Notes under the pieces: generated by a model
Databases searched by the model: none
Seen by the model: the letters and a program-made list of their open reading frames with translations, nothing else
What the model was told of the DNA's origin: nothing
Source: Cymbomonas tetramitiformis
Lineage: Eukaryota > Chlorophyta > Pyramimonadophyceae > Pyramimonadales > Pyramimonadaceae
Assembly (NCBI GenBank): GCA_001247695.2
Contig: LGRX02030318.1
Coordinates: forward strand, 1 to 64,000
Direction: 5' to 3'
DNA length: 64,000 bases
Position numbers and translations under genes: made by a program
Part shown: positions 1-64,000 of the stretch, piece by piece
Numbering within the stretch: the stretch's first letter is position 1
Layout of the letters: each line of letters opens with the position of its first letter

Positions 1-1261
1 CCGCGTGCGCCATCTCGGAGAACTCGGCGACGGCGGACATGAGGACCTCACCGCCCTCCTCGCAGAACGAGCACGCGGAGAGATCGGTGAAGACCTCCGG
101 CTTCCCGCCCGCAAGCATGCAGAGGGCGTCGAACTCCACGGGGTCGCTGTTGTCGATGGCGTGTTGGAACTTCGCGGCCAACACGGAGTTTTCGGCCTCT
201 TCGGCGAAGGCGAAGGCCGAGAGTCAGGTCCTGCCCCCGTTCGGGCAGTCCCGGTGCCAGTGCCTCGCCTTCCCCTTAGCACATACCTGATTTTGGCAGT
301 ACGGGATTGTCGCACCGCTTTCGCGGTGGAAGGCCACCTTCCGCGAGACGGACTGAGACCAATTTCCCCCTTTGGGGAGGGGCGAGGCTGCGAAACGGGT
401 CTTGACCCGGCGGTCCGGTTTGTCCGCGCGAGGGGTAAATCCCCGCGGAGACGGTTCGGACTCGGCGGTGACGAGGAAGGTGGCCAATTGCCTCTTCAAG
501 TCGAGCACCATTGTCCGCAAGTCCGCGATCTCACTCGCCGCACCCGACCCATCAACGTCCTTCTCCATGAAGTGCGTGCCGTGGGAGTACCGGTGTGCCG
601 ATGCGGTGGCGGTGCCCGCCCGCACGTGCTCGCCGTAGCACTCCCGCACCCACTGCTGAATGGTGAGTAGGTCGTGGGCGGCTCGCTGGTCGTGAAGGAG
701 CAAACGGGACACCACCGGTTGGTAGAAGGTGGCGTCGAGGGCTTTGATGAAAAGGGACTTCACGTCCTCGTCCTGGAGCGTTGATCTCGTCCTCGCTGCC
801 TTGAGCGCGGCGTTGAAGTCCTCAATGGGTCCATGAGGGTCCACGCCCGCAGCGATGCGGACGGCAAACATGTCCGCTTGCCCCTGGAAGGGGTCCCCAA
901 CCGGGATCATCCGACGGGCGAACTCGAGCAGGACACGCTTACCGTCTGCTGGGAAGCTGGCGTGGGACGAGTCCAACCAGTCCGCTGCGGGCGACGAGGG
1001 GTCGATCAGCAGCTCGATCGTGGAGAACAATAAATTGTTGGCCTCCACGCGGACGGCCAAAGTAGCGTCGTCCAGCGTGAAGAGTGGGAGGAAACCGGCG
1101 TCCTCAGTGACGAATGCTGCCTGCAGGGCAGAGACCATCCTACCTCGTGAAGATGGCCGCCGCGTGGGGCTCCGCACCGGAAAATCTCCCCTCTTTGCCG
1201 TCGAACAACTTGCGCTGGACGTGCTTCGCCACCTTCATGTCGAAGTGCTCCCGCTGTAAGG
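1..1261 (-). pseudogene. Copia-like Gag fragment, cut by the Ty3 insertion
   Basis: A minus-strand frame resembles the Gag proteins at 30965-33341 and 57296-59747. It shows the KVAKHVQRKLFDGKEG-type block, a region matching their NGLLYDVLAL segment (EANNLLFSTIEL), and a zinc-knuckle-like C-x4-C-H-C cluster followed by DCPNGG near 226-290. Coding enters at 1261, where the Ty3 LTR begins. It hits TAG at 1140-1142, continues in the next frame to a TGA at 224-226, and then stays open in that same frame to the window edge with Gag-like sequence (AEEAENSVLAAKFQ). So there is one frameshift and one in-frame stop. The protein would be the RNA-binding capsid of a retroelement. It is most likely a decayed copy. 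Read-through at the TGA is possible but unsupported. Confidence 0.7.
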
Positions 1262-1645
1262 TGTCACAAACCACGGCTTATCGTGTACCTCAGCCGGGTT
1301 GTGACACTTGCTGTAGCAGTCTCTGTGACGAACGTATGACACGCGCAGTACGATACGCGCGAGGAGTTATGACAGTGACGAGATACGGAAATACGGATGG
1401 GTGTGACACTTGTTTGGAGATAACGAGAATAAGTAGGGCGGCGTAGTGAGAGTGAGCAGACGCTCATTTTTGTTTTGCCTTCGTAACAGTGATTCCGAGA
1501 ATAACCAGGACTCGCTTGAGACCGCGAAAACAGCAGTGTTATGAGATAATTAATGAGATACAGTATTCTTATGCTTGTAAAGATATACATTTGTGGACTT
1601 GCCCTTGTGCGACTGCGTCAGAACTGTAATTAACAGTCTTTTTCA
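1262..1645 (+). repeat. 5' LTR of the Ty3 element (lacks its first 226 bp)
   Basis: This 384-bp segment starts TGTCACAAACC and ends CTTTTTCA. It matches 16119-16503 with roughly a dozen visible differences. The 3' copy extends a further 226 bp upstream (15893-16118), which is absent here, so this LTR is truncated at its 5' end or the element is permuted. It should contain R-U5 and part of U3. I saw no convincing TATA box or tRNA-complementary primer-binding site just after it. Confidence 0.85.
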
Positions 1646-2538
1646 AAACAAAAATGTGCCTTATTACAGACATGTCGTCTGTAATGCTGAGAGTTCAACA
1701 GCAGTCCTGAAGAACGAGACCTCTGAATGGTGATGCCAGGGACGGATATATCCGTACTGGTAAGCCTTGGAAGAGGTTGAGTGAAGCAGGCTGTTGCGAC
1801 ACTCGAAGTTCACCAGTCTTGCGAAGTACAGCGACAGCGGTCACAGCAGAACCAGTTGCTAATTTTACGAACATGATTGCGGCGTTGAGAATTATGTACT
1901 GGGCTATTTCGGGAAGTGACATCCTGCTGGAGCAAAGCACCAGACGGTAAAGCCAGGGACGGATTCATCCGTACTGGTACGCCTGAAGGCGTGGAGCGAA
2001 ACAGGACAGTCAGTGGGCATCTTCACGACAGCATTCTTTGTGGTCACCTGACTTATGCTGGCGTTCTACTGACTTACTGCGTAGACCAGAGACACTAATT
2101 GCAGAGGCAACCCTGCTGGACATCTGGGAGAGCCAATATAAGACCGGGTCACAGATGGAACCTTGCTCACCAGTCGTGGACGAGATTATGCTGGCAGTGA
2201 TTGCTACTTAGAGCAAAGCACTGAAAGGTGAGGCCAGGGACGGATTCATCCGTACTGGTAAGCTGGAAAGTGTGGAGTGAAAAGAGCCTTCACACCAGTA
2301 TTTCTTCTTCACCAGAAAGGTAGCAACGGAATCCAAGGCTGACCGCGAGGAACAGCAACGGGCAGAGAGGCGTGCTCAGAGGGCGATACGAGTAAGCCAG
2401 CATTTCTCAGAGCTGGAGGGAGAGGAAGGGGCTGCCGGTGGCCAGCCTGAGGCACAAGCACTAGTACAGCCTGAGGCACAAGCACCAGTCCAACTGCAAG
2501 CCCAAGCCCAGGAGCCATTAGTAATCTTTGAAGAAGAC
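1646..2538 (+). other. Ty3 5' leader with three copies of a hairpin module
   Basis: A non-coding leader lies between the 5' LTR and the first Gag ATG. It carries three copies of a 25-nt module at 1736-1760, 1953-1977 and 2234-2258. Each can fold with stems CCAG/CTGG and ACGGAT/ATCCGT around a 2-nt loop. Copies 2 and 3 also share a flanking GAGCAAAGCAC block. From about 2262 the Gag frame is already open and reads as plausible protein rich in Gln, Glu and Ala. Repeated leader hairpins suggest an RNA packaging, dimerisation or translation signal, which is inference. Confidence 0.7.
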
Positions 2539-5500
2539 ATGGAGTATACTGACTACGCTCGTGTCAACCTTGGTACGCTGCCCAACTACACGGGCACCAA
2601 GGAAGAAGATCGGCCCAAGTTCCTGAGGGAGTTCGCCGACATGTGCGAAAATTTCGTACGGCAGCACAACGCCAACGTCAGGAAGAGGCTCAGGTCCGGG
2701 GCTGGCACTCTCACCGAAGCACAGATGAAGACCCTGAGAGAGACTCCCCCTGACTTTGAATACCTGTGGGACATCGTCCCTGCGTGTCTGGCTGGAGAGA
2801 ACTCACAAGCTCTCAGCTGGTGGCGCGAGAACTATGAAAGAGGGGGGGTAGTGACCTCCAACATGGACCGAGTCCTGAAGGACACTAGCGAGCATGGCCC
2901 ACTCGAGGGTACCATCCCGTGCGCTAGACCCCCTTTCAATGAGATGAACGCTGGCACCACGTGGGTGATAGCGAGGCCAGTGACAAACCAAGACACCCAA
3001 GGGGAGGTTTCCGACGAATATCTGACTGATGGAACCTCCCTGAAAGGCTTGACGGGACGGGATGGCACCCGTGATACCCAGTACTTCTACGCGCTCAGGG
3101 GCTTCATCGCTGCCCTTGACAAGAAGTTCATGATGAAAGGGACTCAAGAGAAAGTGGATCTGTTGACACAGAAGCCGCAAGAGGTGGGGCAGGATGGGCT
3201 GACCTACATGAAGATGTGCCAACGCAGGGAAATGCAGCTCAACACTGGGAAGGTGTTGAGCGATGAAGAGCTGCGCACCTTCATCGAGGACTGCGTAGAC
3301 AACCTGCGCATCAAGGTCTTTCAGACGCGGGTGAAGGAGCAACTGAGGGCACAGTTCCCGCCACCCAATCGGGTGACCTGGAAGGACCTGGAGGCCATCG
3401 TCGAGGTTCAAGACAAGCTCAAGGGCGATGCAGAGTCTTGGATCCTCACCTTCCTCCAGGAGATCACCAGACGATGTGGCTGCCAGTACTCCACCTGGGA
3501 GGCGCGACAGCATGGCCTTGACCTCAAGGCCATAAAGAACTCGATTAAGAAGATTGAGTCCTCTGAGGTGGCGCAGTCAGGCGAACCAGAGAACAGCAAG
3601 AAGGTAGACGCATCACCTTCTAAGAAGATGAAGAAGGAGGTGAATGTGGCCGAAAGAGCTAAGAAGGCCTCCTACAACAAGACGCCACCGCCAGCAGAGG
3701 GCGTGCGTACGAACGACAAGCCCAAGTGCTTGCGCTGCTTTGGAGGGGGCTGGCATGAGTCCGACCCCGAGCAGTGCAGGAGTGGTTATAAACACGTCAA
3801 GATGCCTGCTGGATTCCACGAAAGCAGGCTTGGTTCCAGCAAGTGGTGGGACGCGGAGAACGCCGCTCTGCGCATGTACAACCTGAAGAACCGCTTCAAG
3901 AACTCTGACTGGGGCATCCTGGTGACGGACTGGCAGCAGCTGTCCAACGAAGAGAAGGACAAGTACAGAGCCAAACAGCCACCAGAGGACAAGCAGAAGA
4001 GCACCACTGGCAATCCCGAGGCGTTGAAAGCAGAGTACCAGGGCATGGTGGCTGCTAGGAAGACGGCCAGTCGTGCGGGCAGCGTGAAGTCGCAGGTGCT
4101 GTCCGAGGATGAGGGCTCCGACGGGGAACCAGTCGCAGCGCACGTCGCGGAGAGGGAGACGCACACCGTCGATGCATGCGCGCACCACCATGGCAGCGCA
4201 GGGGTAGGAGTGTCGTCTGGCCCTCCAACCGAGTTACTCACAGCCATGGCCGAGGAGATGGGCGAAGAGGAGCTCTCTAGCGCCCTCAACACCTTGGGTC
4301 TGGGGGCACTCCCCGAGACGCTGTGCAAGAGTGTGGAGTCTGAACTCACGGCGGCTCCAGCAGTAGCCCTGGGAAGTACCCAGCGCATGAGGGGCTTCCC
4401 AGTGAAGCCCCCCGAGGAGTACGAGGCAGACGCACAGGTGCCCATGGCGCCTGCGGCAGACGAGATGCAGAGGAAGGTTCAGCTCATGGCCTCCGTGATC
4501 AAGAGCCTGGGAGCAGCTTTCCGCAAGCTAGCTGCTGGACTCGTAGCAGAAGGTCGCATATCAGCTCCAAGGGGTGTGGAGACCTTGGTGGAACTGGCTG
4601 AGAACGACCAGCTCCCCGTGCCAACAGCCTCAGCAGCAGACTGCCAGGACACCAGCGACGAGGATGATGACTGCCCGGGCATGGAGTCGGGCGACGACAG
4701 TGACGAAGAAGAGATTCCTCTGGATGAGATGCCGGAGGACATGGTGGAGCAGCCCAGGAAGGAGAGGACGACGGTGCGTGTAACAGCTGCAGCGGCCACC
4801 GTCCAGGAGAGCTACGGGGTGAGAGACTTCAGCGAGAGGGGTGAGCTGCACGCAGGGACCATGGACGCTAGAGCGTACGAGCTATTGAAGAAGAAGATGC
4901 TCAGTGGCCTTACAGAGGAACAGCTCACTGCCATGGCGCAGGTCCAGCCTGTATGCAAGCTCCTGAACGATTCTCTGGCACAAGGGATGGCGCTGGTGGC
5001 CTCTGGAGGCTTGCTTATGTTGTACAAAGCGCTTCTCCTGGACACGGGGGCCAACTGCAACATCATCCCAATCAGGACAGCCAACAGGTTGGGCTTGACC
5101 ATCTTTGATGCGGAGACAGGGGCCAGGGTGGCGAGATGTGATGGCAGCCCTGCGGAATTCACGAAGTACTGCTACGTGGATGTGGTTCTCGCTGCGGGCA
5201 CGCCGTACATGACTCTGCATCGGCTCCACGCCTTCGTCACCTACACCAATGACACGACGTGGGATTTCTTGGTGGGCACTGGACCCCTGAAGAACGCCCT
5301 CAAGTTGACCATCGACCTCTACAGAGGCATTGCTACTTCCGAGGCCGCGGTGTCACTGGGTATGAAGGAGAAGGTCACGTTGCCATTGATCGAGTTGACG
5401 CCGCCCGTCGATGCAAGGAGCAAGCGGAATGAAGACCCGAGAGTGTGCCTGGCGACCGAGATCTTCGACGTTGAGGCCGCGACAGCGCGCACTCTTGCCC

Positions 5501-8500
5501 CCGCTTTTGATGATTGCGAGCTACCACCACGTGAAGCAGTGTCCCTGGACACGAGGGGAGAGGACCGTCTGGCCCTCGCAGGGGAAAGGTGTTCGCCTGC
5601 ACCTTGTGCATTCTCGCGAAACCACCCCGAGCTGATGGAGAGCCTGGCATCATGGCTAGAGGAGATGAGGCTGAGAAGGTTCAACTCGGATGAGAGGGAG
5701 AGGCTCGAGGCGCGCTGCCAGTCCATGGTGGAGGCAGGCTTCTTGAAACCCAGCTCAATGATGCAAGTCGAGCTCACTGGGCGGGTCAGCTTACACGCCG
5801 AGAACGCAACGTACGAACCTCCTCCGCCTGGTACGTCCTTGACAGACCAGATGCTGGGCATGCTACAAGCATCATCACGCAGCCAGCGGGAAGCCAATGT
5901 GGCGACCAGGGGTGAGTGGTCCAGTGCTGAAGAGCCAGATGCGAGGGAGTCCCGCACTCAAGCCAGCCTGACCACAACTCAGTCAGACCCTCGCTATCCA
6001 GACCTCACGCTGAGGCAGGAGGCCGAGAGCGAAGCTGCCTTCAAGCTGGCCAGCGTACAGCCATGGGGGGGCATGGCAGTGAACCCGTGGGACTACCAAG
6101 ACAAGGAGAGTAGCTGGTCTCAGCAGCGCTTGTACATCGACCGCACGGGCTATGCTCGTCTGTGCACACTCTGCGAAGAGGGCGATGGAGGTGGTTTAGA
6201 CGCAGGATTTGTGCAGGTCAAGTTCCCGCGATGTGGAGAATACAAGACCATCCTGGAGACGGAGCTACTGTGGCCCGACTTTACGTTGGTGGACCAGAAG
6301 GTTGCCAAGGAGACGAAGATACCCTCAGAAACCTGGACCACGAGGCCGAGCGGCAAGAAGGACAACGACCAGGTCCCACTCCCTGACTGTGGTGCCCATC
6401 GGGAGGCAGGAAGGTACACGATGGCGAGTGTTCAGGAGGTCCTCAACACCCATCAGACGTACCCAGGAGTCGTGACGGGCAAGCTCATGTGGGACAAGGT
6501 GGCGCGCCAGTTCTGCGTACTCAGCGAGCACACTCGCGCCCAATGGGATCTCATGGAGCGCATGGTACGTCACACCATGGAAGGCGTCACCATCATGAAC
6601 CCCATGGGCAAGATGACTGGCGAGTTCCAGCTGCCTTTTTACTATGAGAAGGACCAGCGCTGGCAGTACCAGCACCTAAAGTATGTACAGCGAGTGGACA
6701 TCGTTGACCTTCGAGCTCGTCTGAAGGTGAGGTACGATATGGAGGTGGCGAGCGAGGTGAATGTGACCCCGCAGCTCACGCTGTCAGACGCAGCGGACAA
6801 GGTGGGGAAGTTCTACCCGGTGACAGATGGGGAAGGAGGCAATGGCGAGGTGTTTAGCACGAACGCTGCCGCCGTGGAGTACCTGCATCTGGGTGACAAC
6901 CCGAGAGTGATGCTCGGAGCATGCAAGACAGAGGAGCAAGCACAGGACGCGCTGGACACTTATGGGGCCAGAAGAAACCCTCCAGTGCGCACATCCAAGA
7001 CTCTCAAGACGTCGAAGACGGTCAGGGGGGATGAGGCAGGGCCATCTGGCTCCGCACCGCCACCATCTTCTGCACCGCTTCGTTTACGGCATCAAACCTG
7101 GCCCAACGGCGTCTTCGACCCTGCCATGTTGGATTACCACGCTGCAGTGTTCCAGGGCACCTACGAGCCGGAGTCGCCCACTCACAGCGAGAACACAGCT
7201 GGAGAAGCCAACTGGCTGGATCTGGGAGAGCTCTCGGAGTTCATGGCGCTGCAGGGACAGACGGTCTTCCTCATCCAGTACCGTTGCTTCATGGGCAAGA
7301 TCGAGTTCCAGCTCGGGAAGCCCTTCGCGCAGCGAGGAAGGGGGGTGCACACGCAGCAACTCAGCAGCCAGACCCTGCACCGGTACGCTTCCTCCGCAGG
7401 AGTGGGACAAAGGGAAGAGTTTCTGCCTCTGGGTGGGCAGTCGAAGGGCTGCACGGGAGGACTCCTCGGCACCTTGCAGAAACATATGACACATCTGGTT
7501 GATCGCACTCAGCTCTTGGAGATCGCCAGAAGCCATTTGAGCGATGGCCCACGGCAGGGCACCCTACGGGTTTTCAAGACCCGTGCCAACGCCCGGTCCA
7601 AGGCCGTGTATTACCTCTTTGAGGACAATCGCTACTACAGTGAGCGGGGACCCAGCAGCATGGCGTTCACCTTGGAGTACCTCTCCTCAGGCACGCGCAA
7701 GTTTGACTGCTGCAGCTGGGAGACCTGGAACAAGGTGGCGGTGATGCACCGAGAACCATTGTCTGCGTTCACGTCCTCGGTGGGCCCGGCGTTGCTGGCT
7801 GAGGCACGTCGGGCAGAGGTGCAAGAGCGTCTTCGAAACGACTTCATGAGGAACCTGGACCCAATCGAGGGAGGGGATGCAGGAAGTGAGGAGGGAGACG
7901 GCAGCATCTCAGGATACTCTTCCGACCTCGCGGCTGTTGAGGGTGTGAGCACTCACACGGGTCGCACCAGAACACCGTCGCCGCTGACAGAGGATGAAGA
8001 CAGCGTGGAGGTCATCAGTGACAGACTGGTTGGGCTGTCTGCCAGATTGGCGCACGGGGAAGCCGAGCTCGCGGCAAACCACCTCACCATGGCGGCTCTC
8101 TCGGAATCGATACAGGAGCGTCAGGCGATCATCAGAGAATATGAAGAGCGACCTCGTACTGCCCGCGCAACTGCGAGGATTGGAACGGGGACGACCACGC
8201 CGGCACCCTACTCTGGCCGAGTTCTCGGCGGGATATCGACCATGGGCTTGGAGTGCAACATGGCACAGAGACCTGAGCACCATTCAATCCACGACATTCT
8301 GAGATCCCCTGCACATTCCGTCTGCACGCAGCAGACTGAAGCCGTGCCTCCGGCTGTCCCAGGACAAGAGCCGGACTCCGTTTCATACGTGCCATCGACC
8401 CCGAGCTCTACAGCACCCAGCAGCCCGGAGCGTTCCAGTGGCTTCGTTGCGCAGGTCGGCACTCGACCTTCAGGCCATCCTACAGCGCGCCCGCAGAGTC

Positions 8501-8748
8501 CAACTGAGAGTGCCGCACAGCAGAGTTCACCACGGGCTGGTCAGCGCAGGAGGAGATCTCCTAGCCCCGAGGAAGGCGCTCATCGTCAGGACGCGTCTCG
8601 CAGTCGGCGTGCCGGCATGGGCGCGTCGCGGGCTCCCCAGAGACACCAAAGTTATGATGAGATCTGGGATGAGAGGAGAAGGGAGAGCGCACTGGGGCCT
8701 TTTCAAGGGGGCACCGGGCCAGCTGCAGCCCGGCGCGCCCGTCACTGA
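2539..8748 (+). CDS. Gag-protease polyprotein of the Ty3 element (2069 aa)
   Basis: This is the structural polyprotein of the element. An N-terminal capsid-like region (about residues 1-300) is followed by a Lys-rich stretch and a zinc-knuckle-like cluster with CLRC then H and C (about 397-413). A retroviral-type aspartic protease follows, with LLLDTGAN around residue 835 and a downstream hydrophobic flap region to about 940. The remaining 1100 residues contain acidic and Ser/Pro-rich stretches and a Cys-containing patch (LCTLCEEGDGGG, near 1208), and I do not recognise them. At over 2000 aa it is far longer than a usual Ty3 Gag-protease. The ATG at 2539 is the first in frame, but the frame is open upstream to about 2262. 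The protease should process this protein and the Pol product. The stop lies 65 nt before the first possible Pol start codon used here. Confidence 0.85.
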   Translation: MEYTDYARVNLGTLPNYTGTKEEDRPKFLREFADMCENFVRQHNANVRKRLRSGAGTLTEAQMKTLRETPPDFEYLWDIVPACLAGENSQALSWWRENYERGGVVTSNMDRVLKDTSEHGPLEGTIPCARPPFNEMNAGTTWVIARPVTNQDTQGEVSDEYLTDGTSLKGLTGRDGTRDTQYFYALRGFIAALDKKFMMKGTQEKVDLLTQKPQEVGQDGLTYMKMCQRREMQLNTGKVLSDEELRTFIEDCVDNLRIKVFQTRVKEQLRAQFPPPNRVTWKDLEAIVEVQDKLKGDAESWILTFLQEITRRCGCQYSTWEARQHGLDLKAIKNSIKKIESSEVAQSGEPENSKKVDASPSKKMKKEVNVAERAKKASYNKTPPPAEGVRTNDKPKCLRCFGGGWHESDPEQCRSGYKHVKMPAGFHESRLGSSKWWDAENAALRMYNLKNRFKNSDWGILVTDWQQLSNEEKDKYRAKQPPEDKQKSTTGNPEALKAEYQGMVAARKTASRAGSVKSQVLSEDEGSDGEPVAAHVAERETHTVDACAHHHGSAGVGVSSGPPTELLTAMAEEMGEEELSSALNTLGLGALPETLCKSVESELTAAPAVALGSTQRMRGFPVKPPEEYEADAQVPMAPAADEMQRKVQLMASVIKSLGAAFRKLAAGLVAEGRISAPRGVETLVELAENDQLPVPTASAADCQDTSDEDDDCPGMESGDDSDEEEIPLDEMPEDMVEQPRKERTTVRVTAAAATVQESYGVRDFSERGELHAGTMDARAYELLKKKMLSGLTEEQLTAMAQVQPVCKLLNDSLAQGMALVASGGLLMLYKALLLDTGANCNIIPIRTANRLGLTIFDAETGARVARCDGSPAEFTKYCYVDVVLAAGTPYMTLHRLHAFVTYTNDTTWDFLVGTGPLKNALKLTIDLYRGIATSEAAVSLGMKEKVTLPLIELTPPVDARSKRNEDPRVCLATEIFDVEAATARTLAPAFDDCELPPREAVSLDTRGEDRLALAGERCSPAPCAFSRNHPELMESLASWLEEMRLRRFNSDERERLEARCQSMVEAGFLKPSSMMQVELTGRVSLHAENATYEPPPPGTSLTDQMLGMLQASSRSQREANVATRGEWSSAEEPDARESRTQASLTTTQSDPRYPDLTLRQEAESEAAFKLASVQPWGGMAVNPWDYQDKESSWSQQRLYIDRTGYARLCTLCEEGDGGGLDAGFVQVKFPRCGEYKTILETELLWPDFTLVDQKVAKETKIPSETWTTRPSGKKDNDQVPLPDCGAHREAGRYTMASVQEVLNTHQTYPGVVTGKLMWDKVARQFCVLSEHTRAQWDLMERMVRHTMEGVTIMNPMGKMTGEFQLPFYYEKDQRWQYQHLKYVQRVDIVDLRARLKVRYDMEVASEVNVTPQLTLSDAADKVGKFYPVTDGEGGNGEVFSTNAAAVEYLHLGDNPRVMLGACKTEEQAQDALDTYGARRNPPVRTSKTLKTSKTVRGDEAGPSGSAPPPSSAPLRLRHQTWPNGVFDPAMLDYHAAVFQGTYEPESPTHSENTAGEANWLDLGELSEFMALQGQTVFLIQYRCFMGKIEFQLGKPFAQRGRGVHTQQLSSQTLHRYASSAGVGQREEFLPLGGQSKGCTGGLLGTLQKHMTHLVDRTQLLEIARSHLSDGPRQGTLRVFKTRANARSKAVYYLFEDNRYYSERGPSSMAFTLEYLSSGTRKFDCCSWETWNKVAVMHREPLSAFTSSVGPALLAEARRAEVQERLRNDFMRNLDPIEGGDAGSEEGDGSISGYSSDLAAVEGVSTHTGRTRTPSPLTEDEDSVEVISDRLVGLSARLAHGEAELAANHLTMAALSESIQERQAIIREYEERPRTARATARIGTGTTTPAPYSGRVLGGISTMGLECNMAQRPEHHSIHDILRSPAHSVCTQQTEAVPPAVPGQEPDSVSYVPSTPSSTAPSSPERSSGFVAQVGTRPSGHPTARPQSPTESAAQQSSPRAGQRRRRSPSPEEGAHRQDASRSRRAGMGASRAPQRHQSYDEIWDERRRESALGPFQGGTGPAAARRARH

Positions 8749-8756
8749 GAAGCAGC

Positions 8757-8800
8757 CCCGGCGAAAAGCCGGGCACGCAGCCCGCCAATGATAGGCGGGC
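8757..8800 (+). promoter_or_regulatory. Two hairpins at the Gag-Pol junction
   Basis: Just after the Gag stop (8746-8748) come two compact hairpins. The first, 8757-8773, has stem CCCGGC/GCCGGG. The second, 8780-8800, has stem GCCCGCC/GGCGGGC with a 7-nt loop. The Pol frame is -1 relative to Gag and is open from about 8672, so it overlaps the last ~75 nt of Gag. Such structures can stimulate recoding or reinitiation. I see no classical slippery heptamer, so the mechanism is undecided. Confidence 0.5.
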
Positions 8801-8813
8801 GAAGCGCACTCAG

Positions 8814-11800
8814 GTGTGCTTCCTGCTCGTGGGGGTGTTCGTGCGCTTGCGTTGGCCGCAGCTGCCTCACTTTGCAGTAATGGCAGTATGGATGGCTATG
8901 GAGGTATTCAGGTTTCTTGGTGAGGTCGTCGCCTGCTGGGCATTCCACGCTGAGGCGCCCCGCAGAGCCGTGGCACGCGCGTTGTGGGCCGTGCGCGCAA
9001 CGCCACTCGAGCCATGGGCACATCAACAGGCGCCTCTCCGAGTGCTGTTGGCACTGGCCAGGCACCTACTGCTGTTGACCAAGGGCGCTCTTGAGGTAGC
9101 TGGGCTCCATCACGCTCGGCGTGGGCTGTGGTACGTGCCGTTGATACGGTTCTGCCTCGTCATGCTCGCCATGCACTTCACACACATGGTCGACACTCTG
9201 GGGTGCGTCTTGACGGTTGGCGCCCACATTGTCCACCATGGGTTGCCATGCTCCGGCTCAGTTCAAGATGGTGGCACATTCGCCGCGTTGGAGACTCAGG
9301 TGGGTCGCGCGCTGGCGGTCGCCCAGCGGATCTTGGCCGCCGGGCCGGCTACGCTGGCCGCTGTTCCGCGGCGCATGCAGAAGCCGCGCTTTGCCGCTCG
9401 ACTGCAGCGCCTGCGGTTCACTGCCGCTTGCTACCGAGTGGCGCACTGTGTCTATGTGATATCAGTCTTGGCGCTGGTGGTCTACGTGTCTGCAGGAGGA
9501 GGCCTGGGCCGTATGCAAGGGGGGTGGAAGATGTTGACTTGCATACTGACCCTTCACCCTCCAGTTAAGCCAGTGGGTACCGGCAGAATTTTAAAACTTT
9601 TGCTGCTGCTAGCGGTGGCTGCTTGGGTGGCCGTCGTGGCCCCTGGGGAGCCTCAGGGCGTGCTGACGATGGACACGTGCTCGAGCTCGCCGATCAGATC
9701 TACCAGGACCGCCTGGGAAGACCAGAGGTCTTCGCGCCAATGGGACACCGGATGGGAGGCTATGGTGGCAGAGCAGGACGAGGTGCTTCCGCACACGGTG
9801 CTGGACACGTTACAGCCAGGGGGCACAACCAGGGTCACCAAGGACGAGGCCGCGTGGCTGGACACCGAGCTCAATGCCACCTTTGGAGGACACCCCGAGT
9901 TCACCGAGGAGAATTGGGAGGAGATGCGCAACGTGGTAAGGAGGTGCAGCTACTGCTTCGCCAACAAGCCGCAGGACATCCAAGGCTACCATGGGGGCGC
10001 GACACATGCGACCTTCGCCATCCCTTTCAAGGACGAGACTAAGGTAGCTTACCAACGACCGAGGAAATACAGCCCGGGAGAGCAGGAGATCATCGACCTG
10101 CACTGCAAGGAACTGCTGGAATATGGCTTCATCGAGCCGGCTTCGCAGCACTGCAGACACGCCAGCAACGTGGTGGTCGCGGGGAAGAAGGATCACGACA
10201 CTGGACAGTGGACCTCGACGAGATTCTGCGTCGACCTCCGGAATACTAACCGGTTGTCGCTCAAGGATAACACGTTACCACATCGCCCAGAAGAGCTCTA
10301 CCAGCGCGTGGCCAAGGCCAAGTTCAAGACTACCCTGGACGCGACCAAGGCGTTCCACCAGATTCCCATGACCACTGAGGAGGACAGGGACAAGACAGCG
10401 TTCTGGTGGGGCAACCAGCTTTATCGCTACACATCCATGCCGTTTGGAGCAGCTGGAGCAACCGCAGCCTTCATCAGGATCATGGACTATGAGCTACGCC
10501 ACCTGCAACACTGCACGGTGGCGTACGTCGATGACGTGTGCATATACTCAGACACCGCTGAGCAGCACATCAAGGATGTGGAAGCCGTGCTTCGCACTTT
10601 GGGGGATGCAGGGATACGTCTGCATTCGGGCAAGTCAACCTTCGGGTCAGCCACGGTGGACTTCTTGGGCTACCGCATCGGCTATAACACCATTGGCGCG
10701 CAGGACATCAAGTGCAAGGCCATCCAAGAGCTGCCCAAGCCCGAGGACAAAACTGGAGTACGCTCCATCCTTGGACTCATGAACTACTACAAAGGTCTGG
10801 TGGGGGAACCCATGGGACCCAACTACTCAGAGATGGCACGACCATTGAACGACCTGCTCAGAAAGGAAGTGTTGGATGTCAAGGGAGCTTGGGGGAAGGA
10901 TCAGGACCAGGCATTACAAGCATTGAAGGATGCCTTGTGTTCGGGGAGATGTTTGAAGCCCATTGATTACAGCAAGCCCATCTTCCTCTACACAGACTGG
11001 AGCAACCATGGCATTGGCGCAGTGCTGGGGCAGAAGGACGAGGATGGCGTAGAACACATCTGTGTGGTCATCAGCCGCTCGCTGTCGAAAACCGAGAGAC
11101 AGTACGCGAGCTTCCAGGGTGAGATGCTGGCAGTGGTGTGGGCCATCCGCACCTTACGACAGTACCTGCACGGGATCCACTTCACGCTGATCACCGACCA
11201 TTCGCCGCTCACGACACTCATGGAGAAGGGTGACCTACAAGGTCAACACCTACGCTGGGCCATCAGCCTCCAGGAGTTTGAGTTCACGGTCCAGTACCGA
11301 CCAGGTCCGAAGAATGAGAACGCGGATGTGCCATCCAGGTATCCACTGCCCAGCACCGCAGACGAGACTGGTGCCCGTTTGGACCGTGAAGGGGACCGAG
11401 CCAGGGAAGCGGGGCGTGCCGAGAGGCCAACGCGCTGCTTCACAGACGCCATTTGCTGGGAAGTGACCAGGGAGCCACCACTTGGCCCCGAAGTAAGCCC
11501 AGAAGCTCAGGTGGCCAACTACTGCGAGAACATAGTCAGGGAGCAGCTGGGGACCAGTGCAGTCCATCGACTGTTTGATGTACACTACCAAGAAGAGCTG
11601 GAGTGTAACAAGGGGGTCATGTTTGACACTGACCACCCGGAAGTGGCCAGGTGCTCGGGCAGGTTGACTCGGGTCGCCTGGGATGCCCTCAGCCAGGTAC
11701 GGCCGATCAGGGGTATGCATTCCGGAGGCTCACCAGCGATATACGGCGACGAGACCATGGAGGGTGGTAAGCTCAAAGTGCCGAAGAAGATCGACACGAG

Positions 11801-14800
11801 AGTGATTGACAAGAGCTTCTTCCAGGAAGCCAGAGAAGAGGGCGTGGTCTGTTATGAGCCGTGTGGGGGCCTGTGTGCTGGACTAGAGATGCTCTTGCGC
11901 TGCGGAGTTAAGGTTAACAAGTACCTCTACCAGGACATCTCGAAGTCCAGCCAGACGATAGCCAGGGCCAGGTGCATGGCGCTCAGTCGCCGTCATCCCG
12001 ACTTGTTCCGTGCCGAGGCAGCCCACTTGGAGCAACTGCCCAGCAACATCGAAGACACCAGCCTCATTGACCTTGTACATGCAGGGGCATTGAGTGGAGA
12101 ACAGTGGGTCATGGTGTGTGGATATCCATGCCATGACCTGTCACCAGCTGGCAAGCTGGCTGGTCTGGAGGGCAGGCACAGCAGACTGTTCTACCAGGCA
12201 GTGCGAGTCCTCTCCACGCTGCAACAGCTGCAACCTCAGAGACCGCCAGCATATGTGCTGGAAAACGTTTCTCCGCTGTCACACAGGGAGAACTCGAAGA
12301 TCAGGAAGGAGGTGTTCCCCATCATCAACAGCGTGGTGGGCCAGCCGGTGTCCTTTGACGCGGCGCGCGCGGGATCATACGCGCATCGTCTACGAGCTTA
12401 TTGGAGCAATCTGTTCCAGAATCAGCAGTTCAATCTGGTGATGGAGCGGGTGGACAGACCACCAGACAGATACGTTCGCGATATTCTGCAGCGAGGCTGG
12501 AAGCCGCGCAGGGTCGTCACAGGAGACAGGAAGCCTCACTACACCGCCAACGTTGTAGGGGAGCCTATGAGAGTATTGCCAACCATCTTGGCGACACAAA
12601 ACTCTCGTGCTTTTCGCGCGCCTCGCGCAGGCACAGTGGTGAGGAAGGGAGACGATGATGAAGTGGGGGAGACCAGAGAGGTTAACCTGGACGAGAAGGC
12701 AGTGGCCATGGGGTACAGCGCAGGTGAGCTGCGCGCGGCACATGGCATGAAAGACAAAGAATTGGCAGGAGTGCTTGGCCTTGCTATGGACCGAAGAGCA
12801 ATGGAGCTATTGTATGCGATTGCCGAGGTCAGCACGACCAAACTGCCGAAGAGTGAGGAGAGTGAGGGGGAGGAACATGGCACGCTAGTTGCCATCCCCA
12901 TCGCGAAAGCCACCAAGGTGGCTGCCACCTCCGAGGACACGGCTGAGCCGGTGCGAGCCCAACTAGCAGAGTGGATCACCAGTTCCAGCGGCTACACCCA
13001 ACAAGTCGCGCGACGCCTCAGCCATCAGGACTGGGAAGAACGACTGCAACGCATGTGCAGCCAAGGACAGAAAGGTACACAGGGGCTAGGCACCGCCGAC
13101 GCTGTTCCACGCCGCAGGCAGTGGAAGATGGCCTCCATGAAGCTCGCGGGCTACGAGGCACGTCACCGGCAGGCCTTTTCAAGACCTGGAGGCAAGCCAG
13201 CAGAGACAAGCTCAGCCCCAGAATGGGCACCAGTGACAAAGGAGAAAGAGATGAGGCTGCCTAAGCTGCCCGACACTACGAGAATGGTTGCCATGCTAGC
13301 CAGCGTAACCAACCAGGAGTCATTCCGAGAAAGATACCCCGATATACACGAGGACGAGCTATGCCTCGCGTGGATCAAGACAGGAGGAAGAGTGGAGGTG
13401 CCCAAGGAGGAATATCACAGGGTAAGGAAGAGGGCAGCGCGTCACCGTTGGGACGAGCTCATGGGCGAGTTATACATGGTCACTGTCAGTGGTAAGGAGC
13501 TGCTGGTGCCCAAGCCCTGTGACAGGATTCAGTTGGTGCGTGAGTACCATGAGAGGACTGGCCATTGGGGCATCAGGCGGACATTGAACCTGTTGTGGCA
13601 ACGCCATTACTGGGCAGGCATGAAACAGGATGTGCAAGCAGTGGTCACTCAGTGCCAGACTTGCCAGAGGGTGAAGACGCACTATGCACGGGAGGAGGCG
13701 AATCTCACGCCGCTGGAGATCAAGTCCTTCATGTATCGCTGGTCCCTGGATTTAGCATGGCCTACGAAACGCATCACGAGGGCTGGGAACCAACGCGTCT
13801 TGGTCATGATTGAGCACTACACGCGATTCGTCGTGTGCGTTCCAATCCCCGACAAGGAGGCCGCCACCATCGCCAACGCATTTCGCTATCATGTCCTATC
13901 CGTGTTTGGGGCGCCTGCAGAATGTTTGGTGGATGGGGGCACAGAGTTTGAAGGTGAGTTCTCTGCTCTATGCGAGCAGTGTCTCATTGACCGGAGAGTG
14001 ACTTCACCGAGTTCCCCAGAGAGCAATGGCTTAACTGAACGGGTGGTACGCACCCTCAAGTTTTGCTTCAAGAAGATGGCCCTCGACAAGGGCCTGGACT
14101 TCGAGTGGGATGAGATGCTCTGGTCACTCGTACTCAGCTACAACGCAGCTAGGCAGCAGTCCACTGGAGTGGCGCCATTCACCTTGCTGTTCGCTCAGGA
14201 AGCCACGGTGCCACCGGATCTTCGTGCTCGACCCGAGTTGGACTTTGGGAAGCAGGAGGAGAAGACACTGGCTGATGATCTGTTACAGCGAGCCGCCATC
14301 GTGAAGAGGCTCATGGTACATGCAGGGTGCAACCTGGAGATCGCTCAGCACCGCGACACTTTACGGTACGAGCACAGGAGGAGTGGCAGTTACGAACCGA
14401 AGCCGCACCAGTTCAAGGCAGGCGATTTCGTATATATACGACAACAACCGCGCTCTGGCATGGAGGTGGCCACCAAGTCAGCCATCCTGAAGATAGTCAA
14501 GGTGCAAAGAGATGGAGTGGTAGTGTTGGAGGACAGCACGAAGCTGCGGGAGAAGAGCACAGTGCAAAATATTGCACCATGTCACCTACAAGTGAAAGAC
14601 CAGTACGACTGCAGTGCAGCCATTCCCAGCAAGCATCTCGCGTGTGAGGCGTGCATGCGGACAGATGGGGAGGCAGCCATGTTGCCGTGTGACACCTGTA
14701 ACCGTGGTTATCACACGTGGTGTCTGAATCCAGCGCTGGATGGAGTACCTGAAGGGGATTGGCAATGTCCCAAGTGCTTAGGTGGGACCGTGGTGGCAGC

Positions 14801-15857
14801 TGCCGCCGAGGTGAGCGCGTCAATCGTCGACAAGATGGCGGCCATGGAGCTGCAGCTGAGAGAGAAGCTGGGATCAGATGTGGTATTGTTGCCTGCAGAC
14901 GTGGGTCCGCATCGTGCAGTGAGGCCGGGACGTGAAGACCCATGGCAGGCGCTGACCTCGCGGCAGATGCTCAGAAAAGAAGGGAGCATGGGGGATCTTC
15001 CTGACAGAGTGGCCTGGGGAAACCAAGGGGAGCTCAGCAGAGTGATCACAGAAGTGATGCCAGGATTCTGGCATGAGGGCCATCGTACCATCTTGAGCAG
15101 GAAGTGTGCAGAGCAGCACACTCGCGCGAGAAGTCTCCGCAAGACGTCCACGGTGCAGGCCATGAGCCCCGAGGAAGTGCAGAAGAGAGGAGATGTCACA
15201 CAACTGAGCAGAGCTCAGGTGAAGATTGCCAGTCAACTGGATTGGGGCTTAGAGTTGGTGATGACAGTTCCTCAGGAGGTCAGACGTTTGGCGCACGAGG
15301 TGACTTGGGAGAAGATCACACAGGTATGGGATCCTTGGGCTGGCACAGGTGTCATTGGCAAGGTTATGTCACTGGAGTGGCCTCATCTGAAGGTTATGAA
15401 TAATGATTGGAATCCGCAGTTGAAGTGGCACGAAGCCCTTAATGCTTTACAACCGGGCAATTATCGAGCCTGGAAGGAGAAGTATGGGGTGTGTGACGCA
15501 GTGGTAACTTCACCCTGGTTCGCAGTGCTGGATATTGCGTTGCCATTGGCAGTACTGGCCAGCCGAGTGGTGGCTTGTATTCATGTGCCATCGCACTACA
15601 TGACAGATATGACAGAGAGCAGGGCACAATACTTTCGTAAGCTGTGTCACGCTGGACGCTTACATGTGATTGGACATTTGGAGCATGGACCTATTGGCAG
15701 AAGATGCATGTGGGTCATGGTGTTTCGCAACCCTTTGACAAGAGCCAGGATGTTGCGAGGAGGAGAAGCTTCTGGAGTGGGTATGTTTACCTTCAGCATG
15801 GGCAAGTTCGCAATGGATGGCGTTACAACAGAAGATGCTGAGCAAGCTCTTGTCTAA
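8814..15857 (+). CDS. Pol polyprotein: membrane segments, RT, RNase H, cytosine methyltransferase, integrase, PHD finger, methyltransferase-like domain (2347 aa)
   Basis: Domains in order by approximate residue: hydrophobic segments at 1-44, 105-137, 212-232 and 259-280; RT at 400-660 with YVDD at 571-574; RNase H at 720-850 (Asp728, then GEMLAVVWAI and TDHSPL). C5 cytosine DNA methyltransferase spans 1005-1345: motif I EPCGGLCAGLEM (1015), catalytic loop GYPCHDLSPAG with Cys1106, ENV at 1150-1152, HRLRAYW and a C-terminal motif X-like block. Integrase follows with its HHCC zinc site (1579-1617) and catalytic Asp1646, Asp1707 and Glu1742. A PHD finger (C4-H-C3) lies at 1944-1988. The last domain (2150-2300) has DPWAGTG (2173-2179) and TSPWF (2232-2236). 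Translation probably continues from Gag by recoding, because the frame is open upstream and 8814 is a GTG. The frame is intact throughout. The family assignment of the last domain is inference. Confidence 0.9.
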   Translation: MCFLLVGVFVRLRWPQLPHFAVMAVWMAMEVFRFLGEVVACWAFHAEAPRRAVARALWAVRATPLEPWAHQQAPLRVLLALARHLLLLTKGALEVAGLHHARRGLWYVPLIRFCLVMLAMHFTHMVDTLGCVLTVGAHIVHHGLPCSGSVQDGGTFAALETQVGRALAVAQRILAAGPATLAAVPRRMQKPRFAARLQRLRFTAACYRVAHCVYVISVLALVVYVSAGGGLGRMQGGWKMLTCILTLHPPVKPVGTGRILKLLLLLAVAAWVAVVAPGEPQGVLTMDTCSSSPIRSTRTAWEDQRSSRQWDTGWEAMVAEQDEVLPHTVLDTLQPGGTTRVTKDEAAWLDTELNATFGGHPEFTEENWEEMRNVVRRCSYCFANKPQDIQGYHGGATHATFAIPFKDETKVAYQRPRKYSPGEQEIIDLHCKELLEYGFIEPASQHCRHASNVVVAGKKDHDTGQWTSTRFCVDLRNTNRLSLKDNTLPHRPEELYQRVAKAKFKTTLDATKAFHQIPMTTEEDRDKTAFWWGNQLYRYTSMPFGAAGATAAFIRIMDYELRHLQHCTVAYVDDVCIYSDTAEQHIKDVEAVLRTLGDAGIRLHSGKSTFGSATVDFLGYRIGYNTIGAQDIKCKAIQELPKPEDKTGVRSILGLMNYYKGLVGEPMGPNYSEMARPLNDLLRKEVLDVKGAWGKDQDQALQALKDALCSGRCLKPIDYSKPIFLYTDWSNHGIGAVLGQKDEDGVEHICVVISRSLSKTERQYASFQGEMLAVVWAIRTLRQYLHGIHFTLITDHSPLTTLMEKGDLQGQHLRWAISLQEFEFTVQYRPGPKNENADVPSRYPLPSTADETGARLDREGDRAREAGRAERPTRCFTDAICWEVTREPPLGPEVSPEAQVANYCENIVREQLGTSAVHRLFDVHYQEELECNKGVMFDTDHPEVARCSGRLTRVAWDALSQVRPIRGMHSGGSPAIYGDETMEGGKLKVPKKIDTRVIDKSFFQEAREEGVVCYEPCGGLCAGLEMLLRCGVKVNKYLYQDISKSSQTIARARCMALSRRHPDLFRAEAAHLEQLPSNIEDTSLIDLVHAGALSGEQWVMVCGYPCHDLSPAGKLAGLEGRHSRLFYQAVRVLSTLQQLQPQRPPAYVLENVSPLSHRENSKIRKEVFPIINSVVGQPVSFDAARAGSYAHRLRAYWSNLFQNQQFNLVMERVDRPPDRYVRDILQRGWKPRRVVTGDRKPHYTANVVGEPMRVLPTILATQNSRAFRAPRAGTVVRKGDDDEVGETREVNLDEKAVAMGYSAGELRAAHGMKDKELAGVLGLAMDRRAMELLYAIAEVSTTKLPKSEESEGEEHGTLVAIPIAKATKVAATSEDTAEPVRAQLAEWITSSSGYTQQVARRLSHQDWEERLQRMCSQGQKGTQGLGTADAVPRRRQWKMASMKLAGYEARHRQAFSRPGGKPAETSSAPEWAPVTKEKEMRLPKLPDTTRMVAMLASVTNQESFRERYPDIHEDELCLAWIKTGGRVEVPKEEYHRVRKRAARHRWDELMGELYMVTVSGKELLVPKPCDRIQLVREYHERTGHWGIRRTLNLLWQRHYWAGMKQDVQAVVTQCQTCQRVKTHYAREEANLTPLEIKSFMYRWSLDLAWPTKRITRAGNQRVLVMIEHYTRFVVCVPIPDKEAATIANAFRYHVLSVFGAPAECLVDGGTEFEGEFSALCEQCLIDRRVTSPSSPESNGLTERVVRTLKFCFKKMALDKGLDFEWDEMLWSLVLSYNAARQQSTGVAPFTLLFAQEATVPPDLRARPELDFGKQEEKTLADDLLQRAAIVKRLMVHAGCNLEIAQHRDTLRYEHRRSGSYEPKPHQFKAGDFVYIRQQPRSGMEVATKSAILKIVKVQRDGVVVLEDSTKLREKSTVQNIAPCHLQVKDQYDCSAAIPSKHLACEACMRTDGEAAMLPCDTCNRGYHTWCLNPALDGVPEGDWQCPKCLGGTVVAAAAEVSASIVDKMAAMELQLREKLGSDVVLLPADVGPHRAVRPGREDPWQALTSRQMLRKEGSMGDLPDRVAWGNQGELSRVITEVMPGFWHEGHRTILSRKCAEQHTRARSLRKTSTVQAMSPEEVQKRGDVTQLSRAQVKIASQLDWGLELVMTVPQEVRRLAHEVTWEKITQVWDPWAGTGVIGKVMSLEWPHLKVMNNDWNPQLKWHEALNALQPGNYRAWKEKYGVCDAVVTSPWFAVLDIALPLAVLASRVVACIHVPSHYMTDMTESRAQYFRKLCHAGRLHVIGHLEHGPIGRRCMWVMVFRNPLTRARMLRGGEASGVGMFTFSMGKFAMDGVTTEDAEQALV

Positions 15858-15882
15858 TGTCTGTGCTACCAGTGGCAGCTAC

Positions 15883-16503
15883 AGATGGGGGATGTTGAGA
15901 AAAAGAGCTTGCACAAGTGGTGAGAAGAGATAAAGAGATATCAAAAATTTTGAGATTTTGTATAGTTACAGTAGCAAGCTAACTGTGCAGTCATATAAGG
16001 AAACATATGCAAAGCCGAGCTAGTGTTGTGGAGGCACTGACAATAAGTAAGACTGTCTAGTAGTAGGGCTAGAGGGTTGTGCTTTGTGTGGACGCTTCGT
16101 GCATAAGTTCGCGACAGCTGTCACAAACCACGGCTTATCGTGTACCTCAGCCGGGTTGTGACACTTGCTGTAGCAGTCTCTGTGACGAACGTATGACACG
16201 CGCAGTACGATACGCGCGAGGAGTTATGACAGTGACGAGATACGGAAATACGGATGGGTGTTACACTTGTTTGGAGATAGCGAGAATAAGTAGGGCGGCG
16301 GAGTGGGGTGAGCCAGACGCTCATTTTTGTTTTGCCTTCGTAACAGTGATTCCGAGAATAGCCAGGACTCGCTTAAGACCGCGAAAACAGCAGTGTTATG
16401 AGATAATTTGTAAAGATACAGTATTCTTTTGCTTGTAAAGATATACATTTGTGGACTTGTCCTTGTGCGACTGCGTCAGAACTGTAATTAACAGTCTTTT
16501 TCA
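15883..16503 (+). repeat. Polypurine tract and full 3' LTR of the Ty3 element
   Basis: The tract AGATGGGGGA (15883-15892) precedes TGTTGAG at 15893. The LTR runs to CTTTTTCA at 16503 (611 bp) and so has TG...CA ends. Its last 385 bp match the 5' LTR. Its first 224 bp recur immediately after it (16504-16727). Confidence 0.8.
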
Positions 16504-16727
16504 TGTTGAGAAAAAGAGCTTGCACAAGTGGTGAGAAGAGATAAAGAGATATCAAAAATTTTGAGATTTTGTATAGTTACAGTAGCAAGATAACTGTGCA
16601 GTCATATAAGGAAACATATGCAAGGTCGAGCTAGTGTTGTGGAGGCACTGACAATAAGTAAGACTGTCTAGTAGTAGGGCTAGAGGGTTGTGCTTTGTGT
16701 GGACGCTTCGTGCATAAGTTCGCGACA
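16504..16727 (+). repeat. Extra partial LTR copy following the 3' LTR
   Basis: This 224-bp segment repeats 15893-16116 with only about three visible differences. It stops at GCGACA, next to AAGG. With the matching deletion at the 5' LTR this gives the order core, internal, U3-part, core, U3-part. Confidence 0.8.
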
Positions 16728-16730
16728 AGG

Positions 16731-16857
16731 ACATTGAGGAACCATCTAGCAATCTTTTTCTGTGTAGGCCTCCAGTCAAAGGCTGGTTGAGTATCGCTGG
16801 GTGCACTGTCTATAGCTATGATAACGACATCCGAGAAATCATCCTTATAGCATCCGC
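16731..16857 (-). other. Short coding-like remnant between two retroelements
   Basis: Between the Ty3 end and the Copia LTR, the minus strand has an open stretch (DFSDVVIIAIDSAPSD, then RPTQKKIARWFLNVL). It reads like protein but matches no family I recognise. It may be flanking DNA from the Ty3 target, but it is not in the same frame as the Gag fragment at 1-1261. Confidence 0.25.
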
Positions 16858-17114
16858 TACTAGAATGTCCTAGTGACACAGTGAAAACGCTGAACGCCGT
16901 AGGGTTTGAGCGAGGCAATCGGGTATATCAAAGAGATAGAAATGAATACACGACTCTCAGGCTATCTAAGCTCTGAGGCCGTCACTAGGCAATCATATCG
17001 TGTGTCACAGTCTAAGCTACCGAAGTCGAACTACTGAGTACAGGTAGGAAGTCACTGTACTGTCACTGTCACTGTCATACGTCATACGTGATACTGAACT
17101 ACTGAATCTCAGCA
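16858..17114 (-). repeat. 3' LTR of the Copia element
   Basis: This 257-bp direct repeat of 27244-27499 differs by only one or two visible indels or substitutions. On the minus strand it starts TGCTGAGATTC and ends TTCTAGTA. The TGCTG start and (T/C)AGTA-type end are shared with the LTRs of the gag-only elements. A hairpin (17115-17134, CACCACC/GGTGG arms) abuts its start. Confidence 0.88.
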
Positions 17115-17657
17115 CACCACCTCGGCTGAGGTGGCACAAGAATGTGAAACAGGTAGCTAATGCAAACTAAGAGGTCCCCGTCCACGGATCAGGACAACAT
17201 CAACCAAAGGGCCGACCTGCCGCCATCCCCGCTTCCGGCTAACCCTCTAAACCGAATGCTAAAGTACTAGTATATGCATGCCAACTAGGTGGACTGCCAC
17301 AAGAACATGAAAATAGTGACTGGTCTCCGCCAGATCTCGCTCCCCGATAGATACTCTCATCTGATGCTGCTCAGCTCGACGGTCAACCAGTACTCGAGGT
17401 CATAGAAGATGTCAAAGAGGTACAGGATGTAGTCAAAGGCCAGAATCCAGTCAGATGTGCTTAAGGTCAGAGTAGAGCCGTCGGTGTCTAAGGTCTCATA
17501 GGGCAGGTCATAGGTACCAGTCTGTCCACGAACACAAAGTCCAGTCCAGAAGGGCACCACGTCAAAGGGCATCAATCCAGTCAGACCAGAAAGACCCCTT
17601 GCCCGACCGTTGCCGGCTCATAGGCCTGCAGCTCAGCCGGACAGAGGACCAGAGAAC

Positions 17658-18919
17658 CTAGGAGTCACCCGCACCACTGGGGTGCGGGCGGATCACGTCC
17701 ATGAAGGACTCGATCATGCCGATGATCACCCGCACCTTGTCCTTGAGCCCAGGAAGAGGCTTGGTGAAGATATCAGCCAGGTTGAGTAAAGTGTTGATGT
17801 AAACAGGCACTAGGTACCCAGCACACACCCACCCCCGAAAGCAGTGAAAACGGATCAACACATGCTTAATCTTGGTGGATAGCATGACATTCCTCAGAAT
17901 GGAGGAGGCCGCCTGGTTGTCAATCATGACAGCCACCGGAAGCTCCAGCCTGGGAATAAAGGGTCCAGAGGTACCATACATGCCAGACCGCTGAGAGTGG
18001 TACTCCCGCGGACCGTCCTCGTAGCCCGTGCCATCATATGGTACCGGCACCGCGTGAGGCAGGGCATACAGGCTGCTGTCAGGAACAGGCTCAGCCTCCC
18101 GGTAGTGTAGGGGGGAGGCGGGGCCCATCTGACCATGACCCATAGCATGATTCTCGAAGAACGTGGCCGCCCTCTGCATCCAAGAAGTGTCAGCTGCAGG
18201 GAAGGCCGTAGACAGAGCCAGAGCAGACACACCCGGCTCCTGCTGCGTAATTCTGATAAAGCCGAACATCTCCACAATCATATGGATAGCAGACATGGCC
18301 CGCTGCCCAACCACAGAGGCGGCCACATACTCAGATCCAGTGGAGGACATCTCAGCATCAGTCTGGCGGGCACATACCCAATGAAGGACCATGCCGTTGA
18401 GGAATACAATGCCTCCCGAGTAGGAGAGGCACCCGTTGAGTTTGTCACGAGCATGGTCAGCATCCGAATACACCTGTATTGTGAGCACAGAAAGCGGTGC
18501 ACTGGGGTAAGCATAACGGATACGGTAGTGCCGTGTGAAGTATAGATACTGAGCCACTCTCTGAAGTGCCTCCCAGGCCTGAGCCGAGGGGCATGAGGAG
18601 AACTGTGCCAGATATATGACCGAGTAATACACATCTGGCCTGGTGCACCGTGCAATCCACAGCAGGGACCCAAGCAGTGAGAGATACGGGGTGACAAGGG
18701 TGAGATCAGGGTGCTCCGGCTTCTGGATAACGAGGTTCACATCCATCGGATTGTGAAAGGTTTTGGCCGGAAGCTTGAACTTGGACATGAGCTCCTTGAT
18801 CTGCCTGGTCTGGGACAGTGCAATGCCCCACCGATCATAGTCAACCGCAAGCTGTAGGACGGCTGTCATACGGCCAAGATTCTTGCTCTTGAATGCCGCC
18901 TGGAAAGCTGCCCAGAAAG
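17658..18919 (-). pseudogene. C-terminal RT and RNase H of the Copia polyprotein
   Basis: The minus-strand frame after the transposon insertion reads FKSKNLGRM, LSQTRQ and SLLGSLLWIARCTRPD, the usual Copia RT thumb/connection. Copia RNase H landmarks follow: SDADHARDKLNGCLSYSG, AEMSSTGSEYVA, IDNQAA, KHVLIRFHCF and DIFTKPLP. Coding upstream of 18919 comes from the inserted element, not the retrotransposon. The frame is intact here and ends at 17658. Confidence 0.88.
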
Positions 18920-20626
18920 GTAAACGATATTTGACACGAAGTGGGAACTGATTCCGCGCGATCGAGATGTCATCAGACCTGAGACAGGTCGTCATCGTCA
19001 TTTCGCCGGATCCGAGGTGCCATGCCACCGCTGCGAGGTGCACACGGTAAAGCTGCGAACGGAAGGTCAAAGGCAAAGGGGAAGGCAAAGGGTTTAAGAT
19101 TTAGCGGCAGTAGGAATAGTTTTCAGAAGCATATGAAAAGTATTCTAGTGCTTCTGAAAACTATTCCTACTTCTTCTATATCCTAAACCCTTTGCCTTGC
19201 CTTTTACTGCTGCACGCGACCGGCAAGCATCTTTGAAACTTCCGAGTTTCAAAGATGCGTTTTGTATTTTGGGTGCACCCTAAAATTACAAAACAGCCGA
19301 GCGCTTCCCGTTTGTGCGGGATATTCACATGTATTCCATGGCATATTTCATATGAAATATACACATAAGCACGAAGGCATCGGCCACGCATCTTTGAAAC
19401 TAACGAGTTTCAAAGATGCGTTTTTGGTCATTTGCCGAGCGCTTCCCGTTGGCGTGGGGTATCCAACGCTTGAATGTTGAATATTCAATATAATATGAGT
19501 TAGCATGCGAGGTTGCGAAGGCATCGGGACAGAATCTACGAAACTGTCCTATGCCTTTGCCTTTGGGTTTGGGTTCGAACGTACCCAAACCCAAAGATGC
19601 CAAACAGCCGAGGGCTTCCCGTGCGTCCTAGAGCACGAAACTTGGCACAAATACTGCCAAGATACATATCTTTAAGTTACCTGAAGCTCAAGGCTTCAAG
19701 TTACTTGTGCGCGAAACGCGCAATTTATTTCTAAGGCAGATGTTTTGGGTTTGGGTTCGAACGTGACACCCAAACCCAAAGATGCCAAACAGCCGAGGGC
19801 TTCCCGTGCGTCCTAGAGCACGAAACTTGGCACAAATACTGACAAGGTACATATCTTTAAGTTACTTGAAGCTCAAGGCTTCAAGTTACTTGTGCGCGAA
19901 ACGCGCAATTTGTTTCTAAGGCAGATGTTTTGGGTTTGGGTTCGAACCCAAACTCAAAGATGCCAAACAGCCGAGGGCTTCCCGTGCGTCCTAGAGCACG
20001 AAGCTTGGCACAAATACTGCCAAGGGATATATCTTTAAGTTACCTGAAGCTCAAGGCTTCAAGTTACTTGTGCGCGAAACGCGCAATTTGTTTCTAAGGC
20101 AGATGTTTTGGGTTCGAGTTTTGGTTCGAACCCAAACCCAAAGATGCCAAGCAGCCGAGGGTTTCCCCTGCGTGTGCATGCGTGTTAATTCATATGAAAT
20201 ATGCTATGGAATACATGTGAATATCCCGCACAAACGGGAAGCGCTCGGCTGTTTTGTAATTTTAGGGTGCACCCAAAATACAAAACGCATCTTTGAAACT
20301 CGGAAGTTTCAAAGATGCTTGCCGGTCGCGTGCAGCAGTAAAAGGAAAGTCAAAGGGTTTAGGATATAGAAGAAGTAGGAATAGTTTTCAGAAGCACTAG
20401 AATACTTTCCATATGCTTCTGAAAACTATTCCGACTGCCGCTAAATCTTAAACCCTTTGCCTTTCCCTTTGCCTTTGACCTTCCGTTCGCAGCTTTACCA
20501 TGTGCACCTCGCAGCGGTGGCACCTCGGATCCGGCGAAATGACGATGACGACCTGTCTCAGGTCTGATGACATCTCGATCGCGCGGAATCAGTTCCCACT
20601 TCGTGTCAAATATCGTTTACAGTACC
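18920..20626. mobile_element. Mutator-like non-autonomous DNA transposon with long inverted repeats
   Basis: This 1707-bp insertion splits the Copia RT. CCCAGAAAG at 18911-18919 is repeated at 20627-20635, a perfect 9-bp target duplication. The ends are long inverted repeats of about 450 bp (18920-19375 against 20177-20626) carrying TAAACGATATTTGACACG. Several small hairpins made of CATCTTTGAAACT and its complement lie inside the arms. The centre holds tandem repeats of about 180 bp and no transposase. A 9-bp duplication with long inverted repeats is typical of MULEs, so I infer mobilisation in trans. Confidence 0.85.
19604..20160 (+). repeat. Tandem repeat of about 180 bp inside the Mutator-like element
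   Basis: About three units begin CAGCCGAGGGCTTCCCGTGC (near 19604, 19789 and 19969, with a partial fourth near 20150). Each contains CTTGAAGCTCAAGGCTTCAAG and GTGCGCGAAACGCGCAAT palindromes and a GGGTTTGGGTTCGAAC block. The same unit forms a six-copy array at 52858-53880. Confidence 0.85.
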
Positions 20627-21125
20627 CCCAGAAAGCCTGGTGGAAGGCATCATCACATGTCAGCCCGAAGTCATCCACGTAGACAGCCACGAAGGCCACG
20701 AACACAGAGGTCACAATATAGTATAGGCACGGGTCATATGTGGACTGGGTGAAGTGCATTCCCTGATAGGTGAAGGACTTCATGAATTTGTTGGCCAGCT
20801 TCTGCCAGGAAGCACCAGCCGTCCGTAGCCCGTAGAGAGCATAGAGCAGCTTGGCATAGCCATATCTGCCCTTATACATATACCCAGAGGGGAACCGCAC
20901 ATATATAGGAACCTCCAGACGGGCATGAACAAAGGCCTGACTGACGTCAAAGTGATAGACCATAACCCCCATACCAGCAAAGATAATAGACAGGATGAAG
21001 AGAAGGCGGAAGGTGGGCAGGTCTGCTACCGTGCATGCGGTTTCAGCTTGGGTGTAGCCCCAGTGCCATGATTGTGGCAGCCACGGCCATCCGAGCTTTA
21101 TGACTTTGGACGGGCGGTAGACCAT
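20627..21125 (-). pseudogene. N-terminal reverse transcriptase of the Copia polyprotein
   Basis: The frame reads FDVSQAFVHARLEVPIYV, KLLYALYGLRTAGASW and AVYVDDFGLTCDDAFHQAFW, the fingers and palm of Copia RT with the YVDD catalytic motif. It is out of frame with the upstream integrase frame; a one-base indel near 21060 would explain this. It is cut at the 3' side by the Mutator-like insertion, so no functional RT can be made. Confidence 0.88.
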
Positions 21126-23562
21126 CCCGTGGCTTCCAGGGCTTATTCAGCACAAAGATGGTGCTGGTGGCGATCTCACCGTCGGGTAGCACCTCCACCG
21201 GCTCTATCTTACCCTGGTCAATCAGAGGCTGCACCTCCCCACCGGTAATAGCCTCCTCCCACTGAGCCCCATCAGGCATAGACAGTGCCTGGCGGTACCC
21301 ACCCGGCAGTGGCAGATCAGGAGCTGCAGTGTGGTACAGGCGCTCGGCGAGGTCAGCAGAGATATGACAGAAGCTGAGTGTGCCGCTGGCAGGCAATGTA
21401 CCGACCGTGTCCTCTGGTGGGACCACATAGTGCGGAAGGAGCCACTGGTCCTGCTCCGGGTGGTCGGAGAAGGGAAGGTGGCAAGCACTGTGGGTATCAG
21501 GGAACACCACCAGACTGGCACGGAGGTCCATGGCATAGGCACGTGGGGCAGTCACATCACCGTAGGCCATAGGCCGGAAGAGCACCCCATAGGACCTGGA
21601 CCGCCTCATGTCCGTGGACACAATGAGTGCCGGATACAGCGGATCACCGCGGGCCTCCTGAGCCTTAGCCAGAGTCCAGAGCGGGTAGTGTTGATTGACA
21701 CAGTCAATGACCCTGCGGCGGTCCAGCCAGTGGACCAAGTCAAACCAAGCAGTGCCCGCAGGGTCAGCCATGACATACTGCTGGGCGGTAGTCCAGAAAG
21801 TGTCTGCTGAACCAGTGTCAAGCAACTGCACGGTGGCATAGGTCTCACCGTCCCGGGTGTCATAATAGGCAGCCACGGAATGGACCGTCACCACCATGTC
21901 AGTGGTGTAGTCCTTCCACGGCTCCGGCCTGTCACTGGGCACGGGTGCGGAGTGCTGCTCGTCGGGAGCGGGGGCAGGGAACGATGACATCACCTGCCCG
22001 AACTCTGAGTAGTTTCTGATGAAGTCTGGCCGGCCCTCGGAAACAACCTTGTTCCTCTCCAGGTCCAGTACCTTGTAGGCCGAGGACCTGAGGCTGATGC
22101 CCACAAACCGCCCCTGCCAGGCCCGGGGGGTCCGCTTCTTGGAGACCCCCGGATGGCGGGCCCGCATCTGCTGAGCATCCATGGCCACAGTGCACAGGGT
22201 GCCGAATATCTCGATACGGGAATAGGTAAAGTGATAGCCCATAAGGTGATAGAATGGCACCACGGCGTCCCGCCCATGAGGCAGGATATCCCACAGCAGG
22301 CAGGCATGACTGTCTGCAAGAGGCCAGTAGGTGAGGTCCATACCGGCTGTCTCCAGGAGTGCACGGGAGACCGACGAGATCTTACCAATCACATATTCAG
22401 CCATGAAGTTCTGCCAGTGCAGGGTGGGTGACGACTGCAGGTGTTTGATGCCATGGTGTTTGTACAGAGCCTGTGCTGCAGGGTCACACAGCTCCGGGGC
22501 ACAATCAGTGCGGAGAACCAGGCCAGTGCAGGCAAAGCCGTGATGAACAACATCTGCCAGGAACTGAGCCAGGATGAAGCTGTATGCCGACTTCTCAGCA
22601 GAGAAGTAGCAAAGTGTAAACCTCACAGTGAACTCCACAAAGGTCCAGCGGTACCTCGACCCGTCATAGCCAATAGGCGTGATCGGGCCTGTAGCATCAG
22701 CCGCCCACATAGATCCAGGCTTCTGAGCCCTGTATCTGTCAGCCGGAGGGTGCTTCGGACTCGGCTGTACTGTCCGCATACGGGCACACACAGCACAGGC
22801 CTCAGCACAGGTCCTGTGAGCCAGCAGCTGCTCCCGGGTAACCGTAGTGCCAGGTCGGGCGATGTCAACACCAAGGTCCATGAGCTGAGCAAGCCTGAGA
22901 CCATGAGCATGAGCATATGCGGAATGGCACCACCTCTCAGGGGTGAACCTCATGGACGTGTACTGATCACGGTAGATGATAGCCACCGGGAACGGGGTAC
23001 CAGCAATGAAGACACGGTCCCCCCCGCCCTCCGAGCCAGCCGACTGAAGGGGCCGTCCAGCATAGGTGTGCTCACGACGGTAGCTGAATATGCCCTCCGT
23101 GCCAGCCGGATACACATGTAGCACCTCCCAGTGAATAAGGTGCTGCCTGAAGGTACTGAGGTGTGACTGGGGAATCAGGAAGAGGAATACCGTGTGCTCG
23201 GGGTCGGTTGCAAAGTCTCGGTTGGCCTTCTTGAGCATCCGCTCACAGGTGAGTCTGTCAAAAGGCGGGTTGCCATATATATAGGCACCGGCCCAGAGGT
23301 GACCCCAGCAGGAATCAGACAGTGAATACCTGACTGGGCAGGTCTGGTTGTTACCCACGCCGGGGGGGAGGTCGTCTCCGAAGAGGGAGATGTCAAAGTT
23401 GTGTTCCCCGGTCTTGGCCAGGGCAGCAGGCGAGCCCTTCAGGAAAGCCCACTTGGCATACTCTGAGCGTGCCCACATCCAGTCACAGATCTCACCGGTG
23501 CGGACACGTGAGACAGTCTGGGTGAGTGCACTGGCCGCCCCCTCCGAGGGACCTCCGCCCAC
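21043..23562 (-). pseudogene. Copia Pol segment: NPPF methyltransferase-like domain, integrase and start of RT
   Basis: Residues count from 23562. Residues 30-165 form a methyltransferase-like domain: FDISLFG (56-62), a Trp-containing linker, then YGNPPFD (96-102) and FLFLIP (126-131). An HHCC pre-integrase zinc site follows (HSAYAHAHG, then CAEACAVC, 213-260). The integrase core has Asp289, Asp353 and Glu389 with exact D-x35-E spacing. The linker leads to the RT start (EEAITGGEVQPLIDQGK, KPWKP). The frame is -1 to Gag-protease, overlapping it at 23439-23562. NPPF is motif IV of amino-group methyltransferases. DIRS-type elements are known to carry a Dam-like domain; finding one in a Copia order is unusual. 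Assignment rests on motifs only. Confidence 0.8.
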
Positions 23563-26500
23563 ATATAGTCTGTACCAGAGTCAATGATCCGATAGACACG
23601 GCCAGTAGGCAGGTGGGTGTAAGTGAGGGACACAAGGTCAGGGGACCCGAAGCCGAGGGAAAGCATAACCCGAGAAGACAGGAGAGTGCGGCAGCCGGCC
23701 TTATAGTGTGAGTTTGGGAGAACGAAGTGGTCGATGGCTCCGTCCTGGATACAGACCCCATACAGATGGAATGTCACAGTAGCATCCGTCCTGTGAGACC
23801 CAGCCGTGACCATGGTGAAGGCCACCGTACGGGTGTAGTCCACGTCGGTGCAGGCCGACAGGTCCCCGCACATGACACACGTGGCTCCAGAGTCACACAC
23901 GATGCCCCTGTCAACCCGGACGGGTGCAGGGACAGCACTGGCCAGAGAGCTGAATCCAGAAGCAGCCCACTCCTCGTCGGGCACATATAACGGAACTGAC
24001 TCTGCCCTGCCATAGACCAGAATACCAGTATAGCCAGCGGGTACCAGAGGGTAGACCACTGTAACTGACCCAAGCTGACCAGACAGTACACCAAGCTCCA
24101 CAGAAGCATACGTACCCACAGCATAACCAGAGACCAGACATAAGCCGGTATCACCGGTAGCCAGTCCATCAGCTGAGAAAAGCTGACCAGCAGAACGGCC
24201 GACGGACCCCCCTGCTGGCGGGGTAAGCTGACTGACTGACTGACTGACTGACTGCCTGACTGACTGCCGCAGACCCAGAGAGTACCCAAATAGCAGTGCC
24301 GAGGTACACAGGGCCAGGCTACAGATGACCAGAACAGCAGTCCAGACTGGTGAGGAGCGGCGAGAGGTACGGGGCTCACCCGCCGGAGGCTGGGTTGTTG
24401 AGGGCTGGGGCCCGCCCGCTGGTGACTGCCGGTTGACAAGGTGTCGCCAGGTGCGTACGGGAGTCCTGGCACCAACGGCAGGAAGACAAGCCGAGATAGC
24501 CAGACCCCAGGTGATAGCATGCCAAAGCATCAGAGCCCGTGGGTGCACCTCCAGCACAGCACCGGAGGCACCACCAGACTGCACCGCATCTGCCGTGCCA
24601 GAGAATGCCATAATGCATAGCAGACTCATGTACATGAAGTGACCCGTCCCATAGGGCCTGCGGCCCGGGCCACCCGGACCCCTGGGCCGGGGCTGCGGCG
24701 CCGTGCTCACCAGCTGCACAGCTCCAGGGAATTCGGTGTTGGTTGTTGTGATCTGCACGTCGGCTGCCGGCACCGCTGGCTGCTGTGGCTCAACACTGAA
24801 GTGCTGCAGAGACACTGCAGGCTCCGAAGGCTGGTGCACGGCAACATGGAGCTGAGTAGGTGTCATCTCACCGTCGGGGCAGTCCCCATCGTCAGGGTCC
24901 TGGTACGAGTTGAAGCGGCTGACAGCGTCGTAGTACTGCTCCTCCGAGCGGCCACATGAGTCCCAGATAGCCCACTCCGACTCAGTCCACGGCTCCTCAC
25001 TGTCAACGGCAGAGTGCGGCACAACGGCAGCCGCCTGGGCCGCGGGGAGGTCAAGCGGTGCCTCCCCGAGCTCCAACGAGTAAGAGTATAAGCATGACTC
25101 ATACACCTCCTCCTCCGGATCGAGGAAAGCCGCATCCAGCTCTGACAGGATGTCTGTAATAGGCGTGCCCTCGGGGTGGAACCCCGCCACATGCGCACTC
25201 TGCACCCCCCCAGGGCAATCACGGCGGAAGTGAGGGCCGCCACAGTCCCAACACTGGACCGCGTGGCGGCCCTGTGCATCTCGGGTCACCCGCAAGGCAG
25301 TCGGTGAACCACCGGACGCAGGCTGCCGCTGCCCCTGAGTCCGCGGTGGAGGGGCATGAGGGGAAGGGTGAGAGCCCTTCCTGTGCCCCTTCATGTTCTG
25401 CTGTCGATTCTCCCCGCCACGGGCCGGTCTGGCGCGGGGAGCTGCACCCCTGTCGCCCCCAGACCGGTGAGCACCCTGTCCGGATGCCTGCGGCTGAGCA
25501 TCCCGAGTCTGTGGCGGGTGTCTGGGCTCATCACGCCTGCGGCCACCAACGATGCGAGTCTGCGGGATGCCCGCACGGGCCAGAAGGGCGGCAGAAGGGG
25601 ACTCCCCAGAGAGAAGTGAGGCCGCCAACGCGGAGACCCCATCCTTTTTCTTCTTCTCCTTAAGCAGCTTCTTTTCCTCTGTTTTCTGTTGGTGAAAGGC
25701 TTTCACAGCCAACGTGAACTGCTGAATTCCGAGAGCCCGCTTCTCTCTGCCCTCGGCCGTCTTAGAACTCCACTCCTGCAGAAGATCCTTATAATACAGA
25801 GGGCACATGCGAAGGGTGAGGAGGTCCAAGGCGAACCCCACACCCCACACATCGTCAGGCTCTACACCAGGTCTGAGCTCGGACCGGACAGCGGTGTGGT
25901 GCTGCATGAAACCCTTAATATAGGGCTCGGGGTCAACATCCTCCAGCAGCTCAATCGCCGGAGCCGTCTCGAACAGGTAGCCATGGGAAACCCACGGCCT
26001 GCGTCGCCTGGCAACGGCCCGGCAGATGACGAGCCATGCACGGCGCCCATCATCCGGAGACACCGTAGCCGACTCCTCAATGAGCCGAAGGCATGATCCA
26101 CGCACCAATGACGTCAGGATGCGGTAGAGAATACGAGTGGCCTCAGGAAGAACAGTCGTGGCGAGGTCTGTCGGGTGGAATACCGTGGCAAACTGGAGAT
26201 TGAAGTCAGTTAGCTGGGTTTTTACCGCTTGAGTGAAGCGGTCCAAAGCAATTTCCCGAGGCACTTGGCCTTTGATCTTGTCGATGTCGAAAACCCACTC
26301 CGAGGCTTTGATGTGAGTGGGCCGGCACTGGTCACGAACTTGCTGGATGATGCTGGCTCGGTGACCAGGCTCGCGGAGAATAGTCTGGCAGTCCTTAAGG
26401 AACTCCCTGACAATCACAGCACCGCCTGTCTCATCACCCGCAAGTGGGCGATTCTTCACAGGTGTAGGGGGCACAGGCTCCTCAGGGCCGTCGCTGAAGG

Positions 26501-26573
26501 GAAGCGCCCTCCGCGTGTCGATCCCAGCCGGAACCGGAGTGGTGAATCCATCAGAAGGATCCACGGCAGCCAT
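23439..26573 (-). CDS. Gag-protease of the Copia element with three membrane segments (1044 aa)
   Basis: An ATG at 26573 starts MAAVDPSDG. Gag spans about residues 1-330. A basic Gly/Arg-rich stretch leads to a classic zinc knuckle CWDCGGPHFRRDC (about 440-453). Acidic linkers follow. Three strongly hydrophobic segments lie at about 645-665, 679-701 and 742-766. The aspartic protease carries CDSGA near 894. The SVRQSVSQSVSQ run comes from a GACT microsatellite (24231-24264). Membrane segments between Gag and protease are not part of the usual Copia plan. The frame is intact, but the downstream Pol needs a -1 shift near 23.5 kb, either programmed or mutational. Confidence 0.85.
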   Translation of the reverse strand: MAAVDPSDGFTTPVPAGIDTRRALPFSDGPEEPVPPTPVKNRPLAGDETGGAVIVREFLKDCQTILREPGHRASIIQQVRDQCRPTHIKASEWVFDIDKIKGQVPREIALDRFTQAVKTQLTDFNLQFATVFHPTDLATTVLPEATRILYRILTSLVRGSCLRLIEESATVSPDDGRRAWLVICRAVARRRRPWVSHGYLFETAPAIELLEDVDPEPYIKGFMQHHTAVRSELRPGVEPDDVWGVGFALDLLTLRMCPLYYKDLLQEWSSKTAEGREKRALGIQQFTLAVKAFHQQKTEEKKLLKEKKKKDGVSALAASLLSGESPSAALLARAGIPQTRIVGGRRRDEPRHPPQTRDAQPQASGQGAHRSGGDRGAAPRARPARGGENRQQNMKGHRKGSHPSPHAPPPRTQGQRQPASGGSPTALRVTRDAQGRHAVQCWDCGGPHFRRDCPGGVQSAHVAGFHPEGTPITDILSELDAAFLDPEEEVYESCLYSYSLELGEAPLDLPAAQAAAVVPHSAVDSEEPWTESEWAIWDSCGRSEEQYYDAVSRFNSYQDPDDGDCPDGEMTPTQLHVAVHQPSEPAVSLQHFSVEPQQPAVPAADVQITTTNTEFPGAVQLVSTAPQPRPRGPGGPGRRPYGTGHFMYMSLLCIMAFSGTADAVQSGGASGAVLEVHPRALMLWHAITWGLAISACLPAVGARTPVRTWRHLVNRQSPAGGPQPSTTQPPAGEPRTSRRSSPVWTAVLVICSLALCTSALLFGYSLGLRQSVRQSVSQSVSQLTPPAGGSVGRSAGQLFSADGLATGDTGLCLVSGYAVGTYASVELGVLSGQLGSVTVVYPLVPAGYTGILVYGRAESVPLYVPDEEWAASGFSSLASAVPAPVRVDRGIVCDSGATCVMCGDLSACTDVDYTRTVAFTMVTAGSHRTDATVTFHLYGVCIQDGAIDHFVLPNSHYKAGCRTLLSSRVMLSLGFGSPDLVSLTYTHLPTGRVYRIIDSGTDYMWAEVPRRGRPVHSPRLSHVSAPVRSVTGCGHAQSMPSGLS

Positions 26574-27243
26574 GGCAACCGTAAGCGAAGCACCGAAGGG
26601 ATGAAACCCTAACGATAAGGGTGAGCCCCCCTCAAGGAAGGGGCCAAATCCAAGATAAATTCAAAATCTGCTCCGATGCCCACGAAACTCGGTAACACGG
26701 CCGGTAATGGTGAAGTAAAAACACCCTCCAAAGGAAAATGTCTGAGCTCAAGTGGTCCGCAAGTTATAAGCGGTCAAAAACGGCCAAGTCGCCCGCAAGA
26801 TTTCAAGATCCGCTCAAAGTTCACAAACAAGCGGCAAGCGTGGCAAATTAAGGTAAAATGATACGGGTAAAGACGTATAGAGCAGTGAGGAAAAATGCGG
26901 AGCGGCGGGGGTGGGCGGAAAGTAGGAGAGTAGGGTCGAGGTCTCCGCGCTTGTCGATGTCCGAGGTCATGGCCTTTTTAACGTGTCGCGAACCACTCAG
27001 TACCAAACTCTGCGCAATGCTGCATACCATCGGGGGCCCCAGCGCTCTCTGACCCATCTTCTCCGTACTCTCCTCCGCCACACGTCGCGCTTACCTCTCC
27101 ATCCACGCAGTCAGTTGTGCCGCGAAAACGCGGCACCCCGCAACATTCTACCTACTCAGCCACGCTCGCCCCTCTACAGCTTTAGCCAGCCATTTAGTGG
27201 CTTTGAATCAAAACCACTTTAGGCAAGTGGTGGGCCTATAGCC

Positions 27244-27499
27244 TACTAGAATGTCCTAGTGACACAGTGAAAACGCTGAACGCCGTAGGGTTTGAGCGAG
27301 GCAATCGGGTATATCAAAAGATAGAAATGAATACACGACTCTCAGGCTATCTAAGCTCTGAGGCCGTCACTAGGCAATCATATCGTGTGTCACAGTCTAA
27401 GCTACCGAAGTCGAACTACTGAGTACAGGTAGGAAGTCACTGTACTGTCACTGTCACTGTCATACGTCATACGTGATACTGAACTACTGAATCTCAGCA
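27244..27499 (-). repeat. 5' LTR of the Copia element
   Basis: This 256-bp partner of 16858-17114 has TGCTG at its minus-strand start (27499) and TTCTAGTA at its end. The leader 26574-27243 holds no frame I can support; it contains AT-rich and GC-rich blocks upstream of the Gag ATG. Confidence 0.88.
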
Positions 27500-29285
27500 A
27501 GTGGTCATGCCATGCCAGGTGCAAACCCTAAACCTAAACCAATGTTACTAGAATGTTCTGAGCTTGAGGGGTCTTATCCAACCCAGCTAGCGGCACGTGT
27601 GTGCATTGGGCGTTGCCCGAAACATCCCAGGGGCTACTGGCTAGTTGAGCTTGCACTGCAATCTTCGGCCGCGTCTAAGGTGTTGGTGGTGGCGTCGTTC
27701 TCGATTGCACGTGTCATCGAGCGCCACCAAGACGACGATTAACCAATGCCCGTGCGGTGCCAAAGCATAATAAAAACATTTACGTCGATGAGTAAGGCAA
27801 CGCCTTCGGAACGATCTACTCGAGTCGGTTCCCCTCATACATGACAGTCTGGCCAGAATGCCAGAGCCAAAAGCGGCCTGGCACCACCAGAGCGAATGCG
27901 TCGATGAAGAGGGGGTAGGGAGGTGGAAGGTGAAAAACGCGGTGAGGAGACACATTATCGAGCTCCTTGAAAGGGGCTCAAAAGGGATGATGGCGAGGGG
28001 TGAACTGGGCGCGCTAGCACCACCAGACCGACCACCAGATGGTGACCTGGGCACAAGGTGAAGGCGAGGGAAGTGGATAGATGCGGTCGTGGGAGTCAAA
28101 GTTCTTGTTGTCGATGATGTAAACGTCGAAGTCGATATTGGTGTTTGGTGCGCAAGCACCACCAGACACCACCAGATCGAAGCCAGTAGTAATTTGATGT
28201 TGTCGAAGTAGTTCCATCGTGGAAGTAACAGCTGCCATGCGCGCACGCTGATGCACAGAAGCCATAACCACTGCAGCTGTAAAAAACAGAAGACGTGTCG
28301 ATAGGGTTCCAAGGTGATAAGGTAACTTCTCGTAAAAGTAACCAAATAGAGCGATGTAAAAGCCAAAATGGGGTAGAATTCGACGGGGAAAACGGCGGTG
28401 AAGTCAAAAACGTCGCGCGGTAACCCGTTTCTCCGCCAGAAGGGGTACTGCTGGCCAGAAAGTCGAGTGAATGTTTGGGTTTGTTGTGATAAAATAATGT
28501 TTCGTAAAATCAATAATTTCCAGCGATAAAAAAACAAAAGTTGGGTCAAATTTTGCGGGGAAAACGTCGGTTAGGTAAAATTGGCGTGCGGCAAGCCAAT
28601 TTTCCGGTCTGAAAGTGCTGCTCGTGCAGAAAGTCACAACCACGAATATAATGAAGGTGGTCTCGTAGCTGGAGATGCTAATGAAGCCGACAGTGGCGTG
28701 ATACGGCACGCACAGATGATTCCCGTAGCCGTAATCTTACGGTAACAGCGGGGCGTTGCTGGATATGCAAACAGGGGGTCGCTGGAGATGCGGTCGCTGG
28801 AGACGCGACGTCGCTGGAGATGCGACGGGGTGATCAAAGCCACCTACCAAATGCCAAAAACGTACTTCGAATGGAAGAGGCCCATAACCTCATGAAAGAG
28901 GATATATATATAATAGGTATATATATCACTGCAGAGACGGAAACTGGACTACGTTCGGGCTTCGGATAGAGGACTAAGATGAGATAAAACACATAAGTTT
29001 GGGTTTTAGTCTATCGCGGACTGTGGGGAAGAAATGACAAGATGACAGGTGGCACATGCACTGCACTCAGAGCAAGGGGTGAAACTAGGAGGAGTTGGAC
29101 CCTCCCCCATACAGTGGGGAAAGTCAGCTTCCCCGTGAAAGGTAGAGAAAAATTAGGGTGCCCTCACCGGTGTGGTAGGAGTCCCAAAGAAAAGCACTTC
29201 GAATGTAGTCTTGACTCCACTTTTTATAATTGAGACCGAACGAAAAAACCTTTAAGCAACATGCGTAAGGCAATTCTTAAATTCA
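27500..29285. other. No convincing gene; tandem duplication of about 140 bp
   Basis: A direct duplication joins about 28330-28467 with 28502-28635 (shared GGGGAAAACG, CGTAAAA and CAGAAAG blocks). A short ACCACCAGA-containing repeat occurs near 28015-28045 and 28148-28175. Minus-strand open frames cross the region but have no recognisable domain. TATATA runs lie near 28902-28935. Confidence 0.4.
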
Positions 29286-29498
29286 TATTAGATATATAGG
29301 TCTGTTGTAATATATATCTAGCTAGTGAGATAAACCCTGAGTTGAGGGTTACGATATTAGAACGGTAAAGTGTAATTGATAAAAGTAGAGAGAACATAAA
29401 TACCTAACGGGTGTTTCCCGTCTACTGGTGACGGTCACCCAGCCTACTATAGGAAGTGACATGTGATAGTTTCGGGTGTCACAGTGTCAAATCCAGCA
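29286..29498 (-). repeat. Solo LTR with ATTCA target duplication
   Basis: This 213-bp minus-strand segment begins TGCTGGATTTG (29498) and matches the LTR at 48048-48263 along its length, including the GTAGGCTG(A/G)GTGACCGTCACCAG core. ATTCA occurs directly on both sides (29281-29285 and 29499-29503). With no internal region, this is a solo LTR left by recombination. It sits beside open coding sequence (29488-29540). Confidence 0.85.
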
Positions 29499-30070
29499 AT
29501 TCATGCACGACGTCAGTTACGCCCTCGGCGATAAAGGCAAGCGCTAGCGACCCTAAAGAGATATCAAGCCGAAATCAACACCATGAAAGCAGGAGTGCTT
29601 CAGCTCGGAGCTTACGCGTGGTTCACAGGGTCTAGTGGGAAGAAATGTTTGACGAGAATTGATGATTCGGAGGGTTTGATTAAGGGAGGTTTGGCTTGGC
29701 TGAAGCGTCATATGGACATTGGTAGGGCAGCTTTGATTGATGAGCTGGATGCGTCGGATATGATCGTCGACCTCGCCCACTTTATCGTTCGCAATCAACC
29801 ACTGCTGAAAGCCCACTTGGCAGAGTACACGAAGCGTGCCAACGAGGAGATCAACTGGTTTAGGTAGATCAAGGTCGAGTACCAGAGGGAGAACGATCGG
29901 CTACTCGCAGAAGTTGCAGCACAGGCCGCCAGAAAACTCAAAGCGCGCAAGCCTGTGAACCCAAGCCAAACATCGGTTGTGACACACACAACCGTTTTTA
30001 TCGTCGTGGATGCTTCTGGTAATAAGTGTGGCTGGAGTGAGAACGACGAGCTGACCTTCATCAAACGCGA
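29499..30070 (+). pseudogene. Unknown gene, part 1 (interrupted by a gag-only LTR element)
   Basis: Open coding from the ATG at 29583 reads LIKGGLAWLKRHMDIGRAAL, AHLAEYTKRANEEINWF, then TAG at 29865-29867, and continues in the same frame (KVEYQRENDRLLAEVAAQ, probably coiled coil) to 30070. There the LTR element begins. The frame resumes after the element at 33929. I do not recognise the protein. The stop codon and the two insertions around it mark a pseudogene, or an allele broken in this assembly. Confidence 0.5.
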
Positions 30071-30323
30071 TGCTGAAATCTGTATAGGCAGCCCTGACCG
30101 GGAGTCCCGGTGCAGGCCCCTATGACAGACTCCTAGGCCAACATTGGACTGCTGACTGATCTATAGGTTCGTGCTGTGGCACACGCTGTGTCACAGGTAG
30201 GCTAGACTCCGAAACCGTCCGAGACCGTTCCGGGTATATCTAGCTTAGGGTTTATTGATCTAAAAGAGTTTATCCACAGAGTTCGGGAGTTTCTGATATC
30301 TGGTGAAGTAGGATATTCCAGTA
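30071..30323 (+). repeat. 5' LTR of gag-only element copy A
   Basis: This 253-bp LTR is nearly identical to 33669-33928. The 3' copy has a 2-bp and a 4-bp insertion (GATGAA, and an extra TATA) and a few substitutions. Confidence 0.88.
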
Positions 30324-30476
30324 GGTCGTGGCCCCATCCACGCTTTTATTCCACTTGATGATTTGGCCATGATTGGCTAAACGGCCGCTTGGAGAGGTGG
30401 TGCGCACGGGCGCGTTTGGGTGCGGCTAGGAATTATGGTATGAGTTGTCTGCGGTGAGCGAATGGGAGTGGCGGCC

Positions 30477-30701
30477 ATGGGGACCGCGCCTCGTCACGGA
30501 TTAGTCTTGGCAATGTTCGGATTCAGTTTTGCGCCGGCATTGGCTCTGCTGGTTACTGTTCTTTGGGCTGGTGTTCGCGACACCTTTGACTTCGACGACA
30601 TCTTCGAGTGCCCCTCGCCGCCCCGCTCTCTTCGCTCCTCTCCGCTGCTGGGCATTACCATTTTCCCGCTACCACACCCAACCGCGCGACTGCGTACCAC
30701 C
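30477..30701 (+). CDS. Conserved short membrane peptide upstream of Gag (copy A)
   Basis: The frame starting MGTAP has a strong hydrophobic stretch (LALLVTVLWAGV) followed by an acidic FDFDDIFECP tail. The equivalent position in copy B (from 57205) reads MGTACC, LIPLVYVLWAGAP, FDHDDICKCP, so the peptide is conserved between copies. The reading frame runs into the MITE at 30702. It may be a signal anchor joined to Gag by splicing or a separate small product; neither is shown. Confidence 0.45.
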
Positions 30702-30978
30702 AGGGAACATATCAAACATTTATGTCGTACGGCCAACACTCAAAATTTCCATCGGCCAAATTTCGGCCATCCCGGCCAAAATCCAAAATTGCCCGCCGCA
30801 GGCGTAAAATTTTATTTTTATGTATGGCAATATCATAAAAATCGCAAATTTTCGGGGGAATTTTCAAAATTTTACATAATTCGTTTCGGCCAACAAGCAA
30901 AAGCACACTCGGCCAAACCTCGGCCACAGCCCTCATCGTACGGCCACAGACCGGCCATAGGGGGTTGATATGTTCCCT
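30702..30978. mobile_element. MITE with 14-bp inverted ends and 10-bp target duplication
   Basis: This 277-bp insert begins AGGGAACATATCAA and ends with the exact complement. GCGTACCACC flanks it at 30692-30701 and 30979-30988. A 9-10-bp duplication suggests a Mutator-type MITE. The inside is rich in CGGCCA and AAAATTT blocks. It separates the leader peptide from Gag in copy A and is absent from copy B. Confidence 0.88.
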
Positions 30979-31012
30979 GCGTACCACCTCCCCTCTGGCT
31001 TTTCAGAGTATG

Positions 31013-33341
31013 GGCATGTTGACCCGAGCGAAGAAGTCCCTAGACAGGGACAGTGACATCGACGCCTCACTGAGGCTATTAGACGGGGTTCGGAACAGTC
31101 CGACGGTGCGTACGCCAACTGTTCCGACCCCCGCTCCGACTTCCAACGAAGATGCAGACGTGGCGACCAGGAAGTACTTGCAGGAGCAGAGCAGGCTGGT
31201 CGACGACATCTACAAGGCGCGTCTTCGCCGCCAATGGGCCAAGGGTATCCGCGAGGATGTCCTTGGTGACAAGAAACACCACTTCAGGGGTACGGACGAC
31301 GCTGGCCTCCTTTCCGAGCTGGTGGTGCAGCTGCGTACGGAGTTTCATTCGGCTGGGCTGGAGTTGGCATCCTTTGACCTCGGCGACCCTCTGGCTCGTG
31401 TGGTGACCAAGGTCAACGGCTTGCTCTACGACGTTCTGGCTCTGGTTGTCGAGAAGCACAGCAACGCCTACGTCTGGTTGACTGGCACCGACGCTTCGTC
31501 TGACCGTGATGGACGGCGAGCTCTTGTGGACATCATCAAGGGCTGTGTGCCGGTTGCGCTACGTGAATCGCACCAGGAGGAGCACGCCGCGTTACGTTAT
31601 CCCGCAGACGCTGACCCGCAGCCCATCTTGGCTCGGGAACAGCGTCTGGTGCGGGATAACAAAGCTACGGACTGGACGCCCACCGAGGAGACCAGGAAGC
31701 TCTCCATGCACAACAGGCTGGACCCGGTGTTTTATTACACCGCGGTCAAGGTGCGGTATCCTCTCGCAGCCGACCTCGCGCATGTCTCCTTGGCATCTCT
31801 CCGCTCCCTTGTGGTAGAGATTTATCAGGCTTGGGCGCAGAGCCGCAGACGGGGACGGCGATGGCGGTCTCAAGCAAGGGCGGCATCTCAGCGCAGCTCT
31901 CCAGCACCGAGCACGGTGCGCTCCTCGGCAAGATCGAAGAGCTACAGGCTTTGTTGCGGCAGCAGCGCGGGGCGGGTGAGCCGCCAGCGCAGCCGCAGCG
32001 GCAGCAGCAACAGCGGCAGCAGCGGCAGCGCGGCAGCGCGGCACGCAGCGGGGCTTCCGTGTCGGCATGTACCCATTGCCTGCGGTCGGTTTCGACCGTG
32101 ACGACCACAAGGCAAAGCCCTTTTGCGGGAGGTGCAAGAAGGCGGGGAAAGGTGAGCAGTACCACTTTTACCGCGACTGTCCCTTGGGTGGGCGTCAGCA
32201 TCCCCCACACTCGGCTGCAGCATTCTGCACTCCCATCGACGAGAAGGACGCGGAGGGGGTGCGGGCTTTGGCCATGTGCGCCCTATTCCAGCAGGCGGCA
32301 GACGATGGGGCGGAGGCCATTGCCAGTGCGGCCTCCGCGTACGGGCCGCCTGCGGTGCTCTGTGTGGGTGCGGTTGGCGGGATCGACGTGTCCGCCTACG
32401 GCTTCACGGTAGAGCCGCAGCAGCCTGCCGACGAGCCCGCAGGTGACGATATTCACCAGCGGCTGGACGATCTCGCCGCGGAGGTCCATGCCGCGGCGAA
32501 CTGCAAGGTGCACTACACCCACGCATCCTTCCCACCACGGGCTGTTCTCGAGCCGCATGCATCGGCTCTGGTGTGCGGCCCCGCGGCAGCGGGGATCATG
32601 CCGGAGGAGCAGGTTCCGGCAGGTGGTGCGGCGGCATCGGCATCCGCCGTGCCGGCCCCTGCTATACCTGTCTCGCAGGTGGAGGATGTTAAGCCCGTGC
32701 CGCTTCAATCGGCGCGGGTGACTGCCACGACGGACAGTGAGTTCCCTGGGTTCGTTCAGACTGTCAACCACGCCGCCATCGCGCCGGTTGACCTCACCGG
32801 CTACGACACCGACGACTACGAGGACTTTGCCGACGGCAGCTTCAGGCTGATGCCGCGGGGCTCGCCTCCGTCGGCTAATCATGTGTCCGGACCACCCGTG
32901 GACAACCAGAGGACCTACGGTTGTGGGAAGCCGCCCTGGGGCTTTCCTGCCACGGTTGGGCCGTGGGGAATTCCTTTCCTCCTTTCCCTCGTTCTTTGCA
33001 TCTCGATCATGGGGGTGGCTGCCATGCCCGACGCTCAGTCGGCTGCGGGATTGCCTTCGCCTGGTGATGATCTCGATTGGGGGACTCCGTCAATTTTCTC
33101 CACGAATGAATTTGTTGAATCGGTGATCCCGGCTCAGGGTTTCTTTGTGGCTGACAATGTGCCACCGCTTGAGCCGCCTGAGCCCCCTGACCTCTTTCAG
33201 GACCTTGCTCAGGCAGATTTGAGTTTCGACATGGCCTTCTTTTACGGTGTGGCTCTACATGGGAGAGGTCCTTTCGGGAATCCTCCCTTCGGGTCGGACT
33301 TAATTGAGACCACCGCTGACTACTTTGGTGCTGTCGATTGA
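31013..33341 (+). pseudogene. Gag of gag-only element copy A (frameshifted)
   Basis: The likely start MLTRAKKS lies near 31018. Reading uses three frames in turn: to about 31840 (KGIREDVLGDKKHHF, NGLLYDVLALVVEK, RRALVDIIKG), then 31840-32065 (SSTEHGALLGKIEELQALL and a Gln-rich run), then to 33341. The last part has the zinc knuckle CGRCKKAGKGEQYHFYRDC, FCTPIDEKDAEG and a hydrophobic segment (IPFLLSLVLCISIMGVAA). Two frameshifts separate these. The same order occurs in copy B. Gag would coat element RNA; the C-terminal membrane segment is unusual. Confidence 0.8.
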
Positions 33342-33360
33342 CTTCTTGTTCACTCTGGAT

Positions 33361-33382
33361 GCACACCAACATGGTGGTGTGC
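33361..33382 (+). other. Conserved hairpin after the Gag stop (copy A)
   Basis: A 9-10-bp stem, GCACACCA against TGGTGTGC, follows the stop by about 20 nt. Copy B has the same hairpin at 59801-59822 with one loop-side change. Conservation in both copies suggests an RNA signal. Confidence 0.55.
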
Positions 33383-33643
33383 GGAACTCCTCCTACCAGT
33401 GACTTCAACAATTTTTTCTGGTTTATGTTTTTGCTTTTGACATCTACAAGTTATCTTCTGGCTTGCTAGCTCGGTGCTTTTCAGTTGTTTGGCGGGTGCA
33501 CAATGCCCGTAGGTTTCTGCACCTGTGCTAGCTAGAGGATTTCCAATTTGTGTTTCAGAATTGCACAGTTGGATTAGCAGTTAGGTCTGTCAACCTGGCT
33601 CCTGCCCTGACTTATCTTACATTATCTGACTCTCCTAGACAGT

Positions 33644-33928
33644 CACCACCCACAGTGCTGGGGTGGTGTGCTGATGAAATCTGTATAGGCAGCCCTGACC
33701 GGGAGTCCCGGTGCAGGCCCCTATGACAGACTCCTAGGCCAACATTGGACTGCTGACTGATCTATATATAGGTTCGTGCTGTGACACACGCTGTGTCACA
33801 GGTAGGCTAGACTCCGAAACCGTCCGAGACCGTTCCGGGTATATCTAGCTTAGGGTTTATTGATCTAAAAGAGTTTATCCACAGAGTTCGGGAGTTTCTG
33901 ATATCTGGTGAACTAGGATATTCCAGTA
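33644..33928 (+). repeat. Hairpin plus 3' LTR of gag-only element copy A
   Basis: The stem CACCACC/GGTGGTG (33644-33668) directly abuts TGCTGA, the LTR start at 33669. The LTR runs to 33928. The hairpin takes the place where a polypurine tract would be expected. Confidence 0.85.
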
Positions 33929-34293
33929 AACGTGGCGAGGGCAACAAAGCGAAGTTTTGGAAGTTTCGAGACGCTGCATGCATTGAGGGGTACCTGAAAC
34001 CAGAACAAGTTGAGGAAGTCCATCCTTTGGACGAGGACGAGGAGGCCAAGAGCGACAGCTTTCCTAACGCCATCTCTGATGAGGAGGAGGGCATTCCTGA
34101 GGGGCGTACAACAAGGTTTGAATTGAGCTACCCGTGCATATTCCGAACGTTGTGTGAAGAACAACTTATTGAATTGGTTTTGGTATGCTCCTACTAAGTT
34201 TGATAGTGGAAACCCTATATCGGTGAATTGTTTGTTTGTGTGTTTGATCCCACGTGCAGGCCTCTGAAAAAGGCGATGAAGATAAGTAGATAA
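33929..34293 (+). pseudogene. Unknown gene, part 2 with a 144-bp intron
   Basis: After the LTR element the coding resumes in the frame left at 30070 (KAKFWKFRDAACIEGYLK, then the acidic DEDEEAKSDSF and EEEGIPEG). AAG/GTTTGA at 34115/34116 and GTGCAG/G at 34259/34260 would splice to a short tail ending at TAA 34291-34293. The pieces on both sides of the retroelement join without a shift if one target copy is removed. Function unknown; the C-terminus is acidic and then basic. Confidence 0.5.
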
Positions 34294-34403
34294 CCTCGTC
34301 GAAGCGGGCGTCGATGACCTAGGGAGTTCACCGCCGCAAGAAAGCGACCGTTGCGATTCTATCGAGCATGCCTCCCTAGCAGGTAGACGACAACTGTTGC
34401 TAA

Positions 34404-34669
34404 AAGAGTGCTTAGGATGTGATTGTGTTTTGGGTTTTGACTTGCGGGACAACTCCGGATTAGCTAACCGTTTGTTCGGCCTAAATAGGAGGTTAAGAAC
34501 CCGTCCAGTTTGCCGTGCAGCTTGTTGCATTCCGATCACCACAGCTCTGGTGACGCTCCATGCCGCTTGCAGGGTTGTTGCGGAAAGAGTGGTTAGGATC
34601 TCACTGTATTTTGGGTTTTGACTTGCGGGGCAACTCCGGATTAGCTAACCGTTTGTTCGCCTAATAGTT
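34404..34669 (+). repeat. Direct repeat of about 90 bp, two copies
   Basis: 34404-34497 and 34584-34669 share GTTTTGGGTTTTGACTTGCG, CAACTCCGGATTAGCTAACC and GTTTGTTCG. Spacing is about 180 bp. No coding assignment. Confidence 0.8.
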
Positions 34670-34796
34670 AAGCATGGATGCTTGGTGGATATGGCACAGA
34701 GATAACACACCATTTGTAGGAACTGTCACATGGCCCAAAGAACTCATATTGATGGGATATCTTCCGAAGCACTTTGGACAGGTCCTTAGCACCATA

Positions 34797-34978
34797 CAGT
34801 AAGTACTCGGTAATAAGAAAACCCGCCAATAAGAAAGTAGCCAGCTTTGCTGTGGGGGTACCCGATTTGGTGAATATTGCTGGCAGGCTTTTTTGAGCTA
34901 TGAAATATGGGGATGATAAGAAATGTGGGCGCTGGCGCCGTATTTCTTATTGGTGCGCCGCAGGCGGATTATTTTTAA
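34797..34978 (+). mobile_element. Diverged MITE copy related to 36495-36706
   Basis: It starts CAGTAAGTAC after TA, then reads AAGAAAACCCG, AAGAAAGTAGCCAGC and GGGGGTACCC. These match the reverse complement of the MITE at 36495-36706. The far end is unclear. Confidence 0.6.
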
Positions 34979-35425
34979 AAAATGTCGCATTTTCACGGGT
35001 TTATCACTGAAATTTTAAGAAAATTGCTGGCTGCTGGAAATGACAGCCTGACTAGTTCGTACAGTCAGGTGTCATATCCAGTGTGTCATTCTCGTTGTAC
35101 AGCTAGTGACCTAGACTCAGTATTTATGTCCTTCTATACGAGTCTAGTGATCCGTTTGTTCCGTCGGCTCTCGGGTCCCCACTGCCTGTTGAGCTGTTTC
35201 TAGCAGGTTATGGGACTCACTTCACGCTTGCGTGATTTGTTTCTAGCGTAGTATTTTATTTATTTTGGTCTATATCTTTCGTTTGAGTGTTCTCACGCCT
35301 TGTGAGACACTCTAGATCAGAATTACGCTAGAGCTTGGAGCGCTCTTTGGCAGTGGGTCGTTACGACGAAGTGGTGCTCTACGATTTTTTTGAGTTGACT
35401 CCTTATTTGATTTCCCTTGTTTCTT

Positions 35426-36312
35426 ATGGATCATTCTCAAATTTCTTCGAGTGAGGAGCTCTCAGCTCTTCCAGCTTCCATTGATGGCAAGTTGGCGAAC
35501 CTGGACTCGCTGAACCGCTCGCGCACTGTTGGGCTCATTTCTTCTATGGCTCGCGCTCTTTCGCACTTTCGAAGCTCAGATTTTTCGGCGGCTTCATCAC
35601 CTATTGTTTTGCAGATAGTTGTCTCGGTCAGTGGCACAGTGATAGGTGGTGCTCAGACCGGCGGGTCTGAGACCACGAGTTCCGGGAAATCGGCAGTTTC
35701 GTTTTATACTTAGGCACTTCAAAACTGTGTCGCGGAGCCCTGGCAAAATTTTGAGAAAATGGACAGAAGTGCGACCAAAGACTGTTTCAACCATGTCTGA
35801 GGGTCCCCTTCAACATTCTTTCAACTCCAAAAGTGACTCTGACCACCTCAGCTACAGCCAGCGAGTGTACAACACCAACAGCCACTTCCTGGACTCCTTA
35901 ACACTGTGTCTACTTTTATTCCCTTTTGGATAAAAGTAGACATTTTTCATCGATTTTTCAAACTTCGTGGAACCGGCTGCAACTCTTCCTATCGAAACTA
36001 GACAACATGTTTCAACATCTTCTTCGCTAGATAGCTGCTTGCTGGACTCTGGCACTTTCTGGACTCTGTGGATATTTGAGCCCTATTACACCTGAATATC
36101 CACGGGTACGACAACCTTCTGGAGGAACAGCTTTTACAGCGGCCAGTTCATGACAGTACCTCCGCAGAAGCACAGGAGAGTGTGGTGGAAACATGGACCT
36201 CCCAAGTGGCTGTACGAGCCGGATCCTACCTTCCCGCCGGGAGGACTCTACGACGACTCCGAGGACGGTCCCCTTCCACCTTCTCCCCCCGCGTCGGACG
36301 ACGAAGAAGAGT
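35426..36312 (+). CDS. Possible gene of unknown function (exons not resolved)
   Basis: The ATG at 35426 opens MDHSQISSSEELSALPASID and stays open to about 35713 with a hydrophobic segment (SPIVLQIVVSVSGTVIGG). A second coding-like piece, about 36150-36312, reads HRRVWWKHGPPKWLYEPDP and ends in an acidic DDEEE tail at TAG 36312. Whether these are exons of one gene is inference. There is no known domain. Confidence 0.3.
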
Positions 36313-36360
36313 AGAAGCCCCTGGCTTACCTATAAGTTGCTGGAGCGTGAACGAGTGAAG

Positions 36361-36895
36361 ATGCAGCCGGGACAGGACCCCTACCACATCCCAACCACGT
36401 TCACTTTCCCTCGCACCACCATAGGACCTGCTGTGGCAGCACCCATAGGACACCTCAGTCCTCTGACCAAAGGTCTGATAGTAATGAACAGCTACAGTAA
36501 TCGCCCATATTTAAGAAAACAGGGATTTTGGGCCATAATTTCAGGAAAAATCGCCTGCGGCGCCAGCACAAAGGTTGCTTATTTCGGGAATTTTCTTAGC
36601 CGAAAAAGCCAGCCAGCCGTACTCATCGAGTTGGGTACCCCCCCACCCCCCCCAAACGCTGGCTGCTTTCTTAACGTCGGGTTTTCTTAAAAGTGAGTGA
36701 TTACTGTATCCCGACATTGGCAGCTCTCCACCCTTGCAAGAAGTGCAGCCGCTGAAAGAGACGGAGGAGGCAGCCACCCTGAATACGTTTCAGCGGCTAT
36801 GTGATCATGGTGTCGACCGTATCTCTCATGAGCAACACGAACATCTATATGGGTGGCTACTGCCCGGAGCTTCAGTACTGTTACAAGTACCGTAG
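36361..36895 (+). pseudogene. Unknown coding segment split by a MITE
   Basis: The frame from ATG 36361 (MQPGQDPYHIPTTFTFPRTT, GHLSPLTKGLIVMNS) is open until the MITE. Past the MITE it continues (PPLQEVQPLKETEEAATL, ISHEQHEHLYGWLLPG) to TAG at 36893-36895. Removing the MITE and one TA restores a single frame across the junction, so the MITE entered an open frame. The product is unrecognised. Confidence 0.5.
36495..36706. mobile_element. TA-flanked MITE (Tc1/mariner-type)
   Basis: This 212-bp element has inverted ends CAGTAATC...TTAAGAAAA and the complement with few mismatches over about 27 bp. TA lies on both sides (36493-36494 and 36707-36708). CAGT ends with TA duplication fit the Tc1/mariner/pogo group. 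No coding capacity. Confidence 0.85.
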
Positions 36896-37199
36896 TAAAA
36901 TAGACGTAGCCGGCATTAAACTTGGTCATATAGGTCAAACCACATCTCAGAAAATTCATTTATGACCCTTTTGAATTTCTGAAAACGTGTATACATGCCA
37001 CCATCAAGTTTAAGGTGGTGTATTTTGAGCGCGCTTTCGATGGGTAAAATGCCTGAAAATAATTTATTTTGCTCAGTACTGTTACAAGTACTGGACACTA
37101 TAACCCTTGAGAGACCCTCATGCGAGGCCTTGGAGGTCAAACCAACCATCATGTTTCGATATTGGAAGGTATTGAAGATATCTAGCGAGTCACTTGCGT

Positions 37200-37736
37200 G
37201 ATTGATATGAATTTGGGCCCGCGCGGTGATGGAATATGACCCACACCCGCCAGAAATCCGAAATTCGCTTTTTTCAAGGACGAAAATTATTGAATTGGCT
37301 CCGCGCGAACGTGTGACATAAGAACATAAGTCACAGTATGGCGGTCGTGAAGGCTTCTAAAATTCGATATACATGTATAGATGACAAATTTACTTGCTCA
37401 TGGCCTTTCCATATGCATAGCATGCATTAAATGCGTCATTCCTATCGCCAAGCGTGGTTGTTGGCGGCCCCTCAAACATATCATTTTCCGCACACCCAAA
37501 CCCAAACCCTAAACAGCCATAACTTCCTCAATACTTGGAACTGTGTGACCTATAAAGTGTTATGTGACATTTGTGTACATTATGCACGATAGGAATGTAA
37601 AAAATCTGTATGTGTATGGCTGTAACACCCAAATTTTGAGCCAGGACTGATTTCAGCTCCCCTGTAGTGCCCCCTCCCATGCTAAATTCCCCGAAAATTA
37701 TTTCCCCCTACATTATGCCACAAAATTAGTTTCTCG
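37200..37736. other. Intergenic stretch without recognisable features
   Basis: AT-rich DNA between the coding remnants and the satellite. It has isolated AACCCAAACCC-like words but no tandem telomere array, no gene and no repeat partner seen in this window. Confidence 0.5.
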
Positions 37737-39289
37737 TAGTCCAAAATATTATTTTGAATCATGTTTGGGCGATGTACGGCGCTTGGGTACCCGTTGGGAT
37801 GATTACGAGCATGCTACTTGTGTATGCGTACTGGTACTCTGTCTACCAGGCCCTGGCACCTCGTCCCCACCACTCAATCATGCACCTCCATTATCAACCA
37901 TGCCCAAATCAGTACGTCTCGTAGTCCGAATTATCATATCAAATCATGCCCGTGCGATATATGGCGCTAGGGCGCCCGTTGGGGCGATTCCTAGCATGCT
38001 ACTTGCGTACGCGTACACCTGTGCTGACAGCGAGGTCTTAGCGCATGACCGACACTCAGCCATGCATCCCCGACAACCTATAGGCCCAGTTTAATGCTGG
38101 TTATAGTCCAAAATATTATTTTGAATCATGTTTGGGCGATGTACGGCGCTTGGGTACCCGTTGGGATGATTACGAGCATGCTACTTGTGTATGCGTACTG
38201 GTACTCTGTCTACCGGGCCCTGGCACCTCGTCCCCACCACTCAATCATGCACCTCCATTATCAACCATGCCCAAATCAGTACGTCTCGTAGTCCGAATTA
38301 TCATATCAAATCATGACCGTGCGATATATGGCGCTAGGGCGCCCGTTGGGGCGATTCCTAGCATGCTACTTGCGTACGCGTACACCTGTGCTGACAGCGA
38401 GGTCTTAGCGCATGACCGACACTCAGCCATGCATCCCCGACAACCTATAGGCCCAGTTTAATGCTGGTTATAGTCCAAAATATTATTTTGAATCATGTTT
38501 GGGCGATGTACGGCGCTTGGGTACCCGTTGGGATGATTACGAGCATGCTACTTGTGTATGCGTACTGGTACTCTGTCTACCGGGCCCTAGCACCTCGTCC
38601 CCACCACTCAATCATGCACCTCCATTATCAACCATGCCCAAATCAGTACGTCTCGTAGTCCGAATTATCATATCAAATCATGCCCGTGCGATATATGGCG
38701 CTAGGGCGCCCGTTGGGGCGATTCCTAGCATGCTACTTGCGTACGCGTACACCTGTGCTGACAGCGAGGTCTTAGCGCATGACCGACACTCAGCCATGCA
38801 TCCCCGACAACCTATAGGCCCAGTTTAATGCTGGTTATAGTCCAAAATATTATTTTGAATCATGTTTGGGCGATGTACGGCGCTTGGGTACCCGTTGGGA
38901 TGATTACGAGCATGCTACTTGTGTATGCGTACTGGTACTCTGTCTACCGGGCCCTGGCACCTCGTCCCCACCACTCAATCATGCACCTCCATTATCAACC
39001 ATGCCCAAATCAGTACGTCTCGTAGTCCGAATTATCATATCAAATCATGCCCGTGCGATATATGGCGCTAGGGCGCCCGTTGGGGCGATTCCTAGCATGC
39101 TACTTGCGTACGCGTACACCTGTGCTGACAGCGAGGTCTTAGCGCATGACCGACACTCAGCCATGCATCCCCGACAACCTATAGGCCCAGTTTAATGCTG
39201 GTTATAGTCCAAAATATTATTTTGAATCATGTTTGGGCGATGTACGGCGCTTGGGTACCCGTTGGAATGAACATTTGCATGCTACTTGA
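37737..39289 (+). repeat. Higher-order satellite: 367-bp dimer of 185- and 182-bp monomers
   Basis: Four complete 367-bp units start at 37737, 38104, 38471 and 38838, with a partial fifth at 39205. Each unit is two related monomers: A begins TAGTCCAAAATATT and B begins TAGTCCGAATTATC. Both share AATCATG, GCGATNTA(C/T)GGCGCT, CCCGTTGGG and AGCATGCTACTTG. B starts at 37922, 38289, 38656 and 39023. Units differ at only a few bases while A and B differ widely. That is the signature of higher-order homogenisation seen in centromeric satellites; a centromeric role is only a possibility. Confidence 0.95.
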
Positions 39290-39619
39290 ATCACGTTGGA
39301 TCGCTTGGAATATAATAGGTTTTCACATGGAAGGTGGAAGTTTACAACAATATATACAATTGGTATCATGATACCAAATTGTTCCATGATATGTGAGTGA
39401 TTAGATATGATGTCTGCCTTCAATTTGAATGCTTTCCCACTTGATTCGGCGGTGTGGTGTGCCTGAAAAAAATTATTGAAAGAGGCATGTCATTTTCGAC
39501 ATATTTGTCAAGCAGGTAATCCGAAAAATCACTGCCCATTGTGTTATATACGTCCAGTGAGAAGCCTCCAAGTGGAATATCGACCAATGGAGCATATGGC
39601 AAATTAGTTTAGGTCATAA

Positions 39620-40392
39620 ATGTGCCAAGATATGGATGGTAGCCCAACCGAACCAACGGAGATGCCTGAAAAAATTCGCGGGGATTCAGTACTTGTAATA
39701 GTACTGAACACGATTTCAGTACTATTACAAGTACTGCCGGGCAGTAGCCATGGGTATTTCCCTTTACCACAGAAGGCTTCCGACTACGACACCTGGAAGG
39801 GCCCGAAGGTGGATCAGCAGCAACCCTTGGACTTGAAGTTGCTGCTGAGCAACGCTTGGCACCAGAACACGACCGAGGCGTCCAACCCATCAACTGAACC
39901 TCAACCAGAGTTGGAGACCATTGCCGACGGCAGAAATGTGAAGGTCAAGGATCTGCCAGTGGACATTCCCAAAATAACGAAAAGATGTGAGCAAGAAGCA
40001 CGTCGAGTTGAAGATATTACTTTCTGGTGAGTTATAATAGTTACTTGTTTTAATTAGTACATGATATGAACCGCCATCAAGCACGCTGCCCATTGACTGA
40101 CCCAAAGCGTTCCTTATGTTCCTTACTATCCAGGTACAATAAGCGCGAGCTTAAGGCGGTGTTGCAGCATATGGGGCTCGACGTCGCGGGGTTGCATGCA
40201 GAGTTGGCCACACGTTTGTTCAGTGCGACCGCCGCAGCGCGCAAGGAACATCAGGGAAAAGGGCGTCGCGTTCAGCGTTCAAATGCAGGAAGCGCGAGAC
40301 CGGTTTCCACCGACAGCGGAGGTAAAAAAAGGTCGAGGCAAGGGACGTGGGGGGAGATCAACTGGCCCCAGCAGTCAAGCTGCAGTTGCTGA
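39620..40392 (+). CDS. SAP-domain protein, two exons
   Basis: Exon 1 (39620-40026) encodes PLPQKASDYDTWKGPKVDQQ, AWHQNTTEASNPSTEPQPEL and VEDITF. Intron 40027-40133 starts GTGAGT and ends TATCCAG. Exon 2 reads YNKRELKAVLQHMGLDVAG then LHAELATRLFSA, a good SAP motif (helix-extended loop-helix that binds AT-rich DNA in chromatin and RNA-processing proteins). A Lys/Arg-rich tail ends at TGA 40390-40392. A basic Gly/Arg/Lys-rich frame continues in another phase to about 40600, so a further intron or a frameshift is likely. Exon 1 contains a 50-bp palindrome (39688-39737), which may be an inserted repeat, so the N-terminus is uncertain. Confidence 0.65.
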
Positions 40393-40597
40393 AGCAGGTG
40401 CAGGGAAAGGTCGAGGCAAAGAGAGAGGTGCCGACATGCGCGCTAATGCTGCCGCTGGCACGAAGCGTGTATACCCACCGTCCCTTCCTTCCTCCCCTGT
40501 CCAAGACAGTGCGAAGACTCGCAAAACTGGGCAGGCGGAAGCAGGTGGTCCTAAACGTCCACGAGGTTCTCCCCCTACGAGGGAAGTTTCTTACGGG

Positions 40598-40775
40598 ATC
40601 GATCCTGGAACGCTCCAGGTACGGGAACGATCCTGGAACGCTCCAGGTACGGGAACGATCCTGGATTGCTCCAGGTACGGGAACGATACTGGAACGATCC
40701 AGGTACGGGAACGATTCTGGAGTGCTCCAGGTACGGGAACGATCCTGGAACGCTCCAAGTACTGGAACGACGATG
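40598..40775 (+). repeat. 28-bp minisatellite, about six copies
   Basis: The unit is built from GGAACGATCCTGG, AACGCTCCAGG and TACG. Copies vary at a few positions (ATTGCTCC, AGTGCTCC, AACGATCC). It lies just 3' of the SAP gene and is partly palindromic. Confidence 0.9.
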
Positions 40776-40985
40776 GGAGGACACTCATGATAAGTCCAAG
40801 GGTCGGTTCAAGCATTCAAGGCAAGTACCATGAACCGCACATTAAAAAAAAGGTAGAATTTCACAAGGCTAGAACGCAGGAGGCAAATTCAAAAAGAAAT
40901 CTACAAATCTACAAAATAAATACACCTTTGAGTACACAAGCTACTTCATTTGCATATGTTCACACGGTCTCCACTACGGATGGTA

Positions 40986-41477
40986 TCATTGGCTAATATA
41001 CTCTTCTTCTTTCTCATCTATACTTCGCACTCCTATAGCGTTTTGGTGTTGGAGTATTTTTGTCAAAGTTGCAGGCCACTTGGTTGGTTGCGCAAGCTTC
41101 ACACGCGACTGTGTCATATTCCATCTTTTAACTTGGGTAAAAATTCTTGAATACTCCTTGCTCAAGGTATTTGGCACCTCTGTCTGCACATGCAAAAGTG
41201 CCACAGTGAGTAGCAGTTGAAAAGAACGTGTGCGCAAAAAAACACCAAAGGGCAAATAAGTACTTACCAAAGCTTGTGACTCCGTGCACGAGTTCTCATT
41301 CATCTCATACTCGATGGCCCAGTCTTTCAAGCTTGGGCCACCGGCCATCTGGCTTCTAGAGTTTTCTTTCACTTTTCTTCTATTGCTCGTGCTGATTTTT
41401 TTGTCTTATTATCTTTTTTTTTCCCCTTTTTGGAAAGGTGATGCTTGCTTGTTGGTCTCCGAGTAGCGCACGTCCAT
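40986..41477 (-). CDS. Small two-exon gene of unknown function
   Basis: The minus strand has ATG at 41477 (MDVRYSETNKQASPF), an A-rich stretch near 41410 with in-frame stops that a homopolymer indel would bypass, then MAGGPSLKDWAIEYEMNENS. The exon ends TTTG/GTAAGT at 41269/41268. The 85-bp intron ends TTTTGCATGTGCAG. Exon 2 (41183-40986) encodes KEYSRIFTQVKRWN, TKWPATLTKILQHQ and ends DEKEEEYISQ. Both splice sites match consensus and the frame holds across the join. A shorter protein could start at the internal Met near 41350. No domain recognised. Confidence 0.55.
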
Positions 41478-41937
41478 GTTTTGAGTGGCCATCCTGAGGA
41501 ACGAATAGTAGTATAGCTCAACACACAGTAGGTGGCAAATGGGGTTGGTTGTTAACAGCGTCAACGCAACCGACATAAAAGTGGTTGAGTGGTTGAGTGG
41601 TTGAGTGGTTGATTTGTTAAGTGGCGGAGTGAGATAGAGGTCGCGTGAATAGGCGTGAGCTGAGCGGAGCTAAGTTGAGCTAACAAGCTAAGCTGACAAG
41701 TTGAGTTGAGTTGAGTTGATCTGAGTTGAGCTGAGCCGAGCTGAGCCGAGCCAAGCTGAGCTGAGCTGAGTGAGGCCTGACTGAGCTGGGCTGATGAGCT
41801 GAGCTGAGCTGAAACGCTGGGTTGAGCTGATAGCTGAGCTGAGCCGATAAGCTGAGCTGAGCTGACAAGCTGAGCTGAGCTGACAAGCTGAGCTGAGCTG
41901 ACAAGTTAAGCTGAGCTGATAAGATGAGCTGAGCTGA

Positions 41938-42309
41938 NNNNNNNNNNNNNNNNNNNNNNNNNNNNNNNNNNNNNNNNNNNNNNNNNNNNNNNNNNNNNNN
42001 NNNNNNNNNNNNNNNNNNNNNNNNNNNNNNNNNNNNNNNNNNNNNNNNNNNNNNNNNNNNNNNNNNNNNNNNNNNNNNNNNNNNNNNNNNNNNNNNNNNN
42101 NNNNNNNNNNNNNNNNNNNNNNNNNNNNNNNNNNNNNNNNNNNNNNNNNNNNNNNNNNNNNNNNNNNNNNNNNNNNNNNNNNNNNNNNNNNNNNNNNNNN
42201 NNNNNNNNNNNNNNNNNNNNNNNNNNNNNNNNNNNNNNNNNNNNNNNNNNNNNNNNNNNNNNNNNNNNNNNNNNNNNNNNNNNNNNNNNNNNNNNNNNNN
42301 NNNNNNNNN
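41938..42309. other. Assembly gap (N run)
   Basis: 372 unknown bases inside the repeat array; the true length may differ. Confidence 0.99.
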
Positions 42310-43225
42310 CCACGCACAGATACATATATTTGTGTGAGATATGTGTGAGCCTTGCACATACCCCACAACCAGATACACATATCTTTGTGGGGTATGTGTG
42401 TGCCTTGAATACCCCACTCACAGATACATATGTCTCAGTGAGTCAGATATGCGTGAGCCTTGCATACCCCACAACCAGATACGCATATTTGTGTGGGGTA
42501 TGTGTGTGCCTTGAATACCCCACTCACAGATACATATGTCTCAGTGAGTCAGATATGCGTGAGCCTTGCATACCCCACAACTCGATACACATATCTCTGT
42601 GGGGTATGTGTGTGCCTTGAATATCTCACGCACAGTTACATATATCTTTGTGAGATGTGTGTGAGCCTTGCATAACTATATTCCACAACCATATACACAT
42701 AGCTCTATGGGTTATGTGTGCGCCTTGCTGAGTTGAGCTTAGCTAACAAAGTAAACTGACAAGCTGAGCTGAGCTGTCATAATAAGCCGAGCTGAGCTGA
42801 GTTGAGCTGACACGCTGAGCTCAGCTAAGAAGCAAAGCTACGCAAACCGCAAAGCTGGGCAAAGCTGAGTCGAGTTGAGCACCAGAGCTTAGCTGAGTTG
42901 AGCTGAGTTGAGCTGAGTTGAGCTTGGCTGACACGCTGACAGGAGTAAAGCTGACACGCTGAGCTGATATGAGCTAACAAGCTAGACTAAGCGGAGCTGA
43001 CAAACCGAGTTGAGCTGACACATATACATATACATATATATCTCCGTGAGATATGCGTGAGCCTTGCATACCCCACAACCAGATACACATATCTCTGTGG
43101 GGTATGTGTGTGCCTTGAATATCTCACGCACAGTTACATATATCTTTGTGAGATGTGTGTGAGCCTTGCATAACTATATCCCACAACCATATACACATAG
43201 CTCTATGGGGTATGTGTGTGCCTTG
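42310..43225 (+). repeat. About 106-bp tandem repeat built from hairpin-forming sub-units
   Basis: Alternating sub-units contain CCACAACCAGATACACATAT and GTGGGGTATGTGTGTGCC, and the related CAGATACATATGTCTCAG type. About three and a half units lie at 42310-42725 and another block at 43025-43225. Each sub-unit can fold on itself (CACAAC/GTGGGG, ACACATAT arms). GAGCT arrays separate the blocks. Confidence 0.85.
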
Positions 43226-43729
43226 CTGAGTTGAGCTTAGCTAACAAAGTAAACTGACAAGCTGAGCCGAGCTGACAAGCCGAGCTGAGCTAACAAGCTG
43301 AGCTGAGTCGAAAAGCTGAGTTGAGCTGACAAGCTGAGCTGAGCTGAGCTGACAAGCTGAGCTGAGCCGCAAGCTGAGCTGAAGCTGAGCTAACAAGCTA
43401 ACACACACTGAGCTGAGCTGTGAAGCAAAGCTGAGCAAAGCTGCGCAAATAAAGCTGCGCAAAGCTGAGCAAAGCAAAGCCACGCTTTCCCCAGGAGGGA
43501 AGGCAACATCCATCGCAATGCTGTAGGGGGGCATGCCCCGTGCGAAACGGAGTCGGGGGGGGGTCATTGCCGCTGATGCTCGAGAAGCAGGTCTGGGAGG
43601 GGGGTGAAAGAACGAATATGGTGCATTTCATGCGAATCGGCAATGTCGCTATTTGAAAATTTTTCGCACCACGGCGTATCAGATCACTCGTAATACTAGA
43701 AAGACCCACGGTACTGCGCGTGTCGTGGG

Positions 43730-43892
43730 ACCCGCCGCCACCGCGCGTGTTGGGACCCGCCGCGCGTGTTGGCCCCGCCGCGCGTGTTGGGACCCGCCGC
43801 GCCTGTTGGCCCCCGCCGCGCGTGTTGGCCCCCCCGCCGCGCGTGTTGGGACCCACCGCGCGTGTTGGCCCCCGCCGCGCGTGTTGGCTCTG
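43730..43892 (+). repeat. GC-rich minisatellite of about 20 bp
   Basis: About eight units of the form GCCGCGCGTGTTGG followed by CCCC or GACCC. A second tandem pair containing CCCCCAAGGCAAAATATC follows at 43913-43977. Confidence 0.9.
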
Positions 43893-43977
43893 CCGGTGAG
43901 GGGATAGGATCCGACCCCCAAGGCAAAATATCGAGGTCTAGGGGAGGGGGGGGGTCCAACCCCCAAGGCAAAATATC

Positions 43978-46900
43978 AGTGCGGTATAACTAGCGAAATA
44001 TAATATCGAGGGTCTAAGAGGGGGGTCCAGCCCCGGACTGACAGAGTCCGAGAGGTATTTCAATGTGATGTGCTGCCCCCAGGGGTCAAAGCGTGAAGCG
44101 GCCTAATCACGCATATCCTGAAAGATCTAAAACACGGGAGCACATATGTGGAAAAAATATTTTTGCATCAAAATATTACACCTCTTTGTGGCGCAGCAGG
44201 AGACAAGTGGTCACAGACACAGGAGTGTCAGACCTACTCAAACCCAAGATAATCCTGCGTCGATTTGGTCGCGACGGCAATGCTTGCCAGGGCGGGCGGG
44301 CGGGCGGCGGGGCGGCCCGCCCCGGCTGCCACCCCACTTCCGCCCCATTAGAAATCCCTATCTAACAATGTGGGACAATTGAAAGCAAGTTTACTAAAGT
44401 GCAATGTGTTATTACACCAAGATATATGCATATTAGTCTAGAAAAAAGTCACCAATCAAAGCATCTACCTGTGCAAGATCGAAGGGGGGGGGATACTAAC
44501 TAGCAAGTGATAACAAGACAATTGAAAGCAGGTTTACTAAAGTGCAATGTGTTATTACACCAACATAAATTATATGCATATTAGTCTAGAAAGTTGTCAC
44601 CAAGTAAAGCATCTACTACCTGTGCCGCGCAGTTGTGGATGGCCAATCCTCATCGATGGAACAAGAAATGGAATGGAATTAAAAGCCCCTACCTGTAGTC
44701 ACTACCCCGCACTCACCCGACTCCCTTAATTAAAAAAAAAAAACACTAAACCAAGTGCGATGCTATAAACAACTCAGAAAAATAAAGACAAGAGAACTCA
44801 GAGAAACAAGGACAAGAGCGTACCTTAATTTGGCTGGGTTGGGTTTCACCCCAGGGCGCGCCAAAGGCTAACGCACTCCCAGCCTCGTTTGAGCGCCCTG
44901 TCTTTCTAGAATTCACGCAGTTCGCATCGTCGGACCTTAAACGTCATACTAATTTATGCAGATACTAATTTATGATACTGATTTGTGCAGTGCAAAACGC
45001 GCTACAAGAAATAGAGACATTTGAAGGAAAGGCGCACTCTGATGGAGTGCCTCTGCTTTCGTATTTCCACTTCACCGCAACTTTTTCCCCGTTTCGAAAT
45101 GGCTTTTTAGGCGGATATCAAGATCGGCGACAAGGTCGTGATAGTGGAAGAGAAAAAGGTGGAGCAAAGTAAGCAACACATACCTTAGATTCCCAGTGTT
45201 TCCACACTACCAGAGCCCAAAAGCAATTGGGGTGGTAACTGGGATCGGCGCGTCGGATATTTATATCCCGCCTCCTCGCCAAGAGCCATGGGGCGGTTGT
45301 TATGGAATTTTGAGTTGCGACACTGGAACCTAGACCGGGCCTATTTAGAAGCTAAATAGGCCCAGTATTTCACAATCCAGTAAAAACATGCAAACAGGCA
45401 CAAACACCTGTAAAATTCTATCGAAGAATTCAATTCGAAAGCGCATTTTCGAACTAGCTAGCCTAAAGGCAGAGAACGCACACAAAACAAGTACTTAAAA
45501 ATCACTTAAAAATCATCACGTAACGTGGGAGCTCCTACTCCCACACTAAATGTCGAGCGTCCCTATACCAACTCACCTGCCCTTCAGGATATCACTATGT
45601 TTCAAGGTGCACCGGTAGATCCAGCTTTCCGATCTTACTAAAAGGTTGTGAGCGCACCTGGCGGGAATGATGTCCGCTCATTCCGTGTGTGACCAACTGC
45701 CACAGACCATTTTCGAAAACGTACACATGGACTTCATTCGCGAACACTGTAAGTGAAATACGAAAGGAAAATAGGTGCCCCGACAGGATCTACTCTCAAA
45801 ATTTCGCACGAAAATTATGGGGTACAAATCATAGTTTTGGGCAAGCGACAAAGTGCGTGGGTGTGTGGCTTAAACACCAAACGCATCTTCTTTGCTTGCG
45901 GCGACCAATGACCGACCACCTGCGGAAAATATACGGTACGCGAAAATATCAGAAAATATTTTATACTAGCAACACAATACAATCAAATTATTTAGGCTGA
46001 TCTAATCAGAGTTTGCAGTATGGTTTTCGGCTCACGTGTTTTCAAACTTCGGAGACGCACGTACGTGGGAAGTGAAGAGCTCACCATACTGTGTCCATCA
46101 AGGTGAGGTCGCCATGGCGCAGTCCGAGCGTATGCGCCAGTGACATTTCTGCTGATGTCATCGATTACTGGAACGCGAAGAAACGGTGCAGTGCGTTCGG
46201 GATTTCCGATGACGGTTACGATCCAAAGCGAAACGAGAACGCGGATCGCGGATCATCACTATCGTTATGAGCACGCTCTCAGGCGATCCAGGAACGGGGA
46301 TCGCAAAATGTCGTATGCAGAACACGATCGCTCCGGAACGGGGGGTAACGGGGAACAGTCGATTGCGCGTTCGGAACGCGATGCCGTTTTCCAGATGCGC
46401 TTTTAGGCGCGGAGGAGTTCGGCACAGGGCGTGGCACCCCTTCAACCCTGCGGAAATGCTGACTTGCTGGGATGAGCGCATCTGTCCGCCCAAGGGCGGT
46501 ATGCCTACAGGTCCTGAAAAGGAAGAGCTTTTAAAGACTATTGCCGACAACCTGTTTTCTGAGTAGAATCTTTTTTACAAGTTTGTTTTTCTCAACATGG
46601 CATCCTTCTTTTTACAGATCTTCCTACCATGTGTATACTGTTTCAATCCCTGCTCGCTAGAGCGGTTTCTTTGTATGATATAGAGGAAAAACAAACTCGA
46701 AACGGTGACCACGTGCCGTGTAACTCTTCAGTATGTTGCTTAAGTTCACATGGACAATTCCAGCACTCGGGGTTTTCAGGGTTTGAGGGGTAAAATGACC
46801 AAAACGGTCACCAAAATTATGCATCCAACTATTCCTGTGTACAACTTGCGGTTGTGGACTTGCAACCAAGTTAAACCCCATCAAAATAACGTAACAACTG

Positions 46901-47303
46901 TGCTTTAAACTCCTGCAATATAGTTTACCACCCAATTTCCAGGGTTATTTCCCATACGACGGGCCCCGTAATGCCATTTCCCCACCTTAGGGTGGTCGAA
47001 ATTGAAAAATCCAACTTTTTCCACGGAGTTCTTATTGTTATGCATCAAGCATATGTAGAGTATATAGAAAATACATACCTGAAAAAGTTTTGGGGATTTT
47101 TACGTCGAGAACCACATTTTCGGTGATTTTTCTGAGTTCGCGTGGCAGAAAACCACACTAAATCGTCAAAAAAACATTAAATTGCTCAAAATTTGCACTC
47201 AAGAATGTTATTTTATGTTTAAGTGCATCAAATGTGTGCAAGTTCAACAAAAAAATGACCCCCAAAAAATGAGACTGGAATGAGACTGGGGCCAGTCTCA
47301 TTT
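43978..47303. other. Intergenic region with a direct repeat; no convincing gene
   Basis: 44375-44475 and 44518-44625 are diverged direct copies (GTTTACTAAAGTGCAATGTG, TATGCATATTAGTCTAGAAA). A frame ending 46566 has a plausible protein tail (HPFNPAEMLTCWDERICPP, TGPEKEELLKTIADNLFSE) and could be a terminal exon, but I cannot place its splice sites. The rest is AT-rich with poly-A runs and nothing I can name. Confidence 0.4.
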
Positions 47304-48047
47304 TTGCGATTCCATCGTTGTTGGTGGTGCTGATGCACACACACCCGCGGCTCCACCAGTCGGTGGTGCTGCACGGACTGTCTCGGCAGTCCCAATCACG
47401 GCAACTTCACCGCCTTCACCGTTCAGTGGCATGCCGGGCGACGCGGAGGGTGGTGCGATGCCGGATGCTATACCGCCGCGGAGACAGGCTCCGTATCGGC
47501 AGCTGAGACAGGGATTTCACCCGTTTCACACGTACTACGGCTTTGTCCCGCTGCCGCCAGAGTTGCAGGAACCTGACCCGCCGATTCCCCCTTCACCGCC
47601 GTACTCATCACCACCGCCTTACTCGTCCGAGTGACACGAGGACGAGGCGGAGGGCTCTGCAGGAAATCTCGACATCGGCGGTCCCTTAATTTCTTCTACG
47701 CATGATTCACCGCCGCCCTCGGAGGCCGAGAATTACTGCACTGTCACTTTACTTCGAGCTGGTCGACCAGTTCCAAGCACGTTTAGTGGCTGAGCATTGA
47801 CTGCAACGTGCCTGCCTAGGAATTAGCTCGTGATTGACTTTTCTAGATGTGCAGAGGAGCTCTTAAATTTGAGCTGTGTTTAGGGTTTTGGGCACTAACA
47901 AATGTATCTAGCAGAAACTGCGGTGAACTGGGACCGCCCTGATCAAGAATACAGGCCCCCACTAGTGCTTAAGTTTCCTCCTGAAGATGAGTAGGGAGTT
48001 TGTTAGCAGTTTCACACACCTAGCTCCGGTCACCACCCTAGGTGGTG
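47304..48047 (+). pseudogene. 3' fragment of a Copia-like element: Pro-rich protein tail and hairpin
   Basis: An open frame from 47304 to TGA 47632-47634 (RQLRQGFHPFHTYYGFVPLP, PPELQEPDPPIPPSPPYSS) resembles a Gag-type C-terminal tail. It is followed by about 400 bp of untranslated sequence and the hairpin CACCACC/GGTGGTG at 48031-48047, directly before an LTR. The 5' part of the element is missing. The upstream border is near 47304, after a short GAGACTGG/CCAGTCTC palindrome. Confidence 0.6.
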
Positions 48048-48263
48048 TGCTGTATGTGGCACAGTGACTCTCACAACTGTCACATGTTACTTCCTACAGT
48101 AGGCTGAGTGACCGTCACCAGTAGGTGTGAAACAACCGTTAGGTATTTATGTTTGTCTCTTTTATATCATTACACACTTTATCGTTCTGATCCCGAAACC
48201 CTTATCTCAGCAGGGGTTATTCTCAACTTATATAGATATATCAGCAGCAATATATATCTAGCA
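48048..48263 (+). repeat. LTR related to the solo LTR at 29286-29498
   Basis: This 216-bp segment starts TGCTGTATGTG and ends TATATATCTAGCA. It matches the solo LTR, in opposite orientation, over its whole length. It is the 3' LTR of the fragment just upstream. It sits inside a dispersed AT-rich repeat (compare 48264 on with 62468 on). Confidence 0.85.
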
Positions 48264-49050
48264 CGATATGCAGACGATGTATAGAAGTGCGCCCGCTAGA
48301 TCGCATCATCGCGACATGCGAGTACGGCAGCTGTAAATAATATAATAAAAGGAAGCACGCTTTGCCGCTTGCGTATTTTTATCATTGCAGCATGTGCGTC
48401 CACCCAAGGCATATAAACTCATAAATATTTGCATGAATTGCCACGGCCTTCATGCATCATCGATCATCGCTCATGCGAGTCTGCGACCTTGGTCTGCGCA
48501 TGCACAAGGGGCATATAATACGGTATTATATTGTACGATATTACACTGTATTATATGTCCCTTGCATATAATCCCACTAGCTACCGCCCTCACCCGCAAA
48601 TATCAGCGCGCCAATAACAAAGTACCCGCATCGGCATCGTACATCAGCGCCTGCGGGGTCTGCGCCTGCCCTCATCTGTAAATACCAGCGCGCCGATATT
48701 TGCGGATGTGAGCGCTTTGTCTTTCTGACTCAGAGATCAATGACGACGGTGGACGGCAGATGATCTCGCGGCACTGTATAAATGCATACATTTATTTATG
48801 TAACCGTTATTGCAGCGGTGCGGTCTGATGTTACTGTATAAATATACGTTAATATAACTATATGCTTACATAATTGCATATGCAGTCTAATGCATGCTTT
48901 ACATCATCCATGTCGTCATGCCAGCATCTTCATGCAGGTGGCACTAGTGATGCCCATTACTCGTCAATTGCTGACCTGTCACTTTCGATGATGGATGACA
49001 ATTGTATCGAGTCACGTCGTCGCGACGTAGAAATATTCTGACCGGAAATA
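48264..49050 (+). repeat. Diverged dispersed AT-rich repeat, copy 1
   Basis: It matches 62468-63170 in order, with gaps: ATGCAGACGATGTA, CTAGATCGCATC, GCGACATGCGAG, AAAAGGAAGCACG and CATATAAACTCA near the start and GATGATGGA further on. No coding sequence. A 12-bp-stem hairpin (ATGCCCTCAAAG and complement) follows at 49054-49081. Confidence 0.65.
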
Positions 49051-49081
49051 CGATATGCCCTCAAAGTCACTTTGAGGGCAT

Positions 49082-50034
49082 AGTCACGATGATTCAACCA
49101 AGTCTAGATTATTCAAATCTTAATTCATAATACTATAAGCACGTATATATTACACATATATCAATATTTGTAATTGTATTACGTATTGTATTACGTATAT
49201 AATACTAGGCGGATCGATCTCAAAAATAGATCTCCACTAGGCCATCTGACCGTAGGATCATGTGCGCGAGAGTGCTTCGCTTTTTGCGTCCCAACATGCC
49301 ATGCCATAACGCGTGGGTGGCGTCGCGGTAAATGTACACGACTGCAGTGGCACTGTCATCGTTAGCGTCTTGAATCCGTGAGATCGGAAGTTTGTCTGTG
49401 TCGCCCGTTGGGATTCGCGCTTTGCTGCTGCTGCTGCGGCTGCTGCTGATTAAGTAAGTAATTTCATCCGGTTCCAAATCATAAGGAGCAGAGGTTTCAT
49501 ATTATACGTATATTACGTATATACATTGGACACAGCTTCTTGAGTTCTGTCGAAATGTGGCAAGAAATATAGCGTAACAAAATTTTATTGGCTACGCTTA
49601 ATCTCGGGTGAAATCGGCATTTCCAGAAATTGCCCAAAACTCGAACCATCTTCGTCTCTTAAAACGGCGAGCGCGCACCAGTGGTGTTACGATTCTTGGG
49701 CGGCCACCGGCGACATAGAAAAGCGGGCGGCTGCGAGCGAAGCGAGCAAAAATGCTTGCCGCAGGCGAAATTTCTTTTTGTTGGGAATATTCTTTTTTTA
49801 GAAAACCTTCATTTCTTAAAGGGAAATTGCATTCCTATACTCATGCAAGGAACATTCCTTAGCACGGCATGATGGGGGTTTAAGGGGAAGCAAGATTGGA
49901 GTGGGATGACCCTAATCCCACGTAGTATGTCTTATGGTGAAAGGATGTATCAGGATAAAATGGCATGCAGAAAGTCGTATACGGTAAAGAGAAAAGGAGA
50001 GAAGGGGGGGAGGGAAGAGGGAAAAGGGTGTGGC
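49082..50034. other. AT-rich intergenic DNA, no gene seen
   Basis: It contains ATTACGTAT-type repeats near 49150-49205, a GCTGCTGCTG run near 49425-49450 and a possible short repeat around 49680-49800. None has inverted ends or a frame that I can support. Confidence 0.4.
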
Positions 50035-50290
50035 CAGGGTAGGTATCGATATCTCATTTTGCCGATATAATATCAATATTTGGTATCGATATATCGCCGA
50101 TATCCGCATACGTTTAGTACAAATATCGGTGACATATCGATACCATGTTGTTCTACAATAAAAAATGTAATATATTAAGTATGGAACATCCCAGATATTG
50201 ATAAGTATCGATTATCGGAGTTAACGATAACTTTTTTTGAGTTATCGAAATATATCGATAAGTGGTTTTGGCAACCGATACCTACCCTTG
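50035..50290. mobile_element. hAT-like MITE
   Basis: This 256-bp segment starts CAGGGTAGGTATCGAT and ends CGATACCTACCCTTG, giving short inverted ends of hAT type (CAGGG). Inside are further ATCGATA blocks. The flanks share only GTGGC, so the 8-bp target copy is not confirmed. Confidence 0.6.
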
Positions 50291-50355
50291 GTGGCAGGCA
50301 GTATACCATCCACTAAGGAAATAAACAAAACAACCAAAATAAATAATTATCAAAT

Positions 50356-52147
50356 TCAAAATTTAACTGTAAATACAAACTTACAAGTGAGGCCTTTATT
50401 CCTCACATGCAAGGCTATCAAACACTGAGAGAAGCCCTGCCGGCGCTTCATGCTCAGAAACCTATCAGCTACTTTGGCACCATGCAATTTGATGAAATCA
50501 CCTACCACTGGGCCATTCACGGAGATCCGCATCAGCATATCCAACATACTACGCTTCTCCACTTTTGAGGGCTTCACATCTGCGAGCCTGATTCTGAGCT
50601 TTGTCTTTATGACCGACATTTTTGAAAACCCACGCTCACACTCTGCAGTGGTCATGGGAACCACCAAAGCGACCTGTACCAGAATAATCAAAGTCGGCCA
50701 CAGTGTCATCAAGTTTTTTTTCTCACTCTTCACAAATTCCTGAAAGGTTGGAAATGGCATGGGCTCAGGAGGTGGTGCTTTGGGGTCTGTGGACGGTTCT
50801 GGGTTATTCCATTTTTTACCTTCAGGTGCATATTATACTTGAATGATGCAAACTCGTCAAGGGCACGCTCTGGGTCAACCAGTGCTGTGGAAATGGATCC
50901 GTCCAGAAAATGCTTGTCCTTCCCATAGTGATCCAACAGTTGTTGTAGTTCTGGCAAGCCATATGCTGGAAGCTTGTTGTCGATAAAAAATTGTTCCACT
51001 TCAGTGTAATAAGAAGGGCTGAAACTTTGAAGTTATCTATCAAAGGCCTGAAGGGGAAGCGTTCCTGCAAGGCTTCCACACAGGCCAGCAGTGCAGTCCA
51101 GGAGACAAGACAACTGTAAATCTGCTCGATGCAACGAACCAAACCAGTCCAACGAATAGCGTGCAACTTTTTCGCTGTTAACTACTTTTCACCAGTGGCT
51201 ATTTGCAGCTTATTCAACTCCCCCGCCCGTTTAGCAGAGCGAGCTACTATGCCATAAGTGCTAGAAACATATCCCTCATACTCTTTGTAGTAAGGCACCT
51301 CCTCGTTGGCATTCTTCGTTCCTAAAGCAAATTTGTGACAGTTACAGTGCTGAGAGATAGAGTGTGGGTTCACGAGCTCCTTCCACTTAGTGTACACCCC
51401 ACTCTTTATACCAGTGAAAACCGATGCACCATCAGAACCGTTGGCAGTAATCTTAGAGGGATCGACCCCTCGCTTCGCGAACTCGCTCTTTATCGCATTG
51501 AGAATAGTGATCGCATCGCAACATTCTACGTTCACGAGTGTCATGAAAGCGGACACAGCAGTAACTCCATCTTCTAGACAAGTGACATAAATAATAAGTT
51601 GTTTCTTTTTGGCAATGTCCGCCGTTTCGTCACATTGCCAAGATAGCACTGGAGAGTTATGCAATAACGCAGTGAGGTGCTCATCCAAGCAAGATGTAAT
51701 TGCCTCTATTAGCTCTCCTGCGGCACTCCTATTGGCGTAGTTTGCATCCTTGGTTTTTTCGTTTTCGATAGGCATGGAAATACTAGGAGAAAGAGAAGGT
51801 AATAGCGTACGACTCAGTGATGGATACTTGAGGACAGCGATGTCCTCACTTGCAACCCAATACATCGCTTTTGTAACATTCAACAAAGCCTCTTGCTCGC
51901 CCTCTTTCATATCTTTATACAAAGGGATCATGGCACCTTGCTACTCGTATCGAACCTTGACACCGGAAAGAAAGGGATATGTGTCGTGATCTCTGAGCGC
52001 CGAGGTTTTCCGATTCTGACTGCCAAAGCAAAATGCGTTCCGAGTTCCATTGCTTTGAGATTGTTGCCCAACCTTCAAGCACCACGAGCACTTCATTCCA
52101 AAATAATCCGACCAAGGAAGCAACCATGAAAACGGGACACTGTACAT
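50356..52147 (-). pseudogene. hAT transposase (ZNF862-like type), degraded
   Basis: Reading on the minus strand: a TTF/BED-like zinc finger (MKCSWC, FCFGSQNR, ALRDHD; 52147-51990), then a long frame 51931-51182 with VLSWQCDETADIAKKKQLII, KITANGSDGASVFTG and HSISQHCNCHKFAL, typical of the RNase H-fold transposase of this hAT group. Shifted frames follow (KLHAIRWTGLVRCIEQIY; FIDNKLPAYGLPELQQLL). The C-terminal dimerisation region is at 50760-50356 (VVPMTTAECERGFSKMSVIK). At least two frameshifts or stops break it. It would cut and paste DNA with 8-bp duplications. No matching inverted ends found. Confidence 0.85.
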
Positions 52148-52182
52148 TTGCTAGTGGTTTTTGTACAAAACCTAGTGGGTTT

Positions 52183-52253
52183 CACTATATAGTGGAGTGA
52201 CTCCACTATATAGTGGAGTGACTCCACTATATAGCGGAGAGACTCCACTATGC
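52183..52253 (+). repeat. 21-bp tandem repeat of palindromes
   Basis: About 3.3 copies of CACTATATAGTGGAGTGACTC (starts 52183, 52204, 52225) alternate the palindromes CACTATATAGTG and GAGTGACTC. Confidence 0.9.
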
Positions 52254-52388
52254 CCGGTGGTCCTTTTCACGACTCCTGTTCAAATCATGTGCACACAGGT
52301 CAAACGCTCTAGTTCCCGCTAGCCATCATGAGGAAGCCTCCAAAAAGCTTTGTTCGCTGGCGTGTTCTGCTTTTAAAAAAGGCCCCTG

Positions 52389-53886
52389 TACTTCTTCTAT
52401 ATCCTAAACCCTTTGACTTGCCTTTTACCGCTGCACGCGACCGGCAAGCATCTTTGAAACTTCCGAGTTTCAAAGATGCGTTTTGTATTTTGGGTGCACC
52501 CTAATTTTACAAAACGGCCGAGCGCTTCCCGTTTGTGCGGGATATTCACATTTATTCCATGGAATATTTCATATGGATTAACACACATAAGCACGAAGGC
52601 ATCGGCCACGCATCTTTGAAACTAACGAGTTTCAAAGATGCGTTTTTTGTCATTTGGGTGCGCATACCCAAATAACAAATCAGCCGAGCGCTTCCCGTTG
52701 GCGTGGGGTATCCAACGCTTGAATGTTGAATATTCATTGCAATATGAGTTAGCAAGCGAGGTTGCAAAGGCATCGGGACAGAATCTACGAAACTGTCCTA
52801 TGCCTTTGCCTTTGGGTTTGGGTTCGAAGGTGACACCCAAACCCAAAGATGCCAAACAGCCGAGGGCTTCCCGTGCGTCCTACCGCACGAAACTTGGCAC
52901 GAATACTACCATGGTACATATATTTAAGTTACCAGAAGCTCAAGGCTTCAAGTTACTTGTGCGCGAAACGCGCAATTTATTTCTAAGGCAGATGTTTTGG
53001 GTTTGGGTTCGAACGTGACACCCAAACCCAAAGATGCCAAACAGGAGCCGAGGGCTTCCCGTGCGTCCTAGAGCACGAAACTTGGCACGAATACTGCCAA
53101 GATACATATATTTAAGTTACCAGAAGCTCAAGGCTTCAAGTTACTTGTGCGCGAAACGCGCAATGTATTTCTAAGGCAGATGCTTTGGGTTTGGGTTCGA
53201 ACGTGACACCCAAACCCAAAGATGCCAAACAGCCGAGGGCTTCCCGTGCGTCCTAACGCACGAAACTTGGCACGAATACTACCATGGTACATGTATTTAA
53301 GTTACCAGAAGCTCAAGGCTTCAAGTTACTTGTGCGCGAAACGCGCAATGTATTTCTAAGGCAGATGTTTTGGGTTTGGGTTCGAACGTGACACCCAAAC
53401 CCAAAGATGCCAAACAGCCGAGGGCTTCCCGTGCGTCCTAACGCACGAAACTTGGCACGAATACTACCATGGTACATATATTTAAGTTACCAGAAGCTCA
53501 AGGCTTCAAGTTACTTGTGCGCGAAACGCGCAATCTATTTCTAAGGCAGATGTTTTGGGTTTGGGTTCGAACGTGACACCCAAACCCAAAGATGCCAAAC
53601 AGCCGAGGGCTTCCCGTGCGTCCTAGAGCACGAAACTTGGCACGAATACTGCCAAGATACATATTTTTGAGTTACTTGAAGCTCAAGGCTTCAAGTTACT
53701 TGTGCGCGAAACGCGCAATTTATTTCTAAGGCAGATGTTTTGGGTTTGGGTTCGAACGTGACACCCAAACCCAAAGATGCCAAACAGCCGAGGGCTTCCC
53801 GTGCGTCCTAGAGCACGAAACTTGGCACACATACTGCCAAGATACATATCTTTCAGTAACTTGAAGCTCAAGGCTTCAAGTTACTT
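52389..53886 (+). mobile_element. Second Mutator-like relic with six ~185-bp tandem units
   Basis: 52389-52860 matches the left arm and flank of the element at 18920-20626 (19169-19610). Six units of the CAGCCGAGGGCTTCCCGTGC repeat follow, starting near 52858, 53046, 53230, 53415, 53600 and 53785. It is truncated: neither outer inverted-repeat end nor a right arm is present. Units vary between GAGCACG and ACGCACG types. Confidence 0.85.
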
Positions 53887-54004
53887 ACTTTTTTTCAAGC
53901 AGAACACGCCGTGAGTGTCTATTGTGGCAAAGATGGCAAATAATAAAAGTCATTATGCGTAAAGAGTCGTTATTCACGGCCGTGACTTTTAGATTCACGG
54001 CCGC

Positions 54005-54056
54005 GAATGGAACCAAAAACCGTTCGATTAAAATCGGACGGTTTTTGGTTCCATTC
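54005..54056. other. Strong hairpin (snap-back) with ~24-bp stem
   Basis: GAATGGAACCAAAAACCGT is followed by a short loop and its near-perfect complement. Could be a tiny MITE remnant or a small-RNA precursor; there is no further evidence. Confidence 0.6.
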
Positions 54057-54257
54057 GGACATATGGACATCACGGCAAGACAACTCTTCAGTGTAATATT
54101 TCGCATGGCATGGCGATAGCTCAACAGGTACAGTACAGCGTCATGGATGCATGCACCGGTAATAGCCGGATGAGATAAAAAAAACTTAATCTAAAATCAA
54201 CATGAAAAATGGGTTAATCTAAAATCAGAGAGAAATAATCTAAATTAAATTGCCTAC

Positions 54258-54825
54258 CGTAGGGCGCTATGTGGTGGATTTTGCACCTTGAGCATGCAGG
54301 TTCGAGTCCCGGATCCCGTCTGGATCTCGTCGGGAGGTTGTTGCCCGATATAATTATATTGTCTGATCAACAATATAATTATACTGGAAGCATTTCGGTG
54401 TTTCCATCATAACTCTAGTTCTTTGGAGGCACGGCACCATATCGGCAGCTGCTGGCCCTCGATGTCGGACAGGATGCTTATTTTGGCGCCCCCGATAGCG
54501 CGATGGTCGGTGAGTGCACTCGACCGCCTCCACAGTGCCGCCTCCGCAGTTCTAGAGTTATGATGGAAACACCGAAATGCTTCCAGTATAATTATATTGT
54601 TGATCAGACAATATAATTATATCGGGCAACAACCTCCCGACGAGATCCAGACGGGACTCGAACCTGCATGCTCAAGGTGCAAAGTCCACCACATAGCGCC
54701 CTACGCCTCAGCGCTATGTCATCAGATGTCCCGTCTGGATCTCGTCGGGAGGTTGTTGCCCGATATAATTATATTGTCTGATCAACAATATAATTATACT
54801 GGAAGCATTTCGGTGTTTCCATCAG
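54258..54825. repeat. Foldback of three tRNA-related SINE-like copies
   Basis: A forward copy (54258-54421), an inverted copy (54549-54726) and a partial forward copy (54729-54825) share one consensus. It has GCGCTATGTGGTGGA, then a perfect Pol III B-box type word GGTTCGAGTCCCG (54299-54311), GGATCTCGTCGGGAGG, AATATAATTATA palindromes and a GTGTTTCCATC end. The B box points to a tRNA-derived element. The inverted copies enclose a 130-bp spacer (54422-54548). Confidence 0.6.
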
Positions 54826-56792
54826 TGGGCTCCTCTTCACTATCGGCATATTCATTCTCTAAGAAAGTGTGAAATTCGTCGTGAGCGCGAGCAGATCGGC
54901 GTAAAGTTGAGAAATCCGAGACGCCGGTATAGAATTCGTCTGGCTCTTCCCCTTGACATACATATCGAAATATTTTTGCTATATTGATAGTTTTCGATAA
55001 ATCAACTTTTATTATTGATCAATAACAATAGGTGCATTCTCATATTGTCTCATATTGATCAATACCAATAGTTGTTTACCCGAGATCAATCAATAACAAC
55101 AAATGCACACAACCTCGTGCCCTTATCAATCGATAACGATAGTTTAACAGTTCTCATCAATAAATAAGTAGTATATGCTAATTATCGATAGCTCATCATC
55201 CTTACTCGACTAACAGGCTCTACCGTGGCAACCTGAGCTTCAGCCTCCTCATCATCATCCGAGTCCGCTAGGAATGAGGTTACACAAACCTTACCAGCCA
55301 CCTTTGCTTTTTTTGGAGGTGGGGGTGGGGCGCCAATTCGTCACAGCTTCGAAAAAGAGCGAGAAAGCGGCGTTGGTGCCAACCTGCCAATGATGGTGCA
55401 GTGCGTGCTTGGTCGAAGATCGATTAATCGATGACGTATTGATAACCAATAATATGTTTGTGCTAGGAGTTCATTGATCGATTTCAATAGGTGTTCGAGT
55501 GTCATCGATCAATATCGATAGTTCGCGGGGCTTCGTGCGCATGCATCGATCAATACCAAATAACTGGTCGCCGAGATCAGCCAATATTCGATATTTCGAT
55601 ATCTATGAATTTCCTATCAATAAATAACAATATTTCGATACTATCGAAAATATTGAATATCGATACTACTCCTTGCGAAGGATGTCCTCTCGAACCGCAC
55701 GAAGTGCAATACACGAGTTGGCTCTCACGGTCACAATGCAACCAAGGGCGTGATGCACTAAGATTGGAGAAAACAGTAGACTTCTCATCCGCCGAAAACT
55801 CCGGCTCAACAACGGTCTCATGTGTCTCACAAGTGGAGGCTTCTGCCTGCCGGTTAGGTCTCTGACGAATAATAATAATAATAATAATAATAAAACTCCG
55901 GCTCAACAACGGTCTCATGTGTCTCACAAGTGGAGGCTTCTGCCTGCCGGTTAGGTCTCTGACGAAAAATAAATAATAAAAAAAAAATAATAAAACATTT
56001 ACGCTAGCAAAGGGGACAAAGTCCTGAGAGTGCAGTATCCCTGCAAAGCAGGCTAGTGAAAACACCAGGGGCTACTCCCTCTGCTACAGCGCGCCCACAA
56101 AAAGGGGCTCAGCCCGCTTGTCAGCGGGGTGGCATCTAGAGAAAAAGCAAAGTGCTAAAAAAACTCTAGAAGATGGAGAAGCAGCCATGGCCGGGTGAGT
56201 GGAGGGGTGGCTGATTCTGAGTGGTGGGGAAGGAAGTCGAAGAATTCAGGGGGTTTTTGGAGACGTTGAGAAAGGTGGTCGGGGTGGGCGGGGGACAGGG
56301 AGGGTGGAGGGGGAGGGGAGGGGGCGGCCCCTCCCCTTGGGGTCTCGTTGGGGGCCGGGAACGAAAAAAAGTACTGATGCCACGATCCGCTCCCAAGAAC
56401 GTAATTAAAAAAACGGTCAATATGCTGAAAATAAAGAACATACTGACAACACGCATTTTGTGCACGCATAGGCTGTAAAATTCAGGGCAACGAACTGTCC
56501 GTGCCGTGTTTTCCGCGTTAAGAATTGTATGATATGTACCCTCTCTGGAAACGATAGCGCGCACAAGAGCAGACATGAATTGATAAGCGAAAGCCGATAC
56601 TGTACTGTACAGCGGCCCACATTCAGAATGTGGGCCGCTGCACTCATCCACTCGACTGTCACAGCCTCGAACCTCGAGCGGGCGGCCGAAAGCGGCCGGC
56701 ATTTTAAGGAAAGCGGGCGGCAATCGCCGGCGACACGTCAGATCACAGCAACACTGGCGCGCACCCGTCTCATCCTATTTGCTATATACCTA
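54826..56792. other. Intergenic DNA with GATCAAT words and a duplicated 70-bp block
   Basis: TCGATCAATA/ATCGATAG words recur at 54990-55690. 55795-55865 is duplicated at 55892-55966 (CTCCGGCTCAACAACGGTCT, GGTTAGGTCTCTGACGAA), each followed by AAT-rich runs, as in retroposed copies with A-rich tails. I see no gene. AGCGGCCCACATTCAGAATG forms a small palindrome near 56610. Confidence 0.5.
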
Positions 56793-57431
56793 TGCTGAAA
56801 TCTGTATAGGCAGCCCTGACTGGGAGTCCCGGTCAGGCCCCTATGACAGATCCCTAGGACCAACACTGGACTGCTGACTGATCTGTAGGTTCGTACTGTG
56901 ACACACGCTGTGTCACAGGTAGGCTAGACTCCGAGACCGTCCGAGACCGTTCCGGGTATATCTAGCTTAGGGTTTATTTATCTTATACAGTTTATCCACA
57001 CGAGTACGGGACTTTCTGATATCTAGTGTACTTGGATATTCCGGTAGGTCGTGGCCCCATCCACGTTTTCATTCCACTTGCTATCTTGGCCATGATTGGC
57101 TAAGCAGCCGCTTGAAGAGGTGGTGCGCACTTGCGCGTTTGGGTGCGACTAGGATTTGGGGCATGGCTTTACGGTAGACGTCTTTTTTGCGGCTGCGAGT
57201 CATGGGCACCGCGTGTTGCAATTGCTCGGTTTTGGCAATGTTCATTTACGTTATCTCACCTGCCCTGATCCCGCTGGTTTACGTACTTTGGGCTGGTGCT
57301 CCGGACACCTTTGACCACGACGACATTTGCAAGTGCCCCACGCTTGTTTCGCCTCTCCGCACGTTCCGTCGTTCCGCCACAACACCCAAACGTGCAGCCG
57401 CGCATCATCTTTTCTCTGGCTTTCAGAAGTA

Positions 57432-59781
57432 TGGCAACATCTACTCGAGCTCGCAAGCGCCTATTGAAGGACTCCGACTTGGACGCCTCAATACGGCTTA
57501 TAGATGCGGTTCGGGACACCCCAACCGCTAGCACCCCGCCTGTGACAGTGCCCCCTGCTGCTTCCAGCAACAGCGACACCGCTGTCGCGTTGCGGAAGCA
57601 CCTTGTTGACCAACATGCCACGGTCGACATGGTCTACAAGGGGCGTTTACATCGGGCTTGGGCCAAGGGTATCCGCGAGGATATCCTTGGTTCCAAGAAA
57701 CATCATTTTTATCGTGGTACTGACGACGCGGACCGCCTCTCCGACCTGGTGGTGCAGCTTCGTACCGAGTTTCAGTCCGCTGGGCTGGATTTGACTCCCT
57801 TTGACCTCGACGACCCCACCTCTCTGGTTATCGAGAAGGTTAATGGGCTTCTCTACGACGTGTTGGCCCTCGTCGTGGAGCGCAACTCCGTGGCGGACAC
57901 CTGGCTTCGCGGTACGGACTCCTCGGCTGACCGAGATGGACGTCGTGCCCTTGTCGACATTATCAAGGGGAGCGTGCCTGCCGCGCTACGAGAGAGCCAC
58001 CAGCAGGAGCACGCGGCTCTACGTTATCCCGCAGGCGTTGACCCGCAGCCCATCTTGGCTCGTGAGCAACGTCTGGTGCGGGATAACCGCGCTCCTGACT
58101 GGCAGCCCACCGACGAGACCCGCAAGCTGTCGCTCTATGGCCATCTACAACCGCCTCGACCCGATCTTCTACGCGGCGGTGAAGGTGCGGTACCCGCTTG
58201 CGGGTGACCTCGGCGGGGTGACTCTCCGCTCGCTTCAGGCGCTCGTCGTGGCTATCTTTCAGGCCTGGGCGCAGTCGGACGATGGGGTGGCAGTGCGTGA
58301 GAAGCAGACGCTGGGGGCGGGCGGTGATCCCTCCACGCTTATCACGTCGTCAGAGTACGCGGTTCTTCTCGACGAGATCGCCGCCTTGAAGGCGCTCGTG
58401 CGAGACAATCGTGCGGGTGTGGTCCAGCGACAGCAGCAGCCACAGCCACGCGGTAAGCAGCATCCGCGAGGCCATCGGGTGGGTGTGCACGCGGCACCGC
58501 CTGTGGGATTCGACAGGGACAACATGAAGGCGAAGCCCCTTTGCCACCGTTGCCGCAAGGCGGGCAAAGGGGACGCCTATCACGCGTACCGCGACTGCCC
58601 TCTTGGTGGGCGCCAGCATTCGTCGGCCACGCAGCGGCCTTCTGCATTCCTATTGAGGAGGAGGATGCGGAGGGTCTCCACACCCTGGCGCTTGTGCAGG
58701 TCTTCCAGGAGGCTGCGGATGATGGTCCGGAGGCCTTCGCCCGTGCGGCGTCGGCTTACGGTCCTCCCGCTGTGCTTTCCGCGGGCGGGATTGGCGGCAT
58801 CGACGTGTCGGCCTACGGCTTCAGCGTGCAGCCTGCGGCCGACGGCGCGGACGACGAGGACATCTTGCGGCGGCTTGATGCCCTCACCACTGAGGTTCAT
58901 TCAGGCCGCCCAAGAAAAGGTACATTACACTCACGCATCCTTTGTTCCTGGGAGTGCGGTTGAGGAGCATGCGTCGGCTCTGGTGTGTGGCCCTGCCGCT
59001 GCGGCGGGGATCACACCGGAGGGGCAGGTTCCGGCAGGTGGTGCGGCGGCATCGGCGTCCGCCGTGCCGGCCCCTGCTATGCCTGTTTCGCAGGTGGAGG
59101 ATGTGGAGCCCGCGCCAACTCAATCGGCGCGGGTAACCACCACGGAGGCGACATGCGGTGAGTTCGGAGGCTTCGTGCAGACGGTGAATCACGCCGCCGT
59201 CCACCCGTCTAACCTGACAGGCTATGCCACGGACGACTACGAGGATTTCGCCGACGGTACTTTCGCGGTGAAGCCGCGAGCTCCGGCCGGTGCTATCGGG
59301 TGCGGTGTGCCGACTTTCGGCTTTGGCATGCCGGCAATCGGCGCTCTCGCCATGCTTTCTCTCTTGTGCATTTCTTTTGCAGGTGTAGCTGTTTCGGCAT
59401 CCACAGCTTCTGCTGTGTCGGCATGTGCACCGGCTACGGAGATGCCTTCGCCTGGTGGTGATCTCGATTGGGAGACTCCGTCATTTTACTCTACGAATGA
59501 TTTTGTTGATTCAATGAACCCGGCTCAGGGTTTCTTGTTGGCTCACGATGTGCCGCCGCTTCAGCCGCCCGAGCCTCCTGACACTCTGAGCCTGCTAGCA
59601 TTTCAGGATCTAGCTCAAGCGGATTTGGGCTTCGGCATGGCATTTTATTACGGTATGGCATTACATGAGAGCGGACCTCTGGATGTGGAGCACTACTACG
59701 GTGCTGGCTATATACTTTACTTCCTATTATGGGATGGACTTCCGTGAGGCCACCGCTGGCTACTTTGGTACTGTCGATTGA
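57432..59781 (+). pseudogene. Gag of gag-only element copy B (frameshifted)
   Basis: The start MATSTRARKRLLKDSDLD at 57432 lies after a leader with the conserved membrane peptide (from 57205). The frame shifts near 58140, again between about 58600 and 58900, where the coding sequence uses another phase, and once more before the end. The original stop is probably TGA 59779-59781. Landmarks: KGIREDILGSKKHHFYRG, NGLLYDVLALVVERN, zinc knuckle CHRCRKAGKGDAYHAYRDC, FCIPIEEEDAEG, and the membrane segment IGALAMLSLLCISFAGVAVS. There are no enzymatic domains. The shifts sit at positions different from copy A. Confidence 0.8.
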
Positions 59782-59800
59782 CTTCTTACTCACTCTGGAG

Positions 59801-59822
59801 GCACACCGACATGGTGGTGTGC
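59801..59822 (+). other. Conserved hairpin after the Gag stop (copy B)
   Basis: Same stem as 33361-33382 (GCACACC against GGTGTGC), one base different. Confidence 0.55.
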
Positions 59823-60101
59823 AGAACTCCTGTGACCTCAAAGACTTCTTCAATCCGGTTTATGGTTTTACTTTGACACCTTTGAAATCTTCAATTTGAC
59901 TTGCTGACACAGAGCCTTTCAGTAGTTTACCAGGACCTTAATTGCCTGTGAGTTTCTGCTTGTGAGTTTCTGCTCTTGTGCTAGCTAGAGGGTTCTAATT
60001 TGTGTATCAGAATTGCACAGTTAGATTAGCAGTTAGGCCTTGTCGCCCTGGCTCCTGCCCTAACACTTACAGCTTTACATTTTCTGACTCTCCTAGCCTG
60101 T

Positions 60102-60380
60102 CACCACCCACAGTGCTGGGGTGGTGTGCTGAAATCTGTATAGGCAGCCCTGACTGGGAGTCCCGGTCAGGCCCCTATGACAGATCCCTAGGACCAACAC
60201 TGGACTGCTGGCTGATCTGTAGGTTCGTACTGTGACACACGCTGTGTCACAGGTAGGCTAGACTCCGAGACCGTCCGAGACCGTTCCGGGTATATCTAGC
60301 TTAGGGTTTATTTATCTTATACAGTTTATCCACACGAGTACGGGACTTTCTGATATCTAGTGTACTTGGGTATTCCGGTA
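60102..60380 (+). repeat. Hairpin plus 3' LTR of gag-only element copy B
   Basis: CACCACC/GGTGGTG stem at 60102-60126 followed without gap by TGCTGAAATCTG. LTR to 60380. Confidence 0.9.
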
Positions 60381-61020
60381 ACCTAAAGTAAGTAGATTAT
60401 TCAAGAGTTTGACGCTTATTCAAGTCTACGGTGTATGGTACGACTTTTATCAAATCCACGGTGTATGCGGGTACCATATCTTCAAATCTATCGCGTCGCG
60501 ACCGCAAATTCTTTTAAGCAAATCTCCCATTTAATTACTAGTGATGACTGTATCAAAACCCGCTCTACGACGCTTCATATGTGTGTGTCAACGTTGAAAG
60601 TATTGGAATTGGTAAAATTCAAGTTGTATCGAAAATACCTAGATGACGATGCATTGCATATAAATTATTGTCAATATCGAATATATCATCATTGCTTTCG
60701 GTGCCTCTTCAGCAGTGTCAACAACGGAGCCGGACCGTCTTCGACGGAGCCCGTCTTCGGCGGGCTACGACGTAGCCGGATCCCGCCTTCGGCGGGATCC
60801 CTACGGATACGGTCCGGGCCGAAGCCCGCCTTCGGCGGGCTACGACGTAGCCGGATCCCGCCTTCGGCGGGATCCCCACGGATACGGTCCGGGCCGAAGC
60901 CCGCCTTCGGCGGGCTACGACGTAGCCGGATCCTGCCTTTCACCGGATCCCTTGGATACGAGCATTTTTCGGAGCCTCGTGAGATGTTCTTTCATAAATA
61001 AAGTTAACGTGAAGCGCAAA

Positions 61021-61288
61021 TCAAGGTTGGGCTTGCGCGAGGGCGCTTCATGCAAAAAGATTCCAGATTCTAGATCGCGAGATATAGGCGATTTAAGTAT
61101 GCGCTTAGGTATGGTTAAGTATGGGCGAAACTCGAGCGGTATCGACCATAACTTTGCCATATCGTGGCCAATTTCATCCCTGAAGTGCGCAATGCGTTCA
61201 CATAGGTCTAGGGGACATCTTTATCGAATAAAATGTTTTTCAAAAGATTTTGCACGTAGCACGCACCCCCGCGCAAGCCCAACCTTGA
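61021..61288. mobile_element. Nested inverted-repeat element inside the hAT-like insert
   Basis: It begins TCAAGGTTGGGCTTGCGCG and ends CGCGCAAGCCCAACCTTGA, a 19-bp inverted repeat enclosing about 230 bp. No clear target duplication. Confidence 0.65.
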
Positions 61289-61797
61289 AATAATCAGCGT
61301 ACGGTACTGTATATATTATCATGAGGGGGTCTTGCGATGATCGGGTGATGTATCACTATTAATATATGCGGATTATTTAAGAGTTTGGTAAGGATTAATT
61401 AAGAGATTGGTAAGGATTCGTTGTTTAAGACTTCTTTGCCTAGGCTATATATTAATTATTCACCGTAGAGTACAGGTATGGCGTCGTTCACCGTAGATGA
61501 CGATATTTCTTGCAGTATGTTGTCGGCAGATAATGCTATTCACAGTAGATAAGTGATATTCACTGCAAATAATGATACTCACTACACGTGATGATATTCA
61601 CTAAACGATTTTGCAGATGATCGGCGCTGTACCAAAAGAAAAACGCTTCTTTTAGTCTTACACATCAATATTCACTAACAATGGTCAATGGACCATGTAT
61701 AAGTAACCAAATAACTCTGACTTCAAAACAATTTAGTACGATACAACCCCCCTTATTCTTGGTTGGTCCTCTCTAATCAAATGAGATGCCTCAGCAG

Positions 61798-62101
61798 CAG
61801 TGTCAACAAAGGAGCCGGGCCGTCTTCGACGGATACGGCTACGGTCCGGGCCGAAGCCCGCCTCCGGCGGGCTACGACGTAGCCGGATCCCGCCTTCGGC
61901 GGGATCCCTACGGATACGGTCCGGGTCGAAGCCCGCCTTCGGCGGGCTACGACGTAGCCGGATCCCGCCTTCGGCGGGATCCCCACGGATACGGTCCGGG
62001 CCGAAGCCCGCCTTCGGCGGGCTACGTCGTAGACGGATGCCAACGAAATAGCGGACCCGTCTCCGTCTCCGCGGATTAACCCGTCTCCGTTGTTGACACT
62101 G
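61798..62101. mobile_element. Short complete-looking copy of the same hAT-like element, nested
   Basis: The 304-bp right end of the larger insert itself starts CAGTGTCAACAAAGGAG and ends with the complement, enclosing one GC-rich array. Its left flank CTCAGCAG resembles the right flank CTCTTCAG at 6 of 8 positions. It may be a separate nested insertion or the source of the larger composite. Confidence 0.55.
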
Positions 62102-62467
62102 CTCTTCAGCTGTACAGTACACGTTTACAATTTATATCATATCACGACTTTCGATCCCTAGCCAATGCATGGAGTATGTATCGATAGCTGATATTATAAG
62201 GCACGAGCTCATAACTTGTTTCCATATCGCAACTGCCGCATTTGCATGTCGCTGTCGCGATGCATCCAGAGCGGGATGTTTGCGCATTTCCATTTGCTTT
62301 TATATTTGCTTGATGATCATAATTGAAATTTTATTTGAAATTGTATACACCCATGCATCGTCTCCCATCCGCATGGCAGAAATCCCGTTGGATGCATCCC
62401 AACCGACATGCAAGCTCGATAGTTGCGATACAGGAAGCGAGTTGTGGGCAGATGTATTTCACAATTG

Positions 62468-63170
62468 CACCATGCGTGTTCGACATGCAGACGATGTAGA
62501 AGGGAGACCGCTAGATCGCATCGCGACATGCGAGCACGACGTCTGCAAATATAAATGTATTAAAAGGAAGCACGTTGTCGGCTGTGCCACTTGCGTATCT
62601 TTATAATTGTAGCATGTATGCGCGTCCACACAATGCATATAAACTCAGAAATGTCGGCACGAATTGCCACTGCGTTTATGCAGTTTTTTAACGACGACGG
62701 CTGTAAATACATGTGCGCCATGCGCAGCGGATGCAGTATCAGATGGAGCGTTGGCGCTGCGACACCGTTTGATAACGGATATATCTATACGAAGTATATA
62801 TACTTCGTATATATATACCCGCATGGTAGATAATCAATATCGTAATGCTCATGCAATATCTTTGGATGCGGCACATGATATATAATCGATATCCAATATA
62901 TGCATACTTTATGTAATCGAGTATGCATATATGCACATGTCCGATATCGATTATACATCATGCATGCACGGCATGGTAGATTATTATGAAAAATTCTTCG
63001 CGAATGCTCGACTCCTGCGATTACATTGCAGGCCCTGTGGATGCATGGCCAACATGCATACATCATGCAAACGTGCAAGTTGATGCACGAATGGCACTAT
63101 CGATGATGGAACATGATGACAACATAATGCATGTGTATTACTCGTGATATTTCGTAAGGTCAATATATGC
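62468..63170 (+). repeat. Diverged dispersed AT-rich repeat, copy 2
   Basis: Related to 48264-49050. It includes a 26-bp perfect palindrome of TATACGAAGTA and complement at about 62785-62810. No gene supported. Confidence 0.6.
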
Positions 63171-63373
63171 GTATTTAATTTTTAATCATACATAACGATG
63201 CCTGTGACACAATCGAAAGTCAGCGATCGTCACAGCTGCTTGAATTTCTGATCGAAATGGCGATGTATATGTACTCATCTTCACCATTATTCAAGAGTTT
63301 CACAATATATCAAGTTATAGTATAATATGTATAACATATGTATAATAAAGATATGCTCTCGCCACATGGATAT

Positions 63374-63833
63374 ACCTAAAGTAAGTAGATTATTCAAGAG
63401 TTTGACGATTATTCAAGTCTACGGTGTATGGTACGACTTTTATCAAATCCACGGTGTATGCGGGTACCATATCTTCAAATCTATCGCGTCGCGACCGCAA
63501 ATTCTTTTAAGCAAATCTCCCATTTAATTACTAGTGATGACCGTATCAAAACCCGCTCTACGACGCTTCATATGTGTGTGTCAACGTTGAAAGTATTGGA
63601 ATTGGTAAAATTCAAGTTGTATCGAAAATACCTAGATGACGATGCATTGCATATAAATTATTGTCAATATCGAATATATCATCATCGCTTTCGGCGCCTA
63701 TGCCTCTTCAGCTGTACAGTACACGTTTACAATTTATATCATATCACGACTTTCGATCCCTAGCCAATGCATGGAGTATGTATCGATAGCTGATATTATA
63801 AGGCACGAGCGGCTCATAACTTGATGTTATGTG
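63374..63833 (+). repeat. Unoccupied duplicate of 60381-60712 plus 62102-62220
   Basis: This block is nearly identical to the DNA to the right of gag-only copy B and on both sides of the hAT-like insert, but without the 1389-bp insert. It preserves both target sites (ACCTA 63374-63378 and CTCTTCAG 63704-63711). Confidence 0.9.
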
Positions 63834-63834
63834 T

Positions 63835-64000
63835 CACAGTGCAGCGAGCGGAGCGAGAGGTGCTGTGTCACATAACTCTGGTTATGTGACAGACCGGACC
63901 GAAGGGCCCGGATCAATGCAGACTGTTGTGCCAGCAGTATAAGGTAGGGAACTCTGTAGAGTTCTGCTCCGACACTTGATCTGTTTTCGGGAAGGGTATC
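63835..64000 (+). mobile_element. Possible start of another LTR at the window edge
   Basis: The duplicated sequence breaks off after CATAACTTG. TGTTATGTGTCACAG follows, with inverted GTTATGTG/CACATAAC words as in LTR U3 regions. It runs off the window, so the identity is unproven. Confidence 0.35.

Follow-up and report, generated by a model that had tools for sequence, protein, structure and literature searches.

Capture of DNA methyltransferases by retrotransposons, which the earlier note on this locus took to be known, is indeed documented in the sections covered of de Mendoza et al. (2018; PMC5890265). KnitGypsy-Dnmt3 of Klebsormidium nitens is described there as an element with Gypsy domains and a DIRS-like repeat order (A-coding-B-A-B), and its Ka/Ks is below 0.2. 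The domains of SymbioDIRS methylated CG in yeast; the isolated domain of KnitGypsy-Dnmt3 gave no methylation, a result called inconclusive in that source. Why retrotransposons capture DNA methyltransferases is presented there as an open question. Retrotransposon-embedded DNMT3 has also been reported in streptophytes and dinoflagellates, the LTR kind being called Copia in the part of the report considered here (Sarre et al., 2025; PMC12344493). For Cymbomonas tetramitiformis, the 2015 genome paper notes, in the part covered, that the scaffolds with coverage above 10,000-fold include a cytosine methyltransferase (PMC5741210). The 2023 assembly paper gives 15.3% LTR elements and a chromodomain element, and the word 'methyltransferase' is absent from its main text (PMC10675990).

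We analysed a window of 64,000 nt from the genome of C. tetramitiformis, a marine green alga (contig LGRX02030318.1, positions 1–64 000). We favour, by a modest margin and with the functions proposed below included, the view that it contains a Ty3/Gypsy-type green-algal retrotransposon whose Pol joins the usual retrotransposon enzymes to a Dnmt3-like C5-cytosine methyltransferase (MT1), a PHD finger linked to the integrase and another methyltransferase, of class I (MT2).

Pol polyprotein and terminal repeats

The features of the element are listed in Table 1. The earlier note had described a single open frame of 2347 residues with the YVDD, RNase H and DDE motifs of a retrotransposon Pol. The frame was confirmed, the motifs were located where claimed, and the identity as Pol is supported by the Pfam domains RVT_1, RT_RNaseH and Integrase_H2C2, in addition to which DNA_methylase, rve and PHD were found in ORF2. 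The earlier description included neither the terminal repeats nor the gag/protease ORF that lies upstream, nor the hydrophobic N-terminal stretch.

Table 1. Positions of the element's features in the window.
Feature	Position	Strand	Remarks
AGG, possible 3-bp target duplication, left side	1259..1261	.	Right side 16728-16730; weak in window copy
Repeat A, first copy (A1), element 5' end	1262..1645	+	Starts TGTCAC, ends TTTTTCA
ORF1, 2069 aa	2539..8748	+	Gag-like by position; weak aspartyl protease match, residues 832-874
ORF2, Pol polyprotein, 2347 aa	8814..15857	+	One uninterrupted frame
Hydrophobic N-terminal stretch of ORF2	8814..9683	+	Residues ~1-290; three predicted membrane segments
Reverse transcriptase (RT)	10011..10793	+	Residues 400-660; YVDD, Asp 573/574; Pfam RVT_1
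RNase H (RH)	10881..11363	+	Residues 690-850; Pfam RT_RNaseH
MT1, Dnmt3-like C5-cytosine methyltransferase	11841..12908	+	Residues 1010-1365; Cys1106, Glu1150
Integrase (INT), H2C2 zinc domain and DDE core	13491..14183	+	Residues 1560-1790; DDE 1646/1707/1742
PHD finger, C-terminal to integrase	14643..14777	+	Residues 1944-1988; Pfam PHD E 2.4e-9
MT2, class I methyltransferase fold	15264..15773	+	Residues 2151-2320; DPWAGTG at 2173, TSPWF at 2232
Purine-rich ACAGATGGGGGA, polypurine-tract-like	15881..15892	+	Directly before B1
Repeat B, first copy (B1)	15893..16116	+	Starts TGTTGAG, ends GCGACA
GC dinucleotide between B1 and A2	16117..16118	+	
Repeat A, second copy (A2)	16119..16503	+	
Repeat B, second copy (B2), element 3' end	16504..16727	+	

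The GTG start of ORF2 is a choice of the ORF finder only; the frame is open from 8673, lies in −1 relative to ORF1 and overlaps it by 76 nt. ORF2 is probably expressed by frameshift; no classical X XXY YYZ slippery site occurs in the overlap. Both Pfam matches for the ORF1 protease (retroviral type) are below the cut-off, and ORF1 has no Pfam match beyond them. Its region past the protease (5161–8748) comprises about 1190 residues without Pfam match, parts of which can be recognised in the polyproteins P0003, P0004, P0015 and P0023. Hydrophobic segments upstream of the reverse transcriptase are also predicted in relatives: of 52 proteins in which this part is 250 residues or longer, 42 have one or more such segments and 32 have two or more. 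To our knowledge, such segments are unusual for a Gypsy Pol.

The ends of the window copy were determined by a direct-repeat scan and by reading of the end sequences, and a survey of 20 copies (window and 19 fetched copies) was carried out. The 5' end consists of A alone in the window copy and in all 13 copies fetched whole there; among the remaining fetched copies, one is partial at this end and in five it lies beyond the contig end. At the 3' end, B-gc-A-B is present in 13 of the 20 copies and B alone in five (L010, L018, L019, L023, L026), while L009 has lost part of this end and in L021 it is truncated where the contig stops. The complete order A-coding-B-A-B, with both ends seen, was found in nine copies (window, L011–L013, L015–L017, L024, L027). 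In L016, A2 and B2 are separated by five additional bases, whereas they adjoin directly in the other B-A-B copies. The B-only copies could have arisen by recombination between B repeats or through an intermediate with one repeat, or they could reflect repeats collapsed in the assembly. The purine tract ACAGATGGGGGA before B1 has identical letters in the 19 fetched copies.

Both outer flanks are available for 13 copies, the window copy among them. In 11 of these, a perfect 4-bp target duplication immediately borders A1 and the last B, the chance of such a duplication being 1 in 256 per copy at even base use. L024 (GGT) and the window copy (AGG) have a 3-bp duplication instead. The position of the 4-bp duplications indicates that integrase joins the start of A and the end of B. 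B-gc-A may act as an LTR, with the integrase cutting at its internal B|A junction. The first repeat scan could be read as a plain LTR element whose LTRs measure about 385 nt; this reading was rejected in view of the B repeats and the target duplications in many copies.

Substitutions within a copy number 0–2 of 384 between A1 and A2 (eight fetched copies) and 0–2 of 224 between B1 and B2 (12 copies), with small gaps in two copies of each set, while the mean difference at synonymous sites of Pol between copies is 3.5%. This indicates that the repeats are regenerated by copying and that several insertions are recent. For the window copy, the alignment of A1 with A2 has 18 differing columns of 385, and that of B1 with B2 has 3 of 224. 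A unit of some 180 nt is tandemly repeated beside the element (window 19580–20000), its copies being 95–98% alike.

Genomic copies and relatives in green algae

Among 19 494 first-look candidates in the 852-Mb genome of C. tetramitiformis, 20 copies were scored. All of them span residues 1–2347 with 98–100% amino acid identity and contain no stop. The best protein match is likewise from C. tetramitiformis (99% over the queried region), and 15 of 64 matches carry that name. The element is recently mobile and, judged from its gene content, appears to be autonomous. pN/pS is well below 1 in every enzyme domain, with the minimum in MT2 and a higher value in MT1 than in reverse transcriptase, integrase, PHD or MT2, the choice of copies by protein similarity lowering pN overall.

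A search for the same architecture elsewhere, as the earlier note had proposed, recovered the order RT-RH-MT1-INT-PHD-MT2 in 51 of the 160 proteins covered, that of the window among them, and the order without MT2 in a further 43, at least half of each profile being required. The named green-algal hosts are Cymbomonas, Haematococcus lacustris, Scenedesmus sp. PABB004 and Monoraphidium neglectum; the remaining family proteins are metagenome or EukProt entries. A match in a bacterial MAG (P0026) is probably contamination, and P0159, named as from the fish Scortum barcoo, is a weak match (E 2e-19, 15% of query covered). No relatives were confirmed in IMG/VR and GTDB contigs, and no protein named K. 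nitens occurred among the relatives retrieved in protein searches. Four proteins (P0038, P0054, P0058, P0103) have an additional PF01585, which we take to be G-patch, in their precomputed Pfam lists. The order INT-PHD-RT-RH-MT1 in Haematococcus was considered as a new permutation and rejected, as the gene models hold parts of two elements.

Such fused gene models (e.g. P0065 and P0068 of Haematococcus) raise the question whether the long frame of the window might itself be a gene-model or assembly chimera. We attach practically no weight to this explanation. It is ruled out by the 20 of 20 scored genomic copies being full length and uninterrupted and by the identical domain order in the 51 proteins, which come from several sources. 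Furthermore, the EukProt proteins P0070 and P0087 carry reverse transcriptase to PHD in one ORF. Their names have the form used for transcript assemblies.

Methyltransferases, integrase and PHD finger

MT1 is inserted between RNase H and integrase. The claim of a C5 methyltransferase in this region was borne out by Pfam (DNA_methylase at residues 1096–1167, E 1.2e-8), motifs (Cys1106, ENV from 1150, HRLRAYW from 1191) and fold, and can be made more exact: the domain is Dnmt3-like, as it combines the DNMT3 fold with the catalytic PC/ENV/HRxR motifs. The catalytic Cys, Glu and second Arg are kept in the family rows examined. In 142 family rows the Cys is invariant and the residue before it varies (P/E/S/A/D), the near-universal Pro being replaced in 75 rows (Glu 67, Ser 8). 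This replacement mostly goes with ENT for ENV (PC-ENV in 57, EC-ENT in 53 of 142 rows), and the residue changed at least nine times on the RT tree of 100 rows. It might be argued from this variation beside the Cys, with ENV turning into ENT in step, that in a large part of the family MT1 has ceased to be a conventional cytosine methyltransferase, Glu or Ser for Pro altering its chemistry or substrate. We consider this improbable, since all 20 Cymbomonas copies read, that of the window included, retain PC. Nor was it upheld that the residue preceding Cys and the one following EN coevolve: the two were seen to co-occur, but the tree test gave no support, with too few independent pairs.

MT1 would methylate cytosines of the newly synthesised double-stranded cDNA while this is still in the particle or the pre-integration complex, and the methylated cDNA would then resemble host DNA. 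We see about an even chance that MT1 serves to make new cDNA look like host DNA in this way. The element may mark its own new copies with DNA methylation. Its ORFs are CpG-poor (o/e 0.71–0.73; 0.85 of synonymous-codon shuffles), and the terminal repeats are not CpG-depleted. CpG is still scarcer (o/e 0.55–0.67) in a Copia-like neighbour that has no recognised methyltransferase, so that the depletion is no evidence for self-methylation and was rejected as a proof of it. This neighbour consists of two ORFs (window 21043–26573, minus strand), the first with SH3_retrovirus and rve and the second without match. CG-to-TG/CA differences between copies of the element are only 1.4 times the GC control.

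The methyltransferase could instead act in self-limitation, silencing new copies and thereby reducing harm to the host rather than protecting cDNA. This option is discussed in the sections covered of PMC5890265, and the CpG-poor ORFs would agree with it, the neighbouring element being CpG-poor too. We think it unlikely to apply here, because no fewer than 20 full-length copies, nearly identical and in several cases with identical repeat pairs, argue that mobility was not stopped by silencing, and a gain within the cycle explains selection on the enzyme more easily than self-limitation.

The second methyltransferase-like domain proposed for the C-terminus has a class I SAM fold with motif I ahead of motif IV. 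MT2 of the window copy has no convincing match in Pfam or PHROG, and that of some relatives matches methyltransferase families (PHROG DNA methyltransferases; Pfam D12 N6-adenine DNA methylase). Foldseek ranks MT2 among generic class I enzymes (PrmC, COMT; TM approximately 0.33–0.49), and its structural neighbours include the RNA enzymes METTL5, KsgA/Dim1 and TrmR. The PDB fold matches single out no one substrate, and the MT2 profile gave nothing significant against PDB sequences. Compared with the [DNS]PP[YFW] pattern of amino-methyltransferases, motif IV is SPWF, not SPPF, in the 20 Cymbomonas copies, and SPP[FYW] in 8 of 57 family rows; both MT2 motifs pass a strict test in 24 of these rows. 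An MT2 match was found in 61 of the 160 family proteins, which together with the strict-test count indicates that MT2 is dispensable in many lineages. The RT tree implies a minimum of 12 changes in whether MT2 is present. No stand-alone MT2 relative was recognised among 51 matches (best 8000 candidates scored); these are Cymbomonas, EukProt or other entries of 111–396 aa and look like family fragments.

MT2 would methylate the exocyclic amino group of a nucleic acid base, and we slightly prefer this assignment as an amino-methyltransferase (N6-adenine or N4-cytosine) to any other. The TSPPF motif resembles that of DNA N4-cytosine enzymes, and this, like the matches of relatives to PHROG DNA methyltransferases and the D12 N6-adenine DNA methylase, argues against a substrate other than DNA. 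A less probable alternative, to be taken seriously nevertheless, is that MT2 acts on the element RNA (m6A or similar) or on protein. In the RNA version, genomic RNA could be protected or sorted, and MT1 alone would act on DNA. It is favoured by the RNA enzymes among the structural neighbours, as the protein version is by the glutamine-N5 enzyme PrmC, and by the acquisition of an m6A RNA demethylase domain in orchid Ty3/Gypsy elements (PMC9289625, part covered).

The integrase residues D, D and E are intact in 138 of 138 family rows; the Pfam rve match of the window copy (29.1 bits) is just under the cut-off of 32.6. No phage-integrase (tyrosine recombinase) match was obtained in ORF1 or ORF2, and no chromodomain match in Pol (Pfam); it is the PHD finger that stands at the integrase C-terminus. 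The claim of a PHD finger proved genuine by the Pfam match (Table 1) and by the nearest solved chains, which are those of MLL3/MLL4, CHD4, KDM5, WSTF, ATXR5, BAZ2, DPF and PHF21A. Several of these recognise an H3 tail that carries no modification at K4. At the second position ahead of the conserved His, the 124 rows examined have Gly (108), Ala (13), Phe (2) or Pro (1) and never Trp, which BPTF- and ING-type methyl-lysine cages have at that position. From the nearest chains and the missing Trp, we infer a reader of the H3K4me0 type. The PHD finger would bind the H3 N-terminal tail unmodified at lysine 4 and so steer the integrase, in the place of the chromodomain of chromoviruses; this we propose tentatively, at somewhat less than even odds. 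Methylation of the element's own or of target DNA and histone-guided insertion, both put forward in the earlier note, are retained as inference.

Comparison with known systems

The element shares with Ty3/Gypsy the Pol order RT-RNase H-integrase, with MT1 inserted before the integrase, and a 4-bp target duplication (4–6 bp class). It lacks the plain LTR-internal-LTR order with identical LTRs. Split direct repeats are a DIRS feature, but membership in DIRS is ruled out by the lack of a tyrosine recombinase match and by rve and H2C2 in Pol. Like chromoviruses, it has a chromatin-reader-type domain C-terminal to a DDE integrase; chromoviruses have a chromodomain there, whereas the Cymbomonas element has PHD, added methyltransferases and split terminal repeats. 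Vertebrate DNMT3A/B share the fold and catalytic motifs of MT1 and the combination of a catalytic with a histone-reading zinc domain. The ADD domain of DNMT3 reads unmodified H3K4. In contrast to DNMT3A/B, the Cymbomonas Pol has no ADD or PWWP match (Pfam), and its PHD finger lies about 580 residues past the MT1 end, behind the integrase.

KnitGypsy-Dnmt3, likened here by its published description and not by sequence, shares a Dnmt3-type domain in a Gypsy-domain Pol and the A-coding-B-A-B repeats. It differs in that the main text mentions no PHD finger and the sections covered no second methyltransferase, and it is described as acquired in the K. nitens lineage, whereas the Cymbomonas element family occurs in several chlorophytes (PMC5890265). 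SymbioDIRS-Dnmt3 and SymbioLINE-Dnmt of dinoflagellates likewise are retroelements with a DNMT, which in SymbioDIRS lies in Pol and is accompanied by split repeats. They use a tyrosine recombinase or LINE machinery instead of a DDE integrase, and neither PHD nor a second methyltransferase is mentioned in the sections covered (PMC5890265). DIRS elements with a Dam-like adenine methyltransferase (cited in the same sections) share a putative amino-methyltransferase and split repeats, but have a tyrosine recombinase; kinship of MT2 to the Dam-like domain is not demonstrated.

Taken jointly, two marks on unintegrated DNA (5-methylcytosine by MT1, 6mA or 4mC by MT2), site choice guided by H3K4me0 and an old green-algal architecture sharing its origin with the Klebsormidium element would be a rather doubtful reading. 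If it were true, one polyprotein would rebuild the chromatin logic of DNMT3 (methyltransferase and H3K4me0 reader) in a retrotransposition machine, and the reported independent charophyte acquisition would be part of a wider Viridiplantae lineage. The question why methyltransferases are captured becomes testable with this family, which offers many near-identical recent copies in a sequenced alga, divergent relatives with catalytic residues kept, natural variants with or without MT2 and with a varied residue beside the Cys, and a reader-type domain at the integrase. That a DDE-integrase element with DIRS-like split repeats still makes clean 4-bp duplications bears on how such repeats replicate.

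That the PHD finger and the additional methyltransferase may be new to such an element, as the earlier note suggested, agrees with the open-licence PMC papers searched, in which we found no report of either in a DNMT element. What was known are DNMT3-bearing Gypsy-type elements with split repeats; new here are the reader-type finger, the strongly conserved MT2 and the occurrence in several chlorophyte lineages, to which clear evidence for integrase-type insertion and for recent activity is added.
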